NCBI RefSeq assembly: GCF_016864015.1
Contig: NZ_CP045067.1
Location: forward strand, 1,461,001-1,525,000
Reading direction: 5' to 3'
Length of the DNA: 64,000 nt
Source: Lacinutrix sp. WUR7
GTDB taxonomy: Bacteria; Bacteroidota; Bacteroidia; Flavobacteriales; Flavobacteriaceae
Shown one piece after another: positions 1 to 64,000 of the stretch. The notes under the pieces are model-generated. The model ran no database searches and had not been told where the DNA came from. It was given only the letters and a program-made list of their open reading frames with translations. A program made the translations under genes and the position numbers. Position 1 is the stretch's first letter; each line of letters opens with the position of its first letter.

Positions 1-690
1 TCCTGCATACATACATGCTTCAATTTCATGAGCGTATGAGTAGCCTTCCATCCAGTCAATTTTTAATGGTTGGTTTCCTTTTGGTTCACTTTCTAGTAAA
101 AATGCTCCAGCACCATCCGATAACATCCAACGTAAAAAATCTTTATTAAAGGCTAATATTGGGTTGTCTTCTAATGTTTCTAAATGTTTTACTTCTTCTT
201 CAAAAGTATCCGACATCATCCAAGAAGATGTACGTTCTGAGCCAGTACAAACCGCATTTTTAGTTTCACCAGATTTTACAGACATGTAGCCATACTTAAG
301 GGCATTCATCCCAGAAACACATGCGCCAGAAGGTGAATTGATTTCAAGGTTTCCGTTTTTTAGAAAACCATGAACCATGGCTGCGTGTGATGGTAAAATT
401 TGATCTGGACTAGATGTACCACAAGAAAGCAATTCAATATCTTCTGCTTTAAAATCTGCATCACATAAGGCAACTATTGCTTCTTTTGTAAGTTGTGCAT
501 TATTGTGTGTGATATTGCCATTATCATCAATAGCATAATATCTTGTTTTTATTTGATTGTTACGCAAAACAATACGTCTTCCTTTTGAAGTTTTACCGTT
601 TATGGTACCTAATTTATCTTCCATTTCGTCATTTGAAATTGGACGATTTGGTAAAAATTTTGAAATTTTGTTGATGTAAACTTCCTTCAT
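1..690 (-). CDS. darB: KAS III-like beta-ketoacyl synthase, DarB-type (3' end outside window)
   Basis: About 230 residues are visible from an ATG at 690; the C-terminus lies beyond the window edge. The translation begins MKEVYINKISKFLPNRPISN and carries a thiolase-fold cysteine motif, SGACVSGM, with the likely nucleophile at Cys124. The histidine and asparagine of the KAS III triad would be in the missing part. DarB-type ketosynthases join two acyl chains with DarA to make the dialkylresorcinol part of flexirubin pigments. The adjacent DarA-like gene, ACP, second ketosynthase and tyrosine ammonia-lyase support this role. The KAS III-like assignment is firm; the DarB identity rests mainly on context. 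Confidence 0.8.
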   Translation of the reverse strand, partial: MKEVYINKISKFLPNRPISNDEMEDKLGTINGKTSKGRRIVLRNNQIKTRYYAIDDNGNITHNNAQLTKEAIVALCDADFKAEDIELLSCGTSSPDQILPSHAAMVHGFLKNGNLEINSPSGACVSGMNALKYGYMSVKSGETKNAVCTGSERTSSWMMSDTFEEEVKHLETLEDNPILAFNKDFLRWMLSDGAGAFLLESEPKGNQPLKIDWMEGYSYAHEIEACMYAG

Positions 691-699
691 ATTAATGCC

Positions 700-1623
700 T
701 TACTCTATATAATTTACAGACGAATAGTATAATTTGTCTTTTTTTATTTTATGTATTGAAAACACATAAGTCAACAAAAATAAGATAAAAACAATTGGTG
801 CAAGAATCCAAATAGCAAATAATAAGTAATAACTAAAAAATTTCACCCAAAAACTACGTTTAGGACTGTTTTTATCGCCTTTAGATTGAATTAATTTAGA
901 CCATTTAGAGAAAATAACGTTTGCACGTCTATCTGTAATTACTAAAAAGGGTTTAATTAGGATTGCACCTTCTTTTAAAAGGTTGTCTTGTAAATTGTTA
1001 AAATTGTTTTCTTTTAAATGTTTTAATATTATCGGACCAAACTTTACAGCCTCATCGATGTCTTTTTGAGAAACTCCTGGTTTTGGAAACACACCAAGAT
1101 ATTTTTCTTTTTTTCCAGACATTAACCATTTTTCAATAGTAATAACGCTTATGTGATTGATATGTCTATCTACTAAAACAATATTACCAACTAAATTGGC
1201 TTCTAATGCTTTAAGTTTTTTCTTCATTTTTTCCTGCGCCATTATCCACATGTTTCGGCAACCAATCACTGTAATTACTGGTGTGTTCTTTAGGAGTTGC
1301 TTCGCATCAGGTGTGCTTAAAAATGAATTTATAGGAATAGAAGGTGTTAAGTACCAAACTTGATATCCTAAAATGATGAGGTCGTATTTTTTGTTAAGAA
1401 TTTCTGGAGAAACAGGTTTTACTTTTTCAGGAACTTGTTGAAAGGTCTCTGGAAAAGCACCATAAAACGCATCTGCTTTCCATGGGAAAGGAAAAGGAGT
1501 TTCCATTTTTATATCATGATAATCTATTTGTATAGTATCATTGGCTAAAGGAGCAACTATATTCTTTACAATTTCTGTTAATTGTCCAGATTGAGAATAG
1601 TGTATGACTAAAACGTTTTTCAA
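700..1623 (-). CDS. darA: DarA-like dialkylresorcinol condensing enzyme, flavodoxin-like
   Basis: A 307-residue protein starting MKNVLVIHYSQSGQLTEI, a flavodoxin-like first strand and phosphate loop. A hydrophobic segment near residues 262-290 suggests one or two membrane passes at the C-terminus. It lies 9 bp upstream of the DarB-like ketosynthase in the same direction. In Bacteroidota, DarA acts with DarB in dialkylresorcinol/flexirubin synthesis, as the condensing or aromatizing partner. No other flavodoxin role fits the neighbours. The family is recognised from memory of its N-terminus and gene order; the chemistry is inferred. Confidence 0.72.
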   Translation of the reverse strand: MKNVLVIHYSQSGQLTEIVKNIVAPLANDTIQIDYHDIKMETPFPFPWKADAFYGAFPETFQQVPEKVKPVSPEILNKKYDLIILGYQVWYLTPSIPINSFLSTPDAKQLLKNTPVITVIGCRNMWIMAQEKMKKKLKALEANLVGNIVLVDRHINHISVITIEKWLMSGKKEKYLGVFPKPGVSQKDIDEAVKFGPIILKHLKENNFNNLQDNLLKEGAILIKPFLVITDRRANVIFSKWSKLIQSKGDKNSPKRSFWVKFFSYYLLFAIWILAPIVFILFLLTYVFSIHKIKKDKLYYSSVNYIE

Positions 1624-1736
1624 AAGAAATATTTTTTGGTAATTTCCGAATAAAAGTCTAGATATAGAAGTTTCATTCTTTGTAAATAGTAGAACTTATT
1701 AACTTTTGCGAAAACGATAAAAAAAAAGGAGTGTTC

Positions 1737-2627
1737 TTAGTTTTTTTTATCAAAAGTTCCCCAAAAATCAAAATAGTTAAACCATTGTAAGGGATATTTA
1801 TTCAACATCCACGAGACACTTTCGGTATATTCTTTTAAAAGTGCTTGTGCATCTCTATGTTTTGCTTCTGCTTTTCTGGTATAAAGGTGGTAATGCTTGT
1901 TTGTTTCTTTCATTACATACACAAAAAGAACGGGGACTTTTAAACGAGATGCTAGCATAAATGGTCCTGCAGGGAATTTTGCTACTTGACCTAGTAAATC
2001 TTGTGTTAAGTGTTTCGATCCTTTTATATATCTATCTCCAGTTATAACAACGAGTTCATTTCTTGCAAGTGCGGCATTAATTTCAAAAATATGACCTAAG
2101 TCTTCTTGAATTAAAATAATCTTTACTTTCGGTTTTTCTGTAACACTTTCTAGGTATGCTTTGATGTTAGAATGTTCGGCGTCGGTAGTTAAAATACTAA
2201 TGGAAGTATTTTCCTCAAGCTCACCAAAAAAATGTTCGGCAATTTCAAAATTGCCCACGTGTGCACTTATTAGAATACCTCCTTTTTTTTGTTTTAAGGC
2301 TTTGTCAATAAGTTCGTAACCATCAAAATGGTAGGTGAATTTATCTCGTAATCCCGAAGATATCGCTATTTTATCTATAATGGTTTGTCCGAAAACATAA
2401 TAGCTTTTATAGATATTTATAAAGCTTTTAAGTTTCGAGTTTTTACGTCTTTTATGGAAATAATAGTAACTGGCTTTTGTGCTGTCTCCCGCAAAAAAAC
2501 AAAAGTATAGGGCAACAAAATACAGAATGAAGTATGCAGAACCAATTCCGAAAGTCTTCATACAAAACACAAAAATCTTGTATCCAAAAACAGTTCCTCT
2601 GGACTTTCCTTGCCATTCAGCAGCCAT
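1737..2627 (-). CDS. LpxL/HtrB-type lysophospholipid acyltransferase
   Basis: A 296-residue protein with an N-terminal membrane segment (about residues 22-47) and the family motif HxxxxE at His123-Glu128 within SAHVGNFE. This is the catalytic motif of lipid A late acyltransferases, which move acyl chains from ACP to a lipid acceptor at the inner membrane. In aryl polyene and flexirubin clusters such enzymes are thought to load or esterify the pigment chain rather than lipid A. It lies directly downstream of the ACP (20 bp), which supports use of that ACP as donor. The exact substrate cannot be read from the sequence. Confidence 0.82.
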   Translation of the reverse strand: MAAEWQGKSRGTVFGYKIFVFCMKTFGIGSAYFILYFVALYFCFFAGDSTKASYYYFHKRRKNSKLKSFINIYKSYYVFGQTIIDKIAISSGLRDKFTYHFDGYELIDKALKQKKGGILISAHVGNFEIAEHFFGELEENTSISILTTDAEHSNIKAYLESVTEKPKVKIILIQEDLGHIFEINAALARNELVVITGDRYIKGSKHLTQDLLGQVAKFPAGPFMLASRLKVPVLFVYVMKETNKHYHLYTRKAEAKHRDAQALLKEYTESVSWMLNKYPLQWFNYFDFWGTFDKKN

Positions 2628-2647
2628 AAATATTTAAAGTAAAGTGT

Positions 2648-2890
2648 TTAGTCTAATTTTTTTTCAATTAGATCATAGAAGTCTTGAAGTGATTCTACAT
2701 TCACAAAATCTTCTCCAACTAATTTTACGCTGAAGTTAGACTCAACAGCAACCACAAGGTCGACAAAGTCTAAACTATCTAATTCTAGAGTGTCTTTTAA
2801 GTTTGCTTCAGGAGCTATGTCATCTGATTCCACTTCAAACTCATCTATAAGAAAATCGTTTATCTTATCAATAATAACCTCTTTAGTCAT
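2648..2890 (-). CDS. Acyl carrier protein of the pigment cluster
   Basis: An 80-residue acidic protein with the phosphopantetheine site LELDSLDFVD; Ser39 is the attachment residue. Size and helix pattern are those of a type II ACP. It lies 6 bp after the FabF-like synthase and 20 bp before the acyltransferase. It most likely carries the growing polyene chain of the pigment and is distinct from the housekeeping fatty acid ACP, which is not in this window. Confidence 0.9.
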   Translation of the reverse strand: MTKEVIIDKINDFLIDEFEVESDDIAPEANLKDTLELDSLDFVDLVVAVESNFSVKLVGEDFVNVESLQDFYDLIEKKLD

Positions 2891-2896
2891 ATTGTA

Positions 2897-4114
2897 TTAT
2901 AATTTTTTTATTATTAATGCTGAATTTGTTCCACCAAATCCAAACGAATTCGACAAAAATACATCAAATTTTTTATCTAGCGTTTTACTTACTAGATTTA
3001 ATTTTTTTGCGTCTTCATCCGGTTCTTCCAAATTAATGTTTGGCGCAATAAAATTATTTTGCATCATGAGCATAGAATATACTACTTCACTTGCTCCAGC
3101 CATCCAACATTCATGTCCTGTCATCGATTTTGTAGAACTTACATAAGGACCATTTTCTCCAAAAACTTTAACAATAGCTTTGGCTTCATTGGTATCTCCT
3201 ACAGGAGTTGAAGTTGCGTGGGCGTTAACATACTCTATTTCTGATGGTTTTAAATTAGATTGTTCAATAGCTTTAGCCATTGCTCTTGATGGACCATCTA
3301 CGTTTGGCGTAGAAATGTGTTCGCCATTCGACGAGAAACCATAGCCAATAATTTCGGCTAAAATTGGTGCTCCACGTTTTACAGCAGACTCGTAGCTTTC
3401 TACAACTAAGGTTGCTGCGCCACCACTAGGTACTAAACCATCTCTGTTTTTATCGAAAGGTCTAGATGCTTTTTCAGGGTTTTCTAGGTTCATGGCAAAA
3501 ACACCAAGACCATCAAAACTTCCCATGGCATATTTATTTATTTCTTGTGCTCCACCACAAATAATACAATCTTGTAAACCACTTTTTATAAGTTGGAAAG
3601 CCATACCAATAGCATGAGATCCACTAGCACAAGCGGCACTTATTGTAAAGTTTACGCCGGTAAGATTAAAAAGTGTAGAAAGATTCATGGTAACTGTAGA
3701 ATTCATAGCTTGAAAAATAGCGCCAGAACCAACAAGTGTGGTGTCTTTTTTTTCTCTAATTTTATCTACAGAATCTACAACAGCCTTTGCAGTACTATCA
3801 TTACCATAAAGAATACCAACTTCGTTTTTCTTTAAGAAATCGATATCTATTTTAGCATTTTCTAAAGCTTCGATGGTTGCTACATATGCATAAGCACCTT
3901 CGTCGCCGAGACTAATACGTTCTCTTCTGGTAAGTTGTTTTTTTAGGTTTGGTTTTTCTACCATTCCTGTTAATGGAGAACGATACCCAAAATCTTTGCG
4001 TTCTTGGTCATAGATAATTCCAGACTTTCCATTATATAATGAATCCTTTACTTCTTCTAAGTTTTTTCCGATGCAGGAATAAATTCCCATTCCTGTTATA
4101 ACAACACGCTTCAT
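2897..4114 (-). CDS. FabF-like beta-ketoacyl-ACP synthase (KAS II type)
   Basis: A 405-residue condensing enzyme with the full Cys-His-His triad: Cys162 in SAACASGSHAIG, His299 in NAHATSTPVGD and His334 in MTGHECWMAG. It extends ACP-bound chains by decarboxylative condensation with malonyl-ACP. Its place between FabG-like and ACP genes in a pigment cluster suggests it makes the aryl polyene chain from a 4-coumarate starter. The length is normal for KAS II. Substrate range is inferred from context. Confidence 0.9.
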   Translation of the reverse strand: MKRVVITGMGIYSCIGKNLEEVKDSLYNGKSGIIYDQERKDFGYRSPLTGMVEKPNLKKQLTRRERISLGDEGAYAYVATIEALENAKIDIDFLKKNEVGILYGNDSTAKAVVDSVDKIREKKDTTLVGSGAIFQAMNSTVTMNLSTLFNLTGVNFTISAACASGSHAIGMAFQLIKSGLQDCIICGGAQEINKYAMGSFDGLGVFAMNLENPEKASRPFDKNRDGLVPSGGAATLVVESYESAVKRGAPILAEIIGYGFSSNGEHISTPNVDGPSRAMAKAIEQSNLKPSEIEYVNAHATSTPVGDTNEAKAIVKVFGENGPYVSSTKSMTGHECWMAGASEVVYSMLMMQNNFIAPNINLEEPDEDAKKLNLVSKTLDKKFDVFLSNSFGFGGTNSALIIKKL

Positions 4115-4132
4115 ATTTACAACAAAATTATT

Positions 4133-4864
4133 TTAAGAATAAATTCCTCCATTAATATTTATTACTTCACCAGTAATATAAGAAGACTTTTTGGAAACTA
4201 AAAAGGAAACTAAATCTGCTACTTCTTGCGCTTCACCAAAACGATTTGCGGGAATCATTTTTTTAAGTTCTTTTTCATCTAATTCTGCAGTCATGTCCGA
4301 ATTTATAAAACCAGGAGCTACGGCATTTACCGTTATTTTACGTTTAGCAACTTCTTGAGCTAGTGCTTTGGTAGCAGCAATAATTGCACCTTTTGCAGCA
4401 GAATAGTTTGTTTGCCCAGGAGTTCCTTTTACACCAGAAACCGAAGCGATGTTTACAATGCGACCATAACGATTACGTAGCATTTTTTGAATAGCATAAT
4501 TGGTAACATTAAAGAAACCGTGTAAAGAAGTGTCAATTACATTTTGCCAATCCTCTTTAGGCATCCACATGAATAAACCATCTTTTGTAATTCCGGCATT
4601 GTTGACAATCACTTCTATTAACGCATCGGGATTTGCTTCTTGCCAAGCATCTAGTTTCGATTTTACTTGGTCGGCATCTGTAACGTTAAAACCAATAATT
4701 TCTCCAGTATTTCCTGCTGCTAGTACTGCTTTTAACGTCTCCTTTGCAGCTGCTTCGTTACTGTTATAGTTTATTAATATGTGATAGTCTGTATCTATTG
4801 CTAGTTGTGAGCAAATGGCTTTACCAATTCCTCTGGAACCACCTGTTATTAGGGCACATTTCAT
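4133..4864 (-). CDS. fabG: FabG-like 3-oxoacyl-ACP reductase (SDR)
   Basis: A 243-residue classical SDR with the nucleotide loop GGSRGIG (residues 8-14), NNAG near residue 88, and the catalytic Tyr154/Lys158 in YSAAK with Ser141/Ser143 upstream. It would reduce 3-ketoacyl-ACP with NADPH in the cytoplasm. It is 18 bp upstream of the FabF-like gene, so the two probably act in turn on the pigment polyene. It is likely a cluster-dedicated paralogue of the fatty acid FabG. Confidence 0.87.
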   Translation of the reverse strand: MKCALITGGSRGIGKAICSQLAIDTDYHILINYNSNEAAAKETLKAVLAAGNTGEIIGFNVTDADQVKSKLDAWQEANPDALIEVIVNNAGITKDGLFMWMPKEDWQNVIDTSLHGFFNVTNYAIQKMLRNRYGRIVNIASVSGVKGTPGQTNYSAAKGAIIAATKALAQEVAKRKITVNAVAPGFINSDMTAELDEKELKKMIPANRFGEAQEVADLVSFLVSKKSSYITGEVININGGIYS

Positions 4865-4892
4865 TTGTAAGTTTTTATTTTTTGATTTCGGA

Positions 4893-6020
4893 TTAATTAA
4901 ATAATTCGAGGTTTTTAAACTCCATATTTTTCAATACTTTACCTTTTGTATCGATATAAACCCATGATTTTTTATCTTTTACTCTAGCTAGTCCATTAAC
5001 AAAACCTTTTTCATTGTTTTTTTTGAAAATGGAAAATCCTCCAGCAGTAATTTCATATTTATCTTCTATTACTTGTTCTCCAGCAGTATTGATAAAACCC
5101 CAAAGTTTATCCTTTTTTATAGGAGCTAATCCGTCTGAACTAAAAATTTCTGCATCTCGATATTGTATAGGGATTACAACTTTTCCAGAAGTATTTATAT
5201 AGCCCCATTGTTTGTCTATTGAAACTGGCGCAAGACCGTTTACAAAAGCTCTAACCTTATCATAAGTTGGTTCAATAATCCATTCTCCGGTTTTGTTGAT
5301 GAAGCCAATTTTGTCGTTTTTCTTAGCATAGGTAATGTCTCCATTAACAGAAAAGTCCCAGATTTTTTGAGCACCATCTACTTTTTTAAATTTACCATTA
5401 ATGATTAGTCCATGGCTTTCGCCAAGCGTTGCTACTACATTTCCATTGTAAGCATTGCTTACACCATCATATTTGGTTTCCACAAAATAGTTTCCTGTTT
5501 TGTCAACTAATCCCCATTTTTCTCCTTCTCTAACTTTTGCATATCCATTTTCAAAATCGAAAGCTTTATTAAATTTAGGTTCGATAACTACAGTTCCAGA
5601 AGTATTTATGAAACCTACATTATCACCTTGTCGTATTTGAGCAAGACCTTCCGTGAAATCATAAATTTTATCAGTAGCAACATCTGTTAGTACTTTCTCG
5701 CCTTTGGTATTGATATAAAACCATTCTTTATTACTTAAAACAACGGCAATACCGGAGTTGAATGCTTTTGTTTTATCGTAGGTAGGTGGTATCACCCATT
5801 CTCCTTTTCGGTTAATGAATCCCCATTCCTTCTTATCATTCATAGCCTCGGCTAAGTCTTCTGAAAAGGATTTAGCTCCTTTAAATTCTGGTTGAATTGC
5901 CCATTCTCCTGATTTGTTTATGTATCCAAATTTTACTTCATCCTTTGCAAGTGCAAGTTCTTGAGCACCAACTATTGTGCTTAAAAATACTAATACGATT
6001 AATAGCGATTTTGTTTTCAT
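4893..6020 (-). CDS. Secreted WG-repeat protein
   Basis: The start is taken at the ATG at 6020, giving the signal peptide MKTKSLLIVLVFLSTIVGAQ; an upstream in-frame ATG at 6053 would put a charged stretch before it. The mature protein of about 355 residues is built from some ten WG (KWG) repeats of the form 'GYINKSGEWAIQPEFKGAKSF', covering nearly the whole chain. Such repeats form beta-rich domains of unknown function, often in secreted proteins. It sits 28 bp upstream of fabG on the same strand, inside the pigment cluster. No enzyme motif is visible. Confidence 0.8.
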   Translation of the reverse strand: MKTKSLLIVLVFLSTIVGAQELALAKDEVKFGYINKSGEWAIQPEFKGAKSFSEDLAEAMNDKKEWGFINRKGEWVIPPTYDKTKAFNSGIAVVLSNKEWFYINTKGEKVLTDVATDKIYDFTEGLAQIRQGDNVGFINTSGTVVIEPKFNKAFDFENGYAKVREGEKWGLVDKTGNYFVETKYDGVSNAYNGNVVATLGESHGLIINGKFKKVDGAQKIWDFSVNGDITYAKKNDKIGFINKTGEWIIEPTYDKVRAFVNGLAPVSIDKQWGYINTSGKVVIPIQYRDAEIFSSDGLAPIKKDKLWGFINTAGEQVIEDKYEITAGGFSIFKKNNEKGFVNGLARVKDKKSWVYIDTKGKVLKNMEFKNLELFN

Positions 6021-6119
6021 GTGTTTGTTTTTTTTATCTATTGTTTTAGACATTTGTTCATTTCTTGGTTAAGGAAATGTTTATCTAAAATAGATGCTTG
6101 ATAATTAATAATGCATACG

Positions 6120-7649
6120 TTATGCTTTATTATTAATAATAAAGTCTTTAACAAGGTTAACATAAGGATACATAATAACGTCATCTTTAAATGCAGGAAC
6201 TATTTCTCGTATCTCCTCATACATTTTTTTAGTTTTTGATGAGACTTTATCTTGTGCTTTTAAATATTCTATAGCTTGCACTACTGTAATTAATTCGATA
6301 GCCATAACCTCGAATGCATTTTCAATAACTTTTTTAGTTATTAAAGCAGCGTTTGTTCCCATACTAACAATATCTTGATTGTCGTTATTGTTAGGGATAG
6401 AATGCACATACATTGGGTTAGACAATGTTTGGTTTTCGGCAGTTGTAGAAGTTGCAGTAAATTGTACACCTTGCATACCAAAGTTTAATCCTAGTTTTCC
6501 AAGATTTACAAATGCTGGAAGTATATTATTTAGGCTAGGGTTTAATAAATAGTTGAGCTGTCTTTCTGCAAGCATACTCATTTTAGTAACGACTATTTTA
6601 AGCTTATCCATTTCTAGAGATACATAATCTCCATGAAAGTTTCCACCGTGATATACGTGTCGTTTTTCAACATTTACAATTGGGTTATCGTTTGCAGAGT
6701 TTACTTCTTCTATTAAAATATTTTCTACGCTACTTAAAGTATCTAATACAGGACCTAAAATTTGCGGTACACAACGTAACGAATAATACTCTTGTACTTT
6801 ATCTTGAAAAACAGAAACATCATCATTGTTTGCCTCGTATAAATGGTGTTCTCTTTTTCTAGTAAGTTTACTATCTGCTAAATGGGCACGCATGCTTTTA
6901 GCAATATTTTGTTGTCCTTTATGTTTTTTAGAATTGTTTAATTCTTCCGATAAATGATCGTCATACGCTTCAACAATTTCATTAATTGCAGCAGAACAAG
7001 AGATCATCCAGTTTAATAGACGTCTGGTGTACATGGTGTTTACAATACCAATTCCGGTCATTACCGAAGTACCATTCATTAGCGCTAAACCTTCACGAAG
7101 CTCTACAGAAATAGGCGTTAAATTCTCTTTTTCAAAAACGTCTTTAGTAGCTAATCTTTCGCCATTATAAAACACTTCACCTTCACCAATTAAAACTAAT
7201 GCTAAATGTGCAAGTTGTACTAAATCTCCACTAGCACCAACACCACCATGTTCGTAAATTAAAGGAGTAATATCTCTATTTATAAGCTCTGTCATTAATT
7301 TAATTACAGAAACATGCACGCCAGAATTACCTAAAGACAAGGTGTTTAATCTAGCAAGCATTGCTGCTTTTACATATTGTGGAGCAATTGGATTTCCTGT
7401 TCCAGATGCATGACTACGAATTAAATTGTACTGTAATTGAATACGCTCAGAATCTTTAATTTTATATTGTGCCATTGGTCCGAAACCTGTATTAACACCA
7501 TAAATCACTTTGTTTTCTGAGAATTTTTTAAGAAAGTTAAAACTCTGTTCTACGGTTTCAAAAACCGAGTCATCTACCTTGATGTTGCTGTTCTCTATTA
7601 TAATTTTGTAAAAATCTTCTAATCCTAGTTCTCCGTTAAATGTTAGCAT
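6120..7649 (-). CDS. tal: Tyrosine ammonia-lyase (HAL/PAL/TAL family)
   Basis: A 509-residue aromatic amino acid lyase. Ala139-Ser140-Gly141 (GGVGASGDL) is the tripeptide that cyclises into the MIO cofactor; the family segments GVNTGFGPM and FTATSTTAEN are also present. It closely resembles, from memory, the characterised F. johnsoniae tyrosine ammonia-lyase, including NLIRSH at the selectivity position (Ser79-His80), which in most relatives marks histidine lyases. It would convert tyrosine to 4-coumarate, the starter of the flexirubin polyene. No hut genes are nearby, which argues against histidine degradation. Confidence 0.87.
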   Translation of the reverse strand: MLTFNGELGLEDFYKIIIENSNIKVDDSVFETVEQSFNFLKKFSENKVIYGVNTGFGPMAQYKIKDSERIQLQYNLIRSHASGTGNPIAPQYVKAAMLARLNTLSLGNSGVHVSVIKLMTELINRDITPLIYEHGGVGASGDLVQLAHLALVLIGEGEVFYNGERLATKDVFEKENLTPISVELREGLALMNGTSVMTGIGIVNTMYTRRLLNWMISCSAAINEIVEAYDDHLSEELNNSKKHKGQQNIAKSMRAHLADSKLTRKREHHLYEANNDDVSVFQDKVQEYYSLRCVPQILGPVLDTLSSVENILIEEVNSANDNPIVNVEKRHVYHGGNFHGDYVSLEMDKLKIVVTKMSMLAERQLNYLLNPSLNNILPAFVNLGKLGLNFGMQGVQFTATSTTAENQTLSNPMYVHSIPNNNDNQDIVSMGTNAALITKKVIENAFEVMAIELITVVQAIEYLKAQDKVSSKTKKMYEEIREIVPAFKDDVIMYPYVNLVKDFIINNKA

Positions 7650-7708
7650 CTATATATTTTATTCTGACTATTTTTAATATTAAATTTAATAACTCCAAGT
7701 AAAGTAGT

Positions 7709-7716
7709 TATTTTTG
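7709..7716 (+). promoter_or_regulatory. Possible -7 box (TATTTTTG) for the halogenase-like gene
   Basis: The octamer fits the Bacteroidota -7 consensus TAnnTTTG and lies about 38 bp before the ATG at 7755. No clear TTG is seen 19-21 bp upstream, so this is weak. Confidence 0.35.
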
Positions 7717-7754
7717 TGTGCGCTAATTTAATATAATTAAGGTTAAATACTATA

Positions 7755-9017
7755 ATGATTATGAATGAAATACATGTAGATGTTTTAATTATAGGAGCAG
7801 GACCTTCTGGTTGCGTTGCTGCTTCATACCTGCATAATCAAGGAAAACAACTTAAAGTTGTTGAAAAGAGTTCTTTTCCTAGGTTTGTAATAGGAGAGAG
7901 CCTGTTACCAAGATGCATGGATCATTTTGAAGAAGTTGGCCTTTTAGACGTATTAAAAGATTTTGGATTTGAAAAAAAACATGGCGCTCGTTTTTTAAAA
8001 GGGGATGTCGTTTGTGATTTTGATTTTAGTAAAAAGCATACCGAAGGTTGGGATTGGACTTGGCAAGTGTCTCGTGCAGATTTTGATAATGTGCTTGCAA
8101 CCGAATTAGTAAATAGAGGTGTAGATATTGCCTTTAATAATGAAGTGGTAGATGTTGTGTTTGCAGCAGATGGCGCTTCTGTTACTAGCATAAAAGATGA
8201 AAATGGAGACGTGTATAAAGTACACGCAAAACATATTATAGATTCTAGTGGTTATGGTCGTGTTTTGCCAAGAATGCTTGGATTAGACAAACCGTCTTCT
8301 ATACCAGAACATTCTTCTATTTTTACACATGTAAAAGATTTAAAAAGACCAGAAGGAAAAGAAGGAACCATGATTACTTTTGATGTTTTAGATAAAGACA
8401 CTTGGTTTTGGGTAATTCCTTTTTCTAATGGAGATACCAGTATTGGTTTTGTTGGGTTAACCGATTTTATTGATTCTTTTGAAGGAGATACTACGGAAAG
8501 AATGCAGCAAATGCTGAAGCTATCTAAATATTACTATAAGCGTTTTGAAGGATTAGATTTTAAATTCCCACCAGTTAGTATTAAAAACTATGCGAAATCG
8601 GTGACACAGCTTTACGGAAAAGGATATGCTTTAACAGGAAATAGTGCAGAGTTTTTAGATCCTGTTTTTTCATCTGGAGTTACTTTTGCGACAGAATCTG
8701 CTCTAAAAGCTGCAAAATTAATTACTAGAGAACTGAATGATGAAACCGTAGATTGGGAAGAAGAATATACAGGTTATATAATGAAAGGTGTTAGCGTTTT
8801 TGCTACTTATGTGAAAGAATGGTATACCGGAAACTTACAAACCTTGTTTTTTCACAGACCAGAGAATCCAGATATCAAAAAGCAAATTTGTGCCGTTTTA
8901 GCGGGTTATGTTTGGGATGATACCAATCCTTTTGTTAAAAAGCACGATAGATTAGTGAAAAATCTAGCGTATTTAATAGATATGGAAGTACAAGAAAAAG
9001 AAAAAGCGAACCAATAG
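7755..9017 (+). CDS. Flavin-dependent halogenase-like FAD oxidoreductase
   Basis: A 420-residue protein with an N-terminal FAD loop GAGPSG (residues 14-19), the segment FVIGESLLP, and the halogenase signature WxWxIP as WFWVIP (residues 217-222). Lys75 in KKHGARF lies where phenolic halogenases carry their catalytic lysine. Flavin halogenases use FADH2, oxygen and halide to halogenate aromatic rings. The gene is divergent from the ammonia-lyase across 105 bp, so a role in tailoring the pigment aryl head is plausible. A geranylgeranyl-reductase-type or hydroxylase activity cannot be excluded. An alternative start is the ATG at 7761. Confidence 0.7.
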   Translation: MIMNEIHVDVLIIGAGPSGCVAASYLHNQGKQLKVVEKSSFPRFVIGESLLPRCMDHFEEVGLLDVLKDFGFEKKHGARFLKGDVVCDFDFSKKHTEGWDWTWQVSRADFDNVLATELVNRGVDIAFNNEVVDVVFAADGASVTSIKDENGDVYKVHAKHIIDSSGYGRVLPRMLGLDKPSSIPEHSSIFTHVKDLKRPEGKEGTMITFDVLDKDTWFWVIPFSNGDTSIGFVGLTDFIDSFEGDTTERMQQMLKLSKYYYKRFEGLDFKFPPVSIKNYAKSVTQLYGKGYALTGNSAEFLDPVFSSGVTFATESALKAAKLITRELNDETVDWEEEYTGYIMKGVSVFATYVKEWYTGNLQTLFFHRPENPDIKKQICAVLAGYVWDDTNPFVKKHDRLVKNLAYLIDMEVQEKEKANQ

Positions 9018-9029
9018 GTTCGCTTTTTT
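9001..9029 (+). terminator. Intrinsic terminator overlapping the stop of the halogenase-like gene
   Basis: A perfect 12-bp stem (AAAAAGCGAACC and its complement) with a 4-nt AATA loop ends in a T run. The left arm encodes the last codons of the gene. It can also stop the convergent gene ending at 9049. An identical copy lies at 10725-10753. Confidence 0.88.
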
Positions 9030-9048
9030 GCTTTTCATTAGGGAAGAC

Positions 9049-10665
9049 TTATTTGATTTCTACTTTAATTAAAACGTCTTCTTTTTTCTTTTTGTTTACT
9101 TCCATTATAAATTGATTATCATAAACGGTTATCAGTCTATTCGTACTAAAGTCTTTAACGTCGTATTCTCCATGTACATCTTCTGTGCTAAATAGATTAT
9201 GTTTAGATGCTTCACCACTTATGTCATTAATTTTATAGTAAGTAAAATAGCCGCTTTTACCATTTTTAAACACTTTAGGTTTATCTGTAGCATCTATTTT
9301 TAAGTTTTTTAGGTGGTCTAAAAAAAGGAAACAATGATCTTCTTTTAGTTTAAAATAATGGTATGACATTTCACCTAATAATAGATTAAAAGGATTGTTA
9401 TCACTTTTGTAAACAAAGCCAACTTGGCCTTTCGGGATTTTTTGCATCCATAATAATTGCGTTTCACTATTTATTTTAGTTAAGTAAATATCATTGTATT
9501 CAAAAGCAATAGAATTTTCAACATTGTATTTTCTGGATTGTTCTGCAATTAATAATAAGCTTCCATCCTCGTTTTCTTGGAAGCTTTTAACAACAATATC
9601 TTCGAATTCCTTTTTTTTATTATGTTTTTCGTTTTGCTCTAAAATGTTTTTTGGAAAGTTATATTCTGATGCATGGATAATTTCTCCAAGCGGCGTTGTT
9701 TTGGCAACAAACATACCATCCGAATGGTTTAAATATTTTCTAGAGGAACCATTATTATAATAACCAGCACATAATAAATTACCATTAGACAATTCGAATA
9801 GAGTAGCTGAATTTATAAATGTATTAGGAAACGCTATTTGACTTTTCTGAATCACATCTGAATCTTTAATAAAAGTTAATAGTTCTAGATAGTAATTAGC
9901 TTGAGTTGCATCTGATTCTTTAATTTCTTTGCCAGAATCATCTGTAAACACTTTAGCTAAAATCTGTAAATTTCCATTGGAATGTACATTGTAGTTTAAA
10001 GTTTTCATTTTACGTTCCGAATAGGGCATTTTAAATGTATTTACAAAGTTCCTCTTTAGGTTTACATCAAAAGAATTAAGAACTAACGTGTCCCAACTTT
10101 CTGTGTCTTTTTTATGTTCTCTATAATTTCTATATATAATGAAGATTTCATTGTTTTTTGAAGAAACTTCAATATCAAATCTAAAACCAGTAATTACGCT
10201 AGTTTTAAAGTTGTCTTTATCATCTATATAATTCGATCTTGGAGATTTTGTTATTTTATTATCAACTTCAATAAGTAGTTTTGGTTTTGTTATAAATGTT
10301 CCACTATTAATATCTATTTCTCGAAAGTATAATTGTGCTAAATGCGTTTCGCGACCTGTCCATAAAGAATAAAAGAAGTAAATTTTATTTTCAACTTTTA
10401 CTACATTTTCAATATCATAATTTAGAGAAGGCTCCTCATATTTATTTTCTGAAATTAAAACTAAAGTTTCTGCATTAAATTTTTGAATTACTACAGATTC
10501 TTTTTTGGCTTTTACTATAAGAATATCTTCATCATCATTAAAATAATACCGATTATAAGATTCAAAACTATTATATGGTTTATTTACGGAATAGTTATAG
10601 TTTTTTTGCGAATAACAAAAAGTAACAAATAAGAATAAGCATGTAAAAGAAAGGTGTTTTAACAT
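9049..10665 (-). CDS. Secreted protein of unknown function
   Basis: The start is placed at the ATG at 10665, giving a signal peptide (MLKHLSFTCLFLFVTFCYSQ) and a 538-residue protein. The open frame continues upstream to 10887, but that part runs through a terminator hairpin and the next gene. The mature chain has no transmembrane segment and no motif I recognise. Its many short beta-type stretches, such as 'NGNLQILAKVF' and 'DGSLLLIAEQS', suggest a propeller-like repeat. It is probably periplasmic or on the cell surface. Flanking it are two identical terminators. Confidence 0.7.
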   Translation of the reverse strand: MLKHLSFTCLFLFVTFCYSQKNYNYSVNKPYNSFESYNRYYFNDDEDILIVKAKKESVVIQKFNAETLVLISENKYEEPSLNYDIENVVKVENKIYFFYSLWTGRETHLAQLYFREIDINSGTFITKPKLLIEVDNKITKSPRSNYIDDKDNFKTSVITGFRFDIEVSSKNNEIFIIYRNYREHKKDTESWDTLVLNSFDVNLKRNFVNTFKMPYSERKMKTLNYNVHSNGNLQILAKVFTDDSGKEIKESDATQANYYLELLTFIKDSDVIQKSQIAFPNTFINSATLFELSNGNLLCAGYYNNGSSRKYLNHSDGMFVAKTTPLGEIIHASEYNFPKNILEQNEKHNKKKEFEDIVVKSFQENEDGSLLLIAEQSRKYNVENSIAFEYNDIYLTKINSETQLLWMQKIPKGQVGFVYKSDNNPFNLLLGEMSYHYFKLKEDHCFLFLDHLKNLKIDATDKPKVFKNGKSGYFTYYKINDISGEASKHNLFSTEDVHGEYDVKDFSTNRLITVYDNQFIMEVNKKKKEDVLIKVEIK

Positions 10666-10724
10666 AAAAAAGTATTTAAATATAAACGTAACTAATTTTG
10701 ATTGAAAAAAGAGTAGAAACAAAA

Positions 10725-10753
10725 AAAAAGCGAACCAATAGGTTCGCTTTTTT
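10725..10753 (-). terminator. Intrinsic terminator, identical copy of 9001-9029
   Basis: The same 29-bp hairpin and T run as at the end of the halogenase-like gene, here 21 bp downstream of the stop of the 200-residue secreted protein on the minus strand. An A run on the other side makes it bidirectional. Confidence 0.85.
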
Positions 10754-10774
10754 ATTATTAATAGTAAGTGTGCA

Positions 10775-11377
10775 CTATTTAGTGTACTTGTAAAGGTGTT
10801 TAGCAAATGCTCTTCCAAAAATGATATAAGCATCGGCAATTCGTTGACCAGAATTAAAATCATAACCACCATTACCTTGTCCTTCAATTTTTGTGTAATC
10901 TACAGAGAATATAACGTCAGATGGGGTATCAGTTTTATAAACAGATAAAGTAAGTTCTACTTTAGAGTTTTTTCTAACAATACCAACATTATATCCTGGA
11001 TATATAAAAGTAGTATGGATTTTCATAGTGTATTCTGCATCTATATCTTTACCTACTTTAGCCATTCCATTTTTTATTTTTGTATTAAAAGTTTCAATAA
11101 ATCTTGGCTCATAAAACTCTTCTCTATCCGAAAACCAAGACTTTTTGAATTCCTCTCCTGTACCAGGTTTTTTTTCATCACGTTTCGCCATTTTGTCTTT
11201 TAAGAATTCTTCCTCATTATCGTATTTAGGGATTTCTAAATCAGAATAATCAAATACAACATTGTATGCCGTAATGTCTTTAAGATCTTCCCAATCGCCT
11301 TTTTGAACGTTTGCTTTTTGCGCCAACATGATTGTTGAACAGAATAAAACTAGAATAAGAGATAATTGTTTTTTCAT
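10775..11377 (-). CDS. Secreted protein of unknown function (200 aa)
   Basis: The protein starts MKKQLSLILVLFCSTIMLAQ, a clear signal peptide. The mature part is charged and contains 'YNVGIVRKNSKVELTLSVYKT', suggesting a beta-sheet domain. I do not recognise the family. The first dozen codons and the 40 bp before the ATG are nearly identical to those of the next gene upstream (11414-12388), although the mature proteins are not similar. It is followed by a strong terminator. Confidence 0.72.
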   Translation of the reverse strand: MKKQLSLILVLFCSTIMLAQKANVQKGDWEDLKDITAYNVVFDYSDLEIPKYDNEEEFLKDKMAKRDEKKPGTGEEFKKSWFSDREEFYEPRFIETFNTKIKNGMAKVGKDIDAEYTMKIHTTFIYPGYNVGIVRKNSKVELTLSVYKTDTPSDVIFSVDYTKIEGQGNGGYDFNSGQRIADAYIIFGRAFAKHLYKYTK

Positions 11378-11417
11378 TTTTATAAATTTAGATTCCCGCT
11401 AAAATAGCTAATATTAT
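11341..11417. repeat. Duplicated leader and signal-peptide segment, copy 1
   Basis: This 77-bp stretch matches 12352-12428. The 40 bp outside the gene differ at one position; the 37 bp coding for the signal peptide start are more diverged. Both copies lie in the same orientation before an ATG on the minus strand. Confidence 0.85.
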
Positions 11418-12388
11418 TTAATAAGTTTATTTAAATCTTTTATGTCCGATTTTTTTATTTTGTAGCCTTTGTGTTCAACCAAGTAAATCATTTCTCCAGT
11501 TGCACTATCTGTTACAGATAATAATTTATACTCATTAAACTGACTATACATCAAATAATAAAATTTTTCACCACTTAAGATTTTATCATTTAAAGATTTG
11601 GATGAGATTAATTCATAAGGATGTTCATATTTAGTAAGAATGTCGTTATGTTCTCTGGGTTTATTTAAACCTGTTATAACATTGATCATCCATTCTGGTA
11701 CATATAATTTCTGGTCTTTTAGTTTTTTTAATTTTTCAGTATTTTCAATGCCATCCCTAACATTCAACATTTCCTTTTTATTCAATTTGTCATTGAGGAT
11801 TTGAAAGTAGTTTTTAATGTAGCCATAGTCAAAATTGTAATAATCAGGCTCATCACCAAAGAATTTGACTTTGCTCTTACTATAAAACATGCTGCTTTTA
11901 TATTTCTTAAGAAGACTTTCGGTAAAAAAGATATCGGCAACTCTAAAAATTTCTTCGTCTTTTTTTCCTTTTTTAGTAATTCGAACACTTGGGTAAGATA
12001 TCATCTCAAATTTATAAGCAAACCAACTATTTACTGTGCTTCCTGTGGAACTTTTCTGAAGAGAATATCTTGTTTCATCTATTTTGATGATGGAATTGTT
12101 AGCAACCATATATACATCTTCGTTATAATCCTCTTGTGGAATAAACACCATATCATTAAAGGTCCAGATACTTGAAATAAGATCTTTGATTTTATCATAA
12201 TCTAATACTTTGGGCACTATAAAATACGTTGTGGTATTTTTAAGATAATCAAACTCGCTTTCTTTTATTTTAGTAACATATAAGTTTGTTGGAGATACAC
12301 TACTCCCAATACTCCCTTGAGCAATTGCAGTATCAAAAATAAATGTAGTAAAGAGTAAAACTAGAATAAGTGAGAAGTATTTCTTCAT
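11414..12388 (-). CDS. Secreted protein of unknown function (324 aa)
   Basis: The protein starts MKKYFSLILVLLFTTFIFDTAIAQ, a signal peptide cut after about residue 24. The mature part is rich in Lys and aromatic residues, with 'YFIVPKVLDYDKIKDLISSIW' near residue 55. No known domain is apparent. It shares its 5' leader with the downstream gene, which starts 36 bp after its stop, so the two may be expressed alike. A periplasmic or surface location is likely. Confidence 0.72.
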   Translation of the reverse strand: MKKYFSLILVLLFTTFIFDTAIAQGSIGSSVSPTNLYVTKIKESEFDYLKNTTTYFIVPKVLDYDKIKDLISSIWTFNDMVFIPQEDYNEDVYMVANNSIIKIDETRYSLQKSSTGSTVNSWFAYKFEMISYPSVRITKKGKKDEEIFRVADIFFTESLLKKYKSSMFYSKSKVKFFGDEPDYYNFDYGYIKNYFQILNDKLNKKEMLNVRDGIENTEKLKKLKDQKLYVPEWMINVITGLNKPREHNDILTKYEHPYELISSKSLNDKILSGEKFYYLMYSQFNEYKLLSVTDSATGEMIYLVEHKGYKIKKSDIKDLNKLIK

Positions 12389-12428
12389 TTTTATAAATTT
12401 AGATTCCCGCTAAAATAACTAATATTAT
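12352..12428. repeat. Duplicated leader and signal-peptide segment, copy 2
   Basis: Partner of 11341-11417. The shared noncoding part includes AGATTCCCGCTAAAATA read on the plus strand, directly before each start codon. Confidence 0.85.
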
Positions 12429-12449
12429 GTCAAACTTTGACCTAATTTT

Positions 12450-13394
12450 TTACTTTTCACCTAATTGCAAAAGCATTTCTTTGGTAATATCCTTTAAAGA
12501 AAAAGCATGTTCCCAGTTCCAGTCTTTTTTTGCAGTGGTATCATCTATGCTTTTTGGCCAAGAATCTGCAATAGCTTGTCTGAAATCTGGTTTATAGGTA
12601 ATTTTAAAATCTGGAATATGCTCTTGAATAGAATTCGCAATTTCTTTAGGTGTAAAACTAATAGCAGCTAAATTATAAGAAGATCTTATTTTAATAGTAT
12701 CTGCATCTGCTTGCATAATGTCTACGGTTGCTTTTATAGCATCATCCATAAACATCATTGGAAGTTCTGTGTCTTCACTTAAAAAGCATTCGTATGCTTT
12801 GTTTTTAAGTGCTTCATGATAAATCTCTACAGCATAATCTGTGGTTCCTCCTCCTGGTAACGTTTTCCAACTAATAATTCCAGGATAGCGAATACTTCTT
12901 ACATCTACGCCATATTTTTCATGATAATATTCACACCAACGTTCACCAACTTGTTTGGTGATTCCATAAACGGTTGAAGGTTCCATAATAGTATGTTGCG
13001 CAGTGTCTTCTTTTGGAGTTGTAGGTCCAAAGACGGCAATACTTGAAGGCCAAAACACATGATCTATTTGTTTTACTTTGGCTAAGTTTAATACATGAAA
13101 AAGTGAATTCATGTTTAAATCCCAAGCCTCCATCGGATATTTTTCGCCAGTTGCACTAAGTAATGCAGCCATTAAATAAATGGTCTTTACATTATGATTG
13201 ATACAACAATCTTTAATAGCATTAAAGTTTTTAGCATCTAGAATTACAAAAGGGCCAGCGTTTACTAACTCTAACTTTCTAGTGTTAATGTCACTTGCAA
13301 TAACATTATCTACACCGTGAATTTCTCTAAGTTTATATGTAAGCTCAGAACCAATTTGTCCGCAAGCACCAATAATTAAAATTTTTGAAGTCAT
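12450..13394 (-). CDS. NAD-dependent L-threonine 3-dehydrogenase-like extended SDR
   Basis: A 314-residue extended SDR with the NAD loop GACGQIG (residues 9-15), Ser117/Ser118 in WPSSIA and the catalytic Tyr143/Lys147 in YGITK. It resembles the epimerase-type L-threonine dehydrogenase known from Flavobacterium and other psychrophiles, which oxidises L-threonine to 2-amino-3-ketobutyrate. Length and the 'PGIISWKTLPGGGTTDYAVEIY' region fit that group. A sugar-nucleotide epimerase is the alternative. It stands alone on the minus strand, with no kbl gene (2-amino-3-ketobutyrate ligase) beside it in this window. Confidence 0.82.
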   Translation of the reverse strand: MTSKILIIGACGQIGSELTYKLREIHGVDNVIASDINTRKLELVNAGPFVILDAKNFNAIKDCCINHNVKTIYLMAALLSATGEKYPMEAWDLNMNSLFHVLNLAKVKQIDHVFWPSSIAVFGPTTPKEDTAQHTIMEPSTVYGITKQVGERWCEYYHEKYGVDVRSIRYPGIISWKTLPGGGTTDYAVEIYHEALKNKAYECFLSEDTELPMMFMDDAIKATVDIMQADADTIKIRSSYNLAAISFTPKEIANSIQEHIPDFKITYKPDFRQAIADSWPKSIDDTTAKKDWNWEHAFSLKDITKEMLLQLGEK

Positions 13395-13508
13395 TAATCC
13401 ATGTAATTTAAGGTGTTCAAAAATAATAAGATTTTAAAGAAGAAAATGTAAAATATTATTAAAATTACAACCGTGTAAAGTATTTAATAATAAAAGTAAA
13501 GAATACAA

Positions 13509-13516
13509 TATATTTG
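13509..13516 (+). promoter_or_regulatory. -7 box (TATATTTG) for the lipoprotein pair
   Basis: The octamer matches TAnnTTTG exactly and lies 22 bp before the ATG at 13539. A canonical TTG at -33 is not evident. Confidence 0.5.
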
Positions 13517-13538
13517 TAAACATAATAGTTAATTAAAA

Positions 13539-14054
13539 ATGAAAGCATTACTATACATTACCTTATTTTTTTGTGTTTTTTCTTGTAAAGAAACAGATAA
13601 GACACAAGAACTAGAAATAGAAAAAGAAGTTATTTCTTCACAAATAACCAAAAGCGACATCGCTAACCTTAAATATGCACAGTTCCTTTTAGATTCTAAA
13701 ACGAGAAATTCTCAAGAATTTTGGCAAAAATATGCCGAATTAGATGACGTTGTTTTACGAGTGAATCAAGCAGATTTATCTTTTTTTAAAGAAAACCACG
13801 AAGTCTTAATAGCTTTTATTAAAGACCTAATAGAAACCATACCTGAAGAGATTAATACGCCACTTATTAATGCAAGATTACTCGCTTTAGAAACCCAAAT
13901 GCTAAAACTAGAAGGTGTAGTCAACTTGTCTAATCCTGAGAAAAAAGAGGTGCTTTTAGTCGTTAAAGATTTTTTAACTGCGTTTTCAAATCTTAATCTT
14001 CAAATAAATAAAAAGATTGAAAAAGAATCTCAAAATATTGTAAAACCATATTAA
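13539..14054 (+). CDS. Lipoprotein of unknown function (171 aa)
   Basis: The N-terminus MKALLYITLFFCVFSCKE is a lipoprotein signal with the lipobox cysteine at residue 16. The rest is mostly helical and charged, with no motif I know. The next gene starts one base after its stop, so both are probably cotranscribed and translated together. The protein likely sits in the periplasm or outer membrane. Confidence 0.72.
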   Translation: MKALLYITLFFCVFSCKETDKTQELEIEKEVISSQITKSDIANLKYAQFLLDSKTRNSQEFWQKYAELDDVVLRVNQADLSFFKENHEVLIAFIKDLIETIPEEINTPLINARLLALETQMLKLEGVVNLSNPEKKEVLLVVKDFLTAFSNLNLQINKKIEKESQNIVKPY

Positions 14055-14055
14055 C

Positions 14056-14586
14056 ATGAAACAACTGTGCGTATTCCTTTTAGTAATAACAATTAGTTCT
14101 TGTTGTGTAAAAGTTAAAGGGAAACTGGTAGTTTCTGCTTCAGAAATTAAAAAAGAAATTAATACCAATTTAGACGCTTGGCATAAAGCTGCTGCTAATG
14201 CCAATTTTGATGCGTATTTTAATTTAATGACTAAGGATGGTGTTTTTATAGGTACAGATGCTTCTGAAAACTGGCAAAAAGAAGCTTTTAAAACTTTTTC
14301 AAAACCTTATTTTGATCAAGGCAAAGCATGGAGTTTTACAGCAATAGAAAGAAATATTTATCTGTCTGATGACAAAAACCTTGTTTGGTTTGACGAATTA
14401 CTAGACACACAGATGAAGATTTGTAGAGGATCTGGCGTTATGAAATTGGAAGATAATACATGGAAAATTGCACACTATGTTTTATCTATTGCCATACCTA
14501 ATGAAAATGTAAATGAAGTAATTGCTATTAAGAAAGATTGGGATAATGTGTACACTAAAAAATTATTAGAGAAAGCTACCAATTAG
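14056..14586 (+). CDS. SnoaL/NTF2-like domain lipoprotein
   Basis: A 176-residue protein with lipoprotein signal MKQLCVFLLVITISSC. The mature part fits a SnoaL-like NTF2 fold: an N-terminal helix 'DAWHKAAANANFDAYFNLM', then 'DGVFIGTDASENW' and beta strands ending in 'TWKIAHYVLSIAIPN'. Such domains can bind or turn over small molecules, but the pocket residues do not point to a substrate. It is coupled to the lipoprotein gene just upstream. Confidence 0.78.
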   Translation: MKQLCVFLLVITISSCCVKVKGKLVVSASEIKKEINTNLDAWHKAAANANFDAYFNLMTKDGVFIGTDASENWQKEAFKTFSKPYFDQGKAWSFTAIERNIYLSDDKNLVWFDELLDTQMKICRGSGVMKLEDNTWKIAHYVLSIAIPNENVNEVIAIKKDWDNVYTKKLLEKATN

Positions 14587-14608
14587 TTTTATTACGTTTT
14601 ATAAAAGC

Positions 14609-14642
14609 AAAAGCCTTACTATTTTTAGTGAGGCTTTTTTTA
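14609..14642 (+). terminator. Intrinsic terminator after the lipoprotein pair
   Basis: A stem AAAAGCCTTACT with its complement (one G-T pair) and a T run follows the SnoaL-like gene by about 20 bp. Confidence 0.85.
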
Positions 14643-14731
14643 TTAATATTTTGTTAAAGATGTAACTAGATTAATCTTTAGCAGTCTATTTAACATTAAA
14701 TTGTAAACCAAAAACAAAACCCTAATTAAAA

Positions 14732-16822
14732 ATGAAAACCAACTTTAAAAAACTATCACTACTTAGTGCAGTCGCTTTTATAGGTTTAGTATCTTGTAAA
14801 GAAGAGGCTAAAAAGGAAGTAGCAGTAGTAGAAACAACTCCAGGAATCAATTTAGATTATATGGATACTAGCATATCTGCTAGCGAAGATTTCTTTAAAC
14901 ACGTTAACGGAAAATGGCTAGAAAACAACGAAATCCCAGACGACCAATCCACTTGGGGAAGTTTCCAAGAACTACGTAAAAAAACAGATGAAGATGCTTT
15001 GGCTATTTTAAAATCTGCAATTTCTAACAATCAAGACTTAGGAAATATTCAAGTACTTCCTGGTTCTGATCAAGAAAAAGCAGTGTTTTATTACCAAACC
15101 ATAATGGATACTATTAGCAGAAATAAAGCAGGTATTGATCCAATAAAACCATATTTAGCAAAAATTGAAGCAATTAAGAATGTAGATGACTTACAAGCTT
15201 TCATGATTGAAATGGAACCAAAAGGAGGAGCTGGTTTATATGGGTTTGGTGTTGGTAGTGACCCGAAAGATAGTAACAGAAATGTTGCCTATTTAGGAGG
15301 GGGAAGTACTGGATTACCAGATAGAGATTACTATGTAAAAGAGGATGCAGATTCTAAAGAAAAGAGAGAAAAGTATGTAGCACATATTACTAGAATGTTT
15401 CAATATTTAGGAGATAGCGAAGCGGATGCAAATGCACAAGCAGACCAGATTTTAGCTTTCGAAACTAGATTAGAAGAAGCTAAAATGGATAAAGTAGATC
15501 GTCGTGATGCACGTAAACGTTACAACCCTCGTTCTATTTCTGATGTTCAAAAAATGGTTCCTGCAGTAAACTGGAAAAACTTTTTATCTGGTATTGGTGT
15601 AAAAGAATTAGATACCGTAATTATTGGCGACTTAGGATACTTTAATAGATTACAAGAAGTATTAGCAGATGCTAATGTTAGTGATTGGAAAGCATATTTA
15701 AAATGGGATACTTTTAGAGGAGCAGCTGGATACTTAAGTACAGATATAGAAACTGCTAATTGGGAGTTTTACGGAAAAGAACTTAATGGAGCTAAAGCAC
15801 AAAGAGCAAGAGATGAACGTGCTTTAGGATCTTTAAATGGAACAATTGGTGAAGCTTTAGGGAAATTATATGTAGATAAAAAATTCCCACCAGAAGCGAA
15901 AGTGAAAGCAGAAAAAATGATTAAAAACGTAATTTTAGCTTTCGAACACAGAATTAATAAACTGGAATGGATGAGTCCAGAAACAAAGGAAAAAGCGATT
16001 GAAAAACTTCAAGCAACGAAAGTGAAAATTGCATATCCAGATGTATGGAAAGATTATTCTGCATTAGAGGTTAATAGTGTAGAAGATGGTGGTACTTATC
16101 TTCAAAATTCTTTAAATGCTAGTGCATGGAACTTTAAGAAAAGTATTGATAAATTAGGGAAGCCAGTAGATAAAAGTGAATGGTATATGGCGCCACAAGT
16201 GGTGAATGCATATTTTAATCCTGCATACAACGAAATTGTTTTTCCTGCGGCTATTTTACAAGCCCCTTTTTATAACTTTACTGCAGATGATGCTGTGAAT
16301 TATGGTGGAATTGGAGCTGTTATTGGTCATGAAATTTCGCATAGTTTTGATGATTCTGGTTCTAGATATGATAAAGATGGAAACTTGAATAACTGGTGGA
16401 CAGACGAAGATTTAAAACAATTTGAAGGATTAGGAAAAGCATTAGCAGATCAATATAGTGCTATTGAAGTGTTACCAGAAACCAACATTAATGGTGAATT
16501 TACTTTAGGAGAAAACATTGGTGATTTAGGTGGTGTTCTTGCAGCTTATGATGCTTTACAAATGAGTTTTGAAGGAAACAGACCAGCAGATATTGATGGT
16601 TATACCGCAGAACAACGTTTCTTTATGTCTTGGGCAACCGTTTGGAGAACAAAAATGCGTGAAGATGCTTTAAAAACTAGAATTAAAACAGATCCACATT
16701 CTCCAGGAATGAATAGAGCAGTACAACCTTTATTAAATGTAGATGCTTTTTATGAAGCGTTTGGAATTCAAGAAGGAGATAAAATGTATATCGCTCCAGA
16801 AGATAGAGTTAGAATCTGGTAA
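14732..16822 (+). CDS. M13-family zinc metallopeptidase (PepO/neprilysin type), lipoprotein
   Basis: A 696-residue protein with a lipoprotein signal (lipobox Cys22 in LVSCKEE). The zinc site is complete: HEISH at residues 533-537 and the third ligand Glu594 in GENIGDLGG. The N-terminal M13 domain ('DFFKHVNGKWLENNEIPDD') and the C-terminal 'CxxW'-like tail ending RVRIW are present; the length is typical. It would cut oligopeptides in the periplasm. It has its own transcription unit between two terminators. Confidence 0.94.
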   Translation: MKTNFKKLSLLSAVAFIGLVSCKEEAKKEVAVVETTPGINLDYMDTSISASEDFFKHVNGKWLENNEIPDDQSTWGSFQELRKKTDEDALAILKSAISNNQDLGNIQVLPGSDQEKAVFYYQTIMDTISRNKAGIDPIKPYLAKIEAIKNVDDLQAFMIEMEPKGGAGLYGFGVGSDPKDSNRNVAYLGGGSTGLPDRDYYVKEDADSKEKREKYVAHITRMFQYLGDSEADANAQADQILAFETRLEEAKMDKVDRRDARKRYNPRSISDVQKMVPAVNWKNFLSGIGVKELDTVIIGDLGYFNRLQEVLADANVSDWKAYLKWDTFRGAAGYLSTDIETANWEFYGKELNGAKAQRARDERALGSLNGTIGEALGKLYVDKKFPPEAKVKAEKMIKNVILAFEHRINKLEWMSPETKEKAIEKLQATKVKIAYPDVWKDYSALEVNSVEDGGTYLQNSLNASAWNFKKSIDKLGKPVDKSEWYMAPQVVNAYFNPAYNEIVFPAAILQAPFYNFTADDAVNYGGIGAVIGHEISHSFDDSGSRYDKDGNLNNWWTDEDLKQFEGLGKALADQYSAIEVLPETNINGEFTLGENIGDLGGVLAAYDALQMSFEGNRPADIDGYTAEQRFFMSWATVWRTKMREDALKTRIKTDPHSPGMNRAVQPLLNVDAFYEAFGIQEGDKMYIAPEDRVRIW

Positions 16823-16922
16823 GATAGAATAGTAATATTTAAAATGCTGTCATTTTGAAGGTGGTCGAAAAATTGTAGAGATTATCAAAAATAGATTTCT
16901 TCACTTTAGTCAAAAGGATAAT

Positions 16923-16954
16923 AAAAAAGGCAACTCCATGAGTTGCCTTTTTTT
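16923..16954. terminator. Bidirectional terminator between M13 and TPR genes
   Basis: A perfect stem GGCAACTC/GAGTTGCC with a 3-nt loop is flanked by an A run and a T run. It separates two convergent genes. Confidence 0.92.
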
Positions 16955-16970
16955 ACGTTATTAATTAAAA

Positions 16971-17669
16971 TTAATTCTTTTTATCCTCTTGCGCTTTTTG
17001 AGAGAATAAAGCGTTTTTACTTATTAGTGCTAAGTTGAAATTAGGATTTAAAGCAATAGCTTCATCTAAAATAGCAACAGCAGCATCTATATTTGTAGCC
17101 TTATTTTCATTAAATTTCAGCATCGCTTTTAAATATAAAAAAGCAGCTTTTATAGAAACTTGATAAGGTGTTTTTGTTTCGTAATATGCATGTTGCATTT
17201 CTGCCGTAGCATTTGTTATACCATAGGTTATATACTTGTTTACTTCGTTAAATTTTTGAGTAGATAAATTAAGTTCTGCTAATTCGTAAGCAATATTTAC
17301 ATTAGGATTGCGCTTAAAGATTTCTTCAAAATGTTTTATGGCAAATTCTGGCTGATTAATAGATTTTAAAGAAATAGCTTTTACTTCTAAAGCCATATCC
17401 GAATCTGTAGGAACAACATCTACACCAATAGTATTTAAAGCTTGTATGTATTTGTTTTCACTCATGTATATGTATGCTAAAGTATCTTTTCTAGCGACAG
17501 ATGGATCAATAATGTTTAAATGCGTTAGACTATTTATAACACCTTGGACATCGCCTTGCGTTCGCATCTGTTTATAGTATGCTTCGTAGTGTTTTTTTAA
17601 TTCAGAATTGTTCTGCGCACTTAAAGAATAACTAGCAGATAATAATGTGATAAATAGCAATTTTTTCAT
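16971..17669 (-). CDS. Secreted TPR protein
   Basis: A 232-residue protein with signal peptide MKKLLFITLLSASYSLSAQN. Helical repeats fit tetratricopeptide units, for example 'FAIKHFEEIFKRNPNVNIAYELAELN' and 'AVAILDEAIALNPNFNLALISKNALF'. TPR proteins hold protein complexes together; no partner is indicated here. It precedes the M28 peptidase end by 62 bp in the opposite transcription order on the same strand. Confidence 0.8.
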   Translation of the reverse strand: MKKLLFITLLSASYSLSAQNNSELKKHYEAYYKQMRTQGDVQGVINSLTHLNIIDPSVARKDTLAYIYMSENKYIQALNTIGVDVVPTDSDMALEVKAISLKSINQPEFAIKHFEEIFKRNPNVNIAYELAELNLSTQKFNEVNKYITYGITNATAEMQHAYYETKTPYQVSIKAAFLYLKAMLKFNENKATNIDAAVAILDEAIALNPNFNLALISKNALFSQKAQEDKKN

Positions 17670-17731
17670 TTGTTTTCTTTTTTCTGAGGCTAAAACTAAA
17701 AAAAATATGCAGTTATACTCTTAAAACTATA

Positions 17732-20035
17732 CTAATTGTTTAGTGTAATCTTTGTTTTAGTAACTACAGCATCGTTTAAAATAAATGGTTTCGGAATCAT
17801 ATTTTCTTCTCTTGGTGAAATAGTAAAAGCTTCGTTTTTTAATAAATCATAAGTAGCTTCATACACTTGTATGCTTGTTTTTTGCGAAACAGGAATGGTG
17901 AAAATCATGTCTAAAGGTTCGTTGTCTGCTACGTAATAACTAAACAAACGATTGTTTAATCTTTCCTTAAAAACGGTTCCAGTGGCTTCGTCTTTTTTAG
18001 CAGAAACGCCATTGATTATAAAAGAATTAAAAACATTAGTACTATCTGAAAATATTTCAAAACGTGCAGCATTTCTTCGCGAGGTTACACAAATAGCAAC
18101 TTTACGTTCTCCATTAATAATCGTATCGTGTGATATTTCAATCTTAGGTATGGCAATATCTTTTACTGCGGCATTTTTTGTAAACGTAAAACTAGACTTA
18201 TACTTACTACCAATGGTGTTTTTAGAAAGCGCTGTAGCACGATCGGGATTGTTGGTTAAAAAACTTTCGGTCCAAGTGTCTAATATATCATCATAGGTTG
18301 CCCAAAGCGCAGTATTTTCATTGGTGTCTAAAACATATAAAAGACTGTTTGGTTTTGGTGTGTCTTTGGTGAATTTAGATTGAAAATGTGCCGTTATAAG
18401 AAAACCAATTCCGAAGACTAAAAACAAATAAGACCAACGTTTTTTATGTTTTAAAAATCCGAAAACGGAAACTAATAACCCAAAAATCAATACTACAAAT
18501 ATGGCGGAAGCAAATAAGATTTTTAAACCCAAACCAACCGGAAACATTTTTACAAGAGGTGAGATGATAAACAACACTGGAATCGCTAATAAAGCTAATA
18601 GAATTAAACTCGGTTTTTGCTGTCTTATCATTAAAAATAAACTTAATAAACCAAAGTAAACCGGAATAATAAAAAAGCTAGCACCTTCTAGTTTTAAAGC
18701 AACAATAACACAAATAAGCAACCAGAAAACTATTGGTGCAATGAGTAGGTTCACGGTTTTTTTGGAGCCTTTAAATACATGATAACTATAAAAACAGATC
18801 GCTAATGTTAAACAGGTGAATGCTGCAATGTAAGTATGACCATTATAGGTAAAGCCATGAAGCATTTCTTGATACTGCGGATACAGAAATTTTAAAGTTT
18901 CCCACCCGAAAAAGGTAAATAAACCACCAACGACAAGACTTATAGAAAATGGAATAAATCCTTTTAATATGTCTTTTATGTTTAACGATTTCTTTTTAAA
19001 TCCGTAAATAAGTAAAGCAATAAAACCAATAAGTGCTATAATTAACATGGGCCAAATCCATGAAAAAGGATAGATAATCGTTTTAAATAATGGAACATTA
19101 AAGTAAATATAATCCTCGGTACTTTTTACATTGTTGAGGTTGGCATTACTAAAATGATGGAGTAGTGGCATGAGGTAAGAACCTTGATGTTCTAAAGTAT
19201 TTCTATCTAATCTTTCATAGGTGTCTAAAGCGGTATGGTAATCAAAATGGTCATCAATAAAAGCAAAATTAAAACCATCAATATCTTTATCTGCTCTAAA
19301 ACGCGTTAAATCTGTATCATTAGGAAGCATTTTATAAATACTATATGCTAAAGAGTTTGCTACAGGGTATTCTGGGTTCGCCTTTACAAAGGCTTTCATA
19401 AGGTTCGCATTTCCTTGGTTGGTTTCAATAAGCATATAACTTGGTCCGCCAGAACCTCGAGCTTCAAAATTTAAAACCAAACCAACATCTTTAGACCAAG
19501 GATGCTTGTTTACAAAAATATCTGCACCATTTAATCCTAGTTCTTCACCATCAGAAATTAGAATAATAATGTCGTTTTTAGGTGTTTTATTTTCCGCTAA
19601 AAAAGCGCGAACACCTTCTAAAATAGTTACCACTCCAGAACCAGCATCACTAGCTCCAAAGGAGGAATGCGGATTGCTGTCATAATGCGAAAGAAGGAGT
19701 AAAGCTTTACTGTTGTCACTTCCTTTTATTCTTGCTAAAATGTTTTTAGGCTTCGATAGATTTCCCCATTGACTCATGGAATAATCCTCTTGTATTTGGG
19801 TTTCTAAACCAAGCTTTTCAAGCTCTTTTACAATATAATCTCTAACCTCTTGATGTGCTTGGTTACCAAGGAAATGAGGTTTTTTAGAAATTTCTTTCAG
19901 TTGAATTAATGCACGTTGGGTAGAAAAAGAAGTTTCAGGTGCATCTATTGTCGAAATGGTATTTGGCAGTAAAGCATCAAAACTACAATAGATAGCTAGG
20001 CAAATAATAAGGATTGCAATAATTTTTTTAAACAT
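17732..20035 (-). CDS. M28-family membrane metallopeptidase
   Basis: A 767-residue protein with one N-terminal hydrophobic segment, a peptidase domain at about residues 45-300 and a block of about eight membrane segments at 325-560, followed by a C-terminal soluble domain. The M28 zinc ligands are visible in LLSHYDSNP, GASDAGSG, SDGEELGLNG and HFDYHTALD. The layout resembles ER-metallopeptidase/Fxna-like aminopeptidases. It probably trims peptides outside the inner membrane. Substrates are unknown. Confidence 0.88.
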   Translation of the reverse strand: MFKKIIAILIICLAIYCSFDALLPNTISTIDAPETSFSTQRALIQLKEISKKPHFLGNQAHQEVRDYIVKELEKLGLETQIQEDYSMSQWGNLSKPKNILARIKGSDNSKALLLLSHYDSNPHSSFGASDAGSGVVTILEGVRAFLAENKTPKNDIIILISDGEELGLNGADIFVNKHPWSKDVGLVLNFEARGSGGPSYMLIETNQGNANLMKAFVKANPEYPVANSLAYSIYKMLPNDTDLTRFRADKDIDGFNFAFIDDHFDYHTALDTYERLDRNTLEHQGSYLMPLLHHFSNANLNNVKSTEDYIYFNVPLFKTIIYPFSWIWPMLIIALIGFIALLIYGFKKKSLNIKDILKGFIPFSISLVVGGLFTFFGWETLKFLYPQYQEMLHGFTYNGHTYIAAFTCLTLAICFYSYHVFKGSKKTVNLLIAPIVFWLLICVIVALKLEGASFFIIPVYFGLLSLFLMIRQQKPSLILLALLAIPVLFIISPLVKMFPVGLGLKILFASAIFVVLIFGLLVSVFGFLKHKKRWSYLFLVFGIGFLITAHFQSKFTKDTPKPNSLLYVLDTNENTALWATYDDILDTWTESFLTNNPDRATALSKNTIGSKYKSSFTFTKNAAVKDIAIPKIEISHDTIINGERKVAICVTSRRNAARFEIFSDSTNVFNSFIINGVSAKKDEATGTVFKERLNNRLFSYYVADNEPLDMIFTIPVSQKTSIQVYEATYDLLKNEAFTISPREENMIPKPFILNDAVVTKTKITLNN

Positions 20036-20146
20036 GGTTTAGGATGTATTATTTACCTATAAAAATAGGAAATAATAATTAGCATTTTTTGGTTTAGGAT
20101 AAATCGTTTATAATCAGTATATTTAAGTGAATCAAACGCTATTATT

Positions 20147-20611
20147 ATGGGTATTAAAAGTTTTCAAGGAGCAAGGAAGCAGCAGAACGCTGTAGACCAA
20201 ACGCAATTAAGAGTAAGTGATTATATGACCAAGAATTTAATCACTTTTAGACCAGAGCAATCTGTGGATGAAGTTATAGAAGCTCTTATTACCAATAAAA
20301 TTTCTGGAGGACCAGTTGTAAATGCAAACAATGAATTGGTTGGCATTATAAGTGAAGGAGATTGTTTAAAGCAAATTAGCGAAAGTAGATATTATAATAT
20401 GCCAATGGCACAAGACAATGTAGAGAAACGCATGGTTAAAAATGTGGATACTATGGATGGTAATATGAATATTTTTGATGCTGCCAATATGTTTTTAGAA
20501 TCTAAACATAGACGTTTCCCAATATTAGAAAATGGTAAATTAGTAGGGCAAATTAGCCAAAAGGATATTCTTAAAGCTGCTTTGCAATTAAAAGGACATA
20601 CCTGGAAGTAA
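20147..20611 (+). CDS. CBS-domain pair protein
   Basis: A 154-residue cytoplasmic protein made of two CBS motifs, about residues 25-80 ('YMTKNLITFRPEQSVDEVI ... GGPVVNANNELVGIISEGD') and 90-150 ('MDGNMNIFDAANMFLESKH ... VGQISQKD'). CBS pairs sense adenine nucleotides such as AMP or ATP. It has no attached enzyme domain, so it may act on a partner protein. It stands alone between divergent and convergent neighbours. Confidence 0.87.
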   Translation: MGIKSFQGARKQQNAVDQTQLRVSDYMTKNLITFRPEQSVDEVIEALITNKISGGPVVNANNELVGIISEGDCLKQISESRYYNMPMAQDNVEKRMVKNVDTMDGNMNIFDAANMFLESKHRRFPILENGKLVGQISQKDILKAALQLKGHTWK

Positions 20612-20615
20612 CGTA

Positions 20616-20966
20616 TTAGCTCTCTCGCTTTACCAGAGCGTAATAATCGCCTTCTAAAGGCAAATAGCCTTGGTCATACACAAAGTAGTACACCGTTCCT
20701 GCTTTTGTGGTGTAAATGCTTGTGAAGTAATTAAAGTCGAAGCCTTTTTCGATAAGTTTTGCTCTAGAACTTTTTGTTTTTTTATCCGGGTTCAGTGCTT
20801 CGAGAATTCTATAGTTTTTTCGCAATCTATTATTGGTGTTGCGTATTAAATTTTTACTGTCTTTATTTACACTATTGTTGTATGCATTTCTGCAGGCATC
20901 ACTGCAAAATTTCTTGTCTATTCTACCAACAATTTTATCACCACATTCCGGACATTTTTTTTGCAT
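20616..20966 (-). CDS. DUF2116-type zinc-ribbon protein
   Basis: A 116-residue protein whose N-terminus holds four zinc-binding cysteines, CPEC near residue 4 and CSDAC near residue 21, a small zinc ribbon of the DUF2116 kind. The C-terminal half has aromatic-rich strands. Function is unknown; nucleic acid or protein binding is possible. It overlaps no neighbour: the acetyltransferase stop lies 2 bp upstream, so both are likely cotranscribed. Confidence 0.8.
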   Translation of the reverse strand: MQKKCPECGDKIVGRIDKKFCSDACRNAYNNSVNKDSKNLIRNTNNRLRKNYRILEALNPDKKTKSSRAKLIEKGFDFNYFTSIYTTKAGTVYYFVYDQGYLPLEGDYYALVKRES

Positions 20967-20968
20967 AG

Positions 20969-21499
20969 TTATTTGTTTTCTAGTTTATACCAACGTAAGT
21001 TCATTTGCTCTTGTTCAAAATAAAAATCTTCCACATAATGTAATCCTATTTTTATTAATGCATTATGTGAAGCTTCATTTCCAATTTCTGTGGTAGCATA
21101 AATTTCAGGAAGTTTTAAAACATTAAAAGCATAATCTACCGATGCTTTTCCAGATTCTGTTGCATATCCTTTTCCCCAAAAACGTTTTATAAGTCGGTAA
21201 CCAACATCATAATATTCGGTAAAACCATTCATGTTGTATTCTGTGTTTAAACGCAAACCAGACCAGCCAACAAAATCTCCTGTGCTTTTTTCTATAACAG
21301 CAAATCTACCAATACCTCTTTCTTTGTATTGCGTTAATACACTTTCTAGTATTTTTTTAGATTCATTTATAGATTTTACGGGTTTATTACCTAAATATTT
21401 ATGCACATCTGGATCTGAATCTAAAGCAAACATTCCTTCAAGGTCTGTTAACCTAAGCTCTCTTAAAAGAAGTCTTTCTGTTTCGATATGGAATTTCAT
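20969..21499 (-). CDS. GNAT N-acetyltransferase, RimJ/RimL type
   Basis: A 176-residue GNAT protein: 'TERLLLRELRLTDLEGMF' at the N-terminus, the acetyl-CoA pyrophosphate loop RFWGKGYATE and the downstream 'EIGNEASHNALIKIGL' helix. This subfamily acetylates N-terminal or side-chain amines. Its acceptor cannot be told from sequence. It is tightly packed between the DUF6265-like gene (no gap) and the zinc-ribbon gene. Confidence 0.88.
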   Translation of the reverse strand: MKFHIETERLLLRELRLTDLEGMFALDSDPDVHKYLGNKPVKSINESKKILESVLTQYKERGIGRFAVIEKSTGDFVGWSGLRLNTEYNMNGFTEYYDVGYRLIKRFWGKGYATESGKASVDYAFNVLKLPEIYATTEIGNEASHNALIKIGLHYVEDFYFEQEQMNLRWYKLENK

Positions 21500-22000
21500 T
21501 TAATCTCTTTTATAAGTGAATTTTATTTCTTCGGCTTTACCGTTATCTTCTACAACGACGTATATATTAATCTCATTTTCGTTTATTTTTTCGAAAGTGA
21601 ACTGGTCAAAATAAATACGATTTTCTTCTATTTTAACGAGTTTAGCGTCTATAGTTTCGTCTTTTTCTTCCCAGCCTTTAAAATCATTTCCAAAATGTTT
21701 TAGCTGAAAAATTAAGGTGTCGTCTACTTGTCGGATGCCACCAAGTTCATAAAAAACAACTTTATTATCAGCAACAAGTTTAAAGGAAAACATCATGGAA
21801 TCTCCAAGAGGTGGACTCCAAATTTCTTCGGTAATTCCGCCAAAAGCTTCCCCTTTCCAGGAACCTGAAATCCAAGAAGCCTCTTGCAAAGTAGCGCTAG
21901 GTGATGTGCTTCCATCTATAAATTTTAAGGTATTTTCTTGTGCCGAACAATTTATTGCAATAAAAAATAGAATTGCGAAAACGGATGCGAAGTGTTTCAT
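21500..22000 (-). CDS. Secreted DUF6265-like protein
   Basis: A 166-residue protein with signal peptide MKHFASVFAILFFIAINCSAQ. The mature part contains 'ASWISGSWKGEAFGGITEEIW', a lipocalin-like first strand typical of the DUF6265 family, followed by beta strands. The role is unknown. Its stop is directly next to the acetyltransferase start, which suggests one operon with the next two genes. Confidence 0.75.
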   Translation of the reverse strand: MKHFASVFAILFFIAINCSAQENTLKFIDGSTSPSATLQEASWISGSWKGEAFGGITEEIWSPPLGDSMMFSFKLVADNKVVFYELGGIRQVDDTLIFQLKHFGNDFKGWEEKDETIDAKLVKIEENRIYFDQFTFEKINENEINIYVVVEDNGKAEEIKFTYKRD

Positions 22001-22169
22001 AAGTATTGATTTACAAGCTAATATAGTGAATTTATTTCCGTTTACAAACGACTACAAACATTTACAAACGATTTTAAATGTGTAACAACCGACTAATATT
22101 TGCATGTTGTTTCATCTTTGCAGTGTTGAATGGAACTAATGAAATTCAATATAATAAAAACCTTATCTT

Positions 22170-22502
22170 ATGAATACGTTAAGAAACAAAGTACAGTTAA
22201 TTGGAAACTTAGGAAACGATCCAGAAATCATTAATTTAGAAACGGGTAAAATGTTAGCCAAGTTTTCTATAGCAACCAATGAAAGCTATAAAAACGCAAA
22301 AGGCGAAAAAATAACAGATACGCAATGGCACAATATTGTAGCTTGGGGTAAAACTGCCGAGATTGTAGAGAAGTATGTTACCAAAGGAAAAGAAATTGCA
22401 ATAGAAGGGAAGCTTACCACCAGAAGTTGGGAAGATAAAGAAGGTGTAAAGCGTTACACCACAGAAGTGGTTTGTAATGAATTGTTGATGCTAGGAAAAT
22501 AG
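22170..22502 (+). CDS. ssb: Single-stranded DNA-binding protein
   Basis: A 110-residue OB-fold protein: MNTLRNKVQLIGNLGNDPEI, then 'FSIATNESYKNAKGEKITDTQWHNI' and 'YVTKGKEIAIEGKLTTRSW'. It matches the SSB core but ends right after it, without the acidic tail and terminal DDDIPF-type motif that recruits repair proteins. It is therefore probably a short accessory SSB rather than the replication SSB. Confidence 0.9.
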   Translation: MNTLRNKVQLIGNLGNDPEIINLETGKMLAKFSIATNESYKNAKGEKITDTQWHNIVAWGKTAEIVEKYVTKGKEIAIEGKLTTRSWEDKEGVKRYTTEVVCNELLMLGK

Positions 22503-22520
22503 TATTTAATTACGGATTGA

Positions 22521-22556
22521 AAAAAAGGCTCGCAAGTAATTGTGGGTCTTTTTTAT
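22521..22556 (+). terminator. Probable terminator after ssb
   Basis: An A run, an imperfect hairpin with several G-T pairs (GGCTCGCA against TGTGGGTC) and a T run lie between the convergent ssb and EamA genes. Confidence 0.6.
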
Positions 22557-22565
22557 TATATCTAT

Positions 22566-23405
22566 TTATCTTTTAGATTGTTTTACCATGACATTTAAAA
22601 CCAATCCTATAATAATTAAAAGAATAGCAAATAAACTTAGTAAGCTATAGCTTTCTTGTAACCATATAGCACCAATGATCATGGTAAAAATGACTTCAAT
22701 GTACTTTAACGGTGCTATTTGATTGATTTCACTGCTTTGTAATGCTTTGGTCATATATACTTGTCCGAAGTAACCAAAAACACCAAGACTTAGTAGTAAT
22801 AACCATTCTATACCTATTGGGTTTTTCCAGTTATTTATTGCTAGTAGACCTCCAATAAGAGCAGATATAATCATAAAATAATTAACGATAACTATTGGGT
22901 GATCCTTTGTTCCTATTTTTCGAATTATAATAGGGACTAGACCTGTAAATATAGCCGAAATTACAGCAAGCGTTAGGCCAATATTGTTAATTTGATTATC
23001 AAATCCTTTTAAAAGAACAACCCCTAAAAAAGCGATACCAAAACAGAACCATTGTATAGGTTTTATTTTTTCTTTAAGTAAAAGAAGAGCAAATAGAGCA
23101 GCAAAAATTGGTGATATATATCGAATAGAAACTGCAGATCCCATGGACATATGTTTTATTGCCATGAAAAATAAGGTCATACCAGCAAAACCAACAAGTC
23201 CTCTTGCAACAAGAAGAGCTTTTTTATTACCAAGAAAGGAAATTTTGTTTTTTATAAGGTAAGGAATGGTGAAAATTAAGGAGCCAATAGATCTAAAAAA
23301 AACGATTTGATAGACATTAAAATCGCCTAATTTTTTAACAAAAACGTTTAATAGTGCAAAGGCTAAAGCACTAATAGACATATAAATTATAGCTTTTTTG
23401 TGCAT
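22566..23405 (-). CDS. EamA-family (DMT) transporter
   Basis: A 279-residue inner-membrane protein with about ten hydrophobic helices arranged as two EamA repeats (residues 5-135 and 145-272). Members export or import metabolites such as amino acids or nucleosides. It starts 18 bp after the stop of the truncated LacI-like gene on the same strand, at the end of the alginate block. A role in alginate metabolism is possible but not shown. Confidence 0.87.
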   Translation of the reverse strand: MHKKAIIYMSISALAFALLNVFVKKLGDFNVYQIVFFRSIGSLIFTIPYLIKNKISFLGNKKALLVARGLVGFAGMTLFFMAIKHMSMGSAVSIRYISPIFAALFALLLLKEKIKPIQWFCFGIAFLGVVLLKGFDNQINNIGLTLAVISAIFTGLVPIIIRKIGTKDHPIVIVNYFMIISALIGGLLAINNWKNPIGIEWLLLLSLGVFGYFGQVYMTKALQSSEINQIAPLKYIEVIFTMIIGAIWLQESYSLLSLFAILLIIIGLVLNVMVKQSKR

Positions 23406-23423
23406 GAACTAAATGATATTGCG

Positions 23424-23951
23424 CTAACTAATTAATCGTTTAAGAGATGCTTTAAAACTGACAATTACCTCTTCTTTAAGTTTTTTTCTATTTGTTGTAT
23501 TAGAAATTTCAATATACTCAATTGGTAATTGGTTATTAACAAAAATGGAAGAATTATCTTGTTTGAAATTGGAGACCATAATGGCAGCATCTACACTACC
23601 ATCATTTATATTTTTTAAGCATTGTTCTTCTTTTTTTTGAGAAGAGAAAGATTGAAACACGAGCAGTCTATACCCATGTTTAAAAGAAAATTTTTGTATT
23701 TCTGAAATGATACAACCATAAAAAGAATCTGCTATTTCCGGAACAATTATCGCTAGTGTTTTCGTTTGCTGCTTCCTTAAAGATAAAGCAGTAAAGTTTG
23801 GCACATAATTGTGTTTTTGGGCAATCGTTTTTATTAAGGTTCTCGTTTTAGTGCTTATGTCTGCTTTATCATTTAAAGCCTTCGAAACTGTAGAAACAGA
23901 GAATCCGGTTAAAATAGAAATACTTTTAAGTGTTATTGTAGATTGATACAT
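23424..23951 (-). CDS. Truncated LacI-family regulator
   Basis: Only 175 residues instead of the usual 330-345. The N-terminal HTH and hinge are intact ('TLKSISILTGFSVSTVSKALNDKADIS', residues 7-33, and 'YVPNFTALSLRKQQTKTLAIIVPEI'), followed by about 100 residues of the sugar-binding domain that ends in unrelated-looking sequence. The ligand pocket and dimer part are missing. It lies 6 bp after eda, so it may be a decaying third regulator of uronate catabolism, or a short DNA-binding protein. Confidence 0.75.
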   Translation of the reverse strand: MYQSTITLKSISILTGFSVSTVSKALNDKADISTKTRTLIKTIAQKHNYVPNFTALSLRKQQTKTLAIIVPEIADSFYGCIISEIQKFSFKHGYRLLVFQSFSSQKKEEQCLKNINDGSVDAAIMVSNFKQDNSSIFVNNQLPIEYIEISNTTNRKKLKEEVIVSFKASLKRLIS

Positions 23952-23957
23952 TAACAG

Positions 23958-24626
23958 TTAGTTTTTTAGCTTTTGAATGATATCAATTGCTGTTTTTGTA
24001 ATTGTTTTAATCTTTTCAAGATCATAATTACCATCTTTTGTTTTGGCAATAAGTTTAGAACCTATTCCTACGCAAGTAACACCAGCATTAAACCAAGATT
24101 CTAAGCTTTCTTGAGTTGGTTCTACACCACCAGTTGGCATAATGCTTGTCCAAGGTTGTGGTCCTTTTATTGCTTTAACATAACTAGGATCATATGCATT
24201 TCCAGGAAATAATTTTACTATTTCACAACCAAGTTCTTCTGCTTTAACTATTTCTGTTAATGTTGCGCAACCAGGAGACCATAATACTTTTCTTCTGTTA
24301 CATACCATAGCAATGTCTTCTCTTAAAACAGGTGTTACAATAAAGTTTGCACCTAACTGCATATATAGGGAAGCAGCAGCTGCATCTGTAACCGAGCCAA
24401 CCCCCATTATCATTCCAGGTAATTCTGCTATTACGTATTTGTTAAGTGCAGCAAAAACTTCAAAAGCGAAATCACCTCGGCTTGTGAATTCTAAAAGGCG
24501 AGCTCCACCATCATAACATGCTTTTATTATTTTTTTGCTTACTTCTATATCTTCATTATAAAACAAAGGAACTAAGCCTGTGTTTTGCATTACTGTTGCA
24601 ACTTCAATTCTTGAGTATTGTGCCAT
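23958..24626 (-). CDS. eda: KDPG/KHG aldolase
   Basis: The ATG at 24626 is preferred (MAQYSRIEVATVMQ); the longer frame from 24668 would overlap kdgK by 32 bp. The 222-residue class I aldolase shows the catalytic Glu in ELPGMIMGVG, the Schiff-base lysine in IVKLFPGN and the phosphate loop MPTGGVEP. It splits 2-keto-3-deoxy-6-phosphogluconate to pyruvate and glyceraldehyde-3-phosphate, the last step of alginate breakdown. It follows kdgK by 10 bp. Confidence 0.94.
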   Translation of the reverse strand: MAQYSRIEVATVMQNTGLVPLFYNEDIEVSKKIIKACYDGGARLLEFTSRGDFAFEVFAALNKYVIAELPGMIMGVGSVTDAAAASLYMQLGANFIVTPVLREDIAMVCNRRKVLWSPGCATLTEIVKAEELGCEIVKLFPGNAYDPSYVKAIKGPQPWTSIMPTGGVEPTQESLESWFNAGVTCVGIGSKLIAKTKDGNYDLEKIKTITKTAIDIIQKLKN

Positions 24627-24636
24627 TTTATTTTTT

Positions 24637-25659
24637 TTATCTGGAAACCTTTCCTGAGGCATCACCATTTAATAATTTTTCAATTTCATCTAGTGTAATT
24701 AAATTACAATCGCCAGAAATGGTATGTTTTAAGCAACAAGCTGCTACTGCTATATTTAATGCTTTTTGTTTATTGGTTGCATTGTTTACTAATCCGTAAA
24801 TTAATCCACCCATAAATGCATCTCCACTACCAACTCTATCTACAACAGGAGTTACTTCCTTAACATCGGCATTGTAAATGGTTTTACCATCGTATAATAT
24901 ACCTCCAATTCGTTGATGTGATGCACTAACAGAATACCTTAGCGTTGTTGCCGCAGTATGTAAATTAGGACATGATTTAAATATTTGATCGTATAGATAA
25001 GGCAGCGACTTTTCGTCTTGATAGTTCGGATTTGCTTTGTCTTTTCCTAACATGAAAAATGCCGTATCAATATCTCCTAAAATAATATTACTATACTTTA
25101 AAAGCTCTGGCATTACTTCGTTTGGTTCTTTTCCGTATTGCCATAATTTAGATCTATAGTTTAAATCGGAAGAAATAGTAATCCCTAATTTATGTGCTAC
25201 TTTAATTGCTTCTAAACATTCGTCTGCAGCAGATTGAGAAATAGCAGGAGTAATACCACTCCAATGAAACCAAGTAGCATCTTTTAAAACCGATTCCCAA
25301 TCTATGGAACCTTTTTCAATAGTTGCCATAGAACTGTTTGCTCTATCATAAACTACATTACTACCACGAGTTCCAGCACCAGTTTCTAAGTAATAGATAC
25401 CAAGTCTGTCTCCGCCATAAATAACATTTTTAGACTCTACATTAAATTTACGCATCTCTATTAATGCGCAATTTCCCATTTCATTTTTTGGTAATCTGGT
25501 AACAAATTCGGCAGGAATACCATAATTTGCTAGGGATACTGCTACATTAAATTCTCCACCACCATAAGATGCAGCAAACTTTTTTGCTTGCGAAAATCTT
25601 AAATGACGCTCTGTGGAGAGTCTTAACATAATTTCACCAAATGTGACAATCTTACTCAT
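24637..25659 (-). CDS. kdgK: 2-Keto-3-deoxygluconate kinase
   Basis: A 340-residue PfkB-family kinase with the N-terminal GGGEFNVAVSLANYG loop and the C-terminal catalytic signature DRVGSGDAFMGGLIYG containing the base Asp. It phosphorylates KDG made from DEH. The pairing with eda and an SDR fits the alginate/uronate route. A hairpin sits before it, between the SDR stop and its own start. Confidence 0.92.
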   Translation of the reverse strand: MSKIVTFGEIMLRLSTERHLRFSQAKKFAASYGGGEFNVAVSLANYGIPAEFVTRLPKNEMGNCALIEMRKFNVESKNVIYGGDRLGIYYLETGAGTRGSNVVYDRANSSMATIEKGSIDWESVLKDATWFHWSGITPAISQSAADECLEAIKVAHKLGITISSDLNYRSKLWQYGKEPNEVMPELLKYSNIILGDIDTAFFMLGKDKANPNYQDEKSLPYLYDQIFKSCPNLHTAATTLRYSVSASHQRIGGILYDGKTIYNADVKEVTPVVDRVGSGDAFMGGLIYGLVNNATNKQKALNIAVAACCLKHTISGDCNLITLDEIEKLLNGDASGKVSR

Positions 25660-25689
25660 TTCTTGAATTTAATTATTTTACTTTAATTG

Positions 25690-25733
25690 AAAAGCCAAAT
25701 AGTTTTATTTCATAATAATGCTATTTGGCTTTT
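25690..25733 (-). terminator. Hairpin between the SDR and kdgK
   Basis: A perfect 13-bp stem (AAAAGCCAAATAG and its complement) with an 18-nt loop, ending in TTTT on the minus strand. It could lower readthrough into kdgK-eda or protect the upstream mRNA end. Confidence 0.65.
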
Positions 25734-25745
25734 AAATCTACAATT

Positions 25746-26510
25746 CTAGATTCCTAATGCTTGTCCACCACCAATTTGGATAGTTTCTGCAGTTATGAAA
25801 GACGCATCTTTACTAGCTAAGAAAGAAATTACTCCAGCTACATCTTCTGGCTGACCTAATCTTCCTAACATAATGTTGTTAGCCCAAGAAGCAAAAACTT
25901 CTGGTTTTGTTGCTTTAATTTGTGAGTGAAATGGTGTATCAATAGTACCTGGAGACACTGCATTCACTCGTATACCATATTCTGCTAAATCTTTTGCTAA
26001 TGCTCTAGTTATTGCATTAACTCCTGCTTTAGATGTACCATAGATTCCTGCTCCAGGTCCACCTGCAGTCCATGCTGCGTTAGAGGTATAGTTAATTATA
26101 GAAGGATGTTCTCCTTTTTTAAGAAATGGTATCGCTGCTCTTGAAGCAAAAAATACAGAATCTAAGTTTAATGCCATTACAAATCTGTAAAAATCTGTTG
26201 TCATTTCTTCGAATCTAGATCTTCCACCTAAACCACCTGCGTTATTTACAAGTACATCAATTCTACCATATTTTTCACCAATTTTAGTGATGTTAGCAGT
26301 TACTTGCTCTTCATTAGTAACATCAAAACCGTAATATTCTGCAGTAATTCCTTCGTCTGTAAGAGCTTTAAGCTTTTCAGCTCCAGCTTTATCATCTATA
26401 CCATTTAATATAACGGTATATCCATCTTTACCTAATCTTTCTGCAACTGCAAATCCAATACCTCCTGTTGCTCCTGTTACTATTGCTACTTTACCTGTAT
26501 TTTTACTCAT
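25746..26510 (-). CDS. SDR oxidoreductase, probable DEH reductase
   Basis: A 254-residue classical SDR with loop TGATGGIGFAV, NNAGG, and catalytic YGTSKAG. In alginate loci this class reduces 4-deoxy-L-erythro-5-hexoseulose uronate (DEH) to KDG, the step before KdgK. It lies between the MFS importer and kdgK. A second SDR at 38400-39167 may do the same with another cofactor. The DEH role is inferred from context. Confidence 0.85.
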   Translation of the reverse strand: MSKNTGKVAIVTGATGGIGFAVAERLGKDGYTVILNGIDDKAGAEKLKALTDEGITAEYYGFDVTNEEQVTANITKIGEKYGRIDVLVNNAGGLGGRSRFEEMTTDFYRFVMALNLDSVFFASRAAIPFLKKGEHPSIINYTSNAAWTAGGPGAGIYGTSKAGVNAITRALAKDLAEYGIRVNAVSPGTIDTPFHSQIKATKPEVFASWANNIMLGRLGQPEDVAGVISFLASKDASFITAETIQIGGGQALGI

Positions 26511-26559
26511 TTTTATAATTTTTATAATTCTTTAATATTTTATTTTTTATTTACTCTAA

Positions 26560-27861
26560 TTATACTTTAGGTTTTAAAGGCTCTATTTTTGGACATAATA
26601 CCCAAACAGCTAAAAGTGCTATTATAGCTAAAGCACCACCTATTATAAAAGCAGGTGTATAGTTTCCGCCTGTCGTTATGAATGTAACTAAGATAGTAAG
26701 TCCAGCTGCACCAAGTTTTGCTGCCATACCGGCAAAACCAGATAATGTACCGACTATTTTTCCGCTAAAAAGATCACTTGGCAAAGTTTGTATGTTACCG
26801 ATTGCTACTTGAAATCCGAAAAGTAAAACTGCCATAATAATTACTGCGTTCATAGCAGATGCTGGTGCTTTTAATAGGAAGAAACATGGAATCATAATTA
26901 AACAACCTAAAGTGATTGTCATTTTTCGTGTTTTATCCACAGACCATCCTGCTGTAATTCTATTTTTAGCAAGTAAACCACCAAAGATAGCTCCAACCAT
27001 TGCTCCAACATAAGGTACCCACGCCGAGAAGGCAATTTGTTTAACATCCATTCCAAAAACTTCGGAAAGATAGATTGGTATCCAAACTATAAAAAGCCAC
27101 CAAATAGGATCAATTGCTGCGGAAGCTATTATTACTCCCCAACTCTCTTTATGTTTTAGTAATTGACCAGTGTCTGGCGTATAACCTTCATCATAATTAC
27201 CATCTTCATCAATATCTTGATTTCTTTGTCCGGATAGAATATATTTTTTTTCATCATCAGTCAACCAAGGGTGTGATTTTGGGGCTCCCTTTACTACGTA
27301 TAACCAAGGTAGTAACCATAAAAACCCAAGAGCAGCAACCACTATAAATATTGCTTTCCAATCGAAATAAACAGACAATAACCCAATCACTGGATACGCT
27401 ACAATACCTCCTATAGCTGCTCCAGAATTAAAGATTCCTTGAGCAAGTGCTCGCTCTTTAGTTGGAAACCACTCTGCATTAGCTTTAGCGGCACCAGGCC
27501 AGTTTCCTGCTTCTGCAATTCCTAATATAGACCTGAAAATGGAAAAACTTAGCATTCCTTGAGCAAATGCATGCATTAGTGTCGCGATAGACCATACACC
27601 AATCGAAATTGCGAAACCAATTCGGGTTCCTATCCAATCGAAAATTTTACCGAAAAGTGCTTGACCTCCAGCATACGAAAGTATGAATACTGTTGAAATG
27701 GTACCGTATATTGCTTTATGTCCATCCTTATCCATTTCTGGGAATAAATCATTAGCAATGTCTGGCCATAGCGCTCCAAAAGCTTGTCTATCTATGTAAT
27801 TTATAACTGCAGCCAAAGCCACAAGCCCTACTACCCACCATCTTAGTCCTTTTACTTTCAT
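26560..27861 (-). CDS. MFS transporter, hexuronate (ACS) type
   Basis: A 433-residue protein with about twelve membrane helices and the ACS-family start 'WWVVGLVALAAVINYIDRQAFG'. The MFS loop-2 motif appears as 'GKIFDWIGTRIGFAIS'. Relatives import hexuronates; in alginate loci they carry DEH or unsaturated uronate across the inner membrane. It follows the GntR gene by 28 bp and precedes the SDR by 49 bp. Confidence 0.9.
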   Translation of the reverse strand: MKVKGLRWWVVGLVALAAVINYIDRQAFGALWPDIANDLFPEMDKDGHKAIYGTISTVFILSYAGGQALFGKIFDWIGTRIGFAISIGVWSIATLMHAFAQGMLSFSIFRSILGIAEAGNWPGAAKANAEWFPTKERALAQGIFNSGAAIGGIVAYPVIGLLSVYFDWKAIFIVVAALGFLWLLPWLYVVKGAPKSHPWLTDDEKKYILSGQRNQDIDEDGNYDEGYTPDTGQLLKHKESWGVIIASAAIDPIWWLFIVWIPIYLSEVFGMDVKQIAFSAWVPYVGAMVGAIFGGLLAKNRITAGWSVDKTRKMTITLGCLIMIPCFFLLKAPASAMNAVIIMAVLLFGFQVAIGNIQTLPSDLFSGKIVGTLSGFAGMAAKLGAAGLTILVTFITTGGNYTPAFIIGGALAIIALLAVWVLCPKIEPLKPKV

Positions 27862-27889
27862 GCTTGTTTCGTCTAGTTAGTTAATATTT

Positions 27890-28591
27890 TTAATCCTTAT
27901 AGCAATATTGATATAATTCACTAAAGTGATCTTTCATTTTTTGTTTTGCTAATTGCGGGTCTTTCATTTCAATCGCATCGTAAATAGCTTGGTGTTCTTC
28001 AATACCTTTTTGTGCTAAATTTTTATCACAAACATGATATTTCTCAAAGTTGGTAATAATTTGAGGTGTAATAATTAACATAAAAGTATTCATAGAGCTA
28101 TTACCACTTGCTTTAGCTATAGCTAGATGAAATAGTAAATCTTCTTGAACAGCATCTTTGCCATTTAAAACCTTTTTGGAATATGCATCTATTGTTGCTT
28201 TCAGTTTTTTTAAATCTTCATCTGTTCTTCTTAAAGCTGCTAATCGTACTGTTTTTAATTCTAATAATATTCGGGTTTCTACTAAGGATTTAAAATCTGG
28301 ATCTTCCAGTCTTAAGATATCTTTAATCATCCCATTCATTGCAATTACACCTATGTTTGCTATAAATGTTCCGCTTTGCGGAATAGATTTTAATAAACCA
28401 TATAATTCTAATTTTTGAATAGCTTCTCTAACATTACTTCTAGACACTTCAAATTTTTCGGCTAGTACGCGCTCTGCAGGTAATTTATCTCCAGGTTCCA
28501 GATTTTTTAAGTTTATTAAATCTCGGATGTTAGCAATGATATGTTTTTGAACATCAAATTTTTCCGTTTTGCCTAGTATTTCTACTTTCAT
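27890..28591 (-). CDS. GntR/FadR-family regulator, AusR-like
   Basis: A 233-residue regulator with an N-terminal winged helix (residues 15-75: 'GDKLPAERVLAEKFEVSRSNVREAIQKLELYGLL') and a C-terminal all-helical FCD ligand domain (about 90-225). Alginate catabolism in Zobellia galactanivorans is controlled by a GntR-family repressor, AusR, and this gene holds the same place. FCD domains bind metal and small acids, so a KDG- or DEH-type effector is likely. Two tandem TGGTTTACCA-type sites in the locus (35311-35335, 47936-47960) are candidate operators. Confidence 0.9.
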   Translation of the reverse strand: MKVEILGKTEKFDVQKHIIANIRDLINLKNLEPGDKLPAERVLAEKFEVSRSNVREAIQKLELYGLLKSIPQSGTFIANIGVIAMNGMIKDILRLEDPDFKSLVETRILLELKTVRLAALRRTDEDLKKLKATIDAYSKKVLNGKDAVQEDLLFHLAIAKASGNSSMNTFMLIITPQIITNFEKYHVCDKNLAQKGIEEHQAIYDAIEMKDPQLAKQKMKDHFSELYQYCYKD

Positions 28592-28675
28592 AAATTAGTG
28601 TTTAATTACTATTCTTAATGGGTTAAATTTACTAAAAAACTGATAGAAGTTTTTTTAAAAAGTAAGTTAAACTTT

Positions 28676-28695
28676 AAGGCCTAATACAAGGCCTT
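28676..28695 (-). terminator. Hairpin after the susCD-PL7 operon
   Basis: A perfect 7-bp GC-rich stem AAGGCCT/AGGCCTT with a 6-nt loop, about 40 bp after the PL7 stop, followed on the minus strand by a weak T-rich stretch. It separates the uptake operon from the GntR gene. Confidence 0.6.
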
Positions 28696-28735
28696 TAAGC
28701 CTAACTAAATCACAATAAGACTAATCAAAATATTT

Positions 28736-29641
28736 TTAATGTGTGACTTCTAATTTGTAATATCTAACTTTTGCAAAAGCACCTTGGTCTCTACTTTGAA
28801 AATAGTTTCCTGCTTTAAAATAGTTTTCAAATATTCCCCATTTTTTCATGTGTATATTTTCATATACTTTGTATTCGTTTTTGTTTAAAATGATAACCAT
28901 TTTTCCATCCGATACTTCTACTTCTAGAGTGAATTTTTTAAATCCTACTTCTTGTTCAAAATTAAAACCATCATCATCTCCCCAAGCATCTTCATGTAGC
29001 ATTTCTTCTTCGGTAGCGTTTAAATTTTTAAGTACTTTCGTTTTTACTCTAACTTTACCTTTATCCCAATATATTTTTAACATTGGAGGTGCATTATTAT
29101 CCTTTTGACCAATTAAATCTCTTTGCTTGTCAGTAAGTCTTCCATGTATTTGCATGATAATTACTCTATGGTATTTACCTTCATTATCTTTGGTTACCTC
29201 ATCTATTGCCAATGTACCTTTCATATAGCCACCTTGTTTAAAGGTCCAGTTAACATCATTATTTCCAGGAATCATTTGTTCTCTGAGCTCTGATCTTGAA
29301 AATTTGGTATTAGCTGTTGTTGCTTTACTAGGATAAGCATAAAATACTAATGCTCCTTTTGTAGAGTCATTGTACATATAAGGTTTTATTTCTTCGTTTG
29401 TTGCATAATTAACAACAACGTCTTTTCCTTTAAAACTTTTTGCTTTTTCATTTTCTCCTTCCGGAATTGTTAAAGACCAATGGGTTAAATCTATTTCTGG
29501 AAGTTTGTATTTTTTCTTTTTTTTCTTCTTCTTTTTTTTAGATTCCACTTTGGTTTCTGTAACTGCCTTATTAGATTGGCAGTTAGCATTTAAGACTGAA
29601 GCAAATACAAATAATGCTATGAGTTTAAGTTTTATACGCAT
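28736..29641 (-). CDS. PL7 alginate lyase, lipoprotein with poly-lysine linker
   Basis: A 301-residue protein with a lipobox at Cys21 and a run of ten lysines at residues 35-44. The lyase domain shows the three PL7 motifs: RSELR (116-120), QIH (164-166) and YFKAGNY (274-280), with Arg, Gln, His and Tyr of the active site in place. It cuts alginate by beta-elimination, most likely endolytically at the cell surface, since it is in the susCD operon. QIH rather than QVH is usually linked with guluronate-containing blocks. Confidence 0.92.
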   Translation of the reverse strand: MRIKLKLIALFVFASVLNANCQSNKAVTETKVESKKKKKKKKKKYKLPEIDLTHWSLTIPEGENEKAKSFKGKDVVVNYATNEEIKPYMYNDSTKGALVFYAYPSKATTANTKFSRSELREQMIPGNNDVNWTFKQGGYMKGTLAIDEVTKDNEGKYHRVIIMQIHGRLTDKQRDLIGQKDNNAPPMLKIYWDKGKVRVKTKVLKNLNATEEEMLHEDAWGDDDGFNFEQEVGFKKFTLEVEVSDGKMVIILNKNEYKVYENIHMKKWGIFENYFKAGNYFQSRDQGAFAKVRYYKLEVTH

Positions 29642-29668
29642 TTGATTCAGTCTTTAAATTTTGTTTTA

Positions 29669-30565
29669 TTATTCAGCATCTATATATAAAGCATCGATAT
29701 AAGCTTCATCTAATTCATTATAAAAATAAATTGCTAATGAAGTATTTGCTCCTGAATTAAAGGATAGTGTTCCAGATAATAATTCAGATGTTCCTGCAAC
29801 ATCTTCAGAATAAGTTACAGATGCAATAGTATTAGCAGTAACCTCAGTTGGGTCATTAGTTGGAATCATCATTAAAACATTAAGAAGTCCATTTTCTGCA
29901 TCTACATCATTTTTCATTCTATATTTAAATGTTAAAACGTAATCTGTATTTGGAGTAAAGGTTGAAACTTCTTGATAGCCAATTCTATCTGCTGAATCTG
30001 GTAACTTTCCTCCGTAATTTCCTACGTAATATCCATTAGATGAGGTTATTTGAATAGTACCACCTAAATTTGAATTTTTCCATGGTGTTCTACTGTCGAT
30101 ATTTGTTGGTGCATCCCCACTATCTCCATTATCAAATCCTCCTTCAAGAATTACAGGAATATCTACATCTGGTAATTGAGGTTCAACAATCACAATATCT
30201 ATAGTATATGTGTCTGAAACTCCTAATGCATCTGAAGCGGTTAAAGTAACGGTGTATGTTCCTTCACCTGGATAGCTGTTTTCAGCATCAATATTATCAT
30301 CTGCTTCTGTATATATGTGCATGTTTCCATCACCAAAATCCCAAGAGTAATTAGTTGCACTTGTAGAAGCATTGGCAAAAGTGTAAACATTCCAAGAGTC
30401 TCCAAACCCTTGAATTGCTGTGAAATCAGCATTTGGGGGTGTGGCATCTTCAATAGAATTTGCTCCAATAGGCTCAAATTGTTCGAAATCATCACAGCTA
30501 TTAAACAGGCTTATAGTTGTGATTGCTAGTATAGCCAAAAAACTATTTTTTAATTGTTTTTTCAT
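29669..30565 (-). CDS. PKD-domain surface lipoprotein, putative alginate-binding protein
   Basis: A 298-residue lipoprotein (lipobox cysteine in LFNSCDDFEQFEP). A PKD domain spans about residues 45-130, with 'ATNYSWDFGDG' as its core. The C-terminal 150 residues ('ILEGGFDNGDSGDAPTNIDS ... EAYIDALYIDAE') look like a carbohydrate-binding beta-sandwich. It lies between susD and PL7, where surface glycan-binding proteins are encoded. Binding to alginate is inferred from position. Confidence 0.8.
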   Translation of the reverse strand: MKKQLKNSFLAILAITTISLFNSCDDFEQFEPIGANSIEDATPPNADFTAIQGFGDSWNVYTFANASTSATNYSWDFGDGNMHIYTEADDNIDAENSYPGEGTYTVTLTASDALGVSDTYTIDIVIVEPQLPDVDIPVILEGGFDNGDSGDAPTNIDSRTPWKNSNLGGTIQITSSNGYYVGNYGGKLPDSADRIGYQEVSTFTPNTDYVLTFKYRMKNDVDAENGLLNVLMMIPTNDPTEVTANTIASVTYSEDVAGTSELLSGTLSFNSGANTSLAIYFYNELDEAYIDALYIDAE

Positions 30566-30579
30566 TGTTATATTTTTTA

Positions 30580-32028
30580 TTAGTAACCTGGGTTTTGTGA
30601 TAACAAACCGTTACTTAAGTTAATTTCTCTTTGTGGTATAGGTAATAAAAGATCGGATGCACTATAGCTTCCAGCGGTAACAGCAGAAAATGCTGATAAT
30701 ACAGTCTGTGCTTCGTTAAAACGAATTAAATCGAATAATCTATGGTTTTCGAAGGCTAATTCTACACGTCTTTCATCTAGTAATTCTTGTTTGGTAATAT
30801 CATTATCATCATCGCCTAGTAAACCTGCTCTTAACCTTACAAGCTCGAAAGAATCTAATGCAGCTTGTACAGAAGTACTATTGTTTCCAGCCATAATAGC
30901 TTCCACATGCATTAAAAGTACATCTGCATAACGTAAAATAATCCAGTCATTTCCAGCTTTTGTTCTATCTGTCGCTGTTTCAGGTATACCTAATGTAGTA
31001 TCTTCTTCTGGTAAATATTTTACAACTTGAAATTGTGTTGGTTGTTCAGAATCTTGACGGTAAGAATATGGTGTTCTATTTCCTCCTAAATTGTCTAATG
31101 CATCTCTTACATCTGCTGTAGTATAGTTTACACCACTGGTTCTACCAACAGCATTTAACCATTCTGCAGAGAAGTTTTGACTATCTTCTCCATCACTTTG
31201 GTAACCAATAGCAAATATAATTTCATTGTTTAACTCTGAGAAAAACACATCTTTAAAGTTAGGTTCTAACATAAAACCGCTTCCCATAACTGCTTCACAT
31301 AAAAGTTGTGCTTGTAAATAATTTGTGTTAAGAGTTAAATACATTTTAGCTAGTAAAGCTTGTGCTGCAGCTTTTGATCCTCTTGTTTTATAAGCATTGT
31401 CTAAACCATCAATTGCAGCTAATAAATCACTTTCAATTAATTCGTAAACAGTAGCTTTTGCTACTCTTGTAAATGCTAATGTTTTGTAATCTGGATCTGT
31501 AATCTCAATAATTTTGTCTATCAAAGGAATGTCTCCGTATAAACGTACTAGATTAAAATATGCATAAGCACGAACAAATTTTGCTTCTCCTTCAATTTTT
31601 GCACGGTTTGCATCTGTTGCAATATCTAAATGTGCTAAAACGGTATTTGCTCTAAATATTACATTGTAATAACTTCTGTAATAATCATCGACAATTCCAT
31701 TTGTTGCTTGTATAGTAAAGTTCTCAAATTGAGCAGCTTCACCCTCACTACTTTTGGTTCGAGTATTATCACTACGCATTTCTGTAATATAAAACTCTAC
31801 TTGCAAAGCGTGATTATCATTTGAGCTTGTTGAGTTTACACCTTGTATCCCATCGTACATGTTAACAAGTGCGGATTCTAAATCTGCTTCGGATTCAAAA
31901 TAAGTTTCATTATAAAGAACGGAAGTAGGGGTCGGGCTTAAAAAATCATCGCCACAAGAAAATAATGTTAGCGCAACAATTATTAAATTAAGCTTTGTAA
32001 TGTGTTTTGTTATGTTTTTCATTTTCAT
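30580..32028 (-). CDS. susD: SusD-family surface glycan-binding lipoprotein
   Basis: A 482-residue RagB/SusD protein with lipobox cysteine in LTLFSCGDDFLSPTP, TPR-like helices in the first 300 residues and the usual C-terminal 'RRVELAFENHRLFDLIRF' block. It forms the lid of the SusC pore and binds alginate oligosaccharides. It lies 5 bp after susC. The second ATG at 32022 is an equally good start. Confidence 0.94.
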   Translation of the reverse strand: MKMKNITKHITKLNLIIVALTLFSCGDDFLSPTPTSVLYNETYFESEADLESALVNMYDGIQGVNSTSSNDNHALQVEFYITEMRSDNTRTKSSEGEAAQFENFTIQATNGIVDDYYRSYYNVIFRANTVLAHLDIATDANRAKIEGEAKFVRAYAYFNLVRLYGDIPLIDKIIEITDPDYKTLAFTRVAKATVYELIESDLLAAIDGLDNAYKTRGSKAAAQALLAKMYLTLNTNYLQAQLLCEAVMGSGFMLEPNFKDVFFSELNNEIIFAIGYQSDGEDSQNFSAEWLNAVGRTSGVNYTTADVRDALDNLGGNRTPYSYRQDSEQPTQFQVVKYLPEEDTTLGIPETATDRTKAGNDWIILRYADVLLMHVEAIMAGNNSTSVQAALDSFELVRLRAGLLGDDDNDITKQELLDERRVELAFENHRLFDLIRFNEAQTVLSAFSAVTAGSYSASDLLLPIPQREINLSNGLLSQNPGY

Positions 32029-32033
32029 TTTTA

Positions 32034-35000
32034 TTAAAATTGAACATTTAAGCCTAGAGAGATTGTTTGGTTTATTGGAGAACCACCTCTTTGGTACCCA
32101 TACGTTGTAGCTAATTGCGTACCTGATGTATGATAAACAGATTCTGGGTTGAAACCAGTATAATTATCTGCAGTAAAATACAGTAGATTTTGACCAGAAG
32201 CATACAGTCTAAGTTTTTCAATCTTTAATTTAGATGTTAAGCTTTTTGGTAATGTGTATCCAATATTTACAGTTCTTAAGGCTACATAAGATGCATCTTG
32301 TATGATAGAGTTTGTAAATATTTTTTCTTTAATAAATTCTTGATTAGGTGTTGCTGCAGTGTAATCTTGAGCAGAATTAAAATGATTAAAGATGTATTGG
32401 TCTGCCATATTACGAACTTCTGCACCATGACTACCTTGAAACATGAATGATAAATCAAAGTTATACACTTTAAAATCATTGGTTATACTCCAAACTAAAT
32501 CTGGATATGGATCTCCTAAAATAGTTTTATCATCATCATCAATTTTACCATCACCATTTAAATCTTTTACATATACATCTTGAGCACTTGCTCCAATTGG
32601 ATGGTATGGATTAGATATATATTCTAAAGGAATTTCTTCATCTACAACCCAACCGTAAAAAGAAGAAATAGGGTTACCTTCTAAATTAATCCATTCTGCT
32701 GCACGTTTAGAATCAACACTTTGAATTTGCCCGTTTGAATCAGCAAAATCCATTAATTCGTTTGTGTTTTTAGAAGCTATTAAAGTAGTGTTCCAAGAAA
32801 AATTCTCTCTTGAATAGTTACGTGAACGTAACTCTAATTCATGACCACTATTTCTAACTTCTCCTCTATTTACTAAAGCATCAGTAAATCCAGTTGTAGA
32901 AGGGATAGGGTTGTATAATAATAACTGGTCACTTGTTCTTTCATAATAGTCATAAGAACCAGAAATTACGTTGTTAAAGAAACCAAAGTCAATACCTGGG
33001 TTAAATTCTTTTAAACGTTCCCATTTTAAATCTTCGTTAGCAATATTCAATTGGTTATAACCATTTGTAACGTTACCATTAATAACTCCAGTAGATGTTT
33101 CAAATAAAGAATATGATGGGTAGTTATCTATTTGGTTGTTACTTGTGTCTAGAACATCATTCCCTGTGAAACCGTAACTAGCACGTAATTTTAATTTACT
33201 AACAAAATTACTCTCTTCTAAAAAGCTTTCATTACTAAGTATCCAACCAGCAGAAAAAGCAGGGAAGTTTCCGTATTTGTTATTTTCACTAAACCTAGAA
33301 CTACCATCTCGTCTAATACTTGCTGAAAGAAGATACTTATTATCGAATGCGTAATTTGCTCTAGCAAAAACCGACATTAATGTGTTTTCATATTCTTCAG
33401 ACTCAAATGCTATTACCGTTGTAGCGGCAGAAATAGTTTGTAATTTATCCGATGTATATCCATTTCCAGATACTGCATCATTATCATATTGCCATTGCTC
33501 TGCAGCAAAACCAGCGATAGCAGAAACATCATGCTTTCCAAAGTTTTTATCATAAGAAAAGTAGTTGTCTGTAGACATATGTGTTTTTCTTTCATTAAAT
33601 AAATCCAATTGTGCAGCAGAAGCTCCATTTCTATTAGATAAAACACCTTGCCATCTACGGCTTTTTGTACTTTGATAATCACCACCAATAGTTGCTTTAA
33701 AGCTTAATGCATCTGTAATATCATATTTACCATAGATACTTCCAAAAAGTTTAAACTTATCGTCTGTACGGTCACGTTCTAATATTTTAGCAGCTGGATT
33801 TGTATTAGATGTGTTACTAATATCTGTACCACCACTTGATACTGGAAATCCACCATCTAAATCGTAATCATCAAACATACGTTGTTGTGCATAATCACCA
33901 ATTTGCACATCTGCATATTTCCCACCATCTCTTAAGCGGTTTACATATTGAATGTTATCGGCAGTAACATATACTGGTAACCAAGATGGTTGACGTAAGA
34001 TGTCATGTGTAGATCCATCAAAACGACGTCTGTTAGTTATAGATGGAGATAAGTTTACACCAAAAGATAATTTATCTGTTAATTGTGTGTTTACTTTTAA
34101 TTTAACAGCATATTTTTTGTAATCATCTGTTAATAATACACCTTCATCATGTACATAATTTATAGCTGTACTAAAGTTAGTTCTCTTGCTTCCACCTCTA
34201 GCAGCGAAAGAGTGACTAGTAATAACACCACCATCAAAAATTACATCTTGCCAGTTTGTATTATCTCCTAATAGTTGCTTGTATTTAGTTTTATCTGAAA
34301 GCATTCCAGTAGCAGCAAATTCTTTTTCAGCAGTTTCTTTTACCGTGAATGTGTATGCATCACTATGTTTAGCTTCTTTAAATCCTGTGAAAGTATTATA
34401 ACTAAATTTAGTCTCTCCTTCTTTACCATCTTTTGTAGTAATCATGATGATACCGTTAGCACCACGAGATCCATAAATGGAAGAAGATGCAGCATCTTTT
34501 AATACTTCAAAAGATTTTACATCATTCATATCTAGAGATCCTAAATAATCACTGTCTACCACTAGACCATCTACAACAATTAAAGGTGTAGAGTTACCTG
34601 TAATAGAACCAGCACCACGAATGGTAATTGTTGGTGCAGAACCCGCTTCACCTTCTGTTGCTTGAATGTTTACACCAGATACTTGACCTACTAAAGCATC
34701 ATCTACACGAGATACTGCTATTTGATCTAAATCTTCGTTTACTACTTTAGATATAGATCCAGTTAAGTGACTTTTCTTTTGTGTACCATAACCAATTACT
34801 ACAACCTCATCTAAATTATTAGCGTCTGCCGCTAAAGACATATCGATTGTATTTTGATTTTCAATAATTACTGTTTGAGAGATGTAACCAATATAAGAAA
34901 ACTGAATAACATCGCCTTTTTTTACTTGTAGTTGGTAATTACCATCAAAATCAGTACTTGTTCCTGTACTAGTGCCTACAATAATTACATTTACACTCGG

Positions 35001-35120
35001 TAAAGGCATATTGTCATTAGCATCTACCACTAGCCCTTTTACTGTTAGTTTTTCTTGGGCAAAGGCAGAAATGCACATAAAGAGTATTGCAAATAATGCC
35101 GATTTAGCTTTTAAATTCAT
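32034..35120 (-). CDS. susC: SusC-family TonB-dependent receptor
   Basis: A 1028-residue outer-membrane importer: signal peptide ending in AFAQ, a carboxypeptidase-regulatory-like domain at about 25-100, a plug ('VVIGYGTQKKSHLTGSISKV', about residue 110) and a beta-barrel ending GLNVQF. It takes up alginate oligomers with SusD, powered by TonB. Its promoter and operator lie about 200 bp upstream, giving a long untranslated leader. Confidence 0.95.
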   Translation of the reverse strand: MNLKAKSALFAILFMCISAFAQEKLTVKGLVVDANDNMPLPSVNVIIVGTSTGTSTDFDGNYQLQVKKGDVIQFSYIGYISQTVIIENQNTIDMSLAADANNLDEVVVIGYGTQKKSHLTGSISKVVNEDLDQIAVSRVDDALVGQVSGVNIQATEGEAGSAPTITIRGAGSITGNSTPLIVVDGLVVDSDYLGSLDMNDVKSFEVLKDAASSSIYGSRGANGIIMITTKDGKEGETKFSYNTFTGFKEAKHSDAYTFTVKETAEKEFAATGMLSDKTKYKQLLGDNTNWQDVIFDGGVITSHSFAARGGSKRTNFSTAINYVHDEGVLLTDDYKKYAVKLKVNTQLTDKLSFGVNLSPSITNRRRFDGSTHDILRQPSWLPVYVTADNIQYVNRLRDGGKYADVQIGDYAQQRMFDDYDLDGGFPVSSGGTDISNTSNTNPAAKILERDRTDDKFKLFGSIYGKYDITDALSFKATIGGDYQSTKSRRWQGVLSNRNGASAAQLDLFNERKTHMSTDNYFSYDKNFGKHDVSAIAGFAAEQWQYDNDAVSGNGYTSDKLQTISAATTVIAFESEEYENTLMSVFARANYAFDNKYLLSASIRRDGSSRFSENNKYGNFPAFSAGWILSNESFLEESNFVSKLKLRASYGFTGNDVLDTSNNQIDNYPSYSLFETSTGVINGNVTNGYNQLNIANEDLKWERLKEFNPGIDFGFFNNVISGSYDYYERTSDQLLLYNPIPSTTGFTDALVNRGEVRNSGHELELRSRNYSRENFSWNTTLIASKNTNELMDFADSNGQIQSVDSKRAAEWINLEGNPISSFYGWVVDEEIPLEYISNPYHPIGASAQDVYVKDLNGDGKIDDDDKTILGDPYPDLVWSITNDFKVYNFDLSFMFQGSHGAEVRNMADQYIFNHFNSAQDYTAATPNQEFIKEKIFTNSIIQDASYVALRTVNIGYTLPKSLTSKLKIEKLRLYASGQNLLYFTADNYTGFNPESVYHTSGTQLATTYGYQRGGSPINQTISLGLNVQF

Positions 35121-35310
35121 AATTAATTTTTAAATTTTAGTTAATTAATTTGTTTTACTAAAAACACAATTATTAGGCAAGTATCAATATGTTTGTTACT
35201 TTTGTAATATTATGTTTTGTTACATAATTACTTCCCGACGAAGAAGTATTTTATAAAAAGGATAGGTTTTTTACTTGTCCTTTTTTTTTGGTTTTAATCC
35301 AGTAAAATAA

Positions 35311-35335
35311 TTGGTTTACCAGATTGGTTTACCAA
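35311..35335 (-). promoter_or_regulatory. Tandem GntR-type operator of the susC promoter
   Basis: Two copies of TGGTTTACCA separated by 3 bp lie directly downstream of the -7 box, covering the expected start of transcription. The core GGTnnACC fits the GntR-family pattern GT-N-AC. The same arrangement recurs at 47936-47960 with one base changed. Confidence 0.8.
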
Positions 35336-35362
35336 ATATATATAAAATTTTGTTAAATACAA
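35333..35362 (-). promoter_or_regulatory. susC promoter, TTG-N19-TATATTTG
   Basis: Read on the minus strand, TTG at 35362-35360 is followed after exactly 19 bp by TATATTTG at 35340-35333, a perfect match to the Bacteroidota -33/-7 consensus. The operator overlaps its end by three bases. Confidence 0.82.
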
Positions 35363-35388
35363 CGTTTTCGTGAATTTTATATATCAAA

Positions 35389-35427
35389 ATAGAAGATGTT
35401 TGGGTTAAAATAGCAAACATCCTCTAT
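35389..35427 (-). terminator. Terminator hairpin of the ten-gene alginate operon
   Basis: A 14-bp stem with one G-T position and an 11-nt loop (core GATGTTTG/CAAACATC) is followed by TTTT on the minus strand. It lies between the kdgF remnant and the susC promoter. Confidence 0.75.
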
Positions 35428-35443
35428 TTCTATATGTATTTTA

Positions 35444-35590
35444 CTACGATTTCATAAAGTCCTCAAGAATAGGACTAAAGGTATTTGTTGAGATTCCTTC
35501 TTTACTGCAAGTTGTTCCTTGTAATTTGTGAGGTATAATGTATTCAGAATCTCTGTAATCCAATAAAATTGTTTTAAGCTTTCGAGATGG
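35444..35590 (-). pseudogene. Degenerate fragment of a second kdgF
   Basis: The minus-strand reading frame between two stop codons encodes 48 residues. Its latter part, with YIIP, a Cys, TFSP and EDF, lines up with the C-terminus of the adjacent KdgF (YIEP, Cys, TFSP, EDF). The metal-binding histidine is lost, and no start codon or N-terminal cupin part remains. It appears to be the relic of a tandem duplication directly after intact kdgF. Nucleotide similarity is visible as well, for example around GGACTAAA. Confidence 0.75.
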
Positions 35591-35606
35591 CTAACAATTT
35601 TTTGAC

Positions 35607-35981
35607 TTAAGCCTTATCTGAAAAATAAGATACTGCATCGCCACTTAAGAAATCTTCTCTCACTGGACTAAAAGTATCAATTAACTCTCCTTCTTCTAAG
35701 CAAACAGCGCTATGCAATAAGTTAGGTTCAATATACACACCATCTCCTGCTTCTACAATTTGCTTCTCTCCATCAATTTCAAATTCAAATTTCCCAGAAA
35801 CACAATAGGTAGCTTGTGTGTGAAAATGTTGATGTGGAGCACCTAATGCACCTGCATCAAACTTCACTCTTACCATCATGATTTGGTTATCGTAACCTAA
35901 AAATTTTCTAGATACTCCGCCACCTAGTACTTCCCATTCCATGTCTTTTGTGATGACATACTTTTCGCTAAATCTTTTCAT
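35607..35981 (-). CDS. kdgF: KdgF cupin, unsaturated uronate ring-opening enzyme
   Basis: A 124-residue single-domain cupin. The metal-binding pattern HQHFHTQ (residues 50-56) and His90 match KdgF enzymes, which speed the conversion of 4,5-unsaturated monouronate to linear DEH. It is the last gene of the degradation operon, right after PL17 whose product it would use. The length is typical. Confidence 0.88.
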   Translation of the reverse strand: MKRFSEKYVITKDMEWEVLGGGVSRKFLGYDNQIMMVRVKFDAGALGAPHQHFHTQATYCVSGKFEFEIDGEKQIVEAGDGVYIEPNLLHSAVCLEEGELIDTFSPVREDFLSGDAVSYFSDKA

Positions 35982-36018
35982 ATGTTTATTTTTATTGTTT
36001 TTAAAAGGTCATATGTTG

Positions 36019-36064
36019 CTTCCATATAATCGTTCTCTTGCGTATTAAGTTACCGATATGGAAG
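36019..36064 (-). other. Inverted repeat between PL17 and kdgF
   Basis: Arms CTTCCATAT and ATATGGAAG (36019-36027, 36056-36064) are perfect, with a 28-nt loop and no T run. It may be an mRNA hairpin that sets relative levels of the two genes. Confidence 0.35.
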
Positions 36065-36088
36065 GTTCATAATTTTAATTGTTTTGTT

Positions 36089-38362
36089 TTATTTGAAATA
36101 ATAAGAACCTGACCACTCGTAATTCTTATCGTTAATTTTTACTTTATGTTTCACTTCTTTTGAAGCATTTGTGTTTGCTGTTATAAACAGTTTGGTGTTC
36201 CCTTTTATATTGGTGATTTGTATTGCGGTATACGCTTCTGTATCTAAAACCACTTTTAATGCTGCGATGCTACTGTTGGAGTTTACTGCAGATTCTGTCA
36301 CCGGACTGTAACTTCCATGGGATTCAATTGCCGATACAAAAATAGTGTTTTTAGCATTTTTTCGTCTTAGCATGAAAGCTGCTTCTCGTCTTAAATTAAA
36401 TTCAGGATCGTTTGCTCCAATTCTTGTAAATAGTAACTCATCGGTAGTATTGGTTACAGACGTTAAGGTGTAAAACTTCCCTTTGTTTAACCAGGATAGT
36501 TTGCTATTGTCACTAGACGCTTTTGCTGTTCCTTCTACAAATAGATGTTGATATCCATTTTTTGTTCCTAAAGGATTTAATGTCTTAGGTGTTTTGTAGT
36601 CAAAATTTGTTTGAATTACTTGTCCTAAAAAGTAATACGGAAAATCATATTGATTTGCTTTATCTGAAGTCACCTTCATGATATCTAACATATATGGCTT
36701 TTCAAAATCTTCATCTTTTATAATTGCCATGGTACGAAGCATCTCTGTTCCAGGATATGCATTACTTTCCTTGGCACTTGCTACTTGTACGTTTTCATTT
36801 TCTGAAGAAAAATAGTTTAGTACCGAATGATGTTTACTTCCTATTTCATACTTCGCATTAAAATGAGAAGTTTCATTTTGTGTTACCGTATTATGTGCAA
36901 TGGTTTGTTTTGCCCAAGTCTTGTTTTCCTTTAGGTAATTTCCACCGCCTTTTTGTTCGATATTTACAAAACGCGCTAAACCGTAATCTTGAAGAATTTC
37001 TTCGCCTTTTTCGTATAAAGAATACGACAACTTATCATAATGACCATGACTAGAGCCTTGCGCAGCATACTTAAAGACCAATTCGATATCTTCATTTCTT
37101 AAAATAGCAACTCCGCCTTGTGTTCCATTTGGTCCATCAGATAAATTAATTGATTTTTTATCGAATGGTTTTGCTTTCCCGTTTTTGATACCAAGTGCTA
37201 CTGCCAAACCAGAATCGTCTAATAATACTTTGTTTTGCTCTGTTGCGATACTTAATAATCCTGGATCTTGTGTTCCGAAATGATAAGAAATATCTACAGC
37301 AGTAACCAAAGCATCGTTATAATAGGACATTCCTTTTTGACCATCGTTAAGTGGGAAAAAATCACCATCTGCATCCGATAGATTCAATAAAGCATGTATC
37401 GATTTTAGTAATACTCCATCTTTATATTCAAAAATCTTCAATTCTGGTTTCATGTTATGTAAGCCTTCCGCAAAAATTAAAAAAGGATACATCGCATAAC
37501 GTTGGTAATATGGTCCTTCGTTATAATAACCATCTGGAGAAAAAGGTTCTTCAATATTCGCTAGAAAGCCAGCTTTTCCATCTTTATTTAAAAAACCACC
37601 ATCGTCATCTTTTTCATTCGTATTTAGTTTTAAATCTTTAATTCCGTATAAAGCACGATCAATTAATTCTTGGTCGTTCATTACTAAACCAATCATGCCA
37701 ACAGCTGCATTTCCCCAAGTACTATGGTTGTGTACTCTTTGGTAAAATTGCGGACTGTCTATAGAAATGTGATCTGCAAATGGTTTAAATAAATTGGTTT
37801 CTAATTTGTTGCGTTCTTCTTCAGATAAATAATTATAAATACAATCGTAAGCCTGACTTACATATACCAACCAATTAGCATCATTTAGACATTGCCAGAA
37901 TAATTTACCTCTTGCATACGATCTTGTTTTTGGATGCAATGGTAATGTTTTGTACATCGCTTCGTATTCCATCAACATGTCTTTTACGTATTTAGCATAT
38001 TTTTCGTCGTCTAAAATTTGATACAAAACACCTGCTTTTTGCAAAACAATCATGTTGCGTTTATGGCGTACATGTGTGTAACCACCAGAATAATCTACTG
38101 GTATTGGTGTTTCTATTCCTAATGCAATTTCTGCATCTATTTCCTCTTGAACTGCTTTTAGCGTATTGTCAAAAATTGGAATATTACCCAGTTGCGCTCT
38201 AATGTCTGTAACGCCTTGTGCAGTTAAAATTAGATTTGGATGTGCTTCTGCACTAGGTATTGTTGTTTCCGCATTGGATACAGACGTGTTCTCTTTCTTG
38301 CATGAAAACGACAAGCATAAAACAAAGGCTAAAACAAAGTAAAAAGAGAATTGATTTTTCAT
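36089..38362 (-). CDS. PL17 oligoalginate lyase (heparinase II/III fold)
   Basis: A 757-residue lipoprotein (lipobox cysteine in LCLSFSCKKE). An alpha-toroid domain holds 'FYQRVHNHSTWGNAAVG' with the Asn-His pair used in PL17 catalysis, and a heparinase II/III-like beta domain holds 'GSSHGHYDKLSYSLY'. PL17 enzymes are exolytic and release unsaturated monouronate from oligoalginate, usually in the periplasm. It stands between the SDR and kdgF, matching the order of the pathway. Confidence 0.93.
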   Translation of the reverse strand: MKNQFSFYFVLAFVLCLSFSCKKENTSVSNAETTIPSAEAHPNLILTAQGVTDIRAQLGNIPIFDNTLKAVQEEIDAEIALGIETPIPVDYSGGYTHVRHKRNMIVLQKAGVLYQILDDEKYAKYVKDMLMEYEAMYKTLPLHPKTRSYARGKLFWQCLNDANWLVYVSQAYDCIYNYLSEEERNKLETNLFKPFADHISIDSPQFYQRVHNHSTWGNAAVGMIGLVMNDQELIDRALYGIKDLKLNTNEKDDDGGFLNKDGKAGFLANIEEPFSPDGYYNEGPYYQRYAMYPFLIFAEGLHNMKPELKIFEYKDGVLLKSIHALLNLSDADGDFFPLNDGQKGMSYYNDALVTAVDISYHFGTQDPGLLSIATEQNKVLLDDSGLAVALGIKNGKAKPFDKKSINLSDGPNGTQGGVAILRNEDIELVFKYAAQGSSHGHYDKLSYSLYEKGEEILQDYGLARFVNIEQKGGGNYLKENKTWAKQTIAHNTVTQNETSHFNAKYEIGSKHHSVLNYFSSENENVQVASAKESNAYPGTEMLRTMAIIKDEDFEKPYMLDIMKVTSDKANQYDFPYYFLGQVIQTNFDYKTPKTLNPLGTKNGYQHLFVEGTAKASSDNSKLSWLNKGKFYTLTSVTNTTDELLFTRIGANDPEFNLRREAAFMLRRKNAKNTIFVSAIESHGSYSPVTESAVNSNSSIAALKVVLDTEAYTAIQITNIKGNTKLFITANTNASKEVKHKVKINDKNYEWSGSYYFK

Positions 38363-38399
38363 ATTAAAAAAGATCTATTGTGTTGTTAATATAATAAAA

Positions 38400-39167
38400 C
38401 TACATATTATATACACCACCATTAATATCAAGTGTAGCTCCTGTAATAAAGCCATCGTATTCTGAGGCTAAATATAAAACCGCTCGAGCTACATCGGCAG
38501 CATTACCTGCTCGTTGTATTGGTATCCCTGCAGTTGTTGCAGCTGCAGATTCTTTTGTGGTATGTGTATTGTGAAAGGATGTTCCAAGAATAAGACCTGG
38601 AGAAACCGCGTTCACTCGAGTACCTTGTGCACCTAATTCTGTAGACAACGCACGTGTGAATGTTAAGATGGCACCTTTACTCGTGGAGTACACTAAAGAT
38701 CCTGGATGACCACCTTTACGTCCTGCAAGGGATGCTAAATTAACAATGCTACTATTATCCTGCTTTGCTAAATACGGAGCTGCTGCTCGTGTAACAAACA
38801 TCATCGAAGTAAGGTTAATGTCCATTACTTTATGCCAGAATTCCGTTTCCATTTCGTTTAGCATTTTTCGTGCAACCAAAGAACCTGCGTTATTGATAAG
38901 GATGTCTAAACCTCCAAATGCTTCTACTGTCTTTTCTACCATGGCATTTGCATCGGCTTCTTTTGTTAAGTCACCAGATATAGCAACTGCTTTTACACCT
39001 TTACTATGGGCGTACGCTACTAATTCATTCGCAGTATCTGCACTAGAAAAATAGTGGATAGCAACATTAGAACCACTATCTATAAAATGTCTAGTGATAG
39101 ATTCTCCAATTCCTTGAGCACCTGCTGTGATTAGTATGTTTTTTCCTGTTAATTTATTATTTGTCAT
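38400..39167 (-). CDS. SDR oxidoreductase, probable second DEH reductase
   Basis: A 255-residue classical SDR with 'ITAGAQGIGESI' as nucleotide loop, NNAGS and catalytic YSTSKGA. Its position between PL7 and PL17 points to DEH reduction. It differs from the SDR at 25746 in the residues after the second strand ('HYFSSAD' here against 'NGIDD'), the region that sets NADPH or NADH preference, so the two may use different cofactors. Confidence 0.82.
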   Translation of the reverse strand: MTNNKLTGKNILITAGAQGIGESITRHFIDSGSNVAIHYFSSADTANELVAYAHSKGVKAVAISGDLTKEADANAMVEKTVEAFGGLDILINNAGSLVARKMLNEMETEFWHKVMDINLTSMMFVTRAAAPYLAKQDNSSIVNLASLAGRKGGHPGSLVYSTSKGAILTFTRALSTELGAQGTRVNAVSPGLILGTSFHNTHTTKESAAATTAGIPIQRAGNAADVARAVLYLASEYDGFITGATLDINGGVYNM

Positions 39168-39179
39168 CGTAATTATAAT

Positions 39180-40283
39180 TTATTTTACTTTGTCATTTTT
39201 ATTGAAATAGCCATCGTTAGATACCGCATTTTCACTTACCGAAATACTTCCTGTTTTAAACCATACTTCCGCATAGTTTCCGTCTGCATATTGTTTTGCA
39301 ATATCGCCACCATGTGTTTCTGCACCAGAACACCAGTTTTTATTTACCTCTGGAGATTTTCCGTTGGTTTGGTTATACGCACCTAATTTGAAAAAACAAC
39401 CTTCACCAGCGTAAGCATCTTTTCGCTCCACACCATCTTGACCAATTGGTATAAATAATTTTTGTGTTTGTTCTGGGATATCTGCTTTTGTTGTGTATTC
39501 AGATACTAATAAGTTTTTTGTAAACGTTTTTGTTTCATGTCCTTCACTTGTGAAATTTAAGGTCATGATACCGTCTTTAACTAGTACTTCATAGCTGAAT
39601 GTTTCGCCAAGAGCAATACCATCTTTAGGCTCTTCAGGATACGTATCTGCGGTTTCACCAACTACAGAAAAATCATCACCCCAAACAGCGGAAGAATAAT
39701 CCCATCTTCCAGAATTATCATCGCCTTCCGTATTTATTTCATAATGCCAAAAAACAGAACCTTTGGTGTGTCCTGGGAATTTTTTGTAAAATATTTTAAG
39801 CGGTTCGTTTTCATGTTTATCTGCACTATGAATTTGACCAACAACTACAGCATGGGAAGCAGCTACTCTTGCATCTCCAGTTGCAGATACATTCATCACT
39901 TTAAGTGTTGCGGTTAATTTGTCATTTGCCGTTTCTGGATACCATTTTTTGGTTTGTGCCAATTCGGTTCTTGTATTATTTGAAGTTCCGTGGGTGCTTC
40001 CTGCATTTGGTGCTTTGAAAACTACCCAATCCCCATCACTGTCGTTTGCAGTGTAAAAGAAGTCTTTGTCTTCAAAATTATTTGCAATTCCAACATTAAC
40101 TCCATTTCCTAAAACTAATTTCCAATCATCGAAAAACGGAATAACATCACTTGCATATACTGTTTTTTCAATCTCTTTTTCTTCGGTTTTTACCTCTCCT
40201 TTTTTATCTGTATTCTTACAGCTATTCAGGGTGAAAATTGCACATAAAATACAAAGTGCTATTGTGGTGGTTTTTTTATTCAT
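39180..40283 (-). CDS. PL7 alginate lyase, AlyA5-like, lipoprotein
   Basis: The ATG at 40283 is preferred (MNKKTTTIALCILCAIFTLNSC, lipobox cysteine); 40304 would add seven residues. The PL7 motifs are RTELAQ, QIHS and FFKLGAYNQTNG. It is clearly paralogous to the gene at 43526-44545, sharing the stretch around 'NEPLKIFYKKFPGHTKGSVF'. The extra loops resemble exolytic PL7 subfamily 5 enzymes such as Zobellia AlyA5. It probably trims oligomers in the periplasm or at the outer membrane. Confidence 0.9.
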   Translation of the reverse strand: MNKKTTTIALCILCAIFTLNSCKNTDKKGEVKTEEKEIEKTVYASDVIPFFDDWKLVLGNGVNVGIANNFEDKDFFYTANDSDGDWVVFKAPNAGSTHGTSNNTRTELAQTKKWYPETANDKLTATLKVMNVSATGDARVAASHAVVVGQIHSADKHENEPLKIFYKKFPGHTKGSVFWHYEINTEGDDNSGRWDYSSAVWGDDFSVVGETADTYPEEPKDGIALGETFSYEVLVKDGIMTLNFTSEGHETKTFTKNLLVSEYTTKADIPEQTQKLFIPIGQDGVERKDAYAGEGCFFKLGAYNQTNGKSPEVNKNWCSGAETHGGDIAKQYADGNYAEVWFKTGSISVSENAVSNDGYFNKNDKVK

Positions 40284-40326
40284 TTTTATATTTTTTAGTT
40301 TCATTTTTTATGGTCTTAAATACGGA

Positions 40327-41601
40327 TTAGAAATATTCTGTTAAGGCTATAATTCCGTTATACGAAATAATTAAAGAAAATAGTAAAGCTGCAGATAAGC
40401 CAACATTAACAAAAATACCAGTCTTATATCCTTTCATGATTTTTGTGTTATTTACTATCATTATAATCCCAAGGATTACTAGTGGTAAAACAAACACATT
40501 AAACACTTGCGAAAGTATTTGAATCTCAATAGGATTTGCTCCAAATGCAGGGCCAATTAGTGCTACTAAACAAGCAACTGCTGTAATTATTCTAAACTGA
40601 CGTGAGTTGGTATCTAATTCTCCCGACTGATAATCTGCAACTAATAAAGGTGCGATTAATAAACATGGGAAAATAGAGGATAAACCAGCACTTAATGCTC
40701 CGAAAAAGAAAATAGTAACGGCCCATTTACCAGCAACAGGCTCTAAAGTATTTGCCATATCTAATACATGTGTTACTTCTTTGCCTTGATAAAACAAAGC
40801 ACCTGCAGCAACAGCCATGATAACACCACTAATTACAAAAATTAAAATGGCAGCTGTAATCGCGTCCTTTTTTTGTTGATCTAAGTTTTTAATAGTCCAT
40901 CCTTTTCCTTTTACAAAAAGAGGTCTAGATAAAAATGTAGCCGAAGCCATAGTGGTACCAACAAAAGCAGCAACCAACATTTTACCACCAACCACATCTG
41001 GAATTGTTGGTATTAATCCTTTTACAACATCTATTGGAAGTGGTTGTACAAAGCATAAAGAAAGTACAAACGATATTCCCATTAAGGTTACAAAAATGAC
41101 AAGTATTTTTTCGAAGAAAGTGTACTTACCAACTAACATTAAAAGATAAAACGTAACGATAATTACAATGGCTGTTATTAAAACCGTTTCATATTTATAG
41201 GCAGCTAAACCTTCAAAGTTCACAGATAAGATTTCAAAAATAATATTAGAAGAAATTCCTAAAATTCCCATTAAGGAATTCCATTGCCCAAACGTAATAC
41301 CAACTATAATTAATATGGCTAATATTTTTCCGTATTTAAAGTGTTTTTTAAATCCGTACAGCGCAGTTTCGCCAGTTAATAAGGCGTAATTACCATAAGC
41401 AAACATTAAAATACCAGAAAACAAACAACTTAATAAAAGTACCCAGAGTAGTTGCATGTTAAATTTACTTCCTGCAACAATCATAGAGGTGACACTTCCT
41501 GTTCCAATAGTATAACCAATTGCGAAAATACCAGGACCAAATCCCAATATTAATGCGATAATTTTTTTAAGAAAGGATTTTTTAGGTTGTGTTACTTCCA
41601 T
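40327..41601 (-). CDS. Nramp-related membrane transporter lacking the metal-site motifs
   Basis: A 424-residue protein with about eleven membrane helices and an Nramp-like start ('ILGFGPGIFAIGYTIGTGS', residues 18-36). The DPGN motif of helix 1 is replaced by YTIGTGS, and no MPH triplet is found in helix 6 ('AAFVGTTMASATFLSRPLF'). It therefore probably does not carry Mn or Fe. Lying in the middle of the alginate operon, it may import a uronate, gluconate or a cation needed for it. Substrate unknown. Confidence 0.72.
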   Translation of the reverse strand: MEVTQPKKSFLKKIIALILGFGPGIFAIGYTIGTGSVTSMIVAGSKFNMQLLWVLLLSCLFSGILMFAYGNYALLTGETALYGFKKHFKYGKILAILIIVGITFGQWNSLMGILGISSNIIFEILSVNFEGLAAYKYETVLITAIVIIVTFYLLMLVGKYTFFEKILVIFVTLMGISFVLSLCFVQPLPIDVVKGLIPTIPDVVGGKMLVAAFVGTTMASATFLSRPLFVKGKGWTIKNLDQQKKDAITAAILIFVISGVIMAVAAGALFYQGKEVTHVLDMANTLEPVAGKWAVTIFFFGALSAGLSSIFPCLLIAPLLVADYQSGELDTNSRQFRIITAVACLVALIGPAFGANPIEIQILSQVFNVFVLPLVILGIIMIVNNTKIMKGYKTGIFVNVGLSAALLFSLIISYNGIIALTEYF

Positions 41602-41628
41602 AGTATGTGTTGGTTTGATTCGTTTGTG

Positions 41629-43029
41629 TTATTTCCAGATGGTATGGTGGCTTTTTACACCATCATCATCTGTTCTTTTATACGTGTGTGCTCCAAAATA
41701 ATCGCGTTGTGCTTGTAGGATATTTGCGGAAGAATTTGCTGTTGTAATTCCGTTAAAAAACGGAATAGATTCTCCTAAACAAGGCGCCGTAATATCATTA
41801 AGAATACATTGTGACACTACCTTTTTTGCTGAAGGTCTGTATTGTTTTATCGAAGCTATAAGTTGCGTATTGGTTAATATGTTTGTCGTCTCTTTAAAGA
41901 CTATAACCAATTCTTCCATTAAAGTAGATCTTATGATACAGCCGTTCGTCCAAATTCTAGCAATCTCGCTTAAATTTAAACCCCATGAGAATTTATTGGA
42001 AGCTTCCGCAATGAGTTTAAAACCTTGATAGTGGTTTATAATTCTTGCAAATTGATAGGCTTCTAAAACTTCTGTGGACGTACTATTTACAGATGAAGTC
42101 GTTTCCGTTTTAAAGTTTTCATTTAATTGTATACGTTCTTCTTTGTAAAACGAAGTATAGCGAGAGAATAGGGCAGAAGCGATTAATGTACTTGGTACAC
42201 CAAGTTCTGCAGAAGCAATAGTTGTCCAGTTTCCGGTACCTTTATTTCCTGCTTTATCTAGAATTTTTTTTACTAGCCAATCGTTGCCTTCCTTTTTTCT
42301 TAGAATGTCTATGGTTATTCCTAGTAAGTAACTATCTGTTGTGCTTTTCCAAGTTTCTAAAGTGTTTGCAATCTCGTCTAGATTTTGTCCGGAAGCTTCT
42401 AAAATAGTACAAACCTCAGCAAGCAATTGCATTTCTACATATTCCACACCATTGTGTACCATTTTTATAAAATGACCACTTCCTTCTGGTCCAACATAGG
42501 TGCAACATGGTAAATTGTTTTTGTCTTTTGCTGCAATTTTATCTAGAAAAGGCTTTACGTTATTATACGCTTCTACATCGCCACTTGGCATTATAGACGG
42601 TCCGTTTAATGCTCCTTCTTCCCCTCCTGAAACACCAGTTCCTATAAAATGAATGCCTTTAGATTTTAAGTAGTCACCACGTTCTTTTGTTTTTAAATAA
42701 TTAGAGTTTCCACCATCGATTAAAATATCGTTTTTTGATAAATGCGGAAGCAGATCTTCAATGACATAATCTATTGTTTTTCCAGCATTCACCATGAGCA
42801 TTATTTTTCTTGGTGTTTGTAAAGCATTCACAAAAGCAGAAATATCATCAAAAGCGGATGCATCAGATAACTCGGAATAGTTTGCCTTAAAATTTTTAGC
42901 AACATCTACTTCAACACCATCTACGTGTCTATTAAACATGGCGATTTTAAACCCGTTTTTAGCCAAATTACGGCATAGGCTTTTTCCCATGACACCTAAA
43001 CCAAATAATCCAAATGCTGATTTATCCAT
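41629..43029 (-). CDS. gnd: 6-Phosphogluconate dehydrogenase, decarboxylating
   Basis: A 466-residue enzyme with N-terminal loop GLFGLGVMGKSL, 'IDGGNSNYLKTKERG', the catalytic 'VGPEGSGHFIKMVHNGVEY' segment (Lys, His, Asn) and a normal C-terminal tail. It oxidises 6-phosphogluconate to ribulose-5-phosphate, CO2 and NAD(P)H. It overlaps gluconokinase by 8 bp, so they work as a pair. Its place within an alginate operon is unusual. Confidence 0.93.
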   Translation of the reverse strand: MDKSAFGLFGLGVMGKSLCRNLAKNGFKIAMFNRHVDGVEVDVAKNFKANYSELSDASAFDDISAFVNALQTPRKIMLMVNAGKTIDYVIEDLLPHLSKNDILIDGGNSNYLKTKERGDYLKSKGIHFIGTGVSGGEEGALNGPSIMPSGDVEAYNNVKPFLDKIAAKDKNNLPCCTYVGPEGSGHFIKMVHNGVEYVEMQLLAEVCTILEASGQNLDEIANTLETWKSTTDSYLLGITIDILRKKEGNDWLVKKILDKAGNKGTGNWTTIASAELGVPSTLIASALFSRYTSFYKEERIQLNENFKTETTSSVNSTSTEVLEAYQFARIINHYQGFKLIAEASNKFSWGLNLSEIARIWTNGCIIRSTLMEELVIVFKETTNILTNTQLIASIKQYRPSAKKVVSQCILNDITAPCLGESIPFFNGITTANSSANILQAQRDYFGAHTYKRTDDDGVKSHHTIWK

Positions 43030-43513
43030 TAATTTGTATTTTTATCGTTTTTATAATGTTTTCTGGTGTTAGGCTAATATCGATTTTCAAAGCATCTTTA
43101 GGTTCTTCTAAAGTTTCAAACTGAGATTTTAATAATTCGGAAGGCATAAAGTGATTTCGTCTTTTATTCACTCTATTGAAAATTTGATTAAAATCACCAC
43201 TTAAATACACCCATCTTGTTTGGGCTTCCAGATCTAAACTTAAAGTGTCTCGATACTTTTGCTTTAAAGCAGAACATACGATGACGCAACTGTTTTTGGT
43301 CAATTGCTTTTTCGCTAAATCATTTAATGTCTCTAGCCAACCTTGTCTATCTTCGTCATTTAAAGGTTTTCCATTAGACATCTTTTTAATGTTCGCTTTG
43401 GAATGGAAATCGTCACCATCAAAAAAAGGAATATCTAATTCTTGAGCGAGTAGTTTTCCGATAGTACTTTTTCCACAACCTGAAACTCCCATTATATATA
43501 TTACTTTTTTCAA
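43022..43513 (-). CDS. gntK: Gluconokinase
   Basis: A 163-residue P-loop kinase with Walker A GVSGCGKSTIG (residues 9-19), 'DGDDFHSKANIKKMSNGKPL' and 'RRNHFMPSELLKSQFETLE', all typical of GntK. It makes 6-phosphogluconate from gluconate and ATP. The overlap with gnd indicates translational coupling. Confidence 0.93.
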   Translation of the reverse strand: MKKVIYIMGVSGCGKSTIGKLLAQELDIPFFDGDDFHSKANIKKMSNGKPLNDEDRQGWLETLNDLAKKQLTKNSCVIVCSALKQKYRDTLSLDLEAQTRWVYLSGDFNQIFNRVNKRRNHFMPSELLKSQFETLEEPKDALKIDISLTPENIIKTIKIQING

Positions 43514-43525
43514 TATTTTTATTTT

Positions 43526-44545
43526 TTATTGGGCCGTACTTTTGCCTACAGTTGCTGCTTTAAACCAAACCTCTGCATAACTTCCATTTGCATATTGCTT
43601 TTCTATATCACCACCATAAGTCTCAGACTTGGTAGATTTTCCGTTTGCCTGGTTATAAGCACCTTGTTTGAAATAATTAATTTCGCCAGCATAAGCAATT
43701 TCTCTTTCTACACCTACTGTTCGTCTAGATGCATACACATCCATGATCTGCTGTGGGATTTTTGATTTTGTCCCAAAATCGGACATCAATAAATTTTTGG
43801 TAAAGGTTTTAGTCTCGTGTCCTTCACTTGTAAAGGTTAAATACATAATGCCATTATAAATATTTACCTCGTAGCTAAATTCTTCGCCTAATGCAATACC
43901 ATCTTCTGGTTCTGCAGGACTTGTAGTCGCATTTTCTCCAACCACCGAAAAATCATATCCCCAAACTGCTGTAGAAAAATCCCATCTACCAGAATTGTCT
44001 CCCTTTGTATTTATTTCATAGTTCCAAAAAACAGAACCTTTTGTGTGTCCTGGGAATTTTTTATAGAATATTTTTAGTGGTTCGTTTTCATGTCCTTCAT
44101 CGCTATGAATTTGCCCAACAACCACAGCGTACGAAGACGAAACATCTGCATTTCCTGTTGTAGAAACATGTTGTACTTTTAATGTTCCAGTTAGTTTTCC
44201 TCCAGTTTCTGGAATCCAATGTGCTTTTTGACCAAGCTCTGTTCTTGTGTTACTTGATGTTCTAGAAGTGATACCAGAGTTTGGTGTTTTATAGACTACC
44301 CAATCTGTATTACCATCATTTTCTACATAAAAGAAATCGTCTTTTTGGTAGTTTACTAAGTCATCTACGTAGGTTCCGTCACCTAAAAGAATTTTCCATT
44401 GGTCCATAAATGGAATGACATCACTTGGAAATTTTGTTACCTTTTTTGTTTCCTTTTCCACCGTTGCTTCAGCAGTTGTTTTAGTATTATTTTTACATCC
44501 AACGATTAGTAAAAGTGTAAAAATTGCAAATAGTAATTTTTTCAT
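43526..44545 (-). CDS. PL7 alginate lyase, AlyA5-like paralogue, lipoprotein
   Basis: A 339-residue lipoprotein (MKKLLFAIFTLLLIVGCKN). The PL7 motifs are RTELGQ, QIHS and YFKQGAYNQANG. It aligns along its whole length with the lyase at 39180-40283, sharing QIHS, GRWD and AVWG segments, but lacks a cysteine-containing insert present there. It lies 12 bp before gntK. Probably exolytic or oligomer-specific by analogy with PL7 subfamily 5. Confidence 0.9.
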   Translation of the reverse strand: MKKLLFAIFTLLLIVGCKNNTKTTAEATVEKETKKVTKFPSDVIPFMDQWKILLGDGTYVDDLVNYQKDDFFYVENDGNTDWVVYKTPNSGITSRTSSNTRTELGQKAHWIPETGGKLTGTLKVQHVSTTGNADVSSSYAVVVGQIHSDEGHENEPLKIFYKKFPGHTKGSVFWNYEINTKGDNSGRWDFSTAVWGYDFSVVGENATTSPAEPEDGIALGEEFSYEVNIYNGIMYLTFTSEGHETKTFTKNLLMSDFGTKSKIPQQIMDVYASRRTVGVEREIAYAGEINYFKQGAYNQANGKSTKSETYGGDIEKQYANGSYAEVWFKAATVGKSTAQ

Positions 44546-44596
44546 TTTAAGCTTTTTTATTGCATTTTATGAGATTGCTGCCTGCGCAGGAATCAA

Positions 44597-46906
44597 TTAG
44601 TACATCAGTGTCATCACTAAATTTTCTTCCGTCTTAATTTGTCCGGAATTAGTTACTGTATTTTCAGATTCCACATTGTTTTTTGCTCCCCAAAGAATAG
44701 ATACAAATTGTACTGGATTGTTTTTAAATGTGTTTTTAGTAATATTTACATTCACAATACCATTGTGGTTTAGTAACCTTTTGTTTTTTTCTTTTGCACC
44801 ACAATTCGTAAATGTGCTGTTAGATATTAAAAGGTTTCCTCCAATAGTAGACTCATCATAACCACCTCTGTAATAATCCACAACATTTTGTTTTACGTTG
44901 TTGAATTGACAGTTGTTAATGGTTAAATATTCGGTATTATAATCTCCTCTATCGTTTGTTTCTTCCGATAATTCTATGCCGTTTTCACAATCTGAAATGG
45001 CAGTGTTTTCAAAAGTTACACGTTCTGAAAAGGATTGTTTGTATGCTTTTAAAACATAGTTGAAATTACTTATTTCTGTATTGGAAACGGTTAGCCCGAA
45101 ATGATTCGACATATTCTCTTTTAAACTAGCAAACGCATAATTGGAAGCGTTTCCTTTTAAGATCATGTTGTTTACTGTCAGTTTCCCTTTAGGTTGTAAA
45201 GAAAATAATGGGGTATTTGCTACACCAGAAAAAACAAGTTGCGCTTTTCCTTCTGATTGTATAGTAAGTGTTTTATTGATTACTAAAGATTTTGAAATAG
45301 CATAAACACCTTCCGCGACAGCGATAATATCACCAGTATTAGCAGCATTTATTTTGGTTTGTAATTCTTCTGCTTTAGTTACGGTGTGCGTTACTGGAGT
45401 TGCAGCTTTCATTTCGTTAGAATACCATGAAGCACCATATTTGGATTTATCTAGAATATTAGGATTCGTAAAATCGACACCTACAACGGCACCAATACTA
45501 TTGCTATTTTTTCTAGAGTTACCAGATAAGTCTTTTTCGATGGTTTCAAAATCAAATCCATTATAAGGTTCTACGTCACTAGGAATTCCTGTTGGAAGTA
45601 AAATATAATCAGATACTTTTTGCAACTTTAGAGAGGCAGGAATTATTCCGCCATCAAAGTCCTTGAATTTCACACCTTGATTATCTACGACGTTATTTTT
45701 GAAAGTTACGCCATCTGCTTTGTCATTTTCAACAACAATGCTTTTCAGGCCTTTTTCATTATACACCACATTATTAGCAACCGTAGTTCTAATAGCTCTT
45801 GCAGAACGGATTTCCGATTTTGGTAATACATCTGCTTGTGCAATGTTGGTACCTACGCCAAATTGCCAAGGAGCACTACAGTTTACGTAGGTGTTATAAG
45901 CAACCACCACATCTGTTACTTGATTGTAACGGTTTAAAGGTGATTTTGGAATACCATTCATAACAGCCAACGGACTTCTAAAGCTTTTTCCTTTTAAGTT
46001 GAAAAAGTAATTATTAGTAACCCAATGTCCTGTGTTTATAATTCGAATTCCACCATATTGTTCATTTACGCCATCACCAATAAAATAGTTACCATCAATG
46101 GTCACGTAATTTCCATGACGAGTAACTACAGAACCTTCACTTTTATAAAATACATTATTTCTAATTTCGTTGAAGTTGGTTTTACTTGAAATAATTTCTA
46201 CTTCGCCATTACACTCCTCAAATAAATTATTTGCAATGGTTGTATTACTTGGACTCATGGAAGTAAAGCTACTTCCTAATTGAATTGTTTCTCCTCTTGC
46301 TCCACCTTTTCTAGGTCGAGGTCCAAAATGGTTATTGACAATTTTATGATAATTCTTAATACTTTGAACCCCTTTTAAATCCACTCTTACTGTTGGTCCA
46401 CCGTTTGTTTTTCCGGCAAGATAACAATTGCTTAACTCGTTATGTCTTCCGTAGAACTGCACCCAAAGATCATCATTATCGCGTTGTAGTTTATTGAAAT
46501 CTACAATAACACAGTTTGTAACTTTGCAGTTATTTGCTATGGTATTTTTGTCTAATCGGAAAGCGATTACATTTTCAGATGGAGAATATCCATTTCTAAA
46601 ATGTAAACCACTTACTTCTAAATATTCACCACCAAAAGCTAGGTTAGAAATTCCTTCAATAAAAACTTGACCTTCGGTTTCTGCTTTAATGGTTATAGGC
46701 TTGTCTTTAGTTCCTTTTCCTGTGAATTTTATTTCAACATCTTTCCAAACTCCATTTGCTAAAACAATGTTGTCTCCAGGTTTACTATTTTTAATCGCAG
46801 TGTTTAATTCTTCGATATTGGATACTGTATTTAAGCTAGTAGTTTCTGTGTTTCCACAAGCGACTAGAAACAAGGAAAGGATTAAAATGGAAGCTATTTT
46901 TTTCAT
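44597..46906 (-). CDS. PL6 alginate lyase (chondroitinase B family)
   Basis: A 769-residue lipoprotein (lipobox Cys17). It is a right-handed parallel beta-helix rich in 'NNxF' turns, with the conserved basic cluster RPRKGGARGE at residues 197-206 and Lys178 upstream, fitting the catalytic Arg and Lys of PL6. The second helix domain covers about residues 500-769, as in PL6 subfamily 1. It cleaves alginate, often at guluronate-containing bonds. The gap to the PL7 gene upstream holds a hairpin. Confidence 0.92.
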   Translation of the reverse strand: MKKIASILILSLFLVACGNTETTSLNTVSNIEELNTAIKNSKPGDNIVLANGVWKDVEIKFTGKGTKDKPITIKAETEGQVFIEGISNLAFGGEYLEVSGLHFRNGYSPSENVIAFRLDKNTIANNCKVTNCVIVDFNKLQRDNDDLWVQFYGRHNELSNCYLAGKTNGGPTVRVDLKGVQSIKNYHKIVNNHFGPRPRKGGARGETIQLGSSFTSMSPSNTTIANNLFEECNGEVEIISSKTNFNEIRNNVFYKSEGSVVTRHGNYVTIDGNYFIGDGVNEQYGGIRIINTGHWVTNNYFFNLKGKSFRSPLAVMNGIPKSPLNRYNQVTDVVVAYNTYVNCSAPWQFGVGTNIAQADVLPKSEIRSARAIRTTVANNVVYNEKGLKSIVVENDKADGVTFKNNVVDNQGVKFKDFDGGIIPASLKLQKVSDYILLPTGIPSDVEPYNGFDFETIEKDLSGNSRKNSNSIGAVVGVDFTNPNILDKSKYGASWYSNEMKAATPVTHTVTKAEELQTKINAANTGDIIAVAEGVYAISKSLVINKTLTIQSEGKAQLVFSGVANTPLFSLQPKGKLTVNNMILKGNASNYAFASLKENMSNHFGLTVSNTEISNFNYVLKAYKQSFSERVTFENTAISDCENGIELSEETNDRGDYNTEYLTINNCQFNNVKQNVVDYYRGGYDESTIGGNLLISNSTFTNCGAKEKNKRLLNHNGIVNVNITKNTFKNNPVQFVSILWGAKNNVESENTVTNSGQIKTEENLVMTLMY

Positions 46907-46943
46907 AAATGAATTATTAATAGGTTGTTGTTTATAAAATACA

Positions 46944-46970
46944 AAAAGCCTTTCGGTTTAGAAGGCTTTA
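46944..46970 (-). terminator. Hairpin after the first gene of the degradation operon
   Basis: Stem AAAGCCTT/AAGGCTTT with a short loop, then TTTTTG on the minus strand, between PL7 and PL6. It could end part of the transcripts after the first lyase. Confidence 0.7.
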
Positions 46971-46982
46971 AAATTGTTTTAC

Positions 46983-47912
46983 TTAATGTGTGACACTTAA
47001 GCTGTAATACTTTACATACGAAAATGCGTCTGCATCCGTAGTTGTTAAATAATTACCTGCTTTAAAGTAGTTTTCGTAAGGCCATTTGTCTAGACTAATA
47101 TCTTCATAAGCATAAGGTGTATTTGTATTAAGTTGTATTTCTATTTTAGCGTCACTTGCCGTTATTCTGAAATCGAATGCATCATTACCAACATAACCAA
47201 GATTGACTTTAATGTCTGTCCATGTACTGTTAGAAGTCTCTAATAAATCGTCTCCATCTGTGGAATCATCTATTAATGATTTTTTGTGTGACCAAACATA
47301 ACCGTCTTTCCAATAAATCTTTATTAAAGGAGGACCATTATTAGATGAAAAACCATGTGTATTCATATCTTCCGGAGAAATAATGCCATGAATTTGCATC
47401 ACTATCACTTTATGATAATCATCACTAGATTGTGTGTTTTCTGAAACAGCATCTACTTTTAAACGTCCTGTCATTTCTCCTCCTTCTAATAAGCTCCAGT
47501 TGTCGCTAGAACTATTTGGGTTTATAAGCTCTCTTAATTCGGTTCTAGAATACGAACTGTTTGTTGTAGAAATATCTGGAAAGGTATAAAATAGCAAAGA
47601 AGCATCTGTTTCGTCATCATACATATAGGGTTGTACAGGTTCTAAAGTTTGATATCCTAAATTTATTAATTCCGAAGGTTGGTATTCATCTGGTCCACCA
47701 TTATTATTCTCATCAACAGGTAAAGTTACTTTCCAATTCGAAAAATTGATATCTGCATATGCGATTATTTCTTCTTCTTCCGAATCATCAATATCTACTT
47801 CTATGATTTCCATATTATCTGAAGAATTATCCGTACTAGAACAGCTAAATGTCATAAACACAATACAGATTGTGAGTACTTGTAGTAGTTGTTTTTTAGT
47901 GATTGTTTTCAT
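46983..47912 (-). CDS. PL7 alginate lyase, first gene of the degradation operon
   Basis: A 309-residue lipoprotein (lipobox Cys24 in MTFSCSSTD) with an acidic linker at residues 33-50. The PL7 motifs are RTELREL, QIHG and YFKAGNYL. It is closer to the lyase of the susCD operon than to the two AlyA5-like ones. Surface-bound endolytic action on alginate polymer is likely. It is directly controlled by the promoter at 47958-47987. Confidence 0.92.
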   Translation of the reverse strand: MKTITKKQLLQVLTICIVFMTFSCSSTDNSSDNMEIIEVDIDDSEEEEIIAYADINFSNWKVTLPVDENNNGGPDEYQPSELINLGYQTLEPVQPYMYDDETDASLLFYTFPDISTTNSSYSRTELRELINPNSSSDNWSLLEGGEMTGRLKVDAVSENTQSSDDYHKVIVMQIHGIISPEDMNTHGFSSNNGPPLIKIYWKDGYVWSHKKSLIDDSTDGDDLLETSNSTWTDIKVNLGYVGNDAFDFRITASDAKIEIQLNTNTPYAYEDISLDKWPYENYFKAGNYLTTTDADAFSYVKYYSLSVTH

Positions 47913-47935
47913 CAGTTTTTATTAAACATTACAAA

Positions 47936-47960
47936 TTGGTTAACCAGATTGGTTTACCAA
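47936..47960 (-). promoter_or_regulatory. Tandem GntR-type operator of the degradation operon
   Basis: TGGTTAACCA and TGGTTTACCA separated by 3 bp; 24 of 25 bases equal the susC operator. It directly follows the -7 box on the minus strand. Confidence 0.8.
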
Positions 47961-47987
47961 AAATAGCGATATTTATTTAATTCGCAA
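47958..47987 (-). promoter_or_regulatory. Promoter of the ten-gene degradation operon, TTG-N19-TATTTTTG
   Basis: Read on the minus strand, TTG at 47987-47985 and TATTTTTG at 47965-47958 are 19 bp apart, as in the susC promoter. The leader to the ATG at 47912 is about 40 bases. Confidence 0.8.
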
Positions 47988-48107
47988 GTTTTTGTTAAAA
48001 TAATTTGATAAAAAGCAATTTATAACGCTTTTTTTTATTAAATTTATTAATAGTAATTCTTTCCCTAAATTTTAATGGCATCATATTAATTCTTTAATTT
48101 AACTATT

Positions 48108-48776
48108 ATGTTAGGTGATACTTTGAAGATTGCTTTTGGCGAACTAGGCCAAAAAGAAATTAGTGGTTCGGCACACAACGAGCGTATTTTAAAATACCAA
48201 GAAATGACAGGTTTAGATTTTGGTAATGATGAGGTTGCTTGGTGCAGTATTTTTGCTAATTGGGTAGCTCTACAAGCTAATTTAGAAATGTCTAATAGTG
48301 CAATGGCTAGAAGCTGGCTAAAGGTGGGTAAAAAAACCGATTGGCCACAACCAGGAGATATCGTTGTGTTTTGGCGTACAGATATTAATAGCCTTTTTGG
48401 TCATGTTGGATTCTTTTTGGGTTACACCAAAAGCGGAAAATCTATTTATTGTCTTGGTGGAAATCAAGATGATCAAGTAAATATTCAAACATTTACACTA
48501 GATAGGATTATTGAATTTAGAAGCTTGACAGATGATTTGGAAGAGGACTTAGAAATTCCTACAGGATATTTACGCATCACAGAGAGTAATGGAAATGTAA
48601 AACTATTGCAAAAGATACTTATTAAATTGAATTATTTAACGGGTAGCGCTGATGGTGTTTTTGGACCAAAAACATACGCGGCACTTAAAGCCTTTCAAGA
48701 AGCTAATTCTATTACAGTAGATGGTATTTATGGTAATCAATCTAGAGAGACTCTAGAAAGAATTTTAAATGGATAA
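48108..48776 (+). CDS. TIGR02594/CHAP-like protein with peptidoglycan-binding domain
   Basis: A 222-residue protein. The first 145 residues fit a CHAP/NlpC-like cysteine hydrolase of the TIGR02594 kind: Cys in DEVAWCSIFANW and His in FGHVGFFLGY. The C-terminal 65 residues form a peptidoglycan-binding domain ('LLQKILIKLNYLTGSADGVFG'). No signal peptide is seen, so it may be released by lysis or another route. It likely acts on cell wall peptides. It is divergent from the alginate operon. Confidence 0.83.
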   Translation: MLGDTLKIAFGELGQKEISGSAHNERILKYQEMTGLDFGNDEVAWCSIFANWVALQANLEMSNSAMARSWLKVGKKTDWPQPGDIVVFWRTDINSLFGHVGFFLGYTKSGKSIYCLGGNQDDQVNIQTFTLDRIIEFRSLTDDLEEDLEIPTGYLRITESNGNVKLLQKILIKLNYLTGSADGVFGPKTYAALKAFQEANSITVDGIYGNQSRETLERILNG

Positions 48777-48871
48777 AGCTAAAAGGATGCTTGCTCAGCA
48801 AAGATTGCAGTAATTTTTTATCTAATAAATATGATGTTCTATTCGTTTTATCGTTTGCTATAAACAAATAT

Positions 48872-48908
48872 AAAAAGCGTATGCTACAAATTTGTAGCAT
48901 ACGCTTTT
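48872..48908. terminator. Perfect palindromic terminator
   Basis: An 18-bp inverted repeat (AAAAGCGTATGCTACAAA and its complement) without spacer forms a long hairpin with A and T ends, between convergent genes. Confidence 0.88.
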
Positions 48909-48973
48909 AAGTTAATTAGTTATGTTAGGAAATTATTTATTAGTCTTTGAAATTTAGCGTACTAATTAAAATG

Positions 48974-49441
48974 TTATTTTTTAAGAAAGCTCATTTTAAT
49001 AGTATACGGTTTTTTATTTACCCAAGTAGTGTAGTTCCATTGCATGGATTTATCCGTAATTTCAGTAATTTTTATTTTGAATTTATCCGTTTCCCCATTT
49101 TCATTTTGATGTTTTAATATAACATCATATAAACCATTTTTTTTCGAAGATTTAGAAACATCAAAAGAGATATCTCTTTTTCCGTAAGAACAATAAAGAT
49201 CATTTATAGCATAACTACCGGTATTGTTTGATGGACTAAACCTCCAAAGGCTTTGTTCAAAACAAAAATTGGTTACATCATTAAAAAGTGTGATTCTTTC
49301 ATACATATCTGGTTCTACATAAGATACTTTATTAAGTAACCAGAAGTCTTTTAAGATTCTTTCTGAAGAAACATCATTAGATGATTTAAAAGAAAATAAT
49401 AGAATACATGCTAAGGGGATAAATACTAATTTTTTAATCAT
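48974..49441 (-). CDS. Lipocalin-like secreted protein (paralogue 1 of 3)
   Basis: A 155-residue protein with signal MIKKLVFIPLACILLFSFKS. The mature part has the lipocalin-like pattern 'DFWLLNKVSYVEPDMYERI', 'GSYAINDLYC' and a final 'SMQWNYTTW' strand. It clearly resembles the genes at 53486 and, less closely, 52616. The ligand is unknown. Periplasmic or exported. Confidence 0.78.
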   Translation of the reverse strand: MIKKLVFIPLACILLFSFKSSNDVSSERILKDFWLLNKVSYVEPDMYERITLFNDVTNFCFEQSLWRFSPSNNTGSYAINDLYCSYGKRDISFDVSKSSKKNGLYDVILKHQNENGETDKFKIKITEITDKSMQWNYTTWVNKKPYTIKMSFLKK

Positions 49442-49534
49442 TTTGCTATTAATGTTGTTAGCATTACATGATTAAGATTCTTGAAAAACCAGTCCCCTTT
49501 CTTGGTAATTCCGTCTTCTAAATAATGTTTTTAA

Positions 49535-49570
49535 AAATGTTTAATGAAAAGCAATCTTCATTAAACATTT
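49535..49570 (-). terminator. Terminator hairpin after tex
   Basis: A perfect 14-bp stem (AAATGTTTAATGAA and its complement) with an 8-nt loop, followed by TTTTTAAAA on the minus strand, about 120 bp after the tex stop. Confidence 0.75.
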
Positions 49571-49690
49571 CCATGCTATTGTTAGGGTTTTTAGGGTATT
49601 TTGACAATGATTTCATCGACAAAGTACGAATATAGCACATTAACGGTCATTTTTCCAAAAATTAAGTGGTTTTTTTACGATTTTTTACAA

Positions 49691-51817
49691 CTATTTGTGC
49701 AATTTTAACTGAATACGCTTTCTAACTGCATCTATTTCAAGAACTTTTACAATGATTTGTTGGTGTAAATGTACATGGTCATTTACGTCTTTAACAAAAG
49801 AGTCGGAAAGATTAGAAACATGTATCAATCCACTTTCTTTAATACCAACATCTACAAAACACCCAAAATTGGTAATATTATTTACAATCCCTGGTAATAA
49901 TTGCCCTTCTTCCAAGTCGTTAATCGTTTTAATATTTTGATTAAAGGAGAATGCTATGGCTTCTTCTCTAATATCTAAGCCTGGTTTTTCTAACTCTTTT
50001 AGAATGTCTTCCAAGGTTAATAATCCTACTGTTTCCGAACTGTAATTCTTTAAATTTATTTTCTGAAGTAATACCGTATTTCCTATTAAATCTTCTACAG
50101 ATACCTTTAAGTCCTTTGCCATTTTTTGTACAATCTTATAACTTTCAGGATGTACTGCGGAATTATCTAACGGATTTTTAGCCTCTTTTATTCTTAAGAA
50201 AGCAGCACCTTGCTCAAAAGCTTTTCCTCCTAATCTTGGCACTTTTTTTATTTCGTTTCTTGAAGTAAATACGCCGTTTTCATTTCTGTAATTAAAAATA
50301 TTTTCGGCTAGTTTTGGTCCGATACCAGAAACATAACTCAATAAACTTTTACTAGCAGTATTGATATTTACGCCAACACTATTTACACAATTTTCTACTA
50401 CAATATCTAGCTGTTTTTGAAGCTTGCTTTGGTCCACATCATGTTGGTACTGTCCAACACCAATAGATTTAGCATCAATTTTCACGAGTTCTGCTAAAGG
50501 ATCTTGCAAACGTCTTCCAATGGAAACCGAACCTCTTACCGTTACATCGTAATCTGGAAATTCTTCACGAGCAATTTTGGATGCCGAATAAATACTTGCT
50601 CCAGCTTCACTAACCACAAATACTTGAACATCCTTTTTAAAATGAATTTCCCGAATTAAAGCTTCTGTTTCTCGGGAAGCTGTCCCATTCCCAATGGCAA
50701 TGGCTTCAATCTTGTAAGTATCTGCCAAAGCGCTAATCGTGTTCATGGCTCCAATGCTATCGTTTTTTGGCGCATGCGGATAAATATTTTCATTGTGTTG
50801 GAGTTGTCCTTGTGCGTCTAGACAAACCACTTTACATCCAGATCTAAATCCGGGATCTATGGCAAGAACTCTTTTTTCACCTAAAGGAGAACCTAATAAG
50901 AGTTGTTTTAAATTATTGGCAAATACGCTAATTGCAGACGCATCTGCTTTGTCTTTTGCAATTTGTAGCGCTTCATTAGATAATGAAGGGAAAAGTAAAC
51001 GTTTGTATGCATCGGCTATTGCTAATTCTATTTGATCTGCACATGCGTTTTGAGAGCGTATGATTTTGTTTTCTATTTTATGTAAAGCACTTTCATTGTC
51101 GATCTCTATTTTTACACGGATAAATCCTTCGGCTTCGGCTCTTAAAATAGCAAGTAATCGATGCGAAGGAATTCTATTTAAAGATTCTTCCCATGCAAAG
51201 TAATCTCTAAATTTTTGTGCCTTTTCGTCTTCTTTTTTTGTTTTTATCACTTTCGTGGAAATGATTGCGTAACGTTCCAACTGTTTTCTAATGTTATTTC
51301 TAACATCTGTACGCTCGTTAATCCATTCGGCAATAATATGTCTCGCGCCTTCTAAAGCATCTTCAGTAGAAGTGATTTCTCCTTTTACATAGGTATAAGC
51401 GATGGATTCTATATCGTTAGCATTTTGGCTCATAATAATCTTTGCCAAAGGTTCTAATCCGTTTTTTCTAGCAGTTTCTGCTTTGGTTTTCCGCTTCTTC
51501 TTATATGGTAAGTATAGATCTTCAAGTGTCGTTAAATCGGTACAGCCTTTAATTTTTGCTTCTAATTCTGAAGTTAAAACCTCTTGTTCTTCCAAGGCTT
51601 TTAAAATAGCTGTTTTTCGTTTTTCTAAAGCTTCAAATTCTTCTTTGTATTTTACAATATCTCCAATTTGTACTTCGTCTAAATTTCCAGTAGCTTCTTT
51701 TCGGTATCTAGAAATAAAAGGAATAGTGCAGTCTTCGTTTAAAAGTGCAACGGTGTTTTTTACTGAAGTTTCTGCTAATTGGGTTTTGGAAATTATAAAA
51801 CGTAATAAGTTGCTCAT
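49691..51817 (-). CDS. tex: Tex-family RNA-binding transcription accessory protein
   Basis: A 708-residue protein with the Tex order: N-terminal helical part, YqgF/RNase H-like domain ('VLAIDPGFRSGCKVVCLDAQG', about 320-450), helix-hairpin-helix ('SKSLLSYVSGIGPKLAENIF', about 500) and a C-terminal S1 domain ('LLPGIVNNITNFGCFVDVGIKESG'). Tex binds RNA polymerase and nucleic acid and affects expression and stress tolerance. Length is slightly below the usual 720-780. Confidence 0.94.
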   Translation of the reverse strand: MSNLLRFIISKTQLAETSVKNTVALLNEDCTIPFISRYRKEATGNLDEVQIGDIVKYKEEFEALEKRKTAILKALEEQEVLTSELEAKIKGCTDLTTLEDLYLPYKKKRKTKAETARKNGLEPLAKIIMSQNANDIESIAYTYVKGEITSTEDALEGARHIIAEWINERTDVRNNIRKQLERYAIISTKVIKTKKEDEKAQKFRDYFAWEESLNRIPSHRLLAILRAEAEGFIRVKIEIDNESALHKIENKIIRSQNACADQIELAIADAYKRLLFPSLSNEALQIAKDKADASAISVFANNLKQLLLGSPLGEKRVLAIDPGFRSGCKVVCLDAQGQLQHNENIYPHAPKNDSIGAMNTISALADTYKIEAIAIGNGTASRETEALIREIHFKKDVQVFVVSEAGASIYSASKIAREEFPDYDVTVRGSVSIGRRLQDPLAELVKIDAKSIGVGQYQHDVDQSKLQKQLDIVVENCVNSVGVNINTASKSLLSYVSGIGPKLAENIFNYRNENGVFTSRNEIKKVPRLGGKAFEQGAAFLRIKEAKNPLDNSAVHPESYKIVQKMAKDLKVSVEDLIGNTVLLQKINLKNYSSETVGLLTLEDILKELEKPGLDIREEAIAFSFNQNIKTINDLEEGQLLPGIVNNITNFGCFVDVGIKESGLIHVSNLSDSFVKDVNDHVHLHQQIIVKVLEIDAVRKRIQLKLHK

Positions 51818-51849
51818 TGGTTGTGCTGAAAATTAAGTGGATATAAAAA

Positions 51850-51882
51850 ATCTCGTTTTCAAAATAACAATGAAAACGAGAT
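51850..51882 (-). terminator. Terminator after the OmpA lipoprotein gene
   Basis: A perfect 11-bp stem (ATCTCGTTTTC and its complement), 11-nt loop, then a T6 run on the minus strand, 22 bp after the OmpA stop. Confidence 0.85.
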
Positions 51883-51904
51883 ATATACAAATGTAAATAA
51901 AATT

Positions 51905-52609
51905 TTAATTACCAGTTTGTTGATTGGCTTCATCAATCATTGCTTGATTAGGTAAAATAGCAATATTTACACGTCTGTTTTTTGCTCTACCTTCCGCAGT
52001 TGTATTGTCGTACATTGGTTGTGACTCTCCAAACCAGTTGGTTGTAAAACGACCATAACTTAAACCTTGACTCGTTAAGTAATTAGTCACTGCATTAGCT
52101 CTGTTTTTAGAAAGCGTCATGTTGTAGTCTTCATTACCAGAACTATCTGTGTGACCAACAACTAATATGTTTGTGTTAGGATACTCTTTAAAAACACCGA
52201 CTAATTTATTTAAAGTTTCTTGGGAAGCATTGTTGATATTGTACTTTTCTGTTGCAAAATATACACCGCTGTTTTCATCAAAAGTAACAACAATACCATC
52301 ATCAATACGTTCTACTGTGGCTCCTGGGATTTCTTCTTCAATTTTTTGGGCTTGCTTATCCATTTTGTTTCCAATAAGAACACCAGCGCCACCACCAACA
52401 ACACCGCCAATAACCGCACCTAGTTCGCCATTGCCTCCTTTTCCTATGTTGTTTCCAAGAATGGCACCTAAAATAGCACCACCTGTAGCACCAATAACAG
52501 CACCTTTTTGTTTGTTGTTTGCATTTTCAACCGATTTACAGTTACTTAAGTTAATTGCTAAAAGCATTGTAAAAAGTATAATTCCAGTCTTTTTTATAGT
52601 ATTTTTCAT
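51905..52609 (-). CDS. OmpA-family lipoprotein with glycine zipper
   Basis: A 234-residue lipoprotein (lipobox in INLSNCKS). A glycine-zipper segment at about residues 38-85 ('GAVIGATGGAILGAILGNNIG') is followed by an OmpA C-terminal peptidoglycan-binding domain with 'ILVVGHTDSSGNEDYNMTLS' and 'NRRVNIAI'. It anchors the outer membrane to the wall. It follows the lipocalin-like gene at 52616 by 6 bp. Confidence 0.92.
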   Translation of the reverse strand: MKNTIKKTGIILFTMLLAINLSNCKSVENANNKQKGAVIGATGGAILGAILGNNIGKGGNGELGAVIGGVVGGGAGVLIGNKMDKQAQKIEEEIPGATVERIDDGIVVTFDENSGVYFATEKYNINNASQETLNKLVGVFKEYPNTNILVVGHTDSSGNEDYNMTLSKNRANAVTNYLTSQGLSYGRFTTNWFGESQPMYDNTTAEGRAKNRRVNIAILPNQAMIDEANQQTGN

Positions 52610-52615
52610 AGGGTT

Positions 52616-53086
52616 TTAAAGTTTTGAAAAGTTAATAGTTATTGTAAACGGTTTTCCTTCTAGATCCACCGTTTGTTTCCATTGCATTTGCGTGTCAGAC
52701 AAAGCAGCAAGATTTAATCGGAAGCCAGTATTTGTTTCCGATTTGTTTTTTTCGTTTGTAGGTTTTAGTAAGAAATCATATAAACCAGTTAGTTCATCAA
52801 TTTCTTTAATAGTAAACACAAAGTTTCGAACACCATCTGTGCACTCGGTATTATTTACAGTGTAGGTTCCTGTATTGTTATTTGGAATAAAATTCCATGT
52901 ACTACCTTCAAAGCATTCTTTTGAAGCGTCGCCCAATAGTTGTACATTGTAAGTTCCTGCTTCGCTGTACGTAATATTGTCTATTACCCAATCACCTTTG
53001 ATTACTTTTTTGGATTGTCTAACCGTTTTAGTTGTGCCACAAGAAAGGAGGCAAACGGTCAATAAGCATAGTATTAAATGTTTCAT
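52616..53086 (-). CDS. Lipocalin-like lipoprotein (paralogue 2 of 3)
   Basis: A 156-residue lipoprotein (MKHLILCLLTVCLLSCGT). It has the motifs 'GDWVIDNITYSEAG', 'CFEGSTWNFIPNNNTGTYTVN' and 'TQMQWKQTVDLEGKPFTITI' of the lipocalin-like family common in Flavobacteria. It is the most diverged of the three nearby paralogues. Likely in one transcript with the OmpA gene. Confidence 0.8.
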   Translation of the reverse strand: MKHLILCLLTVCLLSCGTTKTVRQSKKVIKGDWVIDNITYSEAGTYNVQLLGDASKECFEGSTWNFIPNNNTGTYTVNNTECTDGVRNFVFTIKEIDELTGLYDFLLKPTNEKNKSETNTGFRLNLAALSDTQMQWKQTVDLEGKPFTITINFSKL

Positions 53087-53092
53087 AAATTA

Positions 53093-53433
53093 GTTTTAAG
53101 TTTTTTTCAATATAAATTTTATACTAGATGGAGAATGACATTATCCAATAAAATGATAACGCATACCATAATTTTAGTACTAGTAAATGTACGTGAAACT
53201 GGATGAAAATAGATTTTTGGACCCTTAGGTTTAGCTAAATTTTAACAAAAATAAACGTGTATATAAGTCTGTAGTAAAACAAACAGTAATACAGCTGTTC
53301 TGGAGTAAGTATTTGTAGATGCAGGTATTAAATAAGAGTTGACTTTTTTGAAGGATGCAGCGCTCTTGGATTAGATAGTAATAATTTGTTTTATAGAAAT
53401 TTGGTTCGGGATTAAATGGTAGAAAATGTATAA
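53093..53433. other. Intergenic stretch with no gene recognised
   Basis: About 340 bp with stop codons in all frames. It contains a fragment like the interspersed repeats near 57.1 kb (AGAATGACA near 53131) and otherwise shows nothing I can identify. Confidence 0.6.
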
Positions 53434-53474
53434 TAATGAAAACCTCGAAGTTTTATACTACGAGGTTTTCATTA
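53434..53474 (-). terminator. Terminator after the lipocalin-like gene at 53486
   Basis: A perfect 14-bp stem (TAATGAAAACCTCG and its complement) lies 12 bp after the stop codon. Confidence 0.82.
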
Positions 53475-53485
53475 ATATGGGTTTA

Positions 53486-53953
53486 CTACGCTTTTTGAAA
53501 TTGCATATTAACTGTATATCGTTTTTTTTTAACATACACAACGTAATTCCATTGCATCGAATCGTTGGAAAGCTCTGTTATTTTAATTCTGTAATCTTGC
53601 GTTTTTCCAGCTTTATTCTCTGCATTTAAAACGATATGAGAATACCCTGTTTTTTCTTCGGTTTTAAGGAATCGATACGAAATTTTACGCTTGCCAATAG
53701 TGCAATAAAGGTCATTTATTGCATAGGTACCAACCGATTCTTTTGAATTAAAATACCAACGACTATCTTTAAAACAGAGGTTTGTTGCATCATTAAAAAG
53801 AATTGTCTTGTCATACATATTGGGTTCTACAAAAGATACTTTTGTGAGTAACCAACTATCGGAAAGACTAAACGTTGCTACCTTTTTTTTAGGTGTTGCA
53901 GTTTTACAGGATATAACAATTAAAAGAATAAATAAGCGTATTCCTTTTTTCAT
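53486..53953 (-). CDS. Lipocalin-like lipoprotein (paralogue 3 of 3)
   Basis: The start at 53953 gives MKKGIRLFILLIVISCKT, a lipoprotein signal, and lies 1 bp after the metG stop; the longer frame from 53992 would overlap metG. The 155-residue product shares 'LTKVSFVEPNMYDKTILFND', 'GTYAINDLYC' and 'SMQWNYVVY' with the gene at 48974. It may be cotranscribed with metG. Ligand unknown. Confidence 0.8.
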   Translation of the reverse strand: MKKGIRLFILLIVISCKTATPKKKVATFSLSDSWLLTKVSFVEPNMYDKTILFNDATNLCFKDSRWYFNSKESVGTYAINDLYCTIGKRKISYRFLKTEEKTGYSHIVLNAENKAGKTQDYRIKITELSNDSMQWNYVVYVKKKRYTVNMQFQKA

Positions 53954-53954
53954 C

Positions 53955-56015
53955 TTAACTAATATGCAATCCATTACTAACATTAGCATCATCGGGATTT
54001 ACAAATACCAATTTACCATCTGGCGTTTCGGTCATTAAAATCATCCCTTGACTTTCTACTCCACGTAATGCTCTAGGAGCAAGGTTTACTAAAACAGTTA
54101 CTTTTTTACCAACTACTTCTTCTGCAGTAAAGCTTTCTGCAATACCAGAAACAATGGTTCTTACGTCAATTCCTGTGTCTACTTTAAGTACTAAAAGCTT
54201 TTTTGCTTTTGGCATTTTTTCGGCTTCTAAAATAGTACCAACACGAATATCTAATTTTGTAAAATCTTCAAAAGCTATCGTTTCTTTTTGTGGTTCTACT
54301 ACTGCATTTGCTATTTCGTTAGCTTTTTTGCTAGCTTCTAATTTGTCTAATTGTTTCTGAATTTCTTCATCTTCAATTTTGGAGAAAAGTAATTCTGCTT
54401 TTCCTATTTTATGTCCAGCTGGAAGTAAGATTTCTTTGGTAGAAACTTCATCCCAAGACGTTTGGTTTTCACTAGATTTGCTATTAAGAATTCCTTTTAG
54501 TTTGTCTGAAGTGAACGGTAAAAACGGTTCGCTTAATGTTGCCAAAGCGGAAGCGATTTGCAGTGCAACATACATAATGGTTTTTGTACGTGCTTCGTCT
54601 ACTTTAATAACCTTCCAAGGTTCTTCGTCTGCTAAATATTTATTTCCTAATCGAGCAAGATTCATTAATTCTTGACCAGCTTCTCTAAAACGGTATCTTT
54701 CAATAGAGCTAGAAATTACATTTGGATATGCTTTAATTGCAGCAAGAGTTTCTTGGTCTATTTCTGAAAAATCGGTTGGTTCCGGAATAATTCCTTCGTA
54801 ATATTTATTTGTTAAAACAACTACACGATTAATAAAGTTACCAAAAATGGCTACTAATTCGTTGTTGTTTCTTGCTTGAAAATCTTTCCAAGTAAAATCG
54901 TTATCCTTACTTTCTGGTGCATTTGCTGTTAATGCATAACGCAATACATCTTGTTGGTTTGGGAAATCTTCTAAATATTCAGGTAACCAAACAGCCCAGT
55001 TTTTTGAAGTAGAAAGTTTTTTACCTTCTAGATTTAAAAACTCGTTTGCTGGCACATTATCTGGAAGAATATAAGAACCTTCTGCTTTTAGCATTGCTGG
55101 GAAAATAATACAGTGAAACACAATATTATCTTTACCAATAAAATGTACTAGTTTGGTGTCTTTGTCTTTCCAATATGGTTCCCAATCTTTTCCAACACGC
55201 GCTGCCCATTCTTTAGTAGAAGAGATATAGCCAATTGGTGCATCAAACCAAACGTAAAGTACTTTTCCTTCGGCTCCTTCAAGTGGTACAGGAATTCCCC
55301 AATCTAAATCTCTGGTTACTGCACGCGGACGTAAACCATCATCAATCCATGATTTTACTTGTCCGTAAACATTCGGTTTCCAATCCTTTTTATGACCTTT
55401 TAGAATCCATTCTTTTAGAAATTCTTCGTGTTTATTTAAAGGTAAAAACCAGTGTTTGGTTTGTTTTAATGTTGGTACATTTCCTGTGATAGCCGATTTT
55501 GGGTTTATTAAATCGGTTGCGTTATGACTTGTTCCGCAGTTTTCACATTGGTCACCATAACTTTCTTCAAATCCACATTTAGGGCAAGTACCAACTACAA
55601 AACGATCTGCTAAAAACTGATTTGCTTCTTCGTCATATAATTGCTCTGTAATTTCTTCAACAAATTCGTTTTTATCGTACAAAGTTGTAAAAAACTCAGA
55701 AGCTGTATCGTGATGAATCTTCGCAGAAGTACGCGAGTAGTTATCGAAAGTAATTCCGAAGTCTTCAAAAGATTGCTTAATAATTGCGTGATATTTATCT
55801 ACAATGTCTTGCGGCGTTACCCCTTCTTTTTTCGCTTTAATAGTGATTGGAACACCATGCTCATCACTTCCACAAATAAAGGCAACATCGTTTCCTGTTA
55901 AACGCATAAAACGAGCGTAAATATCTGCTGGCACATAAACACCGGCTAAATGACCAATATGAATTGGACCGTTAGTATATGGTAACGCAGCAGTAATAGT
56001 ATATCTTTTTGACAT
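53955..56015 (-). CDS. metG: Methionyl-tRNA synthetase
   Basis: A 686-residue class I synthetase: HIGH near residue 18 (PIHIGHLAG), zinc-binding [18 protein letters not shown], the KMSKS loop as KLSTS (333-337), and a C-terminal tRNA-binding domain ('[20 protein letters not shown]'). It charges tRNA-Met in the cytoplasm. The length and the fused C-terminal domain are normal for Bacteroidota. Confidence 0.97.
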
Positions 56016-56037
56016 TGTAAATTTCTTTTTGAAGCCA

Positions 56038-56045
56038 CAAAAGTA
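56038..56045 (-). promoter_or_regulatory. Possible metG -7 box (TACTTTTG)
   Basis: TACTTTTG on the minus strand fits TAnnTTTG and lies 22 bp before the metG ATG. No TTG is seen at the expected distance. Confidence 0.45.
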
Positions 56046-56088
56046 CGCTTTTTAAGAGGGATTTAGAAAAAAAATGTACATTTACATT

Positions 56089-57105
56089 ATGACTAAAAAA
56101 GGAAACTTTTTACAATTGTTTTGTGTGTTTTTTTTCTTCGGAATTATGACACTTACTGCACAAGATAATAGTACTAAAAATACTACGAATTTGATACAAC
56201 CAGATTATTTAAAATCAGGAGATACTGTTGCTATTGTTGCTCCTTCCGGAATACTTAAAAACAGAAAAGGAGAAGTGGAACAAGCGAAATCTTTACTTAA
56301 AAGTTGGGGTTTAAATGTCGTTGTAGGAAAGCATGTTTTTAGTAAAGACAATCACTTTGCAGGAACAGATGCACAGCGTTGTGAAGATTTTCAGCAAGCA
56401 TTAGACGATCCAAAAATTAGCGCTATTTGGTCTGCTAGAGGTGGTTATGGAACGGTTAGAATTTTAGATAAATTAGATTATACGCAATTTAAAAAGCATC
56501 CAAAATGGATTATTGGCTATAGTGATATTACGGCATTGCATAATCAAGTACATAACGAAGGGTTTCAATCTTTACACGCTTTAATGTGTGTAAGTTTGAC
56601 TAAGGATTTAAGTGAAATAGAAGAAAGTATAGCAACTTTTAAAGATGCCCTTTTTGGAAGGCCAATTGCATATACTTTAAAAGGATCAGAGTATAATAGA
56701 GTAGGAGAAGTAACCGCTCCTGTGGTTGGTGGAAACTTAACCATTTTGCACACCATGTTGGGTTCTAATACCAGCATCGATACTTCTAATAAAATTTTAT
56801 TTATTGAAGAAATAGGCGAGTATAAATATCATATTGATAGAATGCTTCAAAGTTTAAAGCGTGCTGGTTATTTTGAAAACTGCAAGGGTCTTATGGTTGG
56901 AGACATGAGTAAGATGCGAAAAAATACAACACCTTGGGGAACTTCGGTAGAGCAACTTATTTTAGATGTTTTAGCGGAATATGATTTCCCTATCGTTTTT
57001 AATGTTCCTGCTGGTCATGAAAAAGATAACCGTGCTTTGATACTTGGTAGAAATGCTACGATAACTGTTGGAAAGGATAAAAGTACCGTTGTTTTTGAAG
57101 AGTAA
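56089..57105 (+). CDS. S66-family LD-carboxypeptidase, secreted
   Basis: The ATG at 56089 (MTKKGNFLQLFCVFFFFGIM) gives a signal peptide ending in LTAQ; an in-frame ATG at 56074 is possible. The enzyme part has 'DTVAIVAPSG', 'WSARGGYGTVRILDKLDY', the catalytic serine in IGYSDITALH, and 'HIDRMLQSLKRAGYFENC'. S66 enzymes cut the L,D bond of muropeptides during wall recycling; the signal peptide puts it in the periplasm. Confidence 0.9.
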   Translation: MTKKGNFLQLFCVFFFFGIMTLTAQDNSTKNTTNLIQPDYLKSGDTVAIVAPSGILKNRKGEVEQAKSLLKSWGLNVVVGKHVFSKDNHFAGTDAQRCEDFQQALDDPKISAIWSARGGYGTVRILDKLDYTQFKKHPKWIIGYSDITALHNQVHNEGFQSLHALMCVSLTKDLSEIEESIATFKDALFGRPIAYTLKGSEYNRVGEVTAPVVGGNLTILHTMLGSNTSIDTSNKILFIEEIGEYKYHIDRMLQSLKRAGYFENCKGLMVGDMSKMRKNTTPWGTSVEQLILDVLAEYDFPIVFNVPAGHEKDNRALILGRNATITVGKDKSTVVFEE

Positions 57106-57208
57106 AAACTTGTTATACGGAATTGGGTTTAGGATGCCTTTTTAATATAGATTTCGCATCTAGTGCGGAATGACAGAACAATGAAATAATAGGAATAAGA
57201 AGTAGGAT

Positions 57209-57332
57209 GAGATTCCTGCCTTTATTATAATAAAACAAAAGAGATTCCCACTTTCGTGAAATTAAATTTAGCTGGCTTGAAGAGATTCCTGCCTGTATAA
57301 TAATAAATTAGAAGAGATTCCCACTTTCGTGG
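57209..57332. repeat. Two copies of a flavobacterial intergenic repeat
   Basis: A unit of about 50 bp, starting GAGATTCCTGCC and ending GAGATTCCCACTTTCGTG, occurs at 57209-57259 and 57282-57332. The ends can pair as small hairpins. Related pieces lie at 44571-44590 and near 57160. Confidence 0.75.
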
Positions 57333-57341
57333 GAAGTGAAC

Positions 57342-57701
57342 ATGGCACAACATAATGAACTAGGTGAAAAGGGAGAAGAGTTAGCAGTAGATTTTCTATT
57401 GCAAAAGGGGTATGCAATTATGGAACGCAATTACCGATTTCAAAAAGCCGAAGTGGATATTATTGCTAAACTAAAAGATACTCTTGCTATTGTAGAAGTG
57501 AAAACCAGATCTACTATCGATTTTGGGAATCCGCAAGACTTTTTAAAACCGAAGCAAATTCAACGCATAGTAAAAGCAGTAGACCATTATGTAACCACGA
57601 ATAAACTAGATGTGGAAGTACGTTTTGATATTATTGCCATCGTTAAAACGGGAAAAACCTTTGAAATAGAGCATTTAGAAAATGCTTTTTATCATTTCTA
57701 A
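57342..57701 (+). CDS. YraN-family (UPF0102) putative endonuclease
   Basis: The ATG at 57342 is preferred over a GTG six bases earlier. The 119-residue protein has the family pattern 'GEKGEELAVDFLLQKGYAIMERNYRF', 'EVDIIAKLKDTLAIVEVKTR' and 'VRFDIIAIV'; E-x-D-x-x and EVKTR resemble a Holliday-resolvase-like nuclease core. The true function is not established. The start follows directly on a repeat. Confidence 0.88.
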   Translation: MAQHNELGEKGEELAVDFLLQKGYAIMERNYRFQKAEVDIIAKLKDTLAIVEVKTRSTIDFGNPQDFLKPKQIQRIVKAVDHYVTTNKLDVEVRFDIIAIVKTGKTFEIEHLENAFYHF

Positions 57702-57747
57702 ATACTACGAAAATAACATTGCATTATTTGAAACTTCTTTTTATCCT

Positions 57748-58431
57748 TTAGGTATAAGAAATAAGGATATTGGCAACTTTTTGCAAATCACTTTCATTAA
57801 TTTCAGTCTTAGGAGCTAAAGGAAATACTTGTTGTCCGGGTCTGCTAATAAATGCAGCTCTCCAACCAGCCCAAAGTGCGCCAGCAACATCCCAACCATG
57901 TGCAGCAATAAGCATACAGTCTTGTGGTTTAACGTTCATTTTATTGGCTGCCCAATGATAAACATCGGTAAAAGGCTTGAATTTACCAACAGACTCAATA
58001 CTTAATAACGCATCAAAATAAGGTGTTAAACCTACGTTTTTAAATTTGTTTTTTAAGCTTTCTGTGTCTGAGTTAGTAAGTGCTACCAAAGTATATCCTT
58101 CCTTTTTTAATACTGCTAAGGCATCCTTAACTTCTGGATGCGGTGGTAAATTCTGCATGGCACTTGCAACAATTTTTCTTGCTTCATCTTCAGAAATTAG
58201 AATATCATTATTTGCAGCAACCATTTGCAGAGCGGCAGCACCAATATGACCAAACGGTTTGTATTGTCCGCTTGCAGAAACCACTAACGAATATTGTAAC
58301 ATTGTTGTAAACCATAAGGATAGTAAATCTTCTTTTCCGCCTAAAGCGGCTCCAATCCGTTTTTTCATAGCGGTTAGATCTAAAAGGGTTTCGTTTACAT
58401 CAAAGAATAATACTTTAGGTTTGGTTTTCAT
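57748..58431 (-). CDS. HAD-superfamily hydrolase, type II haloacid dehalogenase-like
   Basis: A 227-residue HAD protein: motif I FFDVNETLLDL (first Asp as nucleophile), motif II 'LVALTNSD', a conserved Lys in SVGKFKP and motif IV 'MLIAAHGWDVAGA'. It fits the L-2-haloacid dehalogenase-like group, which may have other substrates. It is the last gene of the redox operon on the minus strand. Confidence 0.88.
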   Translation of the reverse strand: MKTKPKVLFFDVNETLLDLTAMKKRIGAALGGKEDLLSLWFTTMLQYSLVVSASGQYKPFGHIGAAALQMVAANNDILISEDEARKIVASAMQNLPPHPEVKDALAVLKKEGYTLVALTNSDTESLKNKFKNVGLTPYFDALLSIESVGKFKPFTDVYHWAANKMNVKPQDCMLIAAHGWDVAGALWAGWRAAFISRPGQQVFPLAPKTEINESDLQKVANILISYT

Positions 58432-58484
58432 TTTATGAAGATATGTAATGTTTTACTTTCGGTTTACTCTAGAAGCATCAAAAA

Positions 58485-59561
58485 CTAATTTGCTAAGGCA
58501 ATTTTATTAATGGTAAATTCCATTTCAGAAATATCTGCAGTAACCTCATGAATCCTAGAGTTTGTGAAATATAAATAACCATCGTATATGCTAAAGGTAT
58601 CTGCCCATTTTATGGCATTACCTTCCACTAAAGTATGTATACTACCATCTGGTTTGCGATACTTGATTTTGTTATGTTCTAAATCTGCGTAATATAAGTT
58701 TCCGTTTTCGTCAAAAATCATTCCATCTGGTGCAGAAGTTTTAGCTTCAAAAGTTACTGCGTTTTCAATCTCTTTTTCATCATCCAAAATTAGTGCTTTT
58801 GTTGGTATGCTGAATAAACTATAACCCGAAAGAGCATGGTAGTATAATTTGTTATTCTTGGAATCTAAAGCAATTCCATCGGAATGTACAGCATTTGTCC
58901 ATTTCTTATTTTCAAAAGTTAAAAAATCTAATTCTGCTGCTGTCGAAGGATGATTATCTAAAACTCTAGTGAACTTTTCCGTTTTTAAATCTAAAATGAC
59001 TAAACCAGAATTACCAGAATCTGTGAAGTAGATTTTGTTATTCTTTTTGTCAAGACGTAAATCGTTTATATAAGAATTAGGATGATAAGCATCTTCATTC
59101 AAAATATAAGTATGCTCTAAATTTTTGGTGTTTATATCAAAAACAAAAATTCTAGGTGCATCTACAACTTCTTGAAAAAGTGCACTTCTGGTATCTAAAA
59201 TGTAAATCAGATCGTCGTAAACCACCACAGATTGTACCCCAACAAATTTATTAGTTTCTGTTTTTTCTCCTATTTCCCAAGAGTTCCATGCTTCATTTGG
59301 AAAAGCAGCGTTTGTTCCATTTGTAATTTCTGCTACAGCATTCTTAACTCCTTTTCTCCACCTTGGAAAGTTTACAAAAACACGACCTGCATTACTCACG
59401 GAAACCCCAGTTACTTGTTGCCCTTTAAAGGATGCTATTTGCGTTATTTTTGGTGTTTCGGTTTGTGCCGTAACAGGTTTAGTTTCCACTTTGTTTTCTG
59501 TTTTTTCTTTACAAGAAAGCAGTAAAACAGAAAGGATAAGGATGTAGCTGAAATTTTTCAT
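58485..59561 (-). CDS. Major royal jelly protein-family lipoprotein
   Basis: A 358-residue lipoprotein (lipobox in VLLLSCKEK). The repeats 'VSVSNAGRVFVNFPRW', 'YFTDSGNSGLVILDLKTEKF' and 'PDGMIFDENGNLYYADLEHN' mark the MRJP/yellow six-bladed propeller, related to SMP-30-like lactonases. The reaction is unknown. It lies 27 bp after the peroxiredoxin-like gene. Confidence 0.85.
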   Translation of the reverse strand: MKNFSYILILSVLLLSCKEKTENKVETKPVTAQTETPKITQIASFKGQQVTGVSVSNAGRVFVNFPRWRKGVKNAVAEITNGTNAAFPNEAWNSWEIGEKTETNKFVGVQSVVVYDDLIYILDTRSALFQEVVDAPRIFVFDINTKNLEHTYILNEDAYHPNSYINDLRLDKKNNKIYFTDSGNSGLVILDLKTEKFTRVLDNHPSTAAELDFLTFENKKWTNAVHSDGIALDSKNNKLYYHALSGYSLFSIPTKALILDDEKEIENAVTFEAKTSAPDGMIFDENGNLYYADLEHNKIKYRKPDGSIHTLVEGNAIKWADTFSIYDGYLYFTNSRIHEVTADISEMEFTINKIALAN

Positions 59562-59588
59562 TGATATGTTTTTCTTAATAAAAATACA

Positions 59589-60254
59589 TTATTTTAACTT
59601 GTGTAAAGCAGATACTATTTCTGAAGGTTCTGCACGTGCTGTGTAATCTGCATCTAAAAATGCATACGTGATAATTCCGTTGGTATTAATAATATAAGTG
59701 GCAGCTAAAGGTAAGGTGTTACTAGTATCTCCATTTACCTTATTTAAACCAAAACCAGCGTTATACATAGAAGCGACGTCGTCTGTTAACGTGTAAACAA
59801 CACCATATTCTTTTGCAATAGTGTTTCCTACATCACTTAAAACGGCAAATTCTAAATTGTTTTTTTCGGAAGTACTCAAAGAGTTATCCGGTAATTCTGG
59901 TGTTAAAGCTAAAAGTGTAGCGCCTTCGTTCTTAAATTCAGGTAATTTTTCTTGTAAAGCATGCAATGTGATATTGCAATACGGACACCAACCACCTCGA
60001 TACCATGTTAAAACTACAGGTCCGTTTTTAAGTACATCGTTTAACGTAATCGCTTCGTTTAAGGCATTTTTTAAAGTGAAATTGGGTGCTTTGTCACCAA
60101 CATTTAAGGCAGTATCTAGTACGCCAGATTTAGCAACACTAGCAATGCCGTCGGCATATATTTGTTTCTTTTCGTCTGTAAATTTCGCGGCACCTGCTTG
60201 ACGTACTTTATCTAATAAAACGTCTAATTCTCCAGTGTTTTTATTGTTGTCCAT
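59589..60254 (-). CDS. Peroxiredoxin-like thioredoxin-fold protein
   Basis: The ATG at 60254 (MDNNKNTGELDVL) is preferred over an upstream TTG. The 221-residue protein has an AhpC/TSA-type fold with the CxxC site GGWCPYCNITLHALQ and the preceding 'LTWYRGGW'. It probably reduces peroxides or disulfides in the cytoplasm. It follows the DsbA-like gene by 27 bp. Confidence 0.88.
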   Translation of the reverse strand: MDNNKNTGELDVLLDKVRQAGAAKFTDEKKQIYADGIASVAKSGVLDTALNVGDKAPNFTLKNALNEAITLNDVLKNGPVVLTWYRGGWCPYCNITLHALQEKLPEFKNEGATLLALTPELPDNSLSTSEKNNLEFAVLSDVGNTIAKEYGVVYTLTDDVASMYNAGFGLNKVNGDTSNTLPLAATYIINTNGIITYAFLDADYTARAEPSEIVSALHKLK

Positions 60255-60281
60255 GGGTTGTGTATTAAACAATGGGTTACA

Positions 60282-60941
60282 TTAAACCGATTGTTGTTCT
60301 TTAATTAATTCGGTTAAAACTTGTTTAAAAGTTTCTACAGGTTGCGCTCCTGTAACGGCGCTTTTACGATTAAAAACAATAGTTGGTACAGAGTTTACAC
60401 CCATGTTTTTCCAATAGTCTTGTTTCGTTCTTACTTCTTTACGTGCTTCTTCATTATCTAATTTAGTTAAAGCTTCGTCTGCAGGAAGACCAACACTTAA
60501 AAGTACTTCTTTTAAAACATCTTTTTTAGACACATCTTTTCTATCGCTAAAAAACGCTTTAGTCAATGCCATTTTTAGTTCGGTTTGCTTTCCGAAGTCT
60601 TTAGCATATTCTAATAAAACGTGAGCATCAAAAGTGTTCACCATACGCATTTCATCAAAATAATCGAAGGTAAAACCTAATTCCGCACCAGCTTCTGTCA
60701 TCATTTGCTTCGATTGGTTTTGTTGCTCTGTCGTAGAACCATATTTTTCTGTAATATGCTCGTTTACATTTTGACCTTCGGCTGGCATATTTGGGTTTAA
60801 CTCAAATGGTTGCCATTCTATTTCAATTTGATCTTGAATACCAAGTTCTTGGATTGCTTTTTCCAAACGCTTGTATCCAATGGTACACCACGGACACACA
60901 ACGTCTGAAACGATATCTATTTTAAGTTTTTTTGACATCAT
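60282..60941 (-). CDS. DsbA-family oxidoreductase, FrnE-like
   Basis: A 219-residue thioredoxin-fold protein with active site CPWC in VVCPWCTIGYKRLE and the cis-proline region GVNSVPTIVFN. No signal peptide, so it acts in the cytoplasm like FrnE. The start codon shares one base with the EthD stop (TAATG), a mark of translational coupling. It may repair oxidised thiols. Confidence 0.92.
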   Translation of the reverse strand: MMSKKLKIDIVSDVVCPWCTIGYKRLEKAIQELGIQDQIEIEWQPFELNPNMPAEGQNVNEHITEKYGSTTEQQNQSKQMMTEAGAELGFTFDYFDEMRMVNTFDAHVLLEYAKDFGKQTELKMALTKAFFSDRKDVSKKDVLKEVLLSVGLPADEALTKLDNEEARKEVRTKQDYWKNMGVNSVPTIVFNRKSAVTGAQPVETFKQVLTELIKEQQSV

Positions 60942-61255
60942 TAAAAAGTTATTAGTTCACTAATTTGAAGTTCTCCTTTTACATTGCTATAGTTTTTTAT
61001 ATCTGCAGCAAAGGTTTCGGCATGAGGTCCAAAAGACTCTTGAAAAGACGCTACACTATCAAATTTCAAATGTGCGATGGCTACATAAGGCGCCGGTTCA
61101 CCAGGAACTCTGCTAGCCAATCCTAAATCTAATTCTAAACCTTTTAAAGCACTACCAAGAGCATCTACGATCATTGGTAAATGTTTTGTTTTATAATATG
61201 CTGCATCAAACTGTACATCTTTGCCGTTTGGATACATTACAGATACTTTTATCAT
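60941..61255 (-). CDS. EthD-family protein
   Basis: A 104-residue dimeric alpha/beta-barrel protein of the EthD type: 'VSVMYPNGKDVQFDAAYYKTKHLPMI' with the conserved His, and 'PYVAIAHLKFDSVASFQESF'. Members are linked with breakdown of small organic compounds, but the catalytic role is unclear. It is coupled to the DsbA-like gene. Confidence 0.88.
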   Translation of the reverse strand: MIKVSVMYPNGKDVQFDAAYYKTKHLPMIVDALGSALKGLELDLGLASRVPGEPAPYVAIAHLKFDSVASFQESFGPHAETFAADIKNYSNVKGELQISELITF

Positions 61256-61278
61256 GATATTTTTTTTTATAAAATTAA

Positions 61279-61309
61279 TAAACCTTCCTCAAAAAAAGAG
61301 GAAGGTTTA
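61279..61309 (-). terminator. Hairpin between CMD and EthD genes
   Basis: A perfect 12-bp stem (TAAACCTTCCTC and its complement) with a 7-nt loop, followed by an AT-rich tract on the minus strand. It may cause partial termination within the operon. Confidence 0.7.
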
Positions 61310-61342
61310 CAGCTATTAATCTGTAGTTTTAGGACTACAATT

Positions 61343-61891
61343 TTATTTTTTCCAAGCAAATTTTTGAAAACCAGCATCCACAGGTGTATTTGCAATATGG
61401 TTTGTATAATTGCTAATTACTTTTTGAGATAATCCTAAAATGATTTCTAATACTTGTTGTTCTCCATATCCAGCTGCGTAAAAAGCATCTAAATCTGCTT
61501 GTGATACGTTACCACGATTTCTAACAACAGATAAAGTCATTGTACGTAAAGCTTCTAATTTAGCGTTTTCTAAAGGTGTTTCGTTACGTAAAGCTTCAGT
61601 AATAGCATCATCTACTTTCATCATTTTTGCAATTCCTGTATGTGCAGGAACACAGTAATGACATGCGTGTTCTACGTTGATTGTTTGCCAAACGACAGTC
61701 AATTCTTCTTCGTTAAATGAGGTTTGTGTAAATAATTCGTGTAAGGTTTGGTATGCGGTTAATAATTGAGGTGACGCAGCTAATACACCGTGTAAACCAG
61801 GAATCATTCCATAAGCTTTTTGAGAGTTTTCTAATAAAGGTTTGCTTGCTTCAGGAGCAGTTTCAATGTTGTGAATTTTTAATGTTGTCAT
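61343..61891 (-). CDS. Carboxymuconolactone decarboxylase/AhpD-like protein
   Basis: A 182-residue all-helical protein with the redox motif CxxC and following His in EHACHYCVPAHTGIAKM, as in AhpD-type alkylhydroperoxidases. It likely reduces peroxides or quinone-type compounds with the thiol genes downstream. It has a TetR-type palindrome 40 bp upstream of its ATG and is probably the most strongly regulated gene of the group. Confidence 0.88.
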   Translation of the reverse strand: MTTLKIHNIETAPEASKPLLENSQKAYGMIPGLHGVLAASPQLLTAYQTLHELFTQTSFNEEELTVVWQTINVEHACHYCVPAHTGIAKMMKVDDAITEALRNETPLENAKLEALRTMTLSVVRNRGNVSQADLDAFYAAGYGEQQVLEIILGLSQKVISNYTNHIANTPVDAGFQKFAWKK

Positions 61892-61930
61892 AATTTTTCT
61901 TTTTAGTTTAATATGTATGTTAATTTTATC

Positions 61931-61946
61931 TAAACGTTCGTTTAGT
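61931..61946. promoter_or_regulatory. TetR-type operator before the CMD gene
   Basis: CTAAACGTTCGTTTAG is a perfect 16-bp palindrome between the tetR stop and the CMD start. A related site lies before tetR at 62575-62590. Confidence 0.75.
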
Positions 61947-61966
61947 TATTGTGTAAAAAAAATGTT

Positions 61967-62530
61967 TTATAAATTTTGGAAGGTCATTTCTATATAATCT
62001 TCTATTTCTTGTTTGGTATTAACTCTTGCTGCAGCTGCTAAACCATGTTTTGCTAATAATAAATAATTAGCTTGTTTTGCTATCGTTTGCGCATCTTTTG
62101 TAGCATCCATTTGTAATTTTTCTATAATGATGGATTTTAAATTATCCATAAATGAATTCATTTGTGTTTGGATGCATACATCTTCTTTTTCAGAAAATTC
62201 ATTATACGTATTGGTTACAAAACAACCTTTTATTTCGTCGGTTTTAAAATTGGAACTTACAGAATCGTAAAAGAATTGTTTAATGTCTGCAACACCATTT
62301 GTTCCGTTTTTTAGCTTTTGTAAATAAGCGTTTACTTTAGACTTATAAAGATTTAAGCTTTCTAGAAATAATCCGTGTTTGTTGCCAAAACTAGAATATA
62401 TAGAGAACTTGTTAATGCCCATTTCTTTTTCAAGCATTTGCATAGAGGTAGTTTCATAGCCATTTTTCCAAAAAAGGTGCATCGCTTTTTCTACTACTTC
62501 TTGTTCGTTATATTGTTTCTTTCTAGCCAT
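61967..62530 (-). CDS. TetR-family repressor
   Basis: A 187-residue regulator with HTH 'YETTSMQMLEKEMGINKFSIYSSFGNKHGLF' (about residues 24-54) and a C-terminal ligand domain. Cys in 'KGCFVTNTYNE' stands where some redox-sensing relatives such as NemR have their reactive cysteine. It likely represses the CMD/EthD/DsbA operon, which follows in the same direction, and itself. The inducer is unknown. Confidence 0.9.
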   Translation of the reverse strand: MARKKQYNEQEVVEKAMHLFWKNGYETTSMQMLEKEMGINKFSIYSSFGNKHGLFLESLNLYKSKVNAYLQKLKNGTNGVADIKQFFYDSVSSNFKTDEIKGCFVTNTYNEFSEKEDVCIQTQMNSFMDNLKSIIIEKLQMDATKDAQTIAKQANYLLLAKHGLAAAARVNTKQEIEDYIEMTFQNL

Positions 62531-62574
62531 ATTTGCTTTCCGTGAAAACGGAATATTCTAATTACAGGACAAAA

Positions 62575-62590
62575 CTAACTAATCGTTTAG
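62575..62590. promoter_or_regulatory. TetR-type operator-like site before tetR
   Basis: The right half CGTTTAG equals that of the palindrome at 61931 and the left half CTAACTA matches partly. It lies about 45 bp before the tetR start and 115 bp before the methyltransferase. Confidence 0.55.
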
Positions 62591-62705
62591 TAATAAAAAA
62601 ACGTTTTAACTTTTATTTATAGTTTGGTTGCAAAGGATTATTTTAATTTTACTGGAAAATATATATTAAAATGCTTTTATATGGGCACTTATTCATAGCG
62701 AATTC

Positions 62706-63380
62706 ATGAAGCAAAAGAAAAAAACATCTAAAGAGATAAAGAAGCCTTGGCCAACTAAAGATGCCATGGAACAAGTTTATGAAAGGAAACTTTGGGGTAG
62801 TAATAGTGCTGCATTTTATTCTGGAGAAGGATCGCATGACCCAGAATTGGTTTCTCCATATTTAGATTGCATTATTTCCTTTTTGAATTCTTTTAAAAAT
62901 AAGCTAGTAGTTTGCGATTTAGGCTGTGGAGATTTTAATGTGGGTAAAGAATTGGTCAAGCATACTAAAAGATATATTGGGGTCGATATTGTTTCTAATC
63001 TTATTGCACATAATAAAAGAACTTTTAAAGCTGAAAATTTAGAATTTCAATGTTTGGATATTGCAGTAGACAATTTGCCTTCTGGCGACTGTGTTTTATT
63101 ACGACAAGTATTACAGCATCTCTCGAATGCTGAGGTACAAAATATACTGAATAAATTAGCAGATTTTAAATATATCATTATAACCGAGCATGTACCGGAA
63201 GGTCATTTTGTACCGAATGCAGCTATTATTTCGGGACAAGGAATTAGACTAAAAAAGAAAAGTGGTTTAGATGTGTTAGTTGCTCCTTTTTATTTTAAGG
63301 TACAAGAAGAAAAACAGTTATTATCCATTCCTTTAAAGGATGGGAAAGGCGTAATTGTAACATCACTTTATACCGTTTAG
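62706..63380 (+). CDS. Class I SAM-dependent methyltransferase
   Basis: A 224-residue protein with the SAM-binding loop VVCDLGCGDFNVG (motif I, about residue 75), 'YIGVDIVSNLIAHN' (motif II) and 'DCVLLRQVLQHLSNAEVQNIL' (motif IV). The N-terminus is very rich in lysine (MKQKKKTSKEIKK). The substrate is unknown. It is divergent from tetR. Confidence 0.85.
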   Translation: MKQKKKTSKEIKKPWPTKDAMEQVYERKLWGSNSAAFYSGEGSHDPELVSPYLDCIISFLNSFKNKLVVCDLGCGDFNVGKELVKHTKRYIGVDIVSNLIAHNKRTFKAENLEFQCLDIAVDNLPSGDCVLLRQVLQHLSNAEVQNILNKLADFKYIIITEHVPEGHFVPNAAIISGQGIRLKKKSGLDVLVAPFYFKVQEEKQLLSIPLKDGKGVIVTSLYTV

Positions 63381-63421
63381 AATCTACTTTAGTAAAGGAG
63401 AAAGGTATAAATAGTTCAGAT

Positions 63422-64000
63422 TTAATGAAAATACTTCTTCCTGAAATGTATTGGTGTTTCTCCGGTTTTAGCTTTGAAAAATTTTGAAAAATAAGCGTAA
63501 TCCGAAAATTCTAACGTATTTGCAACATTGGCTAAATTATTATTAGAATGTACTATTAGTCTTTTAGATTCTAATAATATTCTTTCTGAGATTAGCTGAC
63601 TCGTAGTTTTATTTAAAGTTTGCTTTACTACTCTATTGAGATGCTTTGTGGTTATATGTAATTGGTTGGCATAAAATTTTGGTAGTTTCTCTTTATAAAA
63701 ATGCGTGTTTATGGCATTTTCTAAGTTTTCTAATATTATAGAATAGCTTGGAGATACCAATTTCTCTATGTTTATATCTGCAGTGTATGCACGTGTTAAT
63801 TCTATATAAATGCTGTTTATAAGGTTTGTTATTTTTAGTTCTTTTAAAAGATGGTCTTGCTGATATTCTGCATAGGCCTCTTGGAATTTTAATTGTAATT
63901 CGTTTCTTTTTTCTTGTGGTACTTCTAATAAAGGCGGATTTTGATAGGAATAAAAAAACGGAAATGAATGTAGTGTATGGTCTAAAAATTTCATCTCATA
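63422..64000 (-). CDS. AraC-family transcriptional regulator (5' end outside window)
   Basis: The last 190 or so residues are visible; an ATG at 63994 exists, but the frame stays open to the window edge and the family is normally about 290 residues, so the true start is probably outside. The C-terminal double HTH is complete: 'FYANQLHITTKHLNRVVKQTL' and 'NVANTLEFSDYAYFSKFFKAKTGETPIHFR'. The ligand-binding part is only partly visible. Confidence 0.88.
   Translation of the reverse strand, partial: YEMKFLDHTLHSFPFFYSYQNPPLLEVPQEKRNELQLKFQEAYAEYQQDHLLKELKITNLINSIYIELTRAYTADINIEKLVSPSYSIILENLENAINTHFYKEKLPKFYANQLHITTKHLNRVVKQTLNKTTSQLISERILLESKRLIVHSNNNLANVANTLEFSDYAYFSKFFKAKTGETPIHFRKKYFH

Follow-up and report, generated by a model that had tools for sequence, protein, structure and literature searches.

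The window analyzed here, a stretch of 64,000 nucleotides from the genome of Lacinutrix sp. WUR7, encodes two alginate operons on the minus strand, and the question raised by this locus is whether the two are switched by one regulator and, if so, by which one. The uptake operon, which extends from 35120 down to 22566, consists of susC, susD and the genes for a PKD protein, a PL7 lyase, a GntR-family regulator (gntR), an MFS protein, an SDR, a pfkB-type kinase, a KDPG-type aldolase, a one-lobed LacI-family protein and an EamA protein, in this order. The lyase operon comprises the genes for a PL7 lyase, a PL6-type lyase, another PL7 lyase, gluconokinase, 6-phosphogluconate dehydrogenase (6PGDH), an Nramp-type transporter, a further PL7 lyase, an SDR, a PL17 lyase and a cupin; the gene order and the short gaps between the genes agree with its original designation as a ten-gene operon.

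Two promoters with a common operator design

Both operons start from promoters that fit the Bacteroidota housekeeping consensus, TTG-N17..23-TAnnTTTG, with a spacer of N19, and in both cases the operator TGGTWWACCA-ATC-TGGTWWACCA is fused to this promoter (Table 1); in each case, the opening TG of the first unit is shared with the -7 box. The two 25-bp operators are identical at 24 of 25 bases, whereas for flanks of 20, 50 and 100 bases the identity is 10 and 11, 27 and 25, and 43 and 43 bases, respectively (43-55%). The original prediction had described two matching modules with the same 19-bp spacing and with a nearly invariant two-unit element, set in differing flanks, that overlaps the -7 box and covers the start site. 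This observation is confirmed in all these respects, the start site being the expected position.

Table 1. Features of the alginate locus in the Lacinutrix window
Feature	Coordinates	Strand	Details
One-lobed LacI-family protein	23424..23951	-	175 aa; HTH, hinge and N-terminal lobe only
GntR/FCD regulator gene	27890..28591	-	AusR-like; predicted binder of both operators
Tentative -7-like box	28624..28631	-	TAAATTTA; without operator here
RNA hairpin	28666..28706	-	gap between the PL7 gene and gntR
susC	32034..35120	-	first gene of the uptake operon
Tandem operator, susC promoter	35311..35335	-	TGGTAAACCA 35334-35325, ATC, TGGTAAACCA 35321-35312
susC promoter	35333..35362	-	TTG 35362-35360, N19, TATATTTG 35340-35333
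LacI-type box	35360..35371	-	ACGAAAACGTTG; overlaps the -33 TTG of the susC promoter
Ten-gene lyase operon	35607..47912	-	gene order, short gaps
Tandem operator, lyase promoter	47936..47960	-	TGGTAAACCA 47959-47950, ATC, TGGTTAACCA 47946-47937
Lyase-operon promoter	47958..47987	-	TTG 47987-47985, N19, TATTTTTG 47965-47958

Allowing up to three mismatches, a scan of the window for the tandem pattern gave four strand-matches, at two places, versus 0.01 expected. The genome-wide scan that had been proposed along with the original prediction returned an exact tandem match at two places in the 3.99 Mb genome, and these are the two promoters described here. Seven further places match with two or three mismatches, all of them within mechanically called ORFs (at least 120 aa), such that the two sites of the window are the only tandem sites with up to three mismatches outside ORFs in the whole genome. 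Single units are far less informative: with up to one mismatch, 181 sites were found in this genome versus 147 in the reversed control, which is near chance, and the other four exact copies of TTGGTWWACCAA all lie within ORFs called in the same way. A search for the regulon by single sites was dropped on account of this near-chance count and of the four extra exact sites inside ORFs.

Co-occurrence of the tandem site and the GntR regulator in Flavobacteriaceae

The tandem site (up to one mismatch), relatives of the GntR regulator (matches with an E-value of 1e-20 or better) and PL7 lyases (PF08787) were surveyed in 299 genomes of Flavobacteriaceae from 236 genera, and the resulting genome lists were compared by eye. 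The tandem site is present in 75 of the 299 genomes (62 of the 236 genera), at 1 to 10 places in each, compared to five genomes, with one match each, for the reversed pattern. A GntR relative is likewise found in 75 genomes, and 71 genomes possess both; the surveyed genomes are related to each other, and the Fisher test of this co-occurrence takes no account of their kinship. The four genomes that have the site but lack a GntR relative (G089, G117, G154 and G209) contain it at one place each, approximately the rate of the control. Conversely, four genomes encode a GntR relative but lack a tandem site with up to one mismatch; in three of these, the protein is ortholog-like (72%, 53% and 48% identical in G025, G297 and G242, respectively), and in the fourth one, G202, the match is only 29% identical.

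The few genomes in which regulator and lyase are separated bear on which of the two the site accompanies. PL7 matches were detected in 73 genomes, 71 of them above the cut-off. Five genomes have a GntR relative without PL7, namely, G202 with its 29% match and four with an ortholog (63-78% identical), and all four of the latter contain tandem sites (four in G011, four in G153, one in G176 and three in G227). By contrast, none of the three genomes with PL7 but without a GntR relative (G127, G146 and G257, the matches in the last two being weak, with E-values around 7e-4) contains such a site. Given four of four versus none of three, the tandem site appears to follow the regulator rather than the lyase, although the numbers are small.

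A promoter-fused ladder of operator units in named relatives

The architecture of the arrays was analyzed in the best 80 of 529 confirmed matches, a set that leans to close relatives and from which records very near to the Lacinutrix genome itself might have been left out; the nearest match in this set comes from Lacinutrix himadriensis (GntR 97% identical). Ten of the 80 loci are shorter than 19 kb, and counts that require full loci refer to the subsets given with them. Together with the window, these loci contain 112 arrays on the gene strand, as counted in a scan that assumed a 13-bp period: 79 with two units, 30 with three and 3 with four. When the spacing was left free, exact units lying no more than 60 bp apart formed 117 pairs, all of them with a distance of 13 (94), 26 (21) or 39 (2) bp; the same three distances account for 182 of 194 pairs when one mismatch was allowed. 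The TGG and CCA ends are present in at least 258 each of the 260 units in the 81 loci, partly by construction of the scan. The three four-unit arrays (L123 at 13295, L127 at 4240 and L164 at 4943) also keep the 13-bp period, with some imperfect units.

The arrays extend downstream from the -7 box. The first unit is fused to TAnnTTTG in 102 of the 112 arrays, compared to 348 of the 3517 occurrences of TTTGG in the same loci, and in 52 of these 102 arrays TTG is located exactly 19 bases ahead of the box; the other 10 arrays lack the fusion. Upstream sequence of 400 bp or more is available for 72 susC starts (window included), and 71 of them are preceded by an array within 400 bp, the sole exception being L179. 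In some of the named loci, arrays are found ahead of PL17, PL6 or PL7 genes as well.

A ladder of TGGTWWACCA repeats with a 13-bp period, fused to TAnnTTTG, extends beyond the original prediction as a family-wide rule by which, in Flavobacteriaceae, alginate genes that are predicted targets of this repressor can be recognized. The rule can be scanned for, and therefore the predicted regulon of a new genome can be listed from DNA alone, which turns one experimental case, that of AusR in Zobellia, into a scannable rule. Moreover, the fusion of operator and promoter provides a simple view of how repression could work and might serve as an expression switch in marine Bacteroidota.

The predicted repressor and its proposed mode of action

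The protein encoded at 27890-28591 combines a GntR-type HTH domain (PF00392, 5.9e-19) with an FCD domain (PF07729, 6.3e-26), and its gene lies within the alginate operon that includes susCD, a lyase and the KDG genes. Two more GntR-HTH genes are present in the Lacinutrix genome, approximately 0.4 and 0.8 Mb away, and have longer frames (505 and 333 aa). The domain architecture and the co-occurrence in 71 genomes support the choice of this gene as the predicted binder in the original prediction, and both sites of the window are very probably operators of this AusR-type GntR/FCD repressor. The position of the sites, their fusion to the -7 box, the tandem architecture, the conservation and the co-occurrence can be read directly from the DNA, and on this basis a mode of action can be proposed. 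When alginate is absent, repressor dimers would be lined up side by side on the adjacent units, covering the -7 box and the expected start site and sterically blocking RNA polymerase at both promoters. Binding of an intermediate of alginate breakdown to the FCD domain would release the dimers, and the ten-gene lyase operon would be switched on together with the uptake operon. Because the regulator gene belongs to an operon under its own control, induction would also yield more repressor. At the susC promoter only, a LacI-family protein might provide a second input.

Two other explanations of the arrays have to be weighed. The near identity of the two elements within one genome might result from chance or from a recent duplication of one promoter; with unrelated flanks, 0.01 matches expected in the window and recurrence of the tandem site in 62 of the 236 genera and, among the named loci, in front of both susC and genes for lyases, we consider this exceedingly improbable. 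The arrays might also be bound by another regulator, either the LacI-family protein of the uptake operon or a different GntR protein, in which case the co-occurrence with the FCD regulator would reflect nothing but shared alginate loci. The presence of a LacI-family gene in the operon speaks for such a reading, as does the use of TGGT/ACCA half-sites by other FCD regulators in the systems covered by the consulted part of PMC4494728. However, the one-lobed LacI-family protein is encoded in 38 of the 81 loci compared to arrays ahead of 71 of 72 susC genes, only one of the three GntR-HTH genes of the Lacinutrix genome lies in the alginate operon, and the arrays accompany the ortholog even where PL7 is missing and are absent where PL7 occurs without it. 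A different binder is very unlikely, and the FCD regulator remains the preferred candidate.

Relationship to AusR and other GntR-family systems

The closest precedent is AusR, the GntR-family alginate repressor of Zobellia galactanivorans (Dudek et al., 2020, as outlined in passages of PMC7874173, PMC8286568 and PMC8073546). According to the same partial accounts, AusR binds promoters via single, double or triple copies of its operator (PMC7874173), and the AusR-operator complex is inhibited by intermediates (PMC7874173, PMC8286568).

Two genomes of our sample allow a direct comparison. Among 30 genomes searched, G001 was singled out by its PL17 lyase, which matches PDB 7bjt, a protein that we take to originate from Zobellia, with 98% identity over 306 residues; this genome is accordingly called Zobellia-like here. 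The protein in PDB 7bjt is AlyA3 (PMC8618178). In G001, the GntR protein occupies the same place in the operon and is 67% identical to that of the window, which qualifies it as an ortholog, and there are three arrays, a triple one ahead of susC and double ones ahead of the PL17 gene and of a gntK-like gene (35% identity); in all three, the fusion to TAnnTTTG is found on the transcribed strand. In G236, which belongs to the same genus as G001 (PL17 89% identical), the 40 kb that were read contain five arrays, and four of these are fused to TAnnTTTG. The same arrays at like promoters in G001 support the original reference to Zobellia AusR as the precedent.

Like the AusR regulon of Zobellia, as far as it is described in the passages cited above, the Lacinutrix locus has a GntR/FCD regulator inside an alginate susCD-PL7-KDG operon and multi-copy operators in the promoters, a likeness that refers to the reported copy number rather than to the letters of the AusR motif. 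The four-unit arrays of the named relatives exceed by one the copy number quoted for AusR. Unlike the AusR regulon, that of Lacinutrix has two-copy arrays, a one-lobed LacI-family protein encoded in the uptake operon, and gluconokinase, 6PGDH and Nramp genes in the lyase operon; furthermore, the susC promoter of the window contains a LacI-type box, which is missing from that of the Zobellia-like G001. The comparison supports the view that the modules of the window form a predicted new member of the AusR regulon, that is, of a kind already known.

The region 40327-43513, inside the alginate lyase operon, encodes the gluconokinase, the 6-phosphogluconate dehydrogenase and the Nramp-type metal transporter. 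In G001 and G236, the two Zobellia-like genomes, an array is likewise followed directly by a gntK-like gene (approximately 35% identity), and hence gluconate metabolism may regularly belong to the regulon.

With respect to the wider family, the consulted sections of PMC4494728 give TKGT/ACMA as the consensus of the FadR subfamily, including the UxuR, PrpR and GntR groups, with GT and AC separated by 2 nt. Both sites of the window show this palindrome, for which 2-3 nt from GT to AC were allowed, and resemble FadR-subfamily operators in their half-sites and 2-nt GT-AC distance; unlike in the operators described in these sections, the units are arranged in tandem with a 13-bp period and are fused to a -7 box of the Bacteroidota type. 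In the survey table of that paper, the first column, which according to the inferred column order is that of FadR, lists 0 Bacteroidetes. The operator of NanR consists of direct repeats of TGGTATAW (consulted sections of PMC4494728), and NanR resembles the Lacinutrix regulator in being an FCD-type GntR protein on several adjacent copies, a mode of binding that is predicted for the latter. In contrast to the NanR repeats, each unit in the window is palindromic and the period is 13 bp, so the arrays are not of the NanR type.

The gntR block

As stated in the original prediction, there is no third copy of the operator before gntR: no tandem site precedes this gene in the Lacinutrix genome. The 144-bp gap between the PL7 gene and gntR contains an RNA hairpin and a tentative -7-like box, TAAATTTA, 32 bases ahead of the ATG. 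The hairpin has a z-score of -3.4 here and of -2.7 to -4.6 in the four relatives that were folded, all of which possess it, two of them with unrelated sequence. Arrays within 300 bp ahead of gntR were found for 6 of 82 gntR matches, five from Aquimarina and one from a MAG; in the five Aquimarina loci, TAAATTTG (four loci) or TAATTTTG (one locus) is located approximately 46 bases ahead of gntR and is fused to the array. In five other-gene cases, all from Polaribacter loci, an array is found ahead of mfs. The gntR block of Lacinutrix may be controlled differently, as the original prediction suggested; its expression by read-through past the intervening hairpin is likely, whether or not a weak promoter ahead of gntR contributes.

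A LacI-type box at the susC promoter

A second conserved element at the susC promoter, missed in the original prediction, is the LacI-type box ACGAAAACGTTG; there is none at the lyase promoter of the window. In loci of at least 19 kb, the box CGAAAACGTT (up to one mismatch) lies 36 bases ahead of the array in 28 of 68 susC promoters, and 34 of the 35 exact boxes in the 81 loci fall outside mapped genes. In L140, L149 and L156, box and array occur with the same spacing at two promoters each, ahead of different genes.

Related boxes are found ahead of central carbon genes. Exact ACGAAAACGTT is present within 200 bp ahead of the GAPDH gene in 13 of 21 loci of the same family compared to none of nine loci from other families, in which the gene starts are approximate, and six of these 13 loci come from genomes without a GntR relative. 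The box reads ACGAAAACGTTTGAAAT ahead of GAPDH (loci L218-L237) and ACGAAAACGTT ahead of susC. The Lacinutrix genome contains 19 distinct copies of ACGAAAACGTT, 9 inside ORFs and 10 outside. The latter include copies in front of the genes for aconitase, FBP aldolase and GAPDH, a copy in the interval that separates a LacI gene from one of the susC type, and copies whose neighbors lack a clear role in carbon metabolism, such as a GATase/porin pair and the gene for an S41 peptidase. Genome-wide, the 10-mer shows no enrichment, with 20 strand-matches versus 54 in the reversed control.

By analogy, the box discussed here resembles those of LacI-family regulators of the Cra/CcpA/PurR type in its central ACGTT core and in its position ahead of glycolytic genes; unlike them, the box ahead of susC and GAPDH is tied to a putative regulator only, and the LacI-family protein of the alginate operon lacks the second lobe. 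A search of the literature by title yielded nothing bearing on a LacI carbon regulon in Flavobacteriaceae or on short or truncated LacI proteins, a statement that pertains to that search.

The one-lobed LacI-family protein

The gene at 23424, near the end of the uptake operon, encodes a LacI-type HTH domain (PF00356, 1.7e-11) but not the two-lobed sugar-binding domain, and the AlphaFold model contains the HTH, a short hinge helix and a single alpha/beta lobe. This model was built with an alignment of 37 of the 38 proteins of this type (that of L104, nearly identical to the one in the window, was left out) and has a mean pLDDT of 77.8 and a pTM of 0.55, with values below 50 in the hinge region. 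In a Foldseek search, the model matched the N-terminal half of CcpA, PurR, LacI and their kin, with an rmsd of 1.8-3.9 A over approximately 84-95 aligned columns and of at least 7 A over longer alignments. The possibility that this is a broken gene was rejected because the protein is kept at 169-180 aa in 38 of the 81 loci and because each of the 10 pairs for which the rates were computed has a dN much lower than its dS (dN/dS of about 0.03-0.22). Short LacI frames (170-187 aa) were observed also in genomes without an AusR relative (G157, G292, G097, G013 and G244).

Candidate readers of the susC box

The box CGAAAACGTT over the -33 element might be read by a general LacI-family carbon regulator, in which case alginate uptake would answer also to the central carbon status. 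The conservation of the box ahead of GAPDH in 13 of the 21 family loci suggests that such a wider regulator may act at susC, and the six of these loci from genomes without a GntR relative, the location of nearly all exact boxes outside mapped genes, the box-array pairs at two promoters and the copies ahead of the FBP aldolase and aconitase genes are consistent with it. Against this stand the lack of genome-wide enrichment, the copies inside ORFs, the approximate gene starts in the outgroup, the absence of the box from 40 of the 68 susC promoters and the putative nature of the regulator, so that on balance we regard dual control as a plausible reading that falls just short of an even chance. 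The occurrence of this box at GAPDH as well as susC promoters suggests an input of carbon status into polysaccharide uptake in Flavobacteriaceae.

Alternatively, the box might be bound by the one-lobed LacI-family protein, acting as a local, ligand-independent second repressor or as an antagonist of a full-length LacI protein. This protein is encoded in 23 of the 28 loci with the susC box versus 14 of the 40 without it, whereas the full-length LacI of the locus, rejected as a binder of the box, shows no association with it. Genome-wide, the exact box-promoter pattern matches 10 of the 299 genomes, of which eight are of the AusR type, all eight with the one-lobed protein; viewed from the other side, the pattern is present in 8 of 13 AusR-type genomes with this protein versus 0 of 62 other AusR-type genomes, kinship being ignored. 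However, the reversed control of the pattern matches five of the 299 genomes, two of the 10 matches come from genomes without AusR, and the same box occurs ahead of GAPDH in genomes without the alginate regulator. The independent pairs obtained from the tree (L172, whose array starts 18 bases from the end of the locus, was left out) are too few to support the link, and five loci keep the box while neither the locus itself nor the remainder of the genome contains a gene for the one-lobed protein. Relocation of the gene in these genomes was rejected: the search, which included two genomes with the gene in the locus, found only full-length LacI frames (336-368 aa) in the five. Binding of the box by the one-lobed protein is accordingly an unlikely reading.

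Dual control can be combined with a role of the one-lobed protein in a joint reading that goes beyond the original prediction. The susC promoter would be a two-input module in which the AusR ladder anchored at the -7 box responds to alginate and the LacI-type box at -33 ties the promoter to a putative, hitherto undescribed central-carbon regulon of Flavobacteriaceae including GAPDH, FBP aldolase and aconitase. At this box, the one-lobed protein, which judging from the model would lack the usual cleft for binding a sugar, would act locally as a partner or an antagonist. We put this combination forward as a tentative scheme that is rather more likely to fail in some part than to hold as a whole.

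In several Winogradskyella loci (L117, L133, L140, L149 and L156), a second promoter with the box and a GntR array precedes another gene; in L117 and L133, the box-array pair is found at this second promoter only and is one base nearer. In L117, the gene behind this promoter (18949-19875) encodes a protein of 308 aa in which Pfam identifies only a Por secretion tail. The Winogradskyella gene behind the second box-array promoter may be a further member of the alginate regulon.
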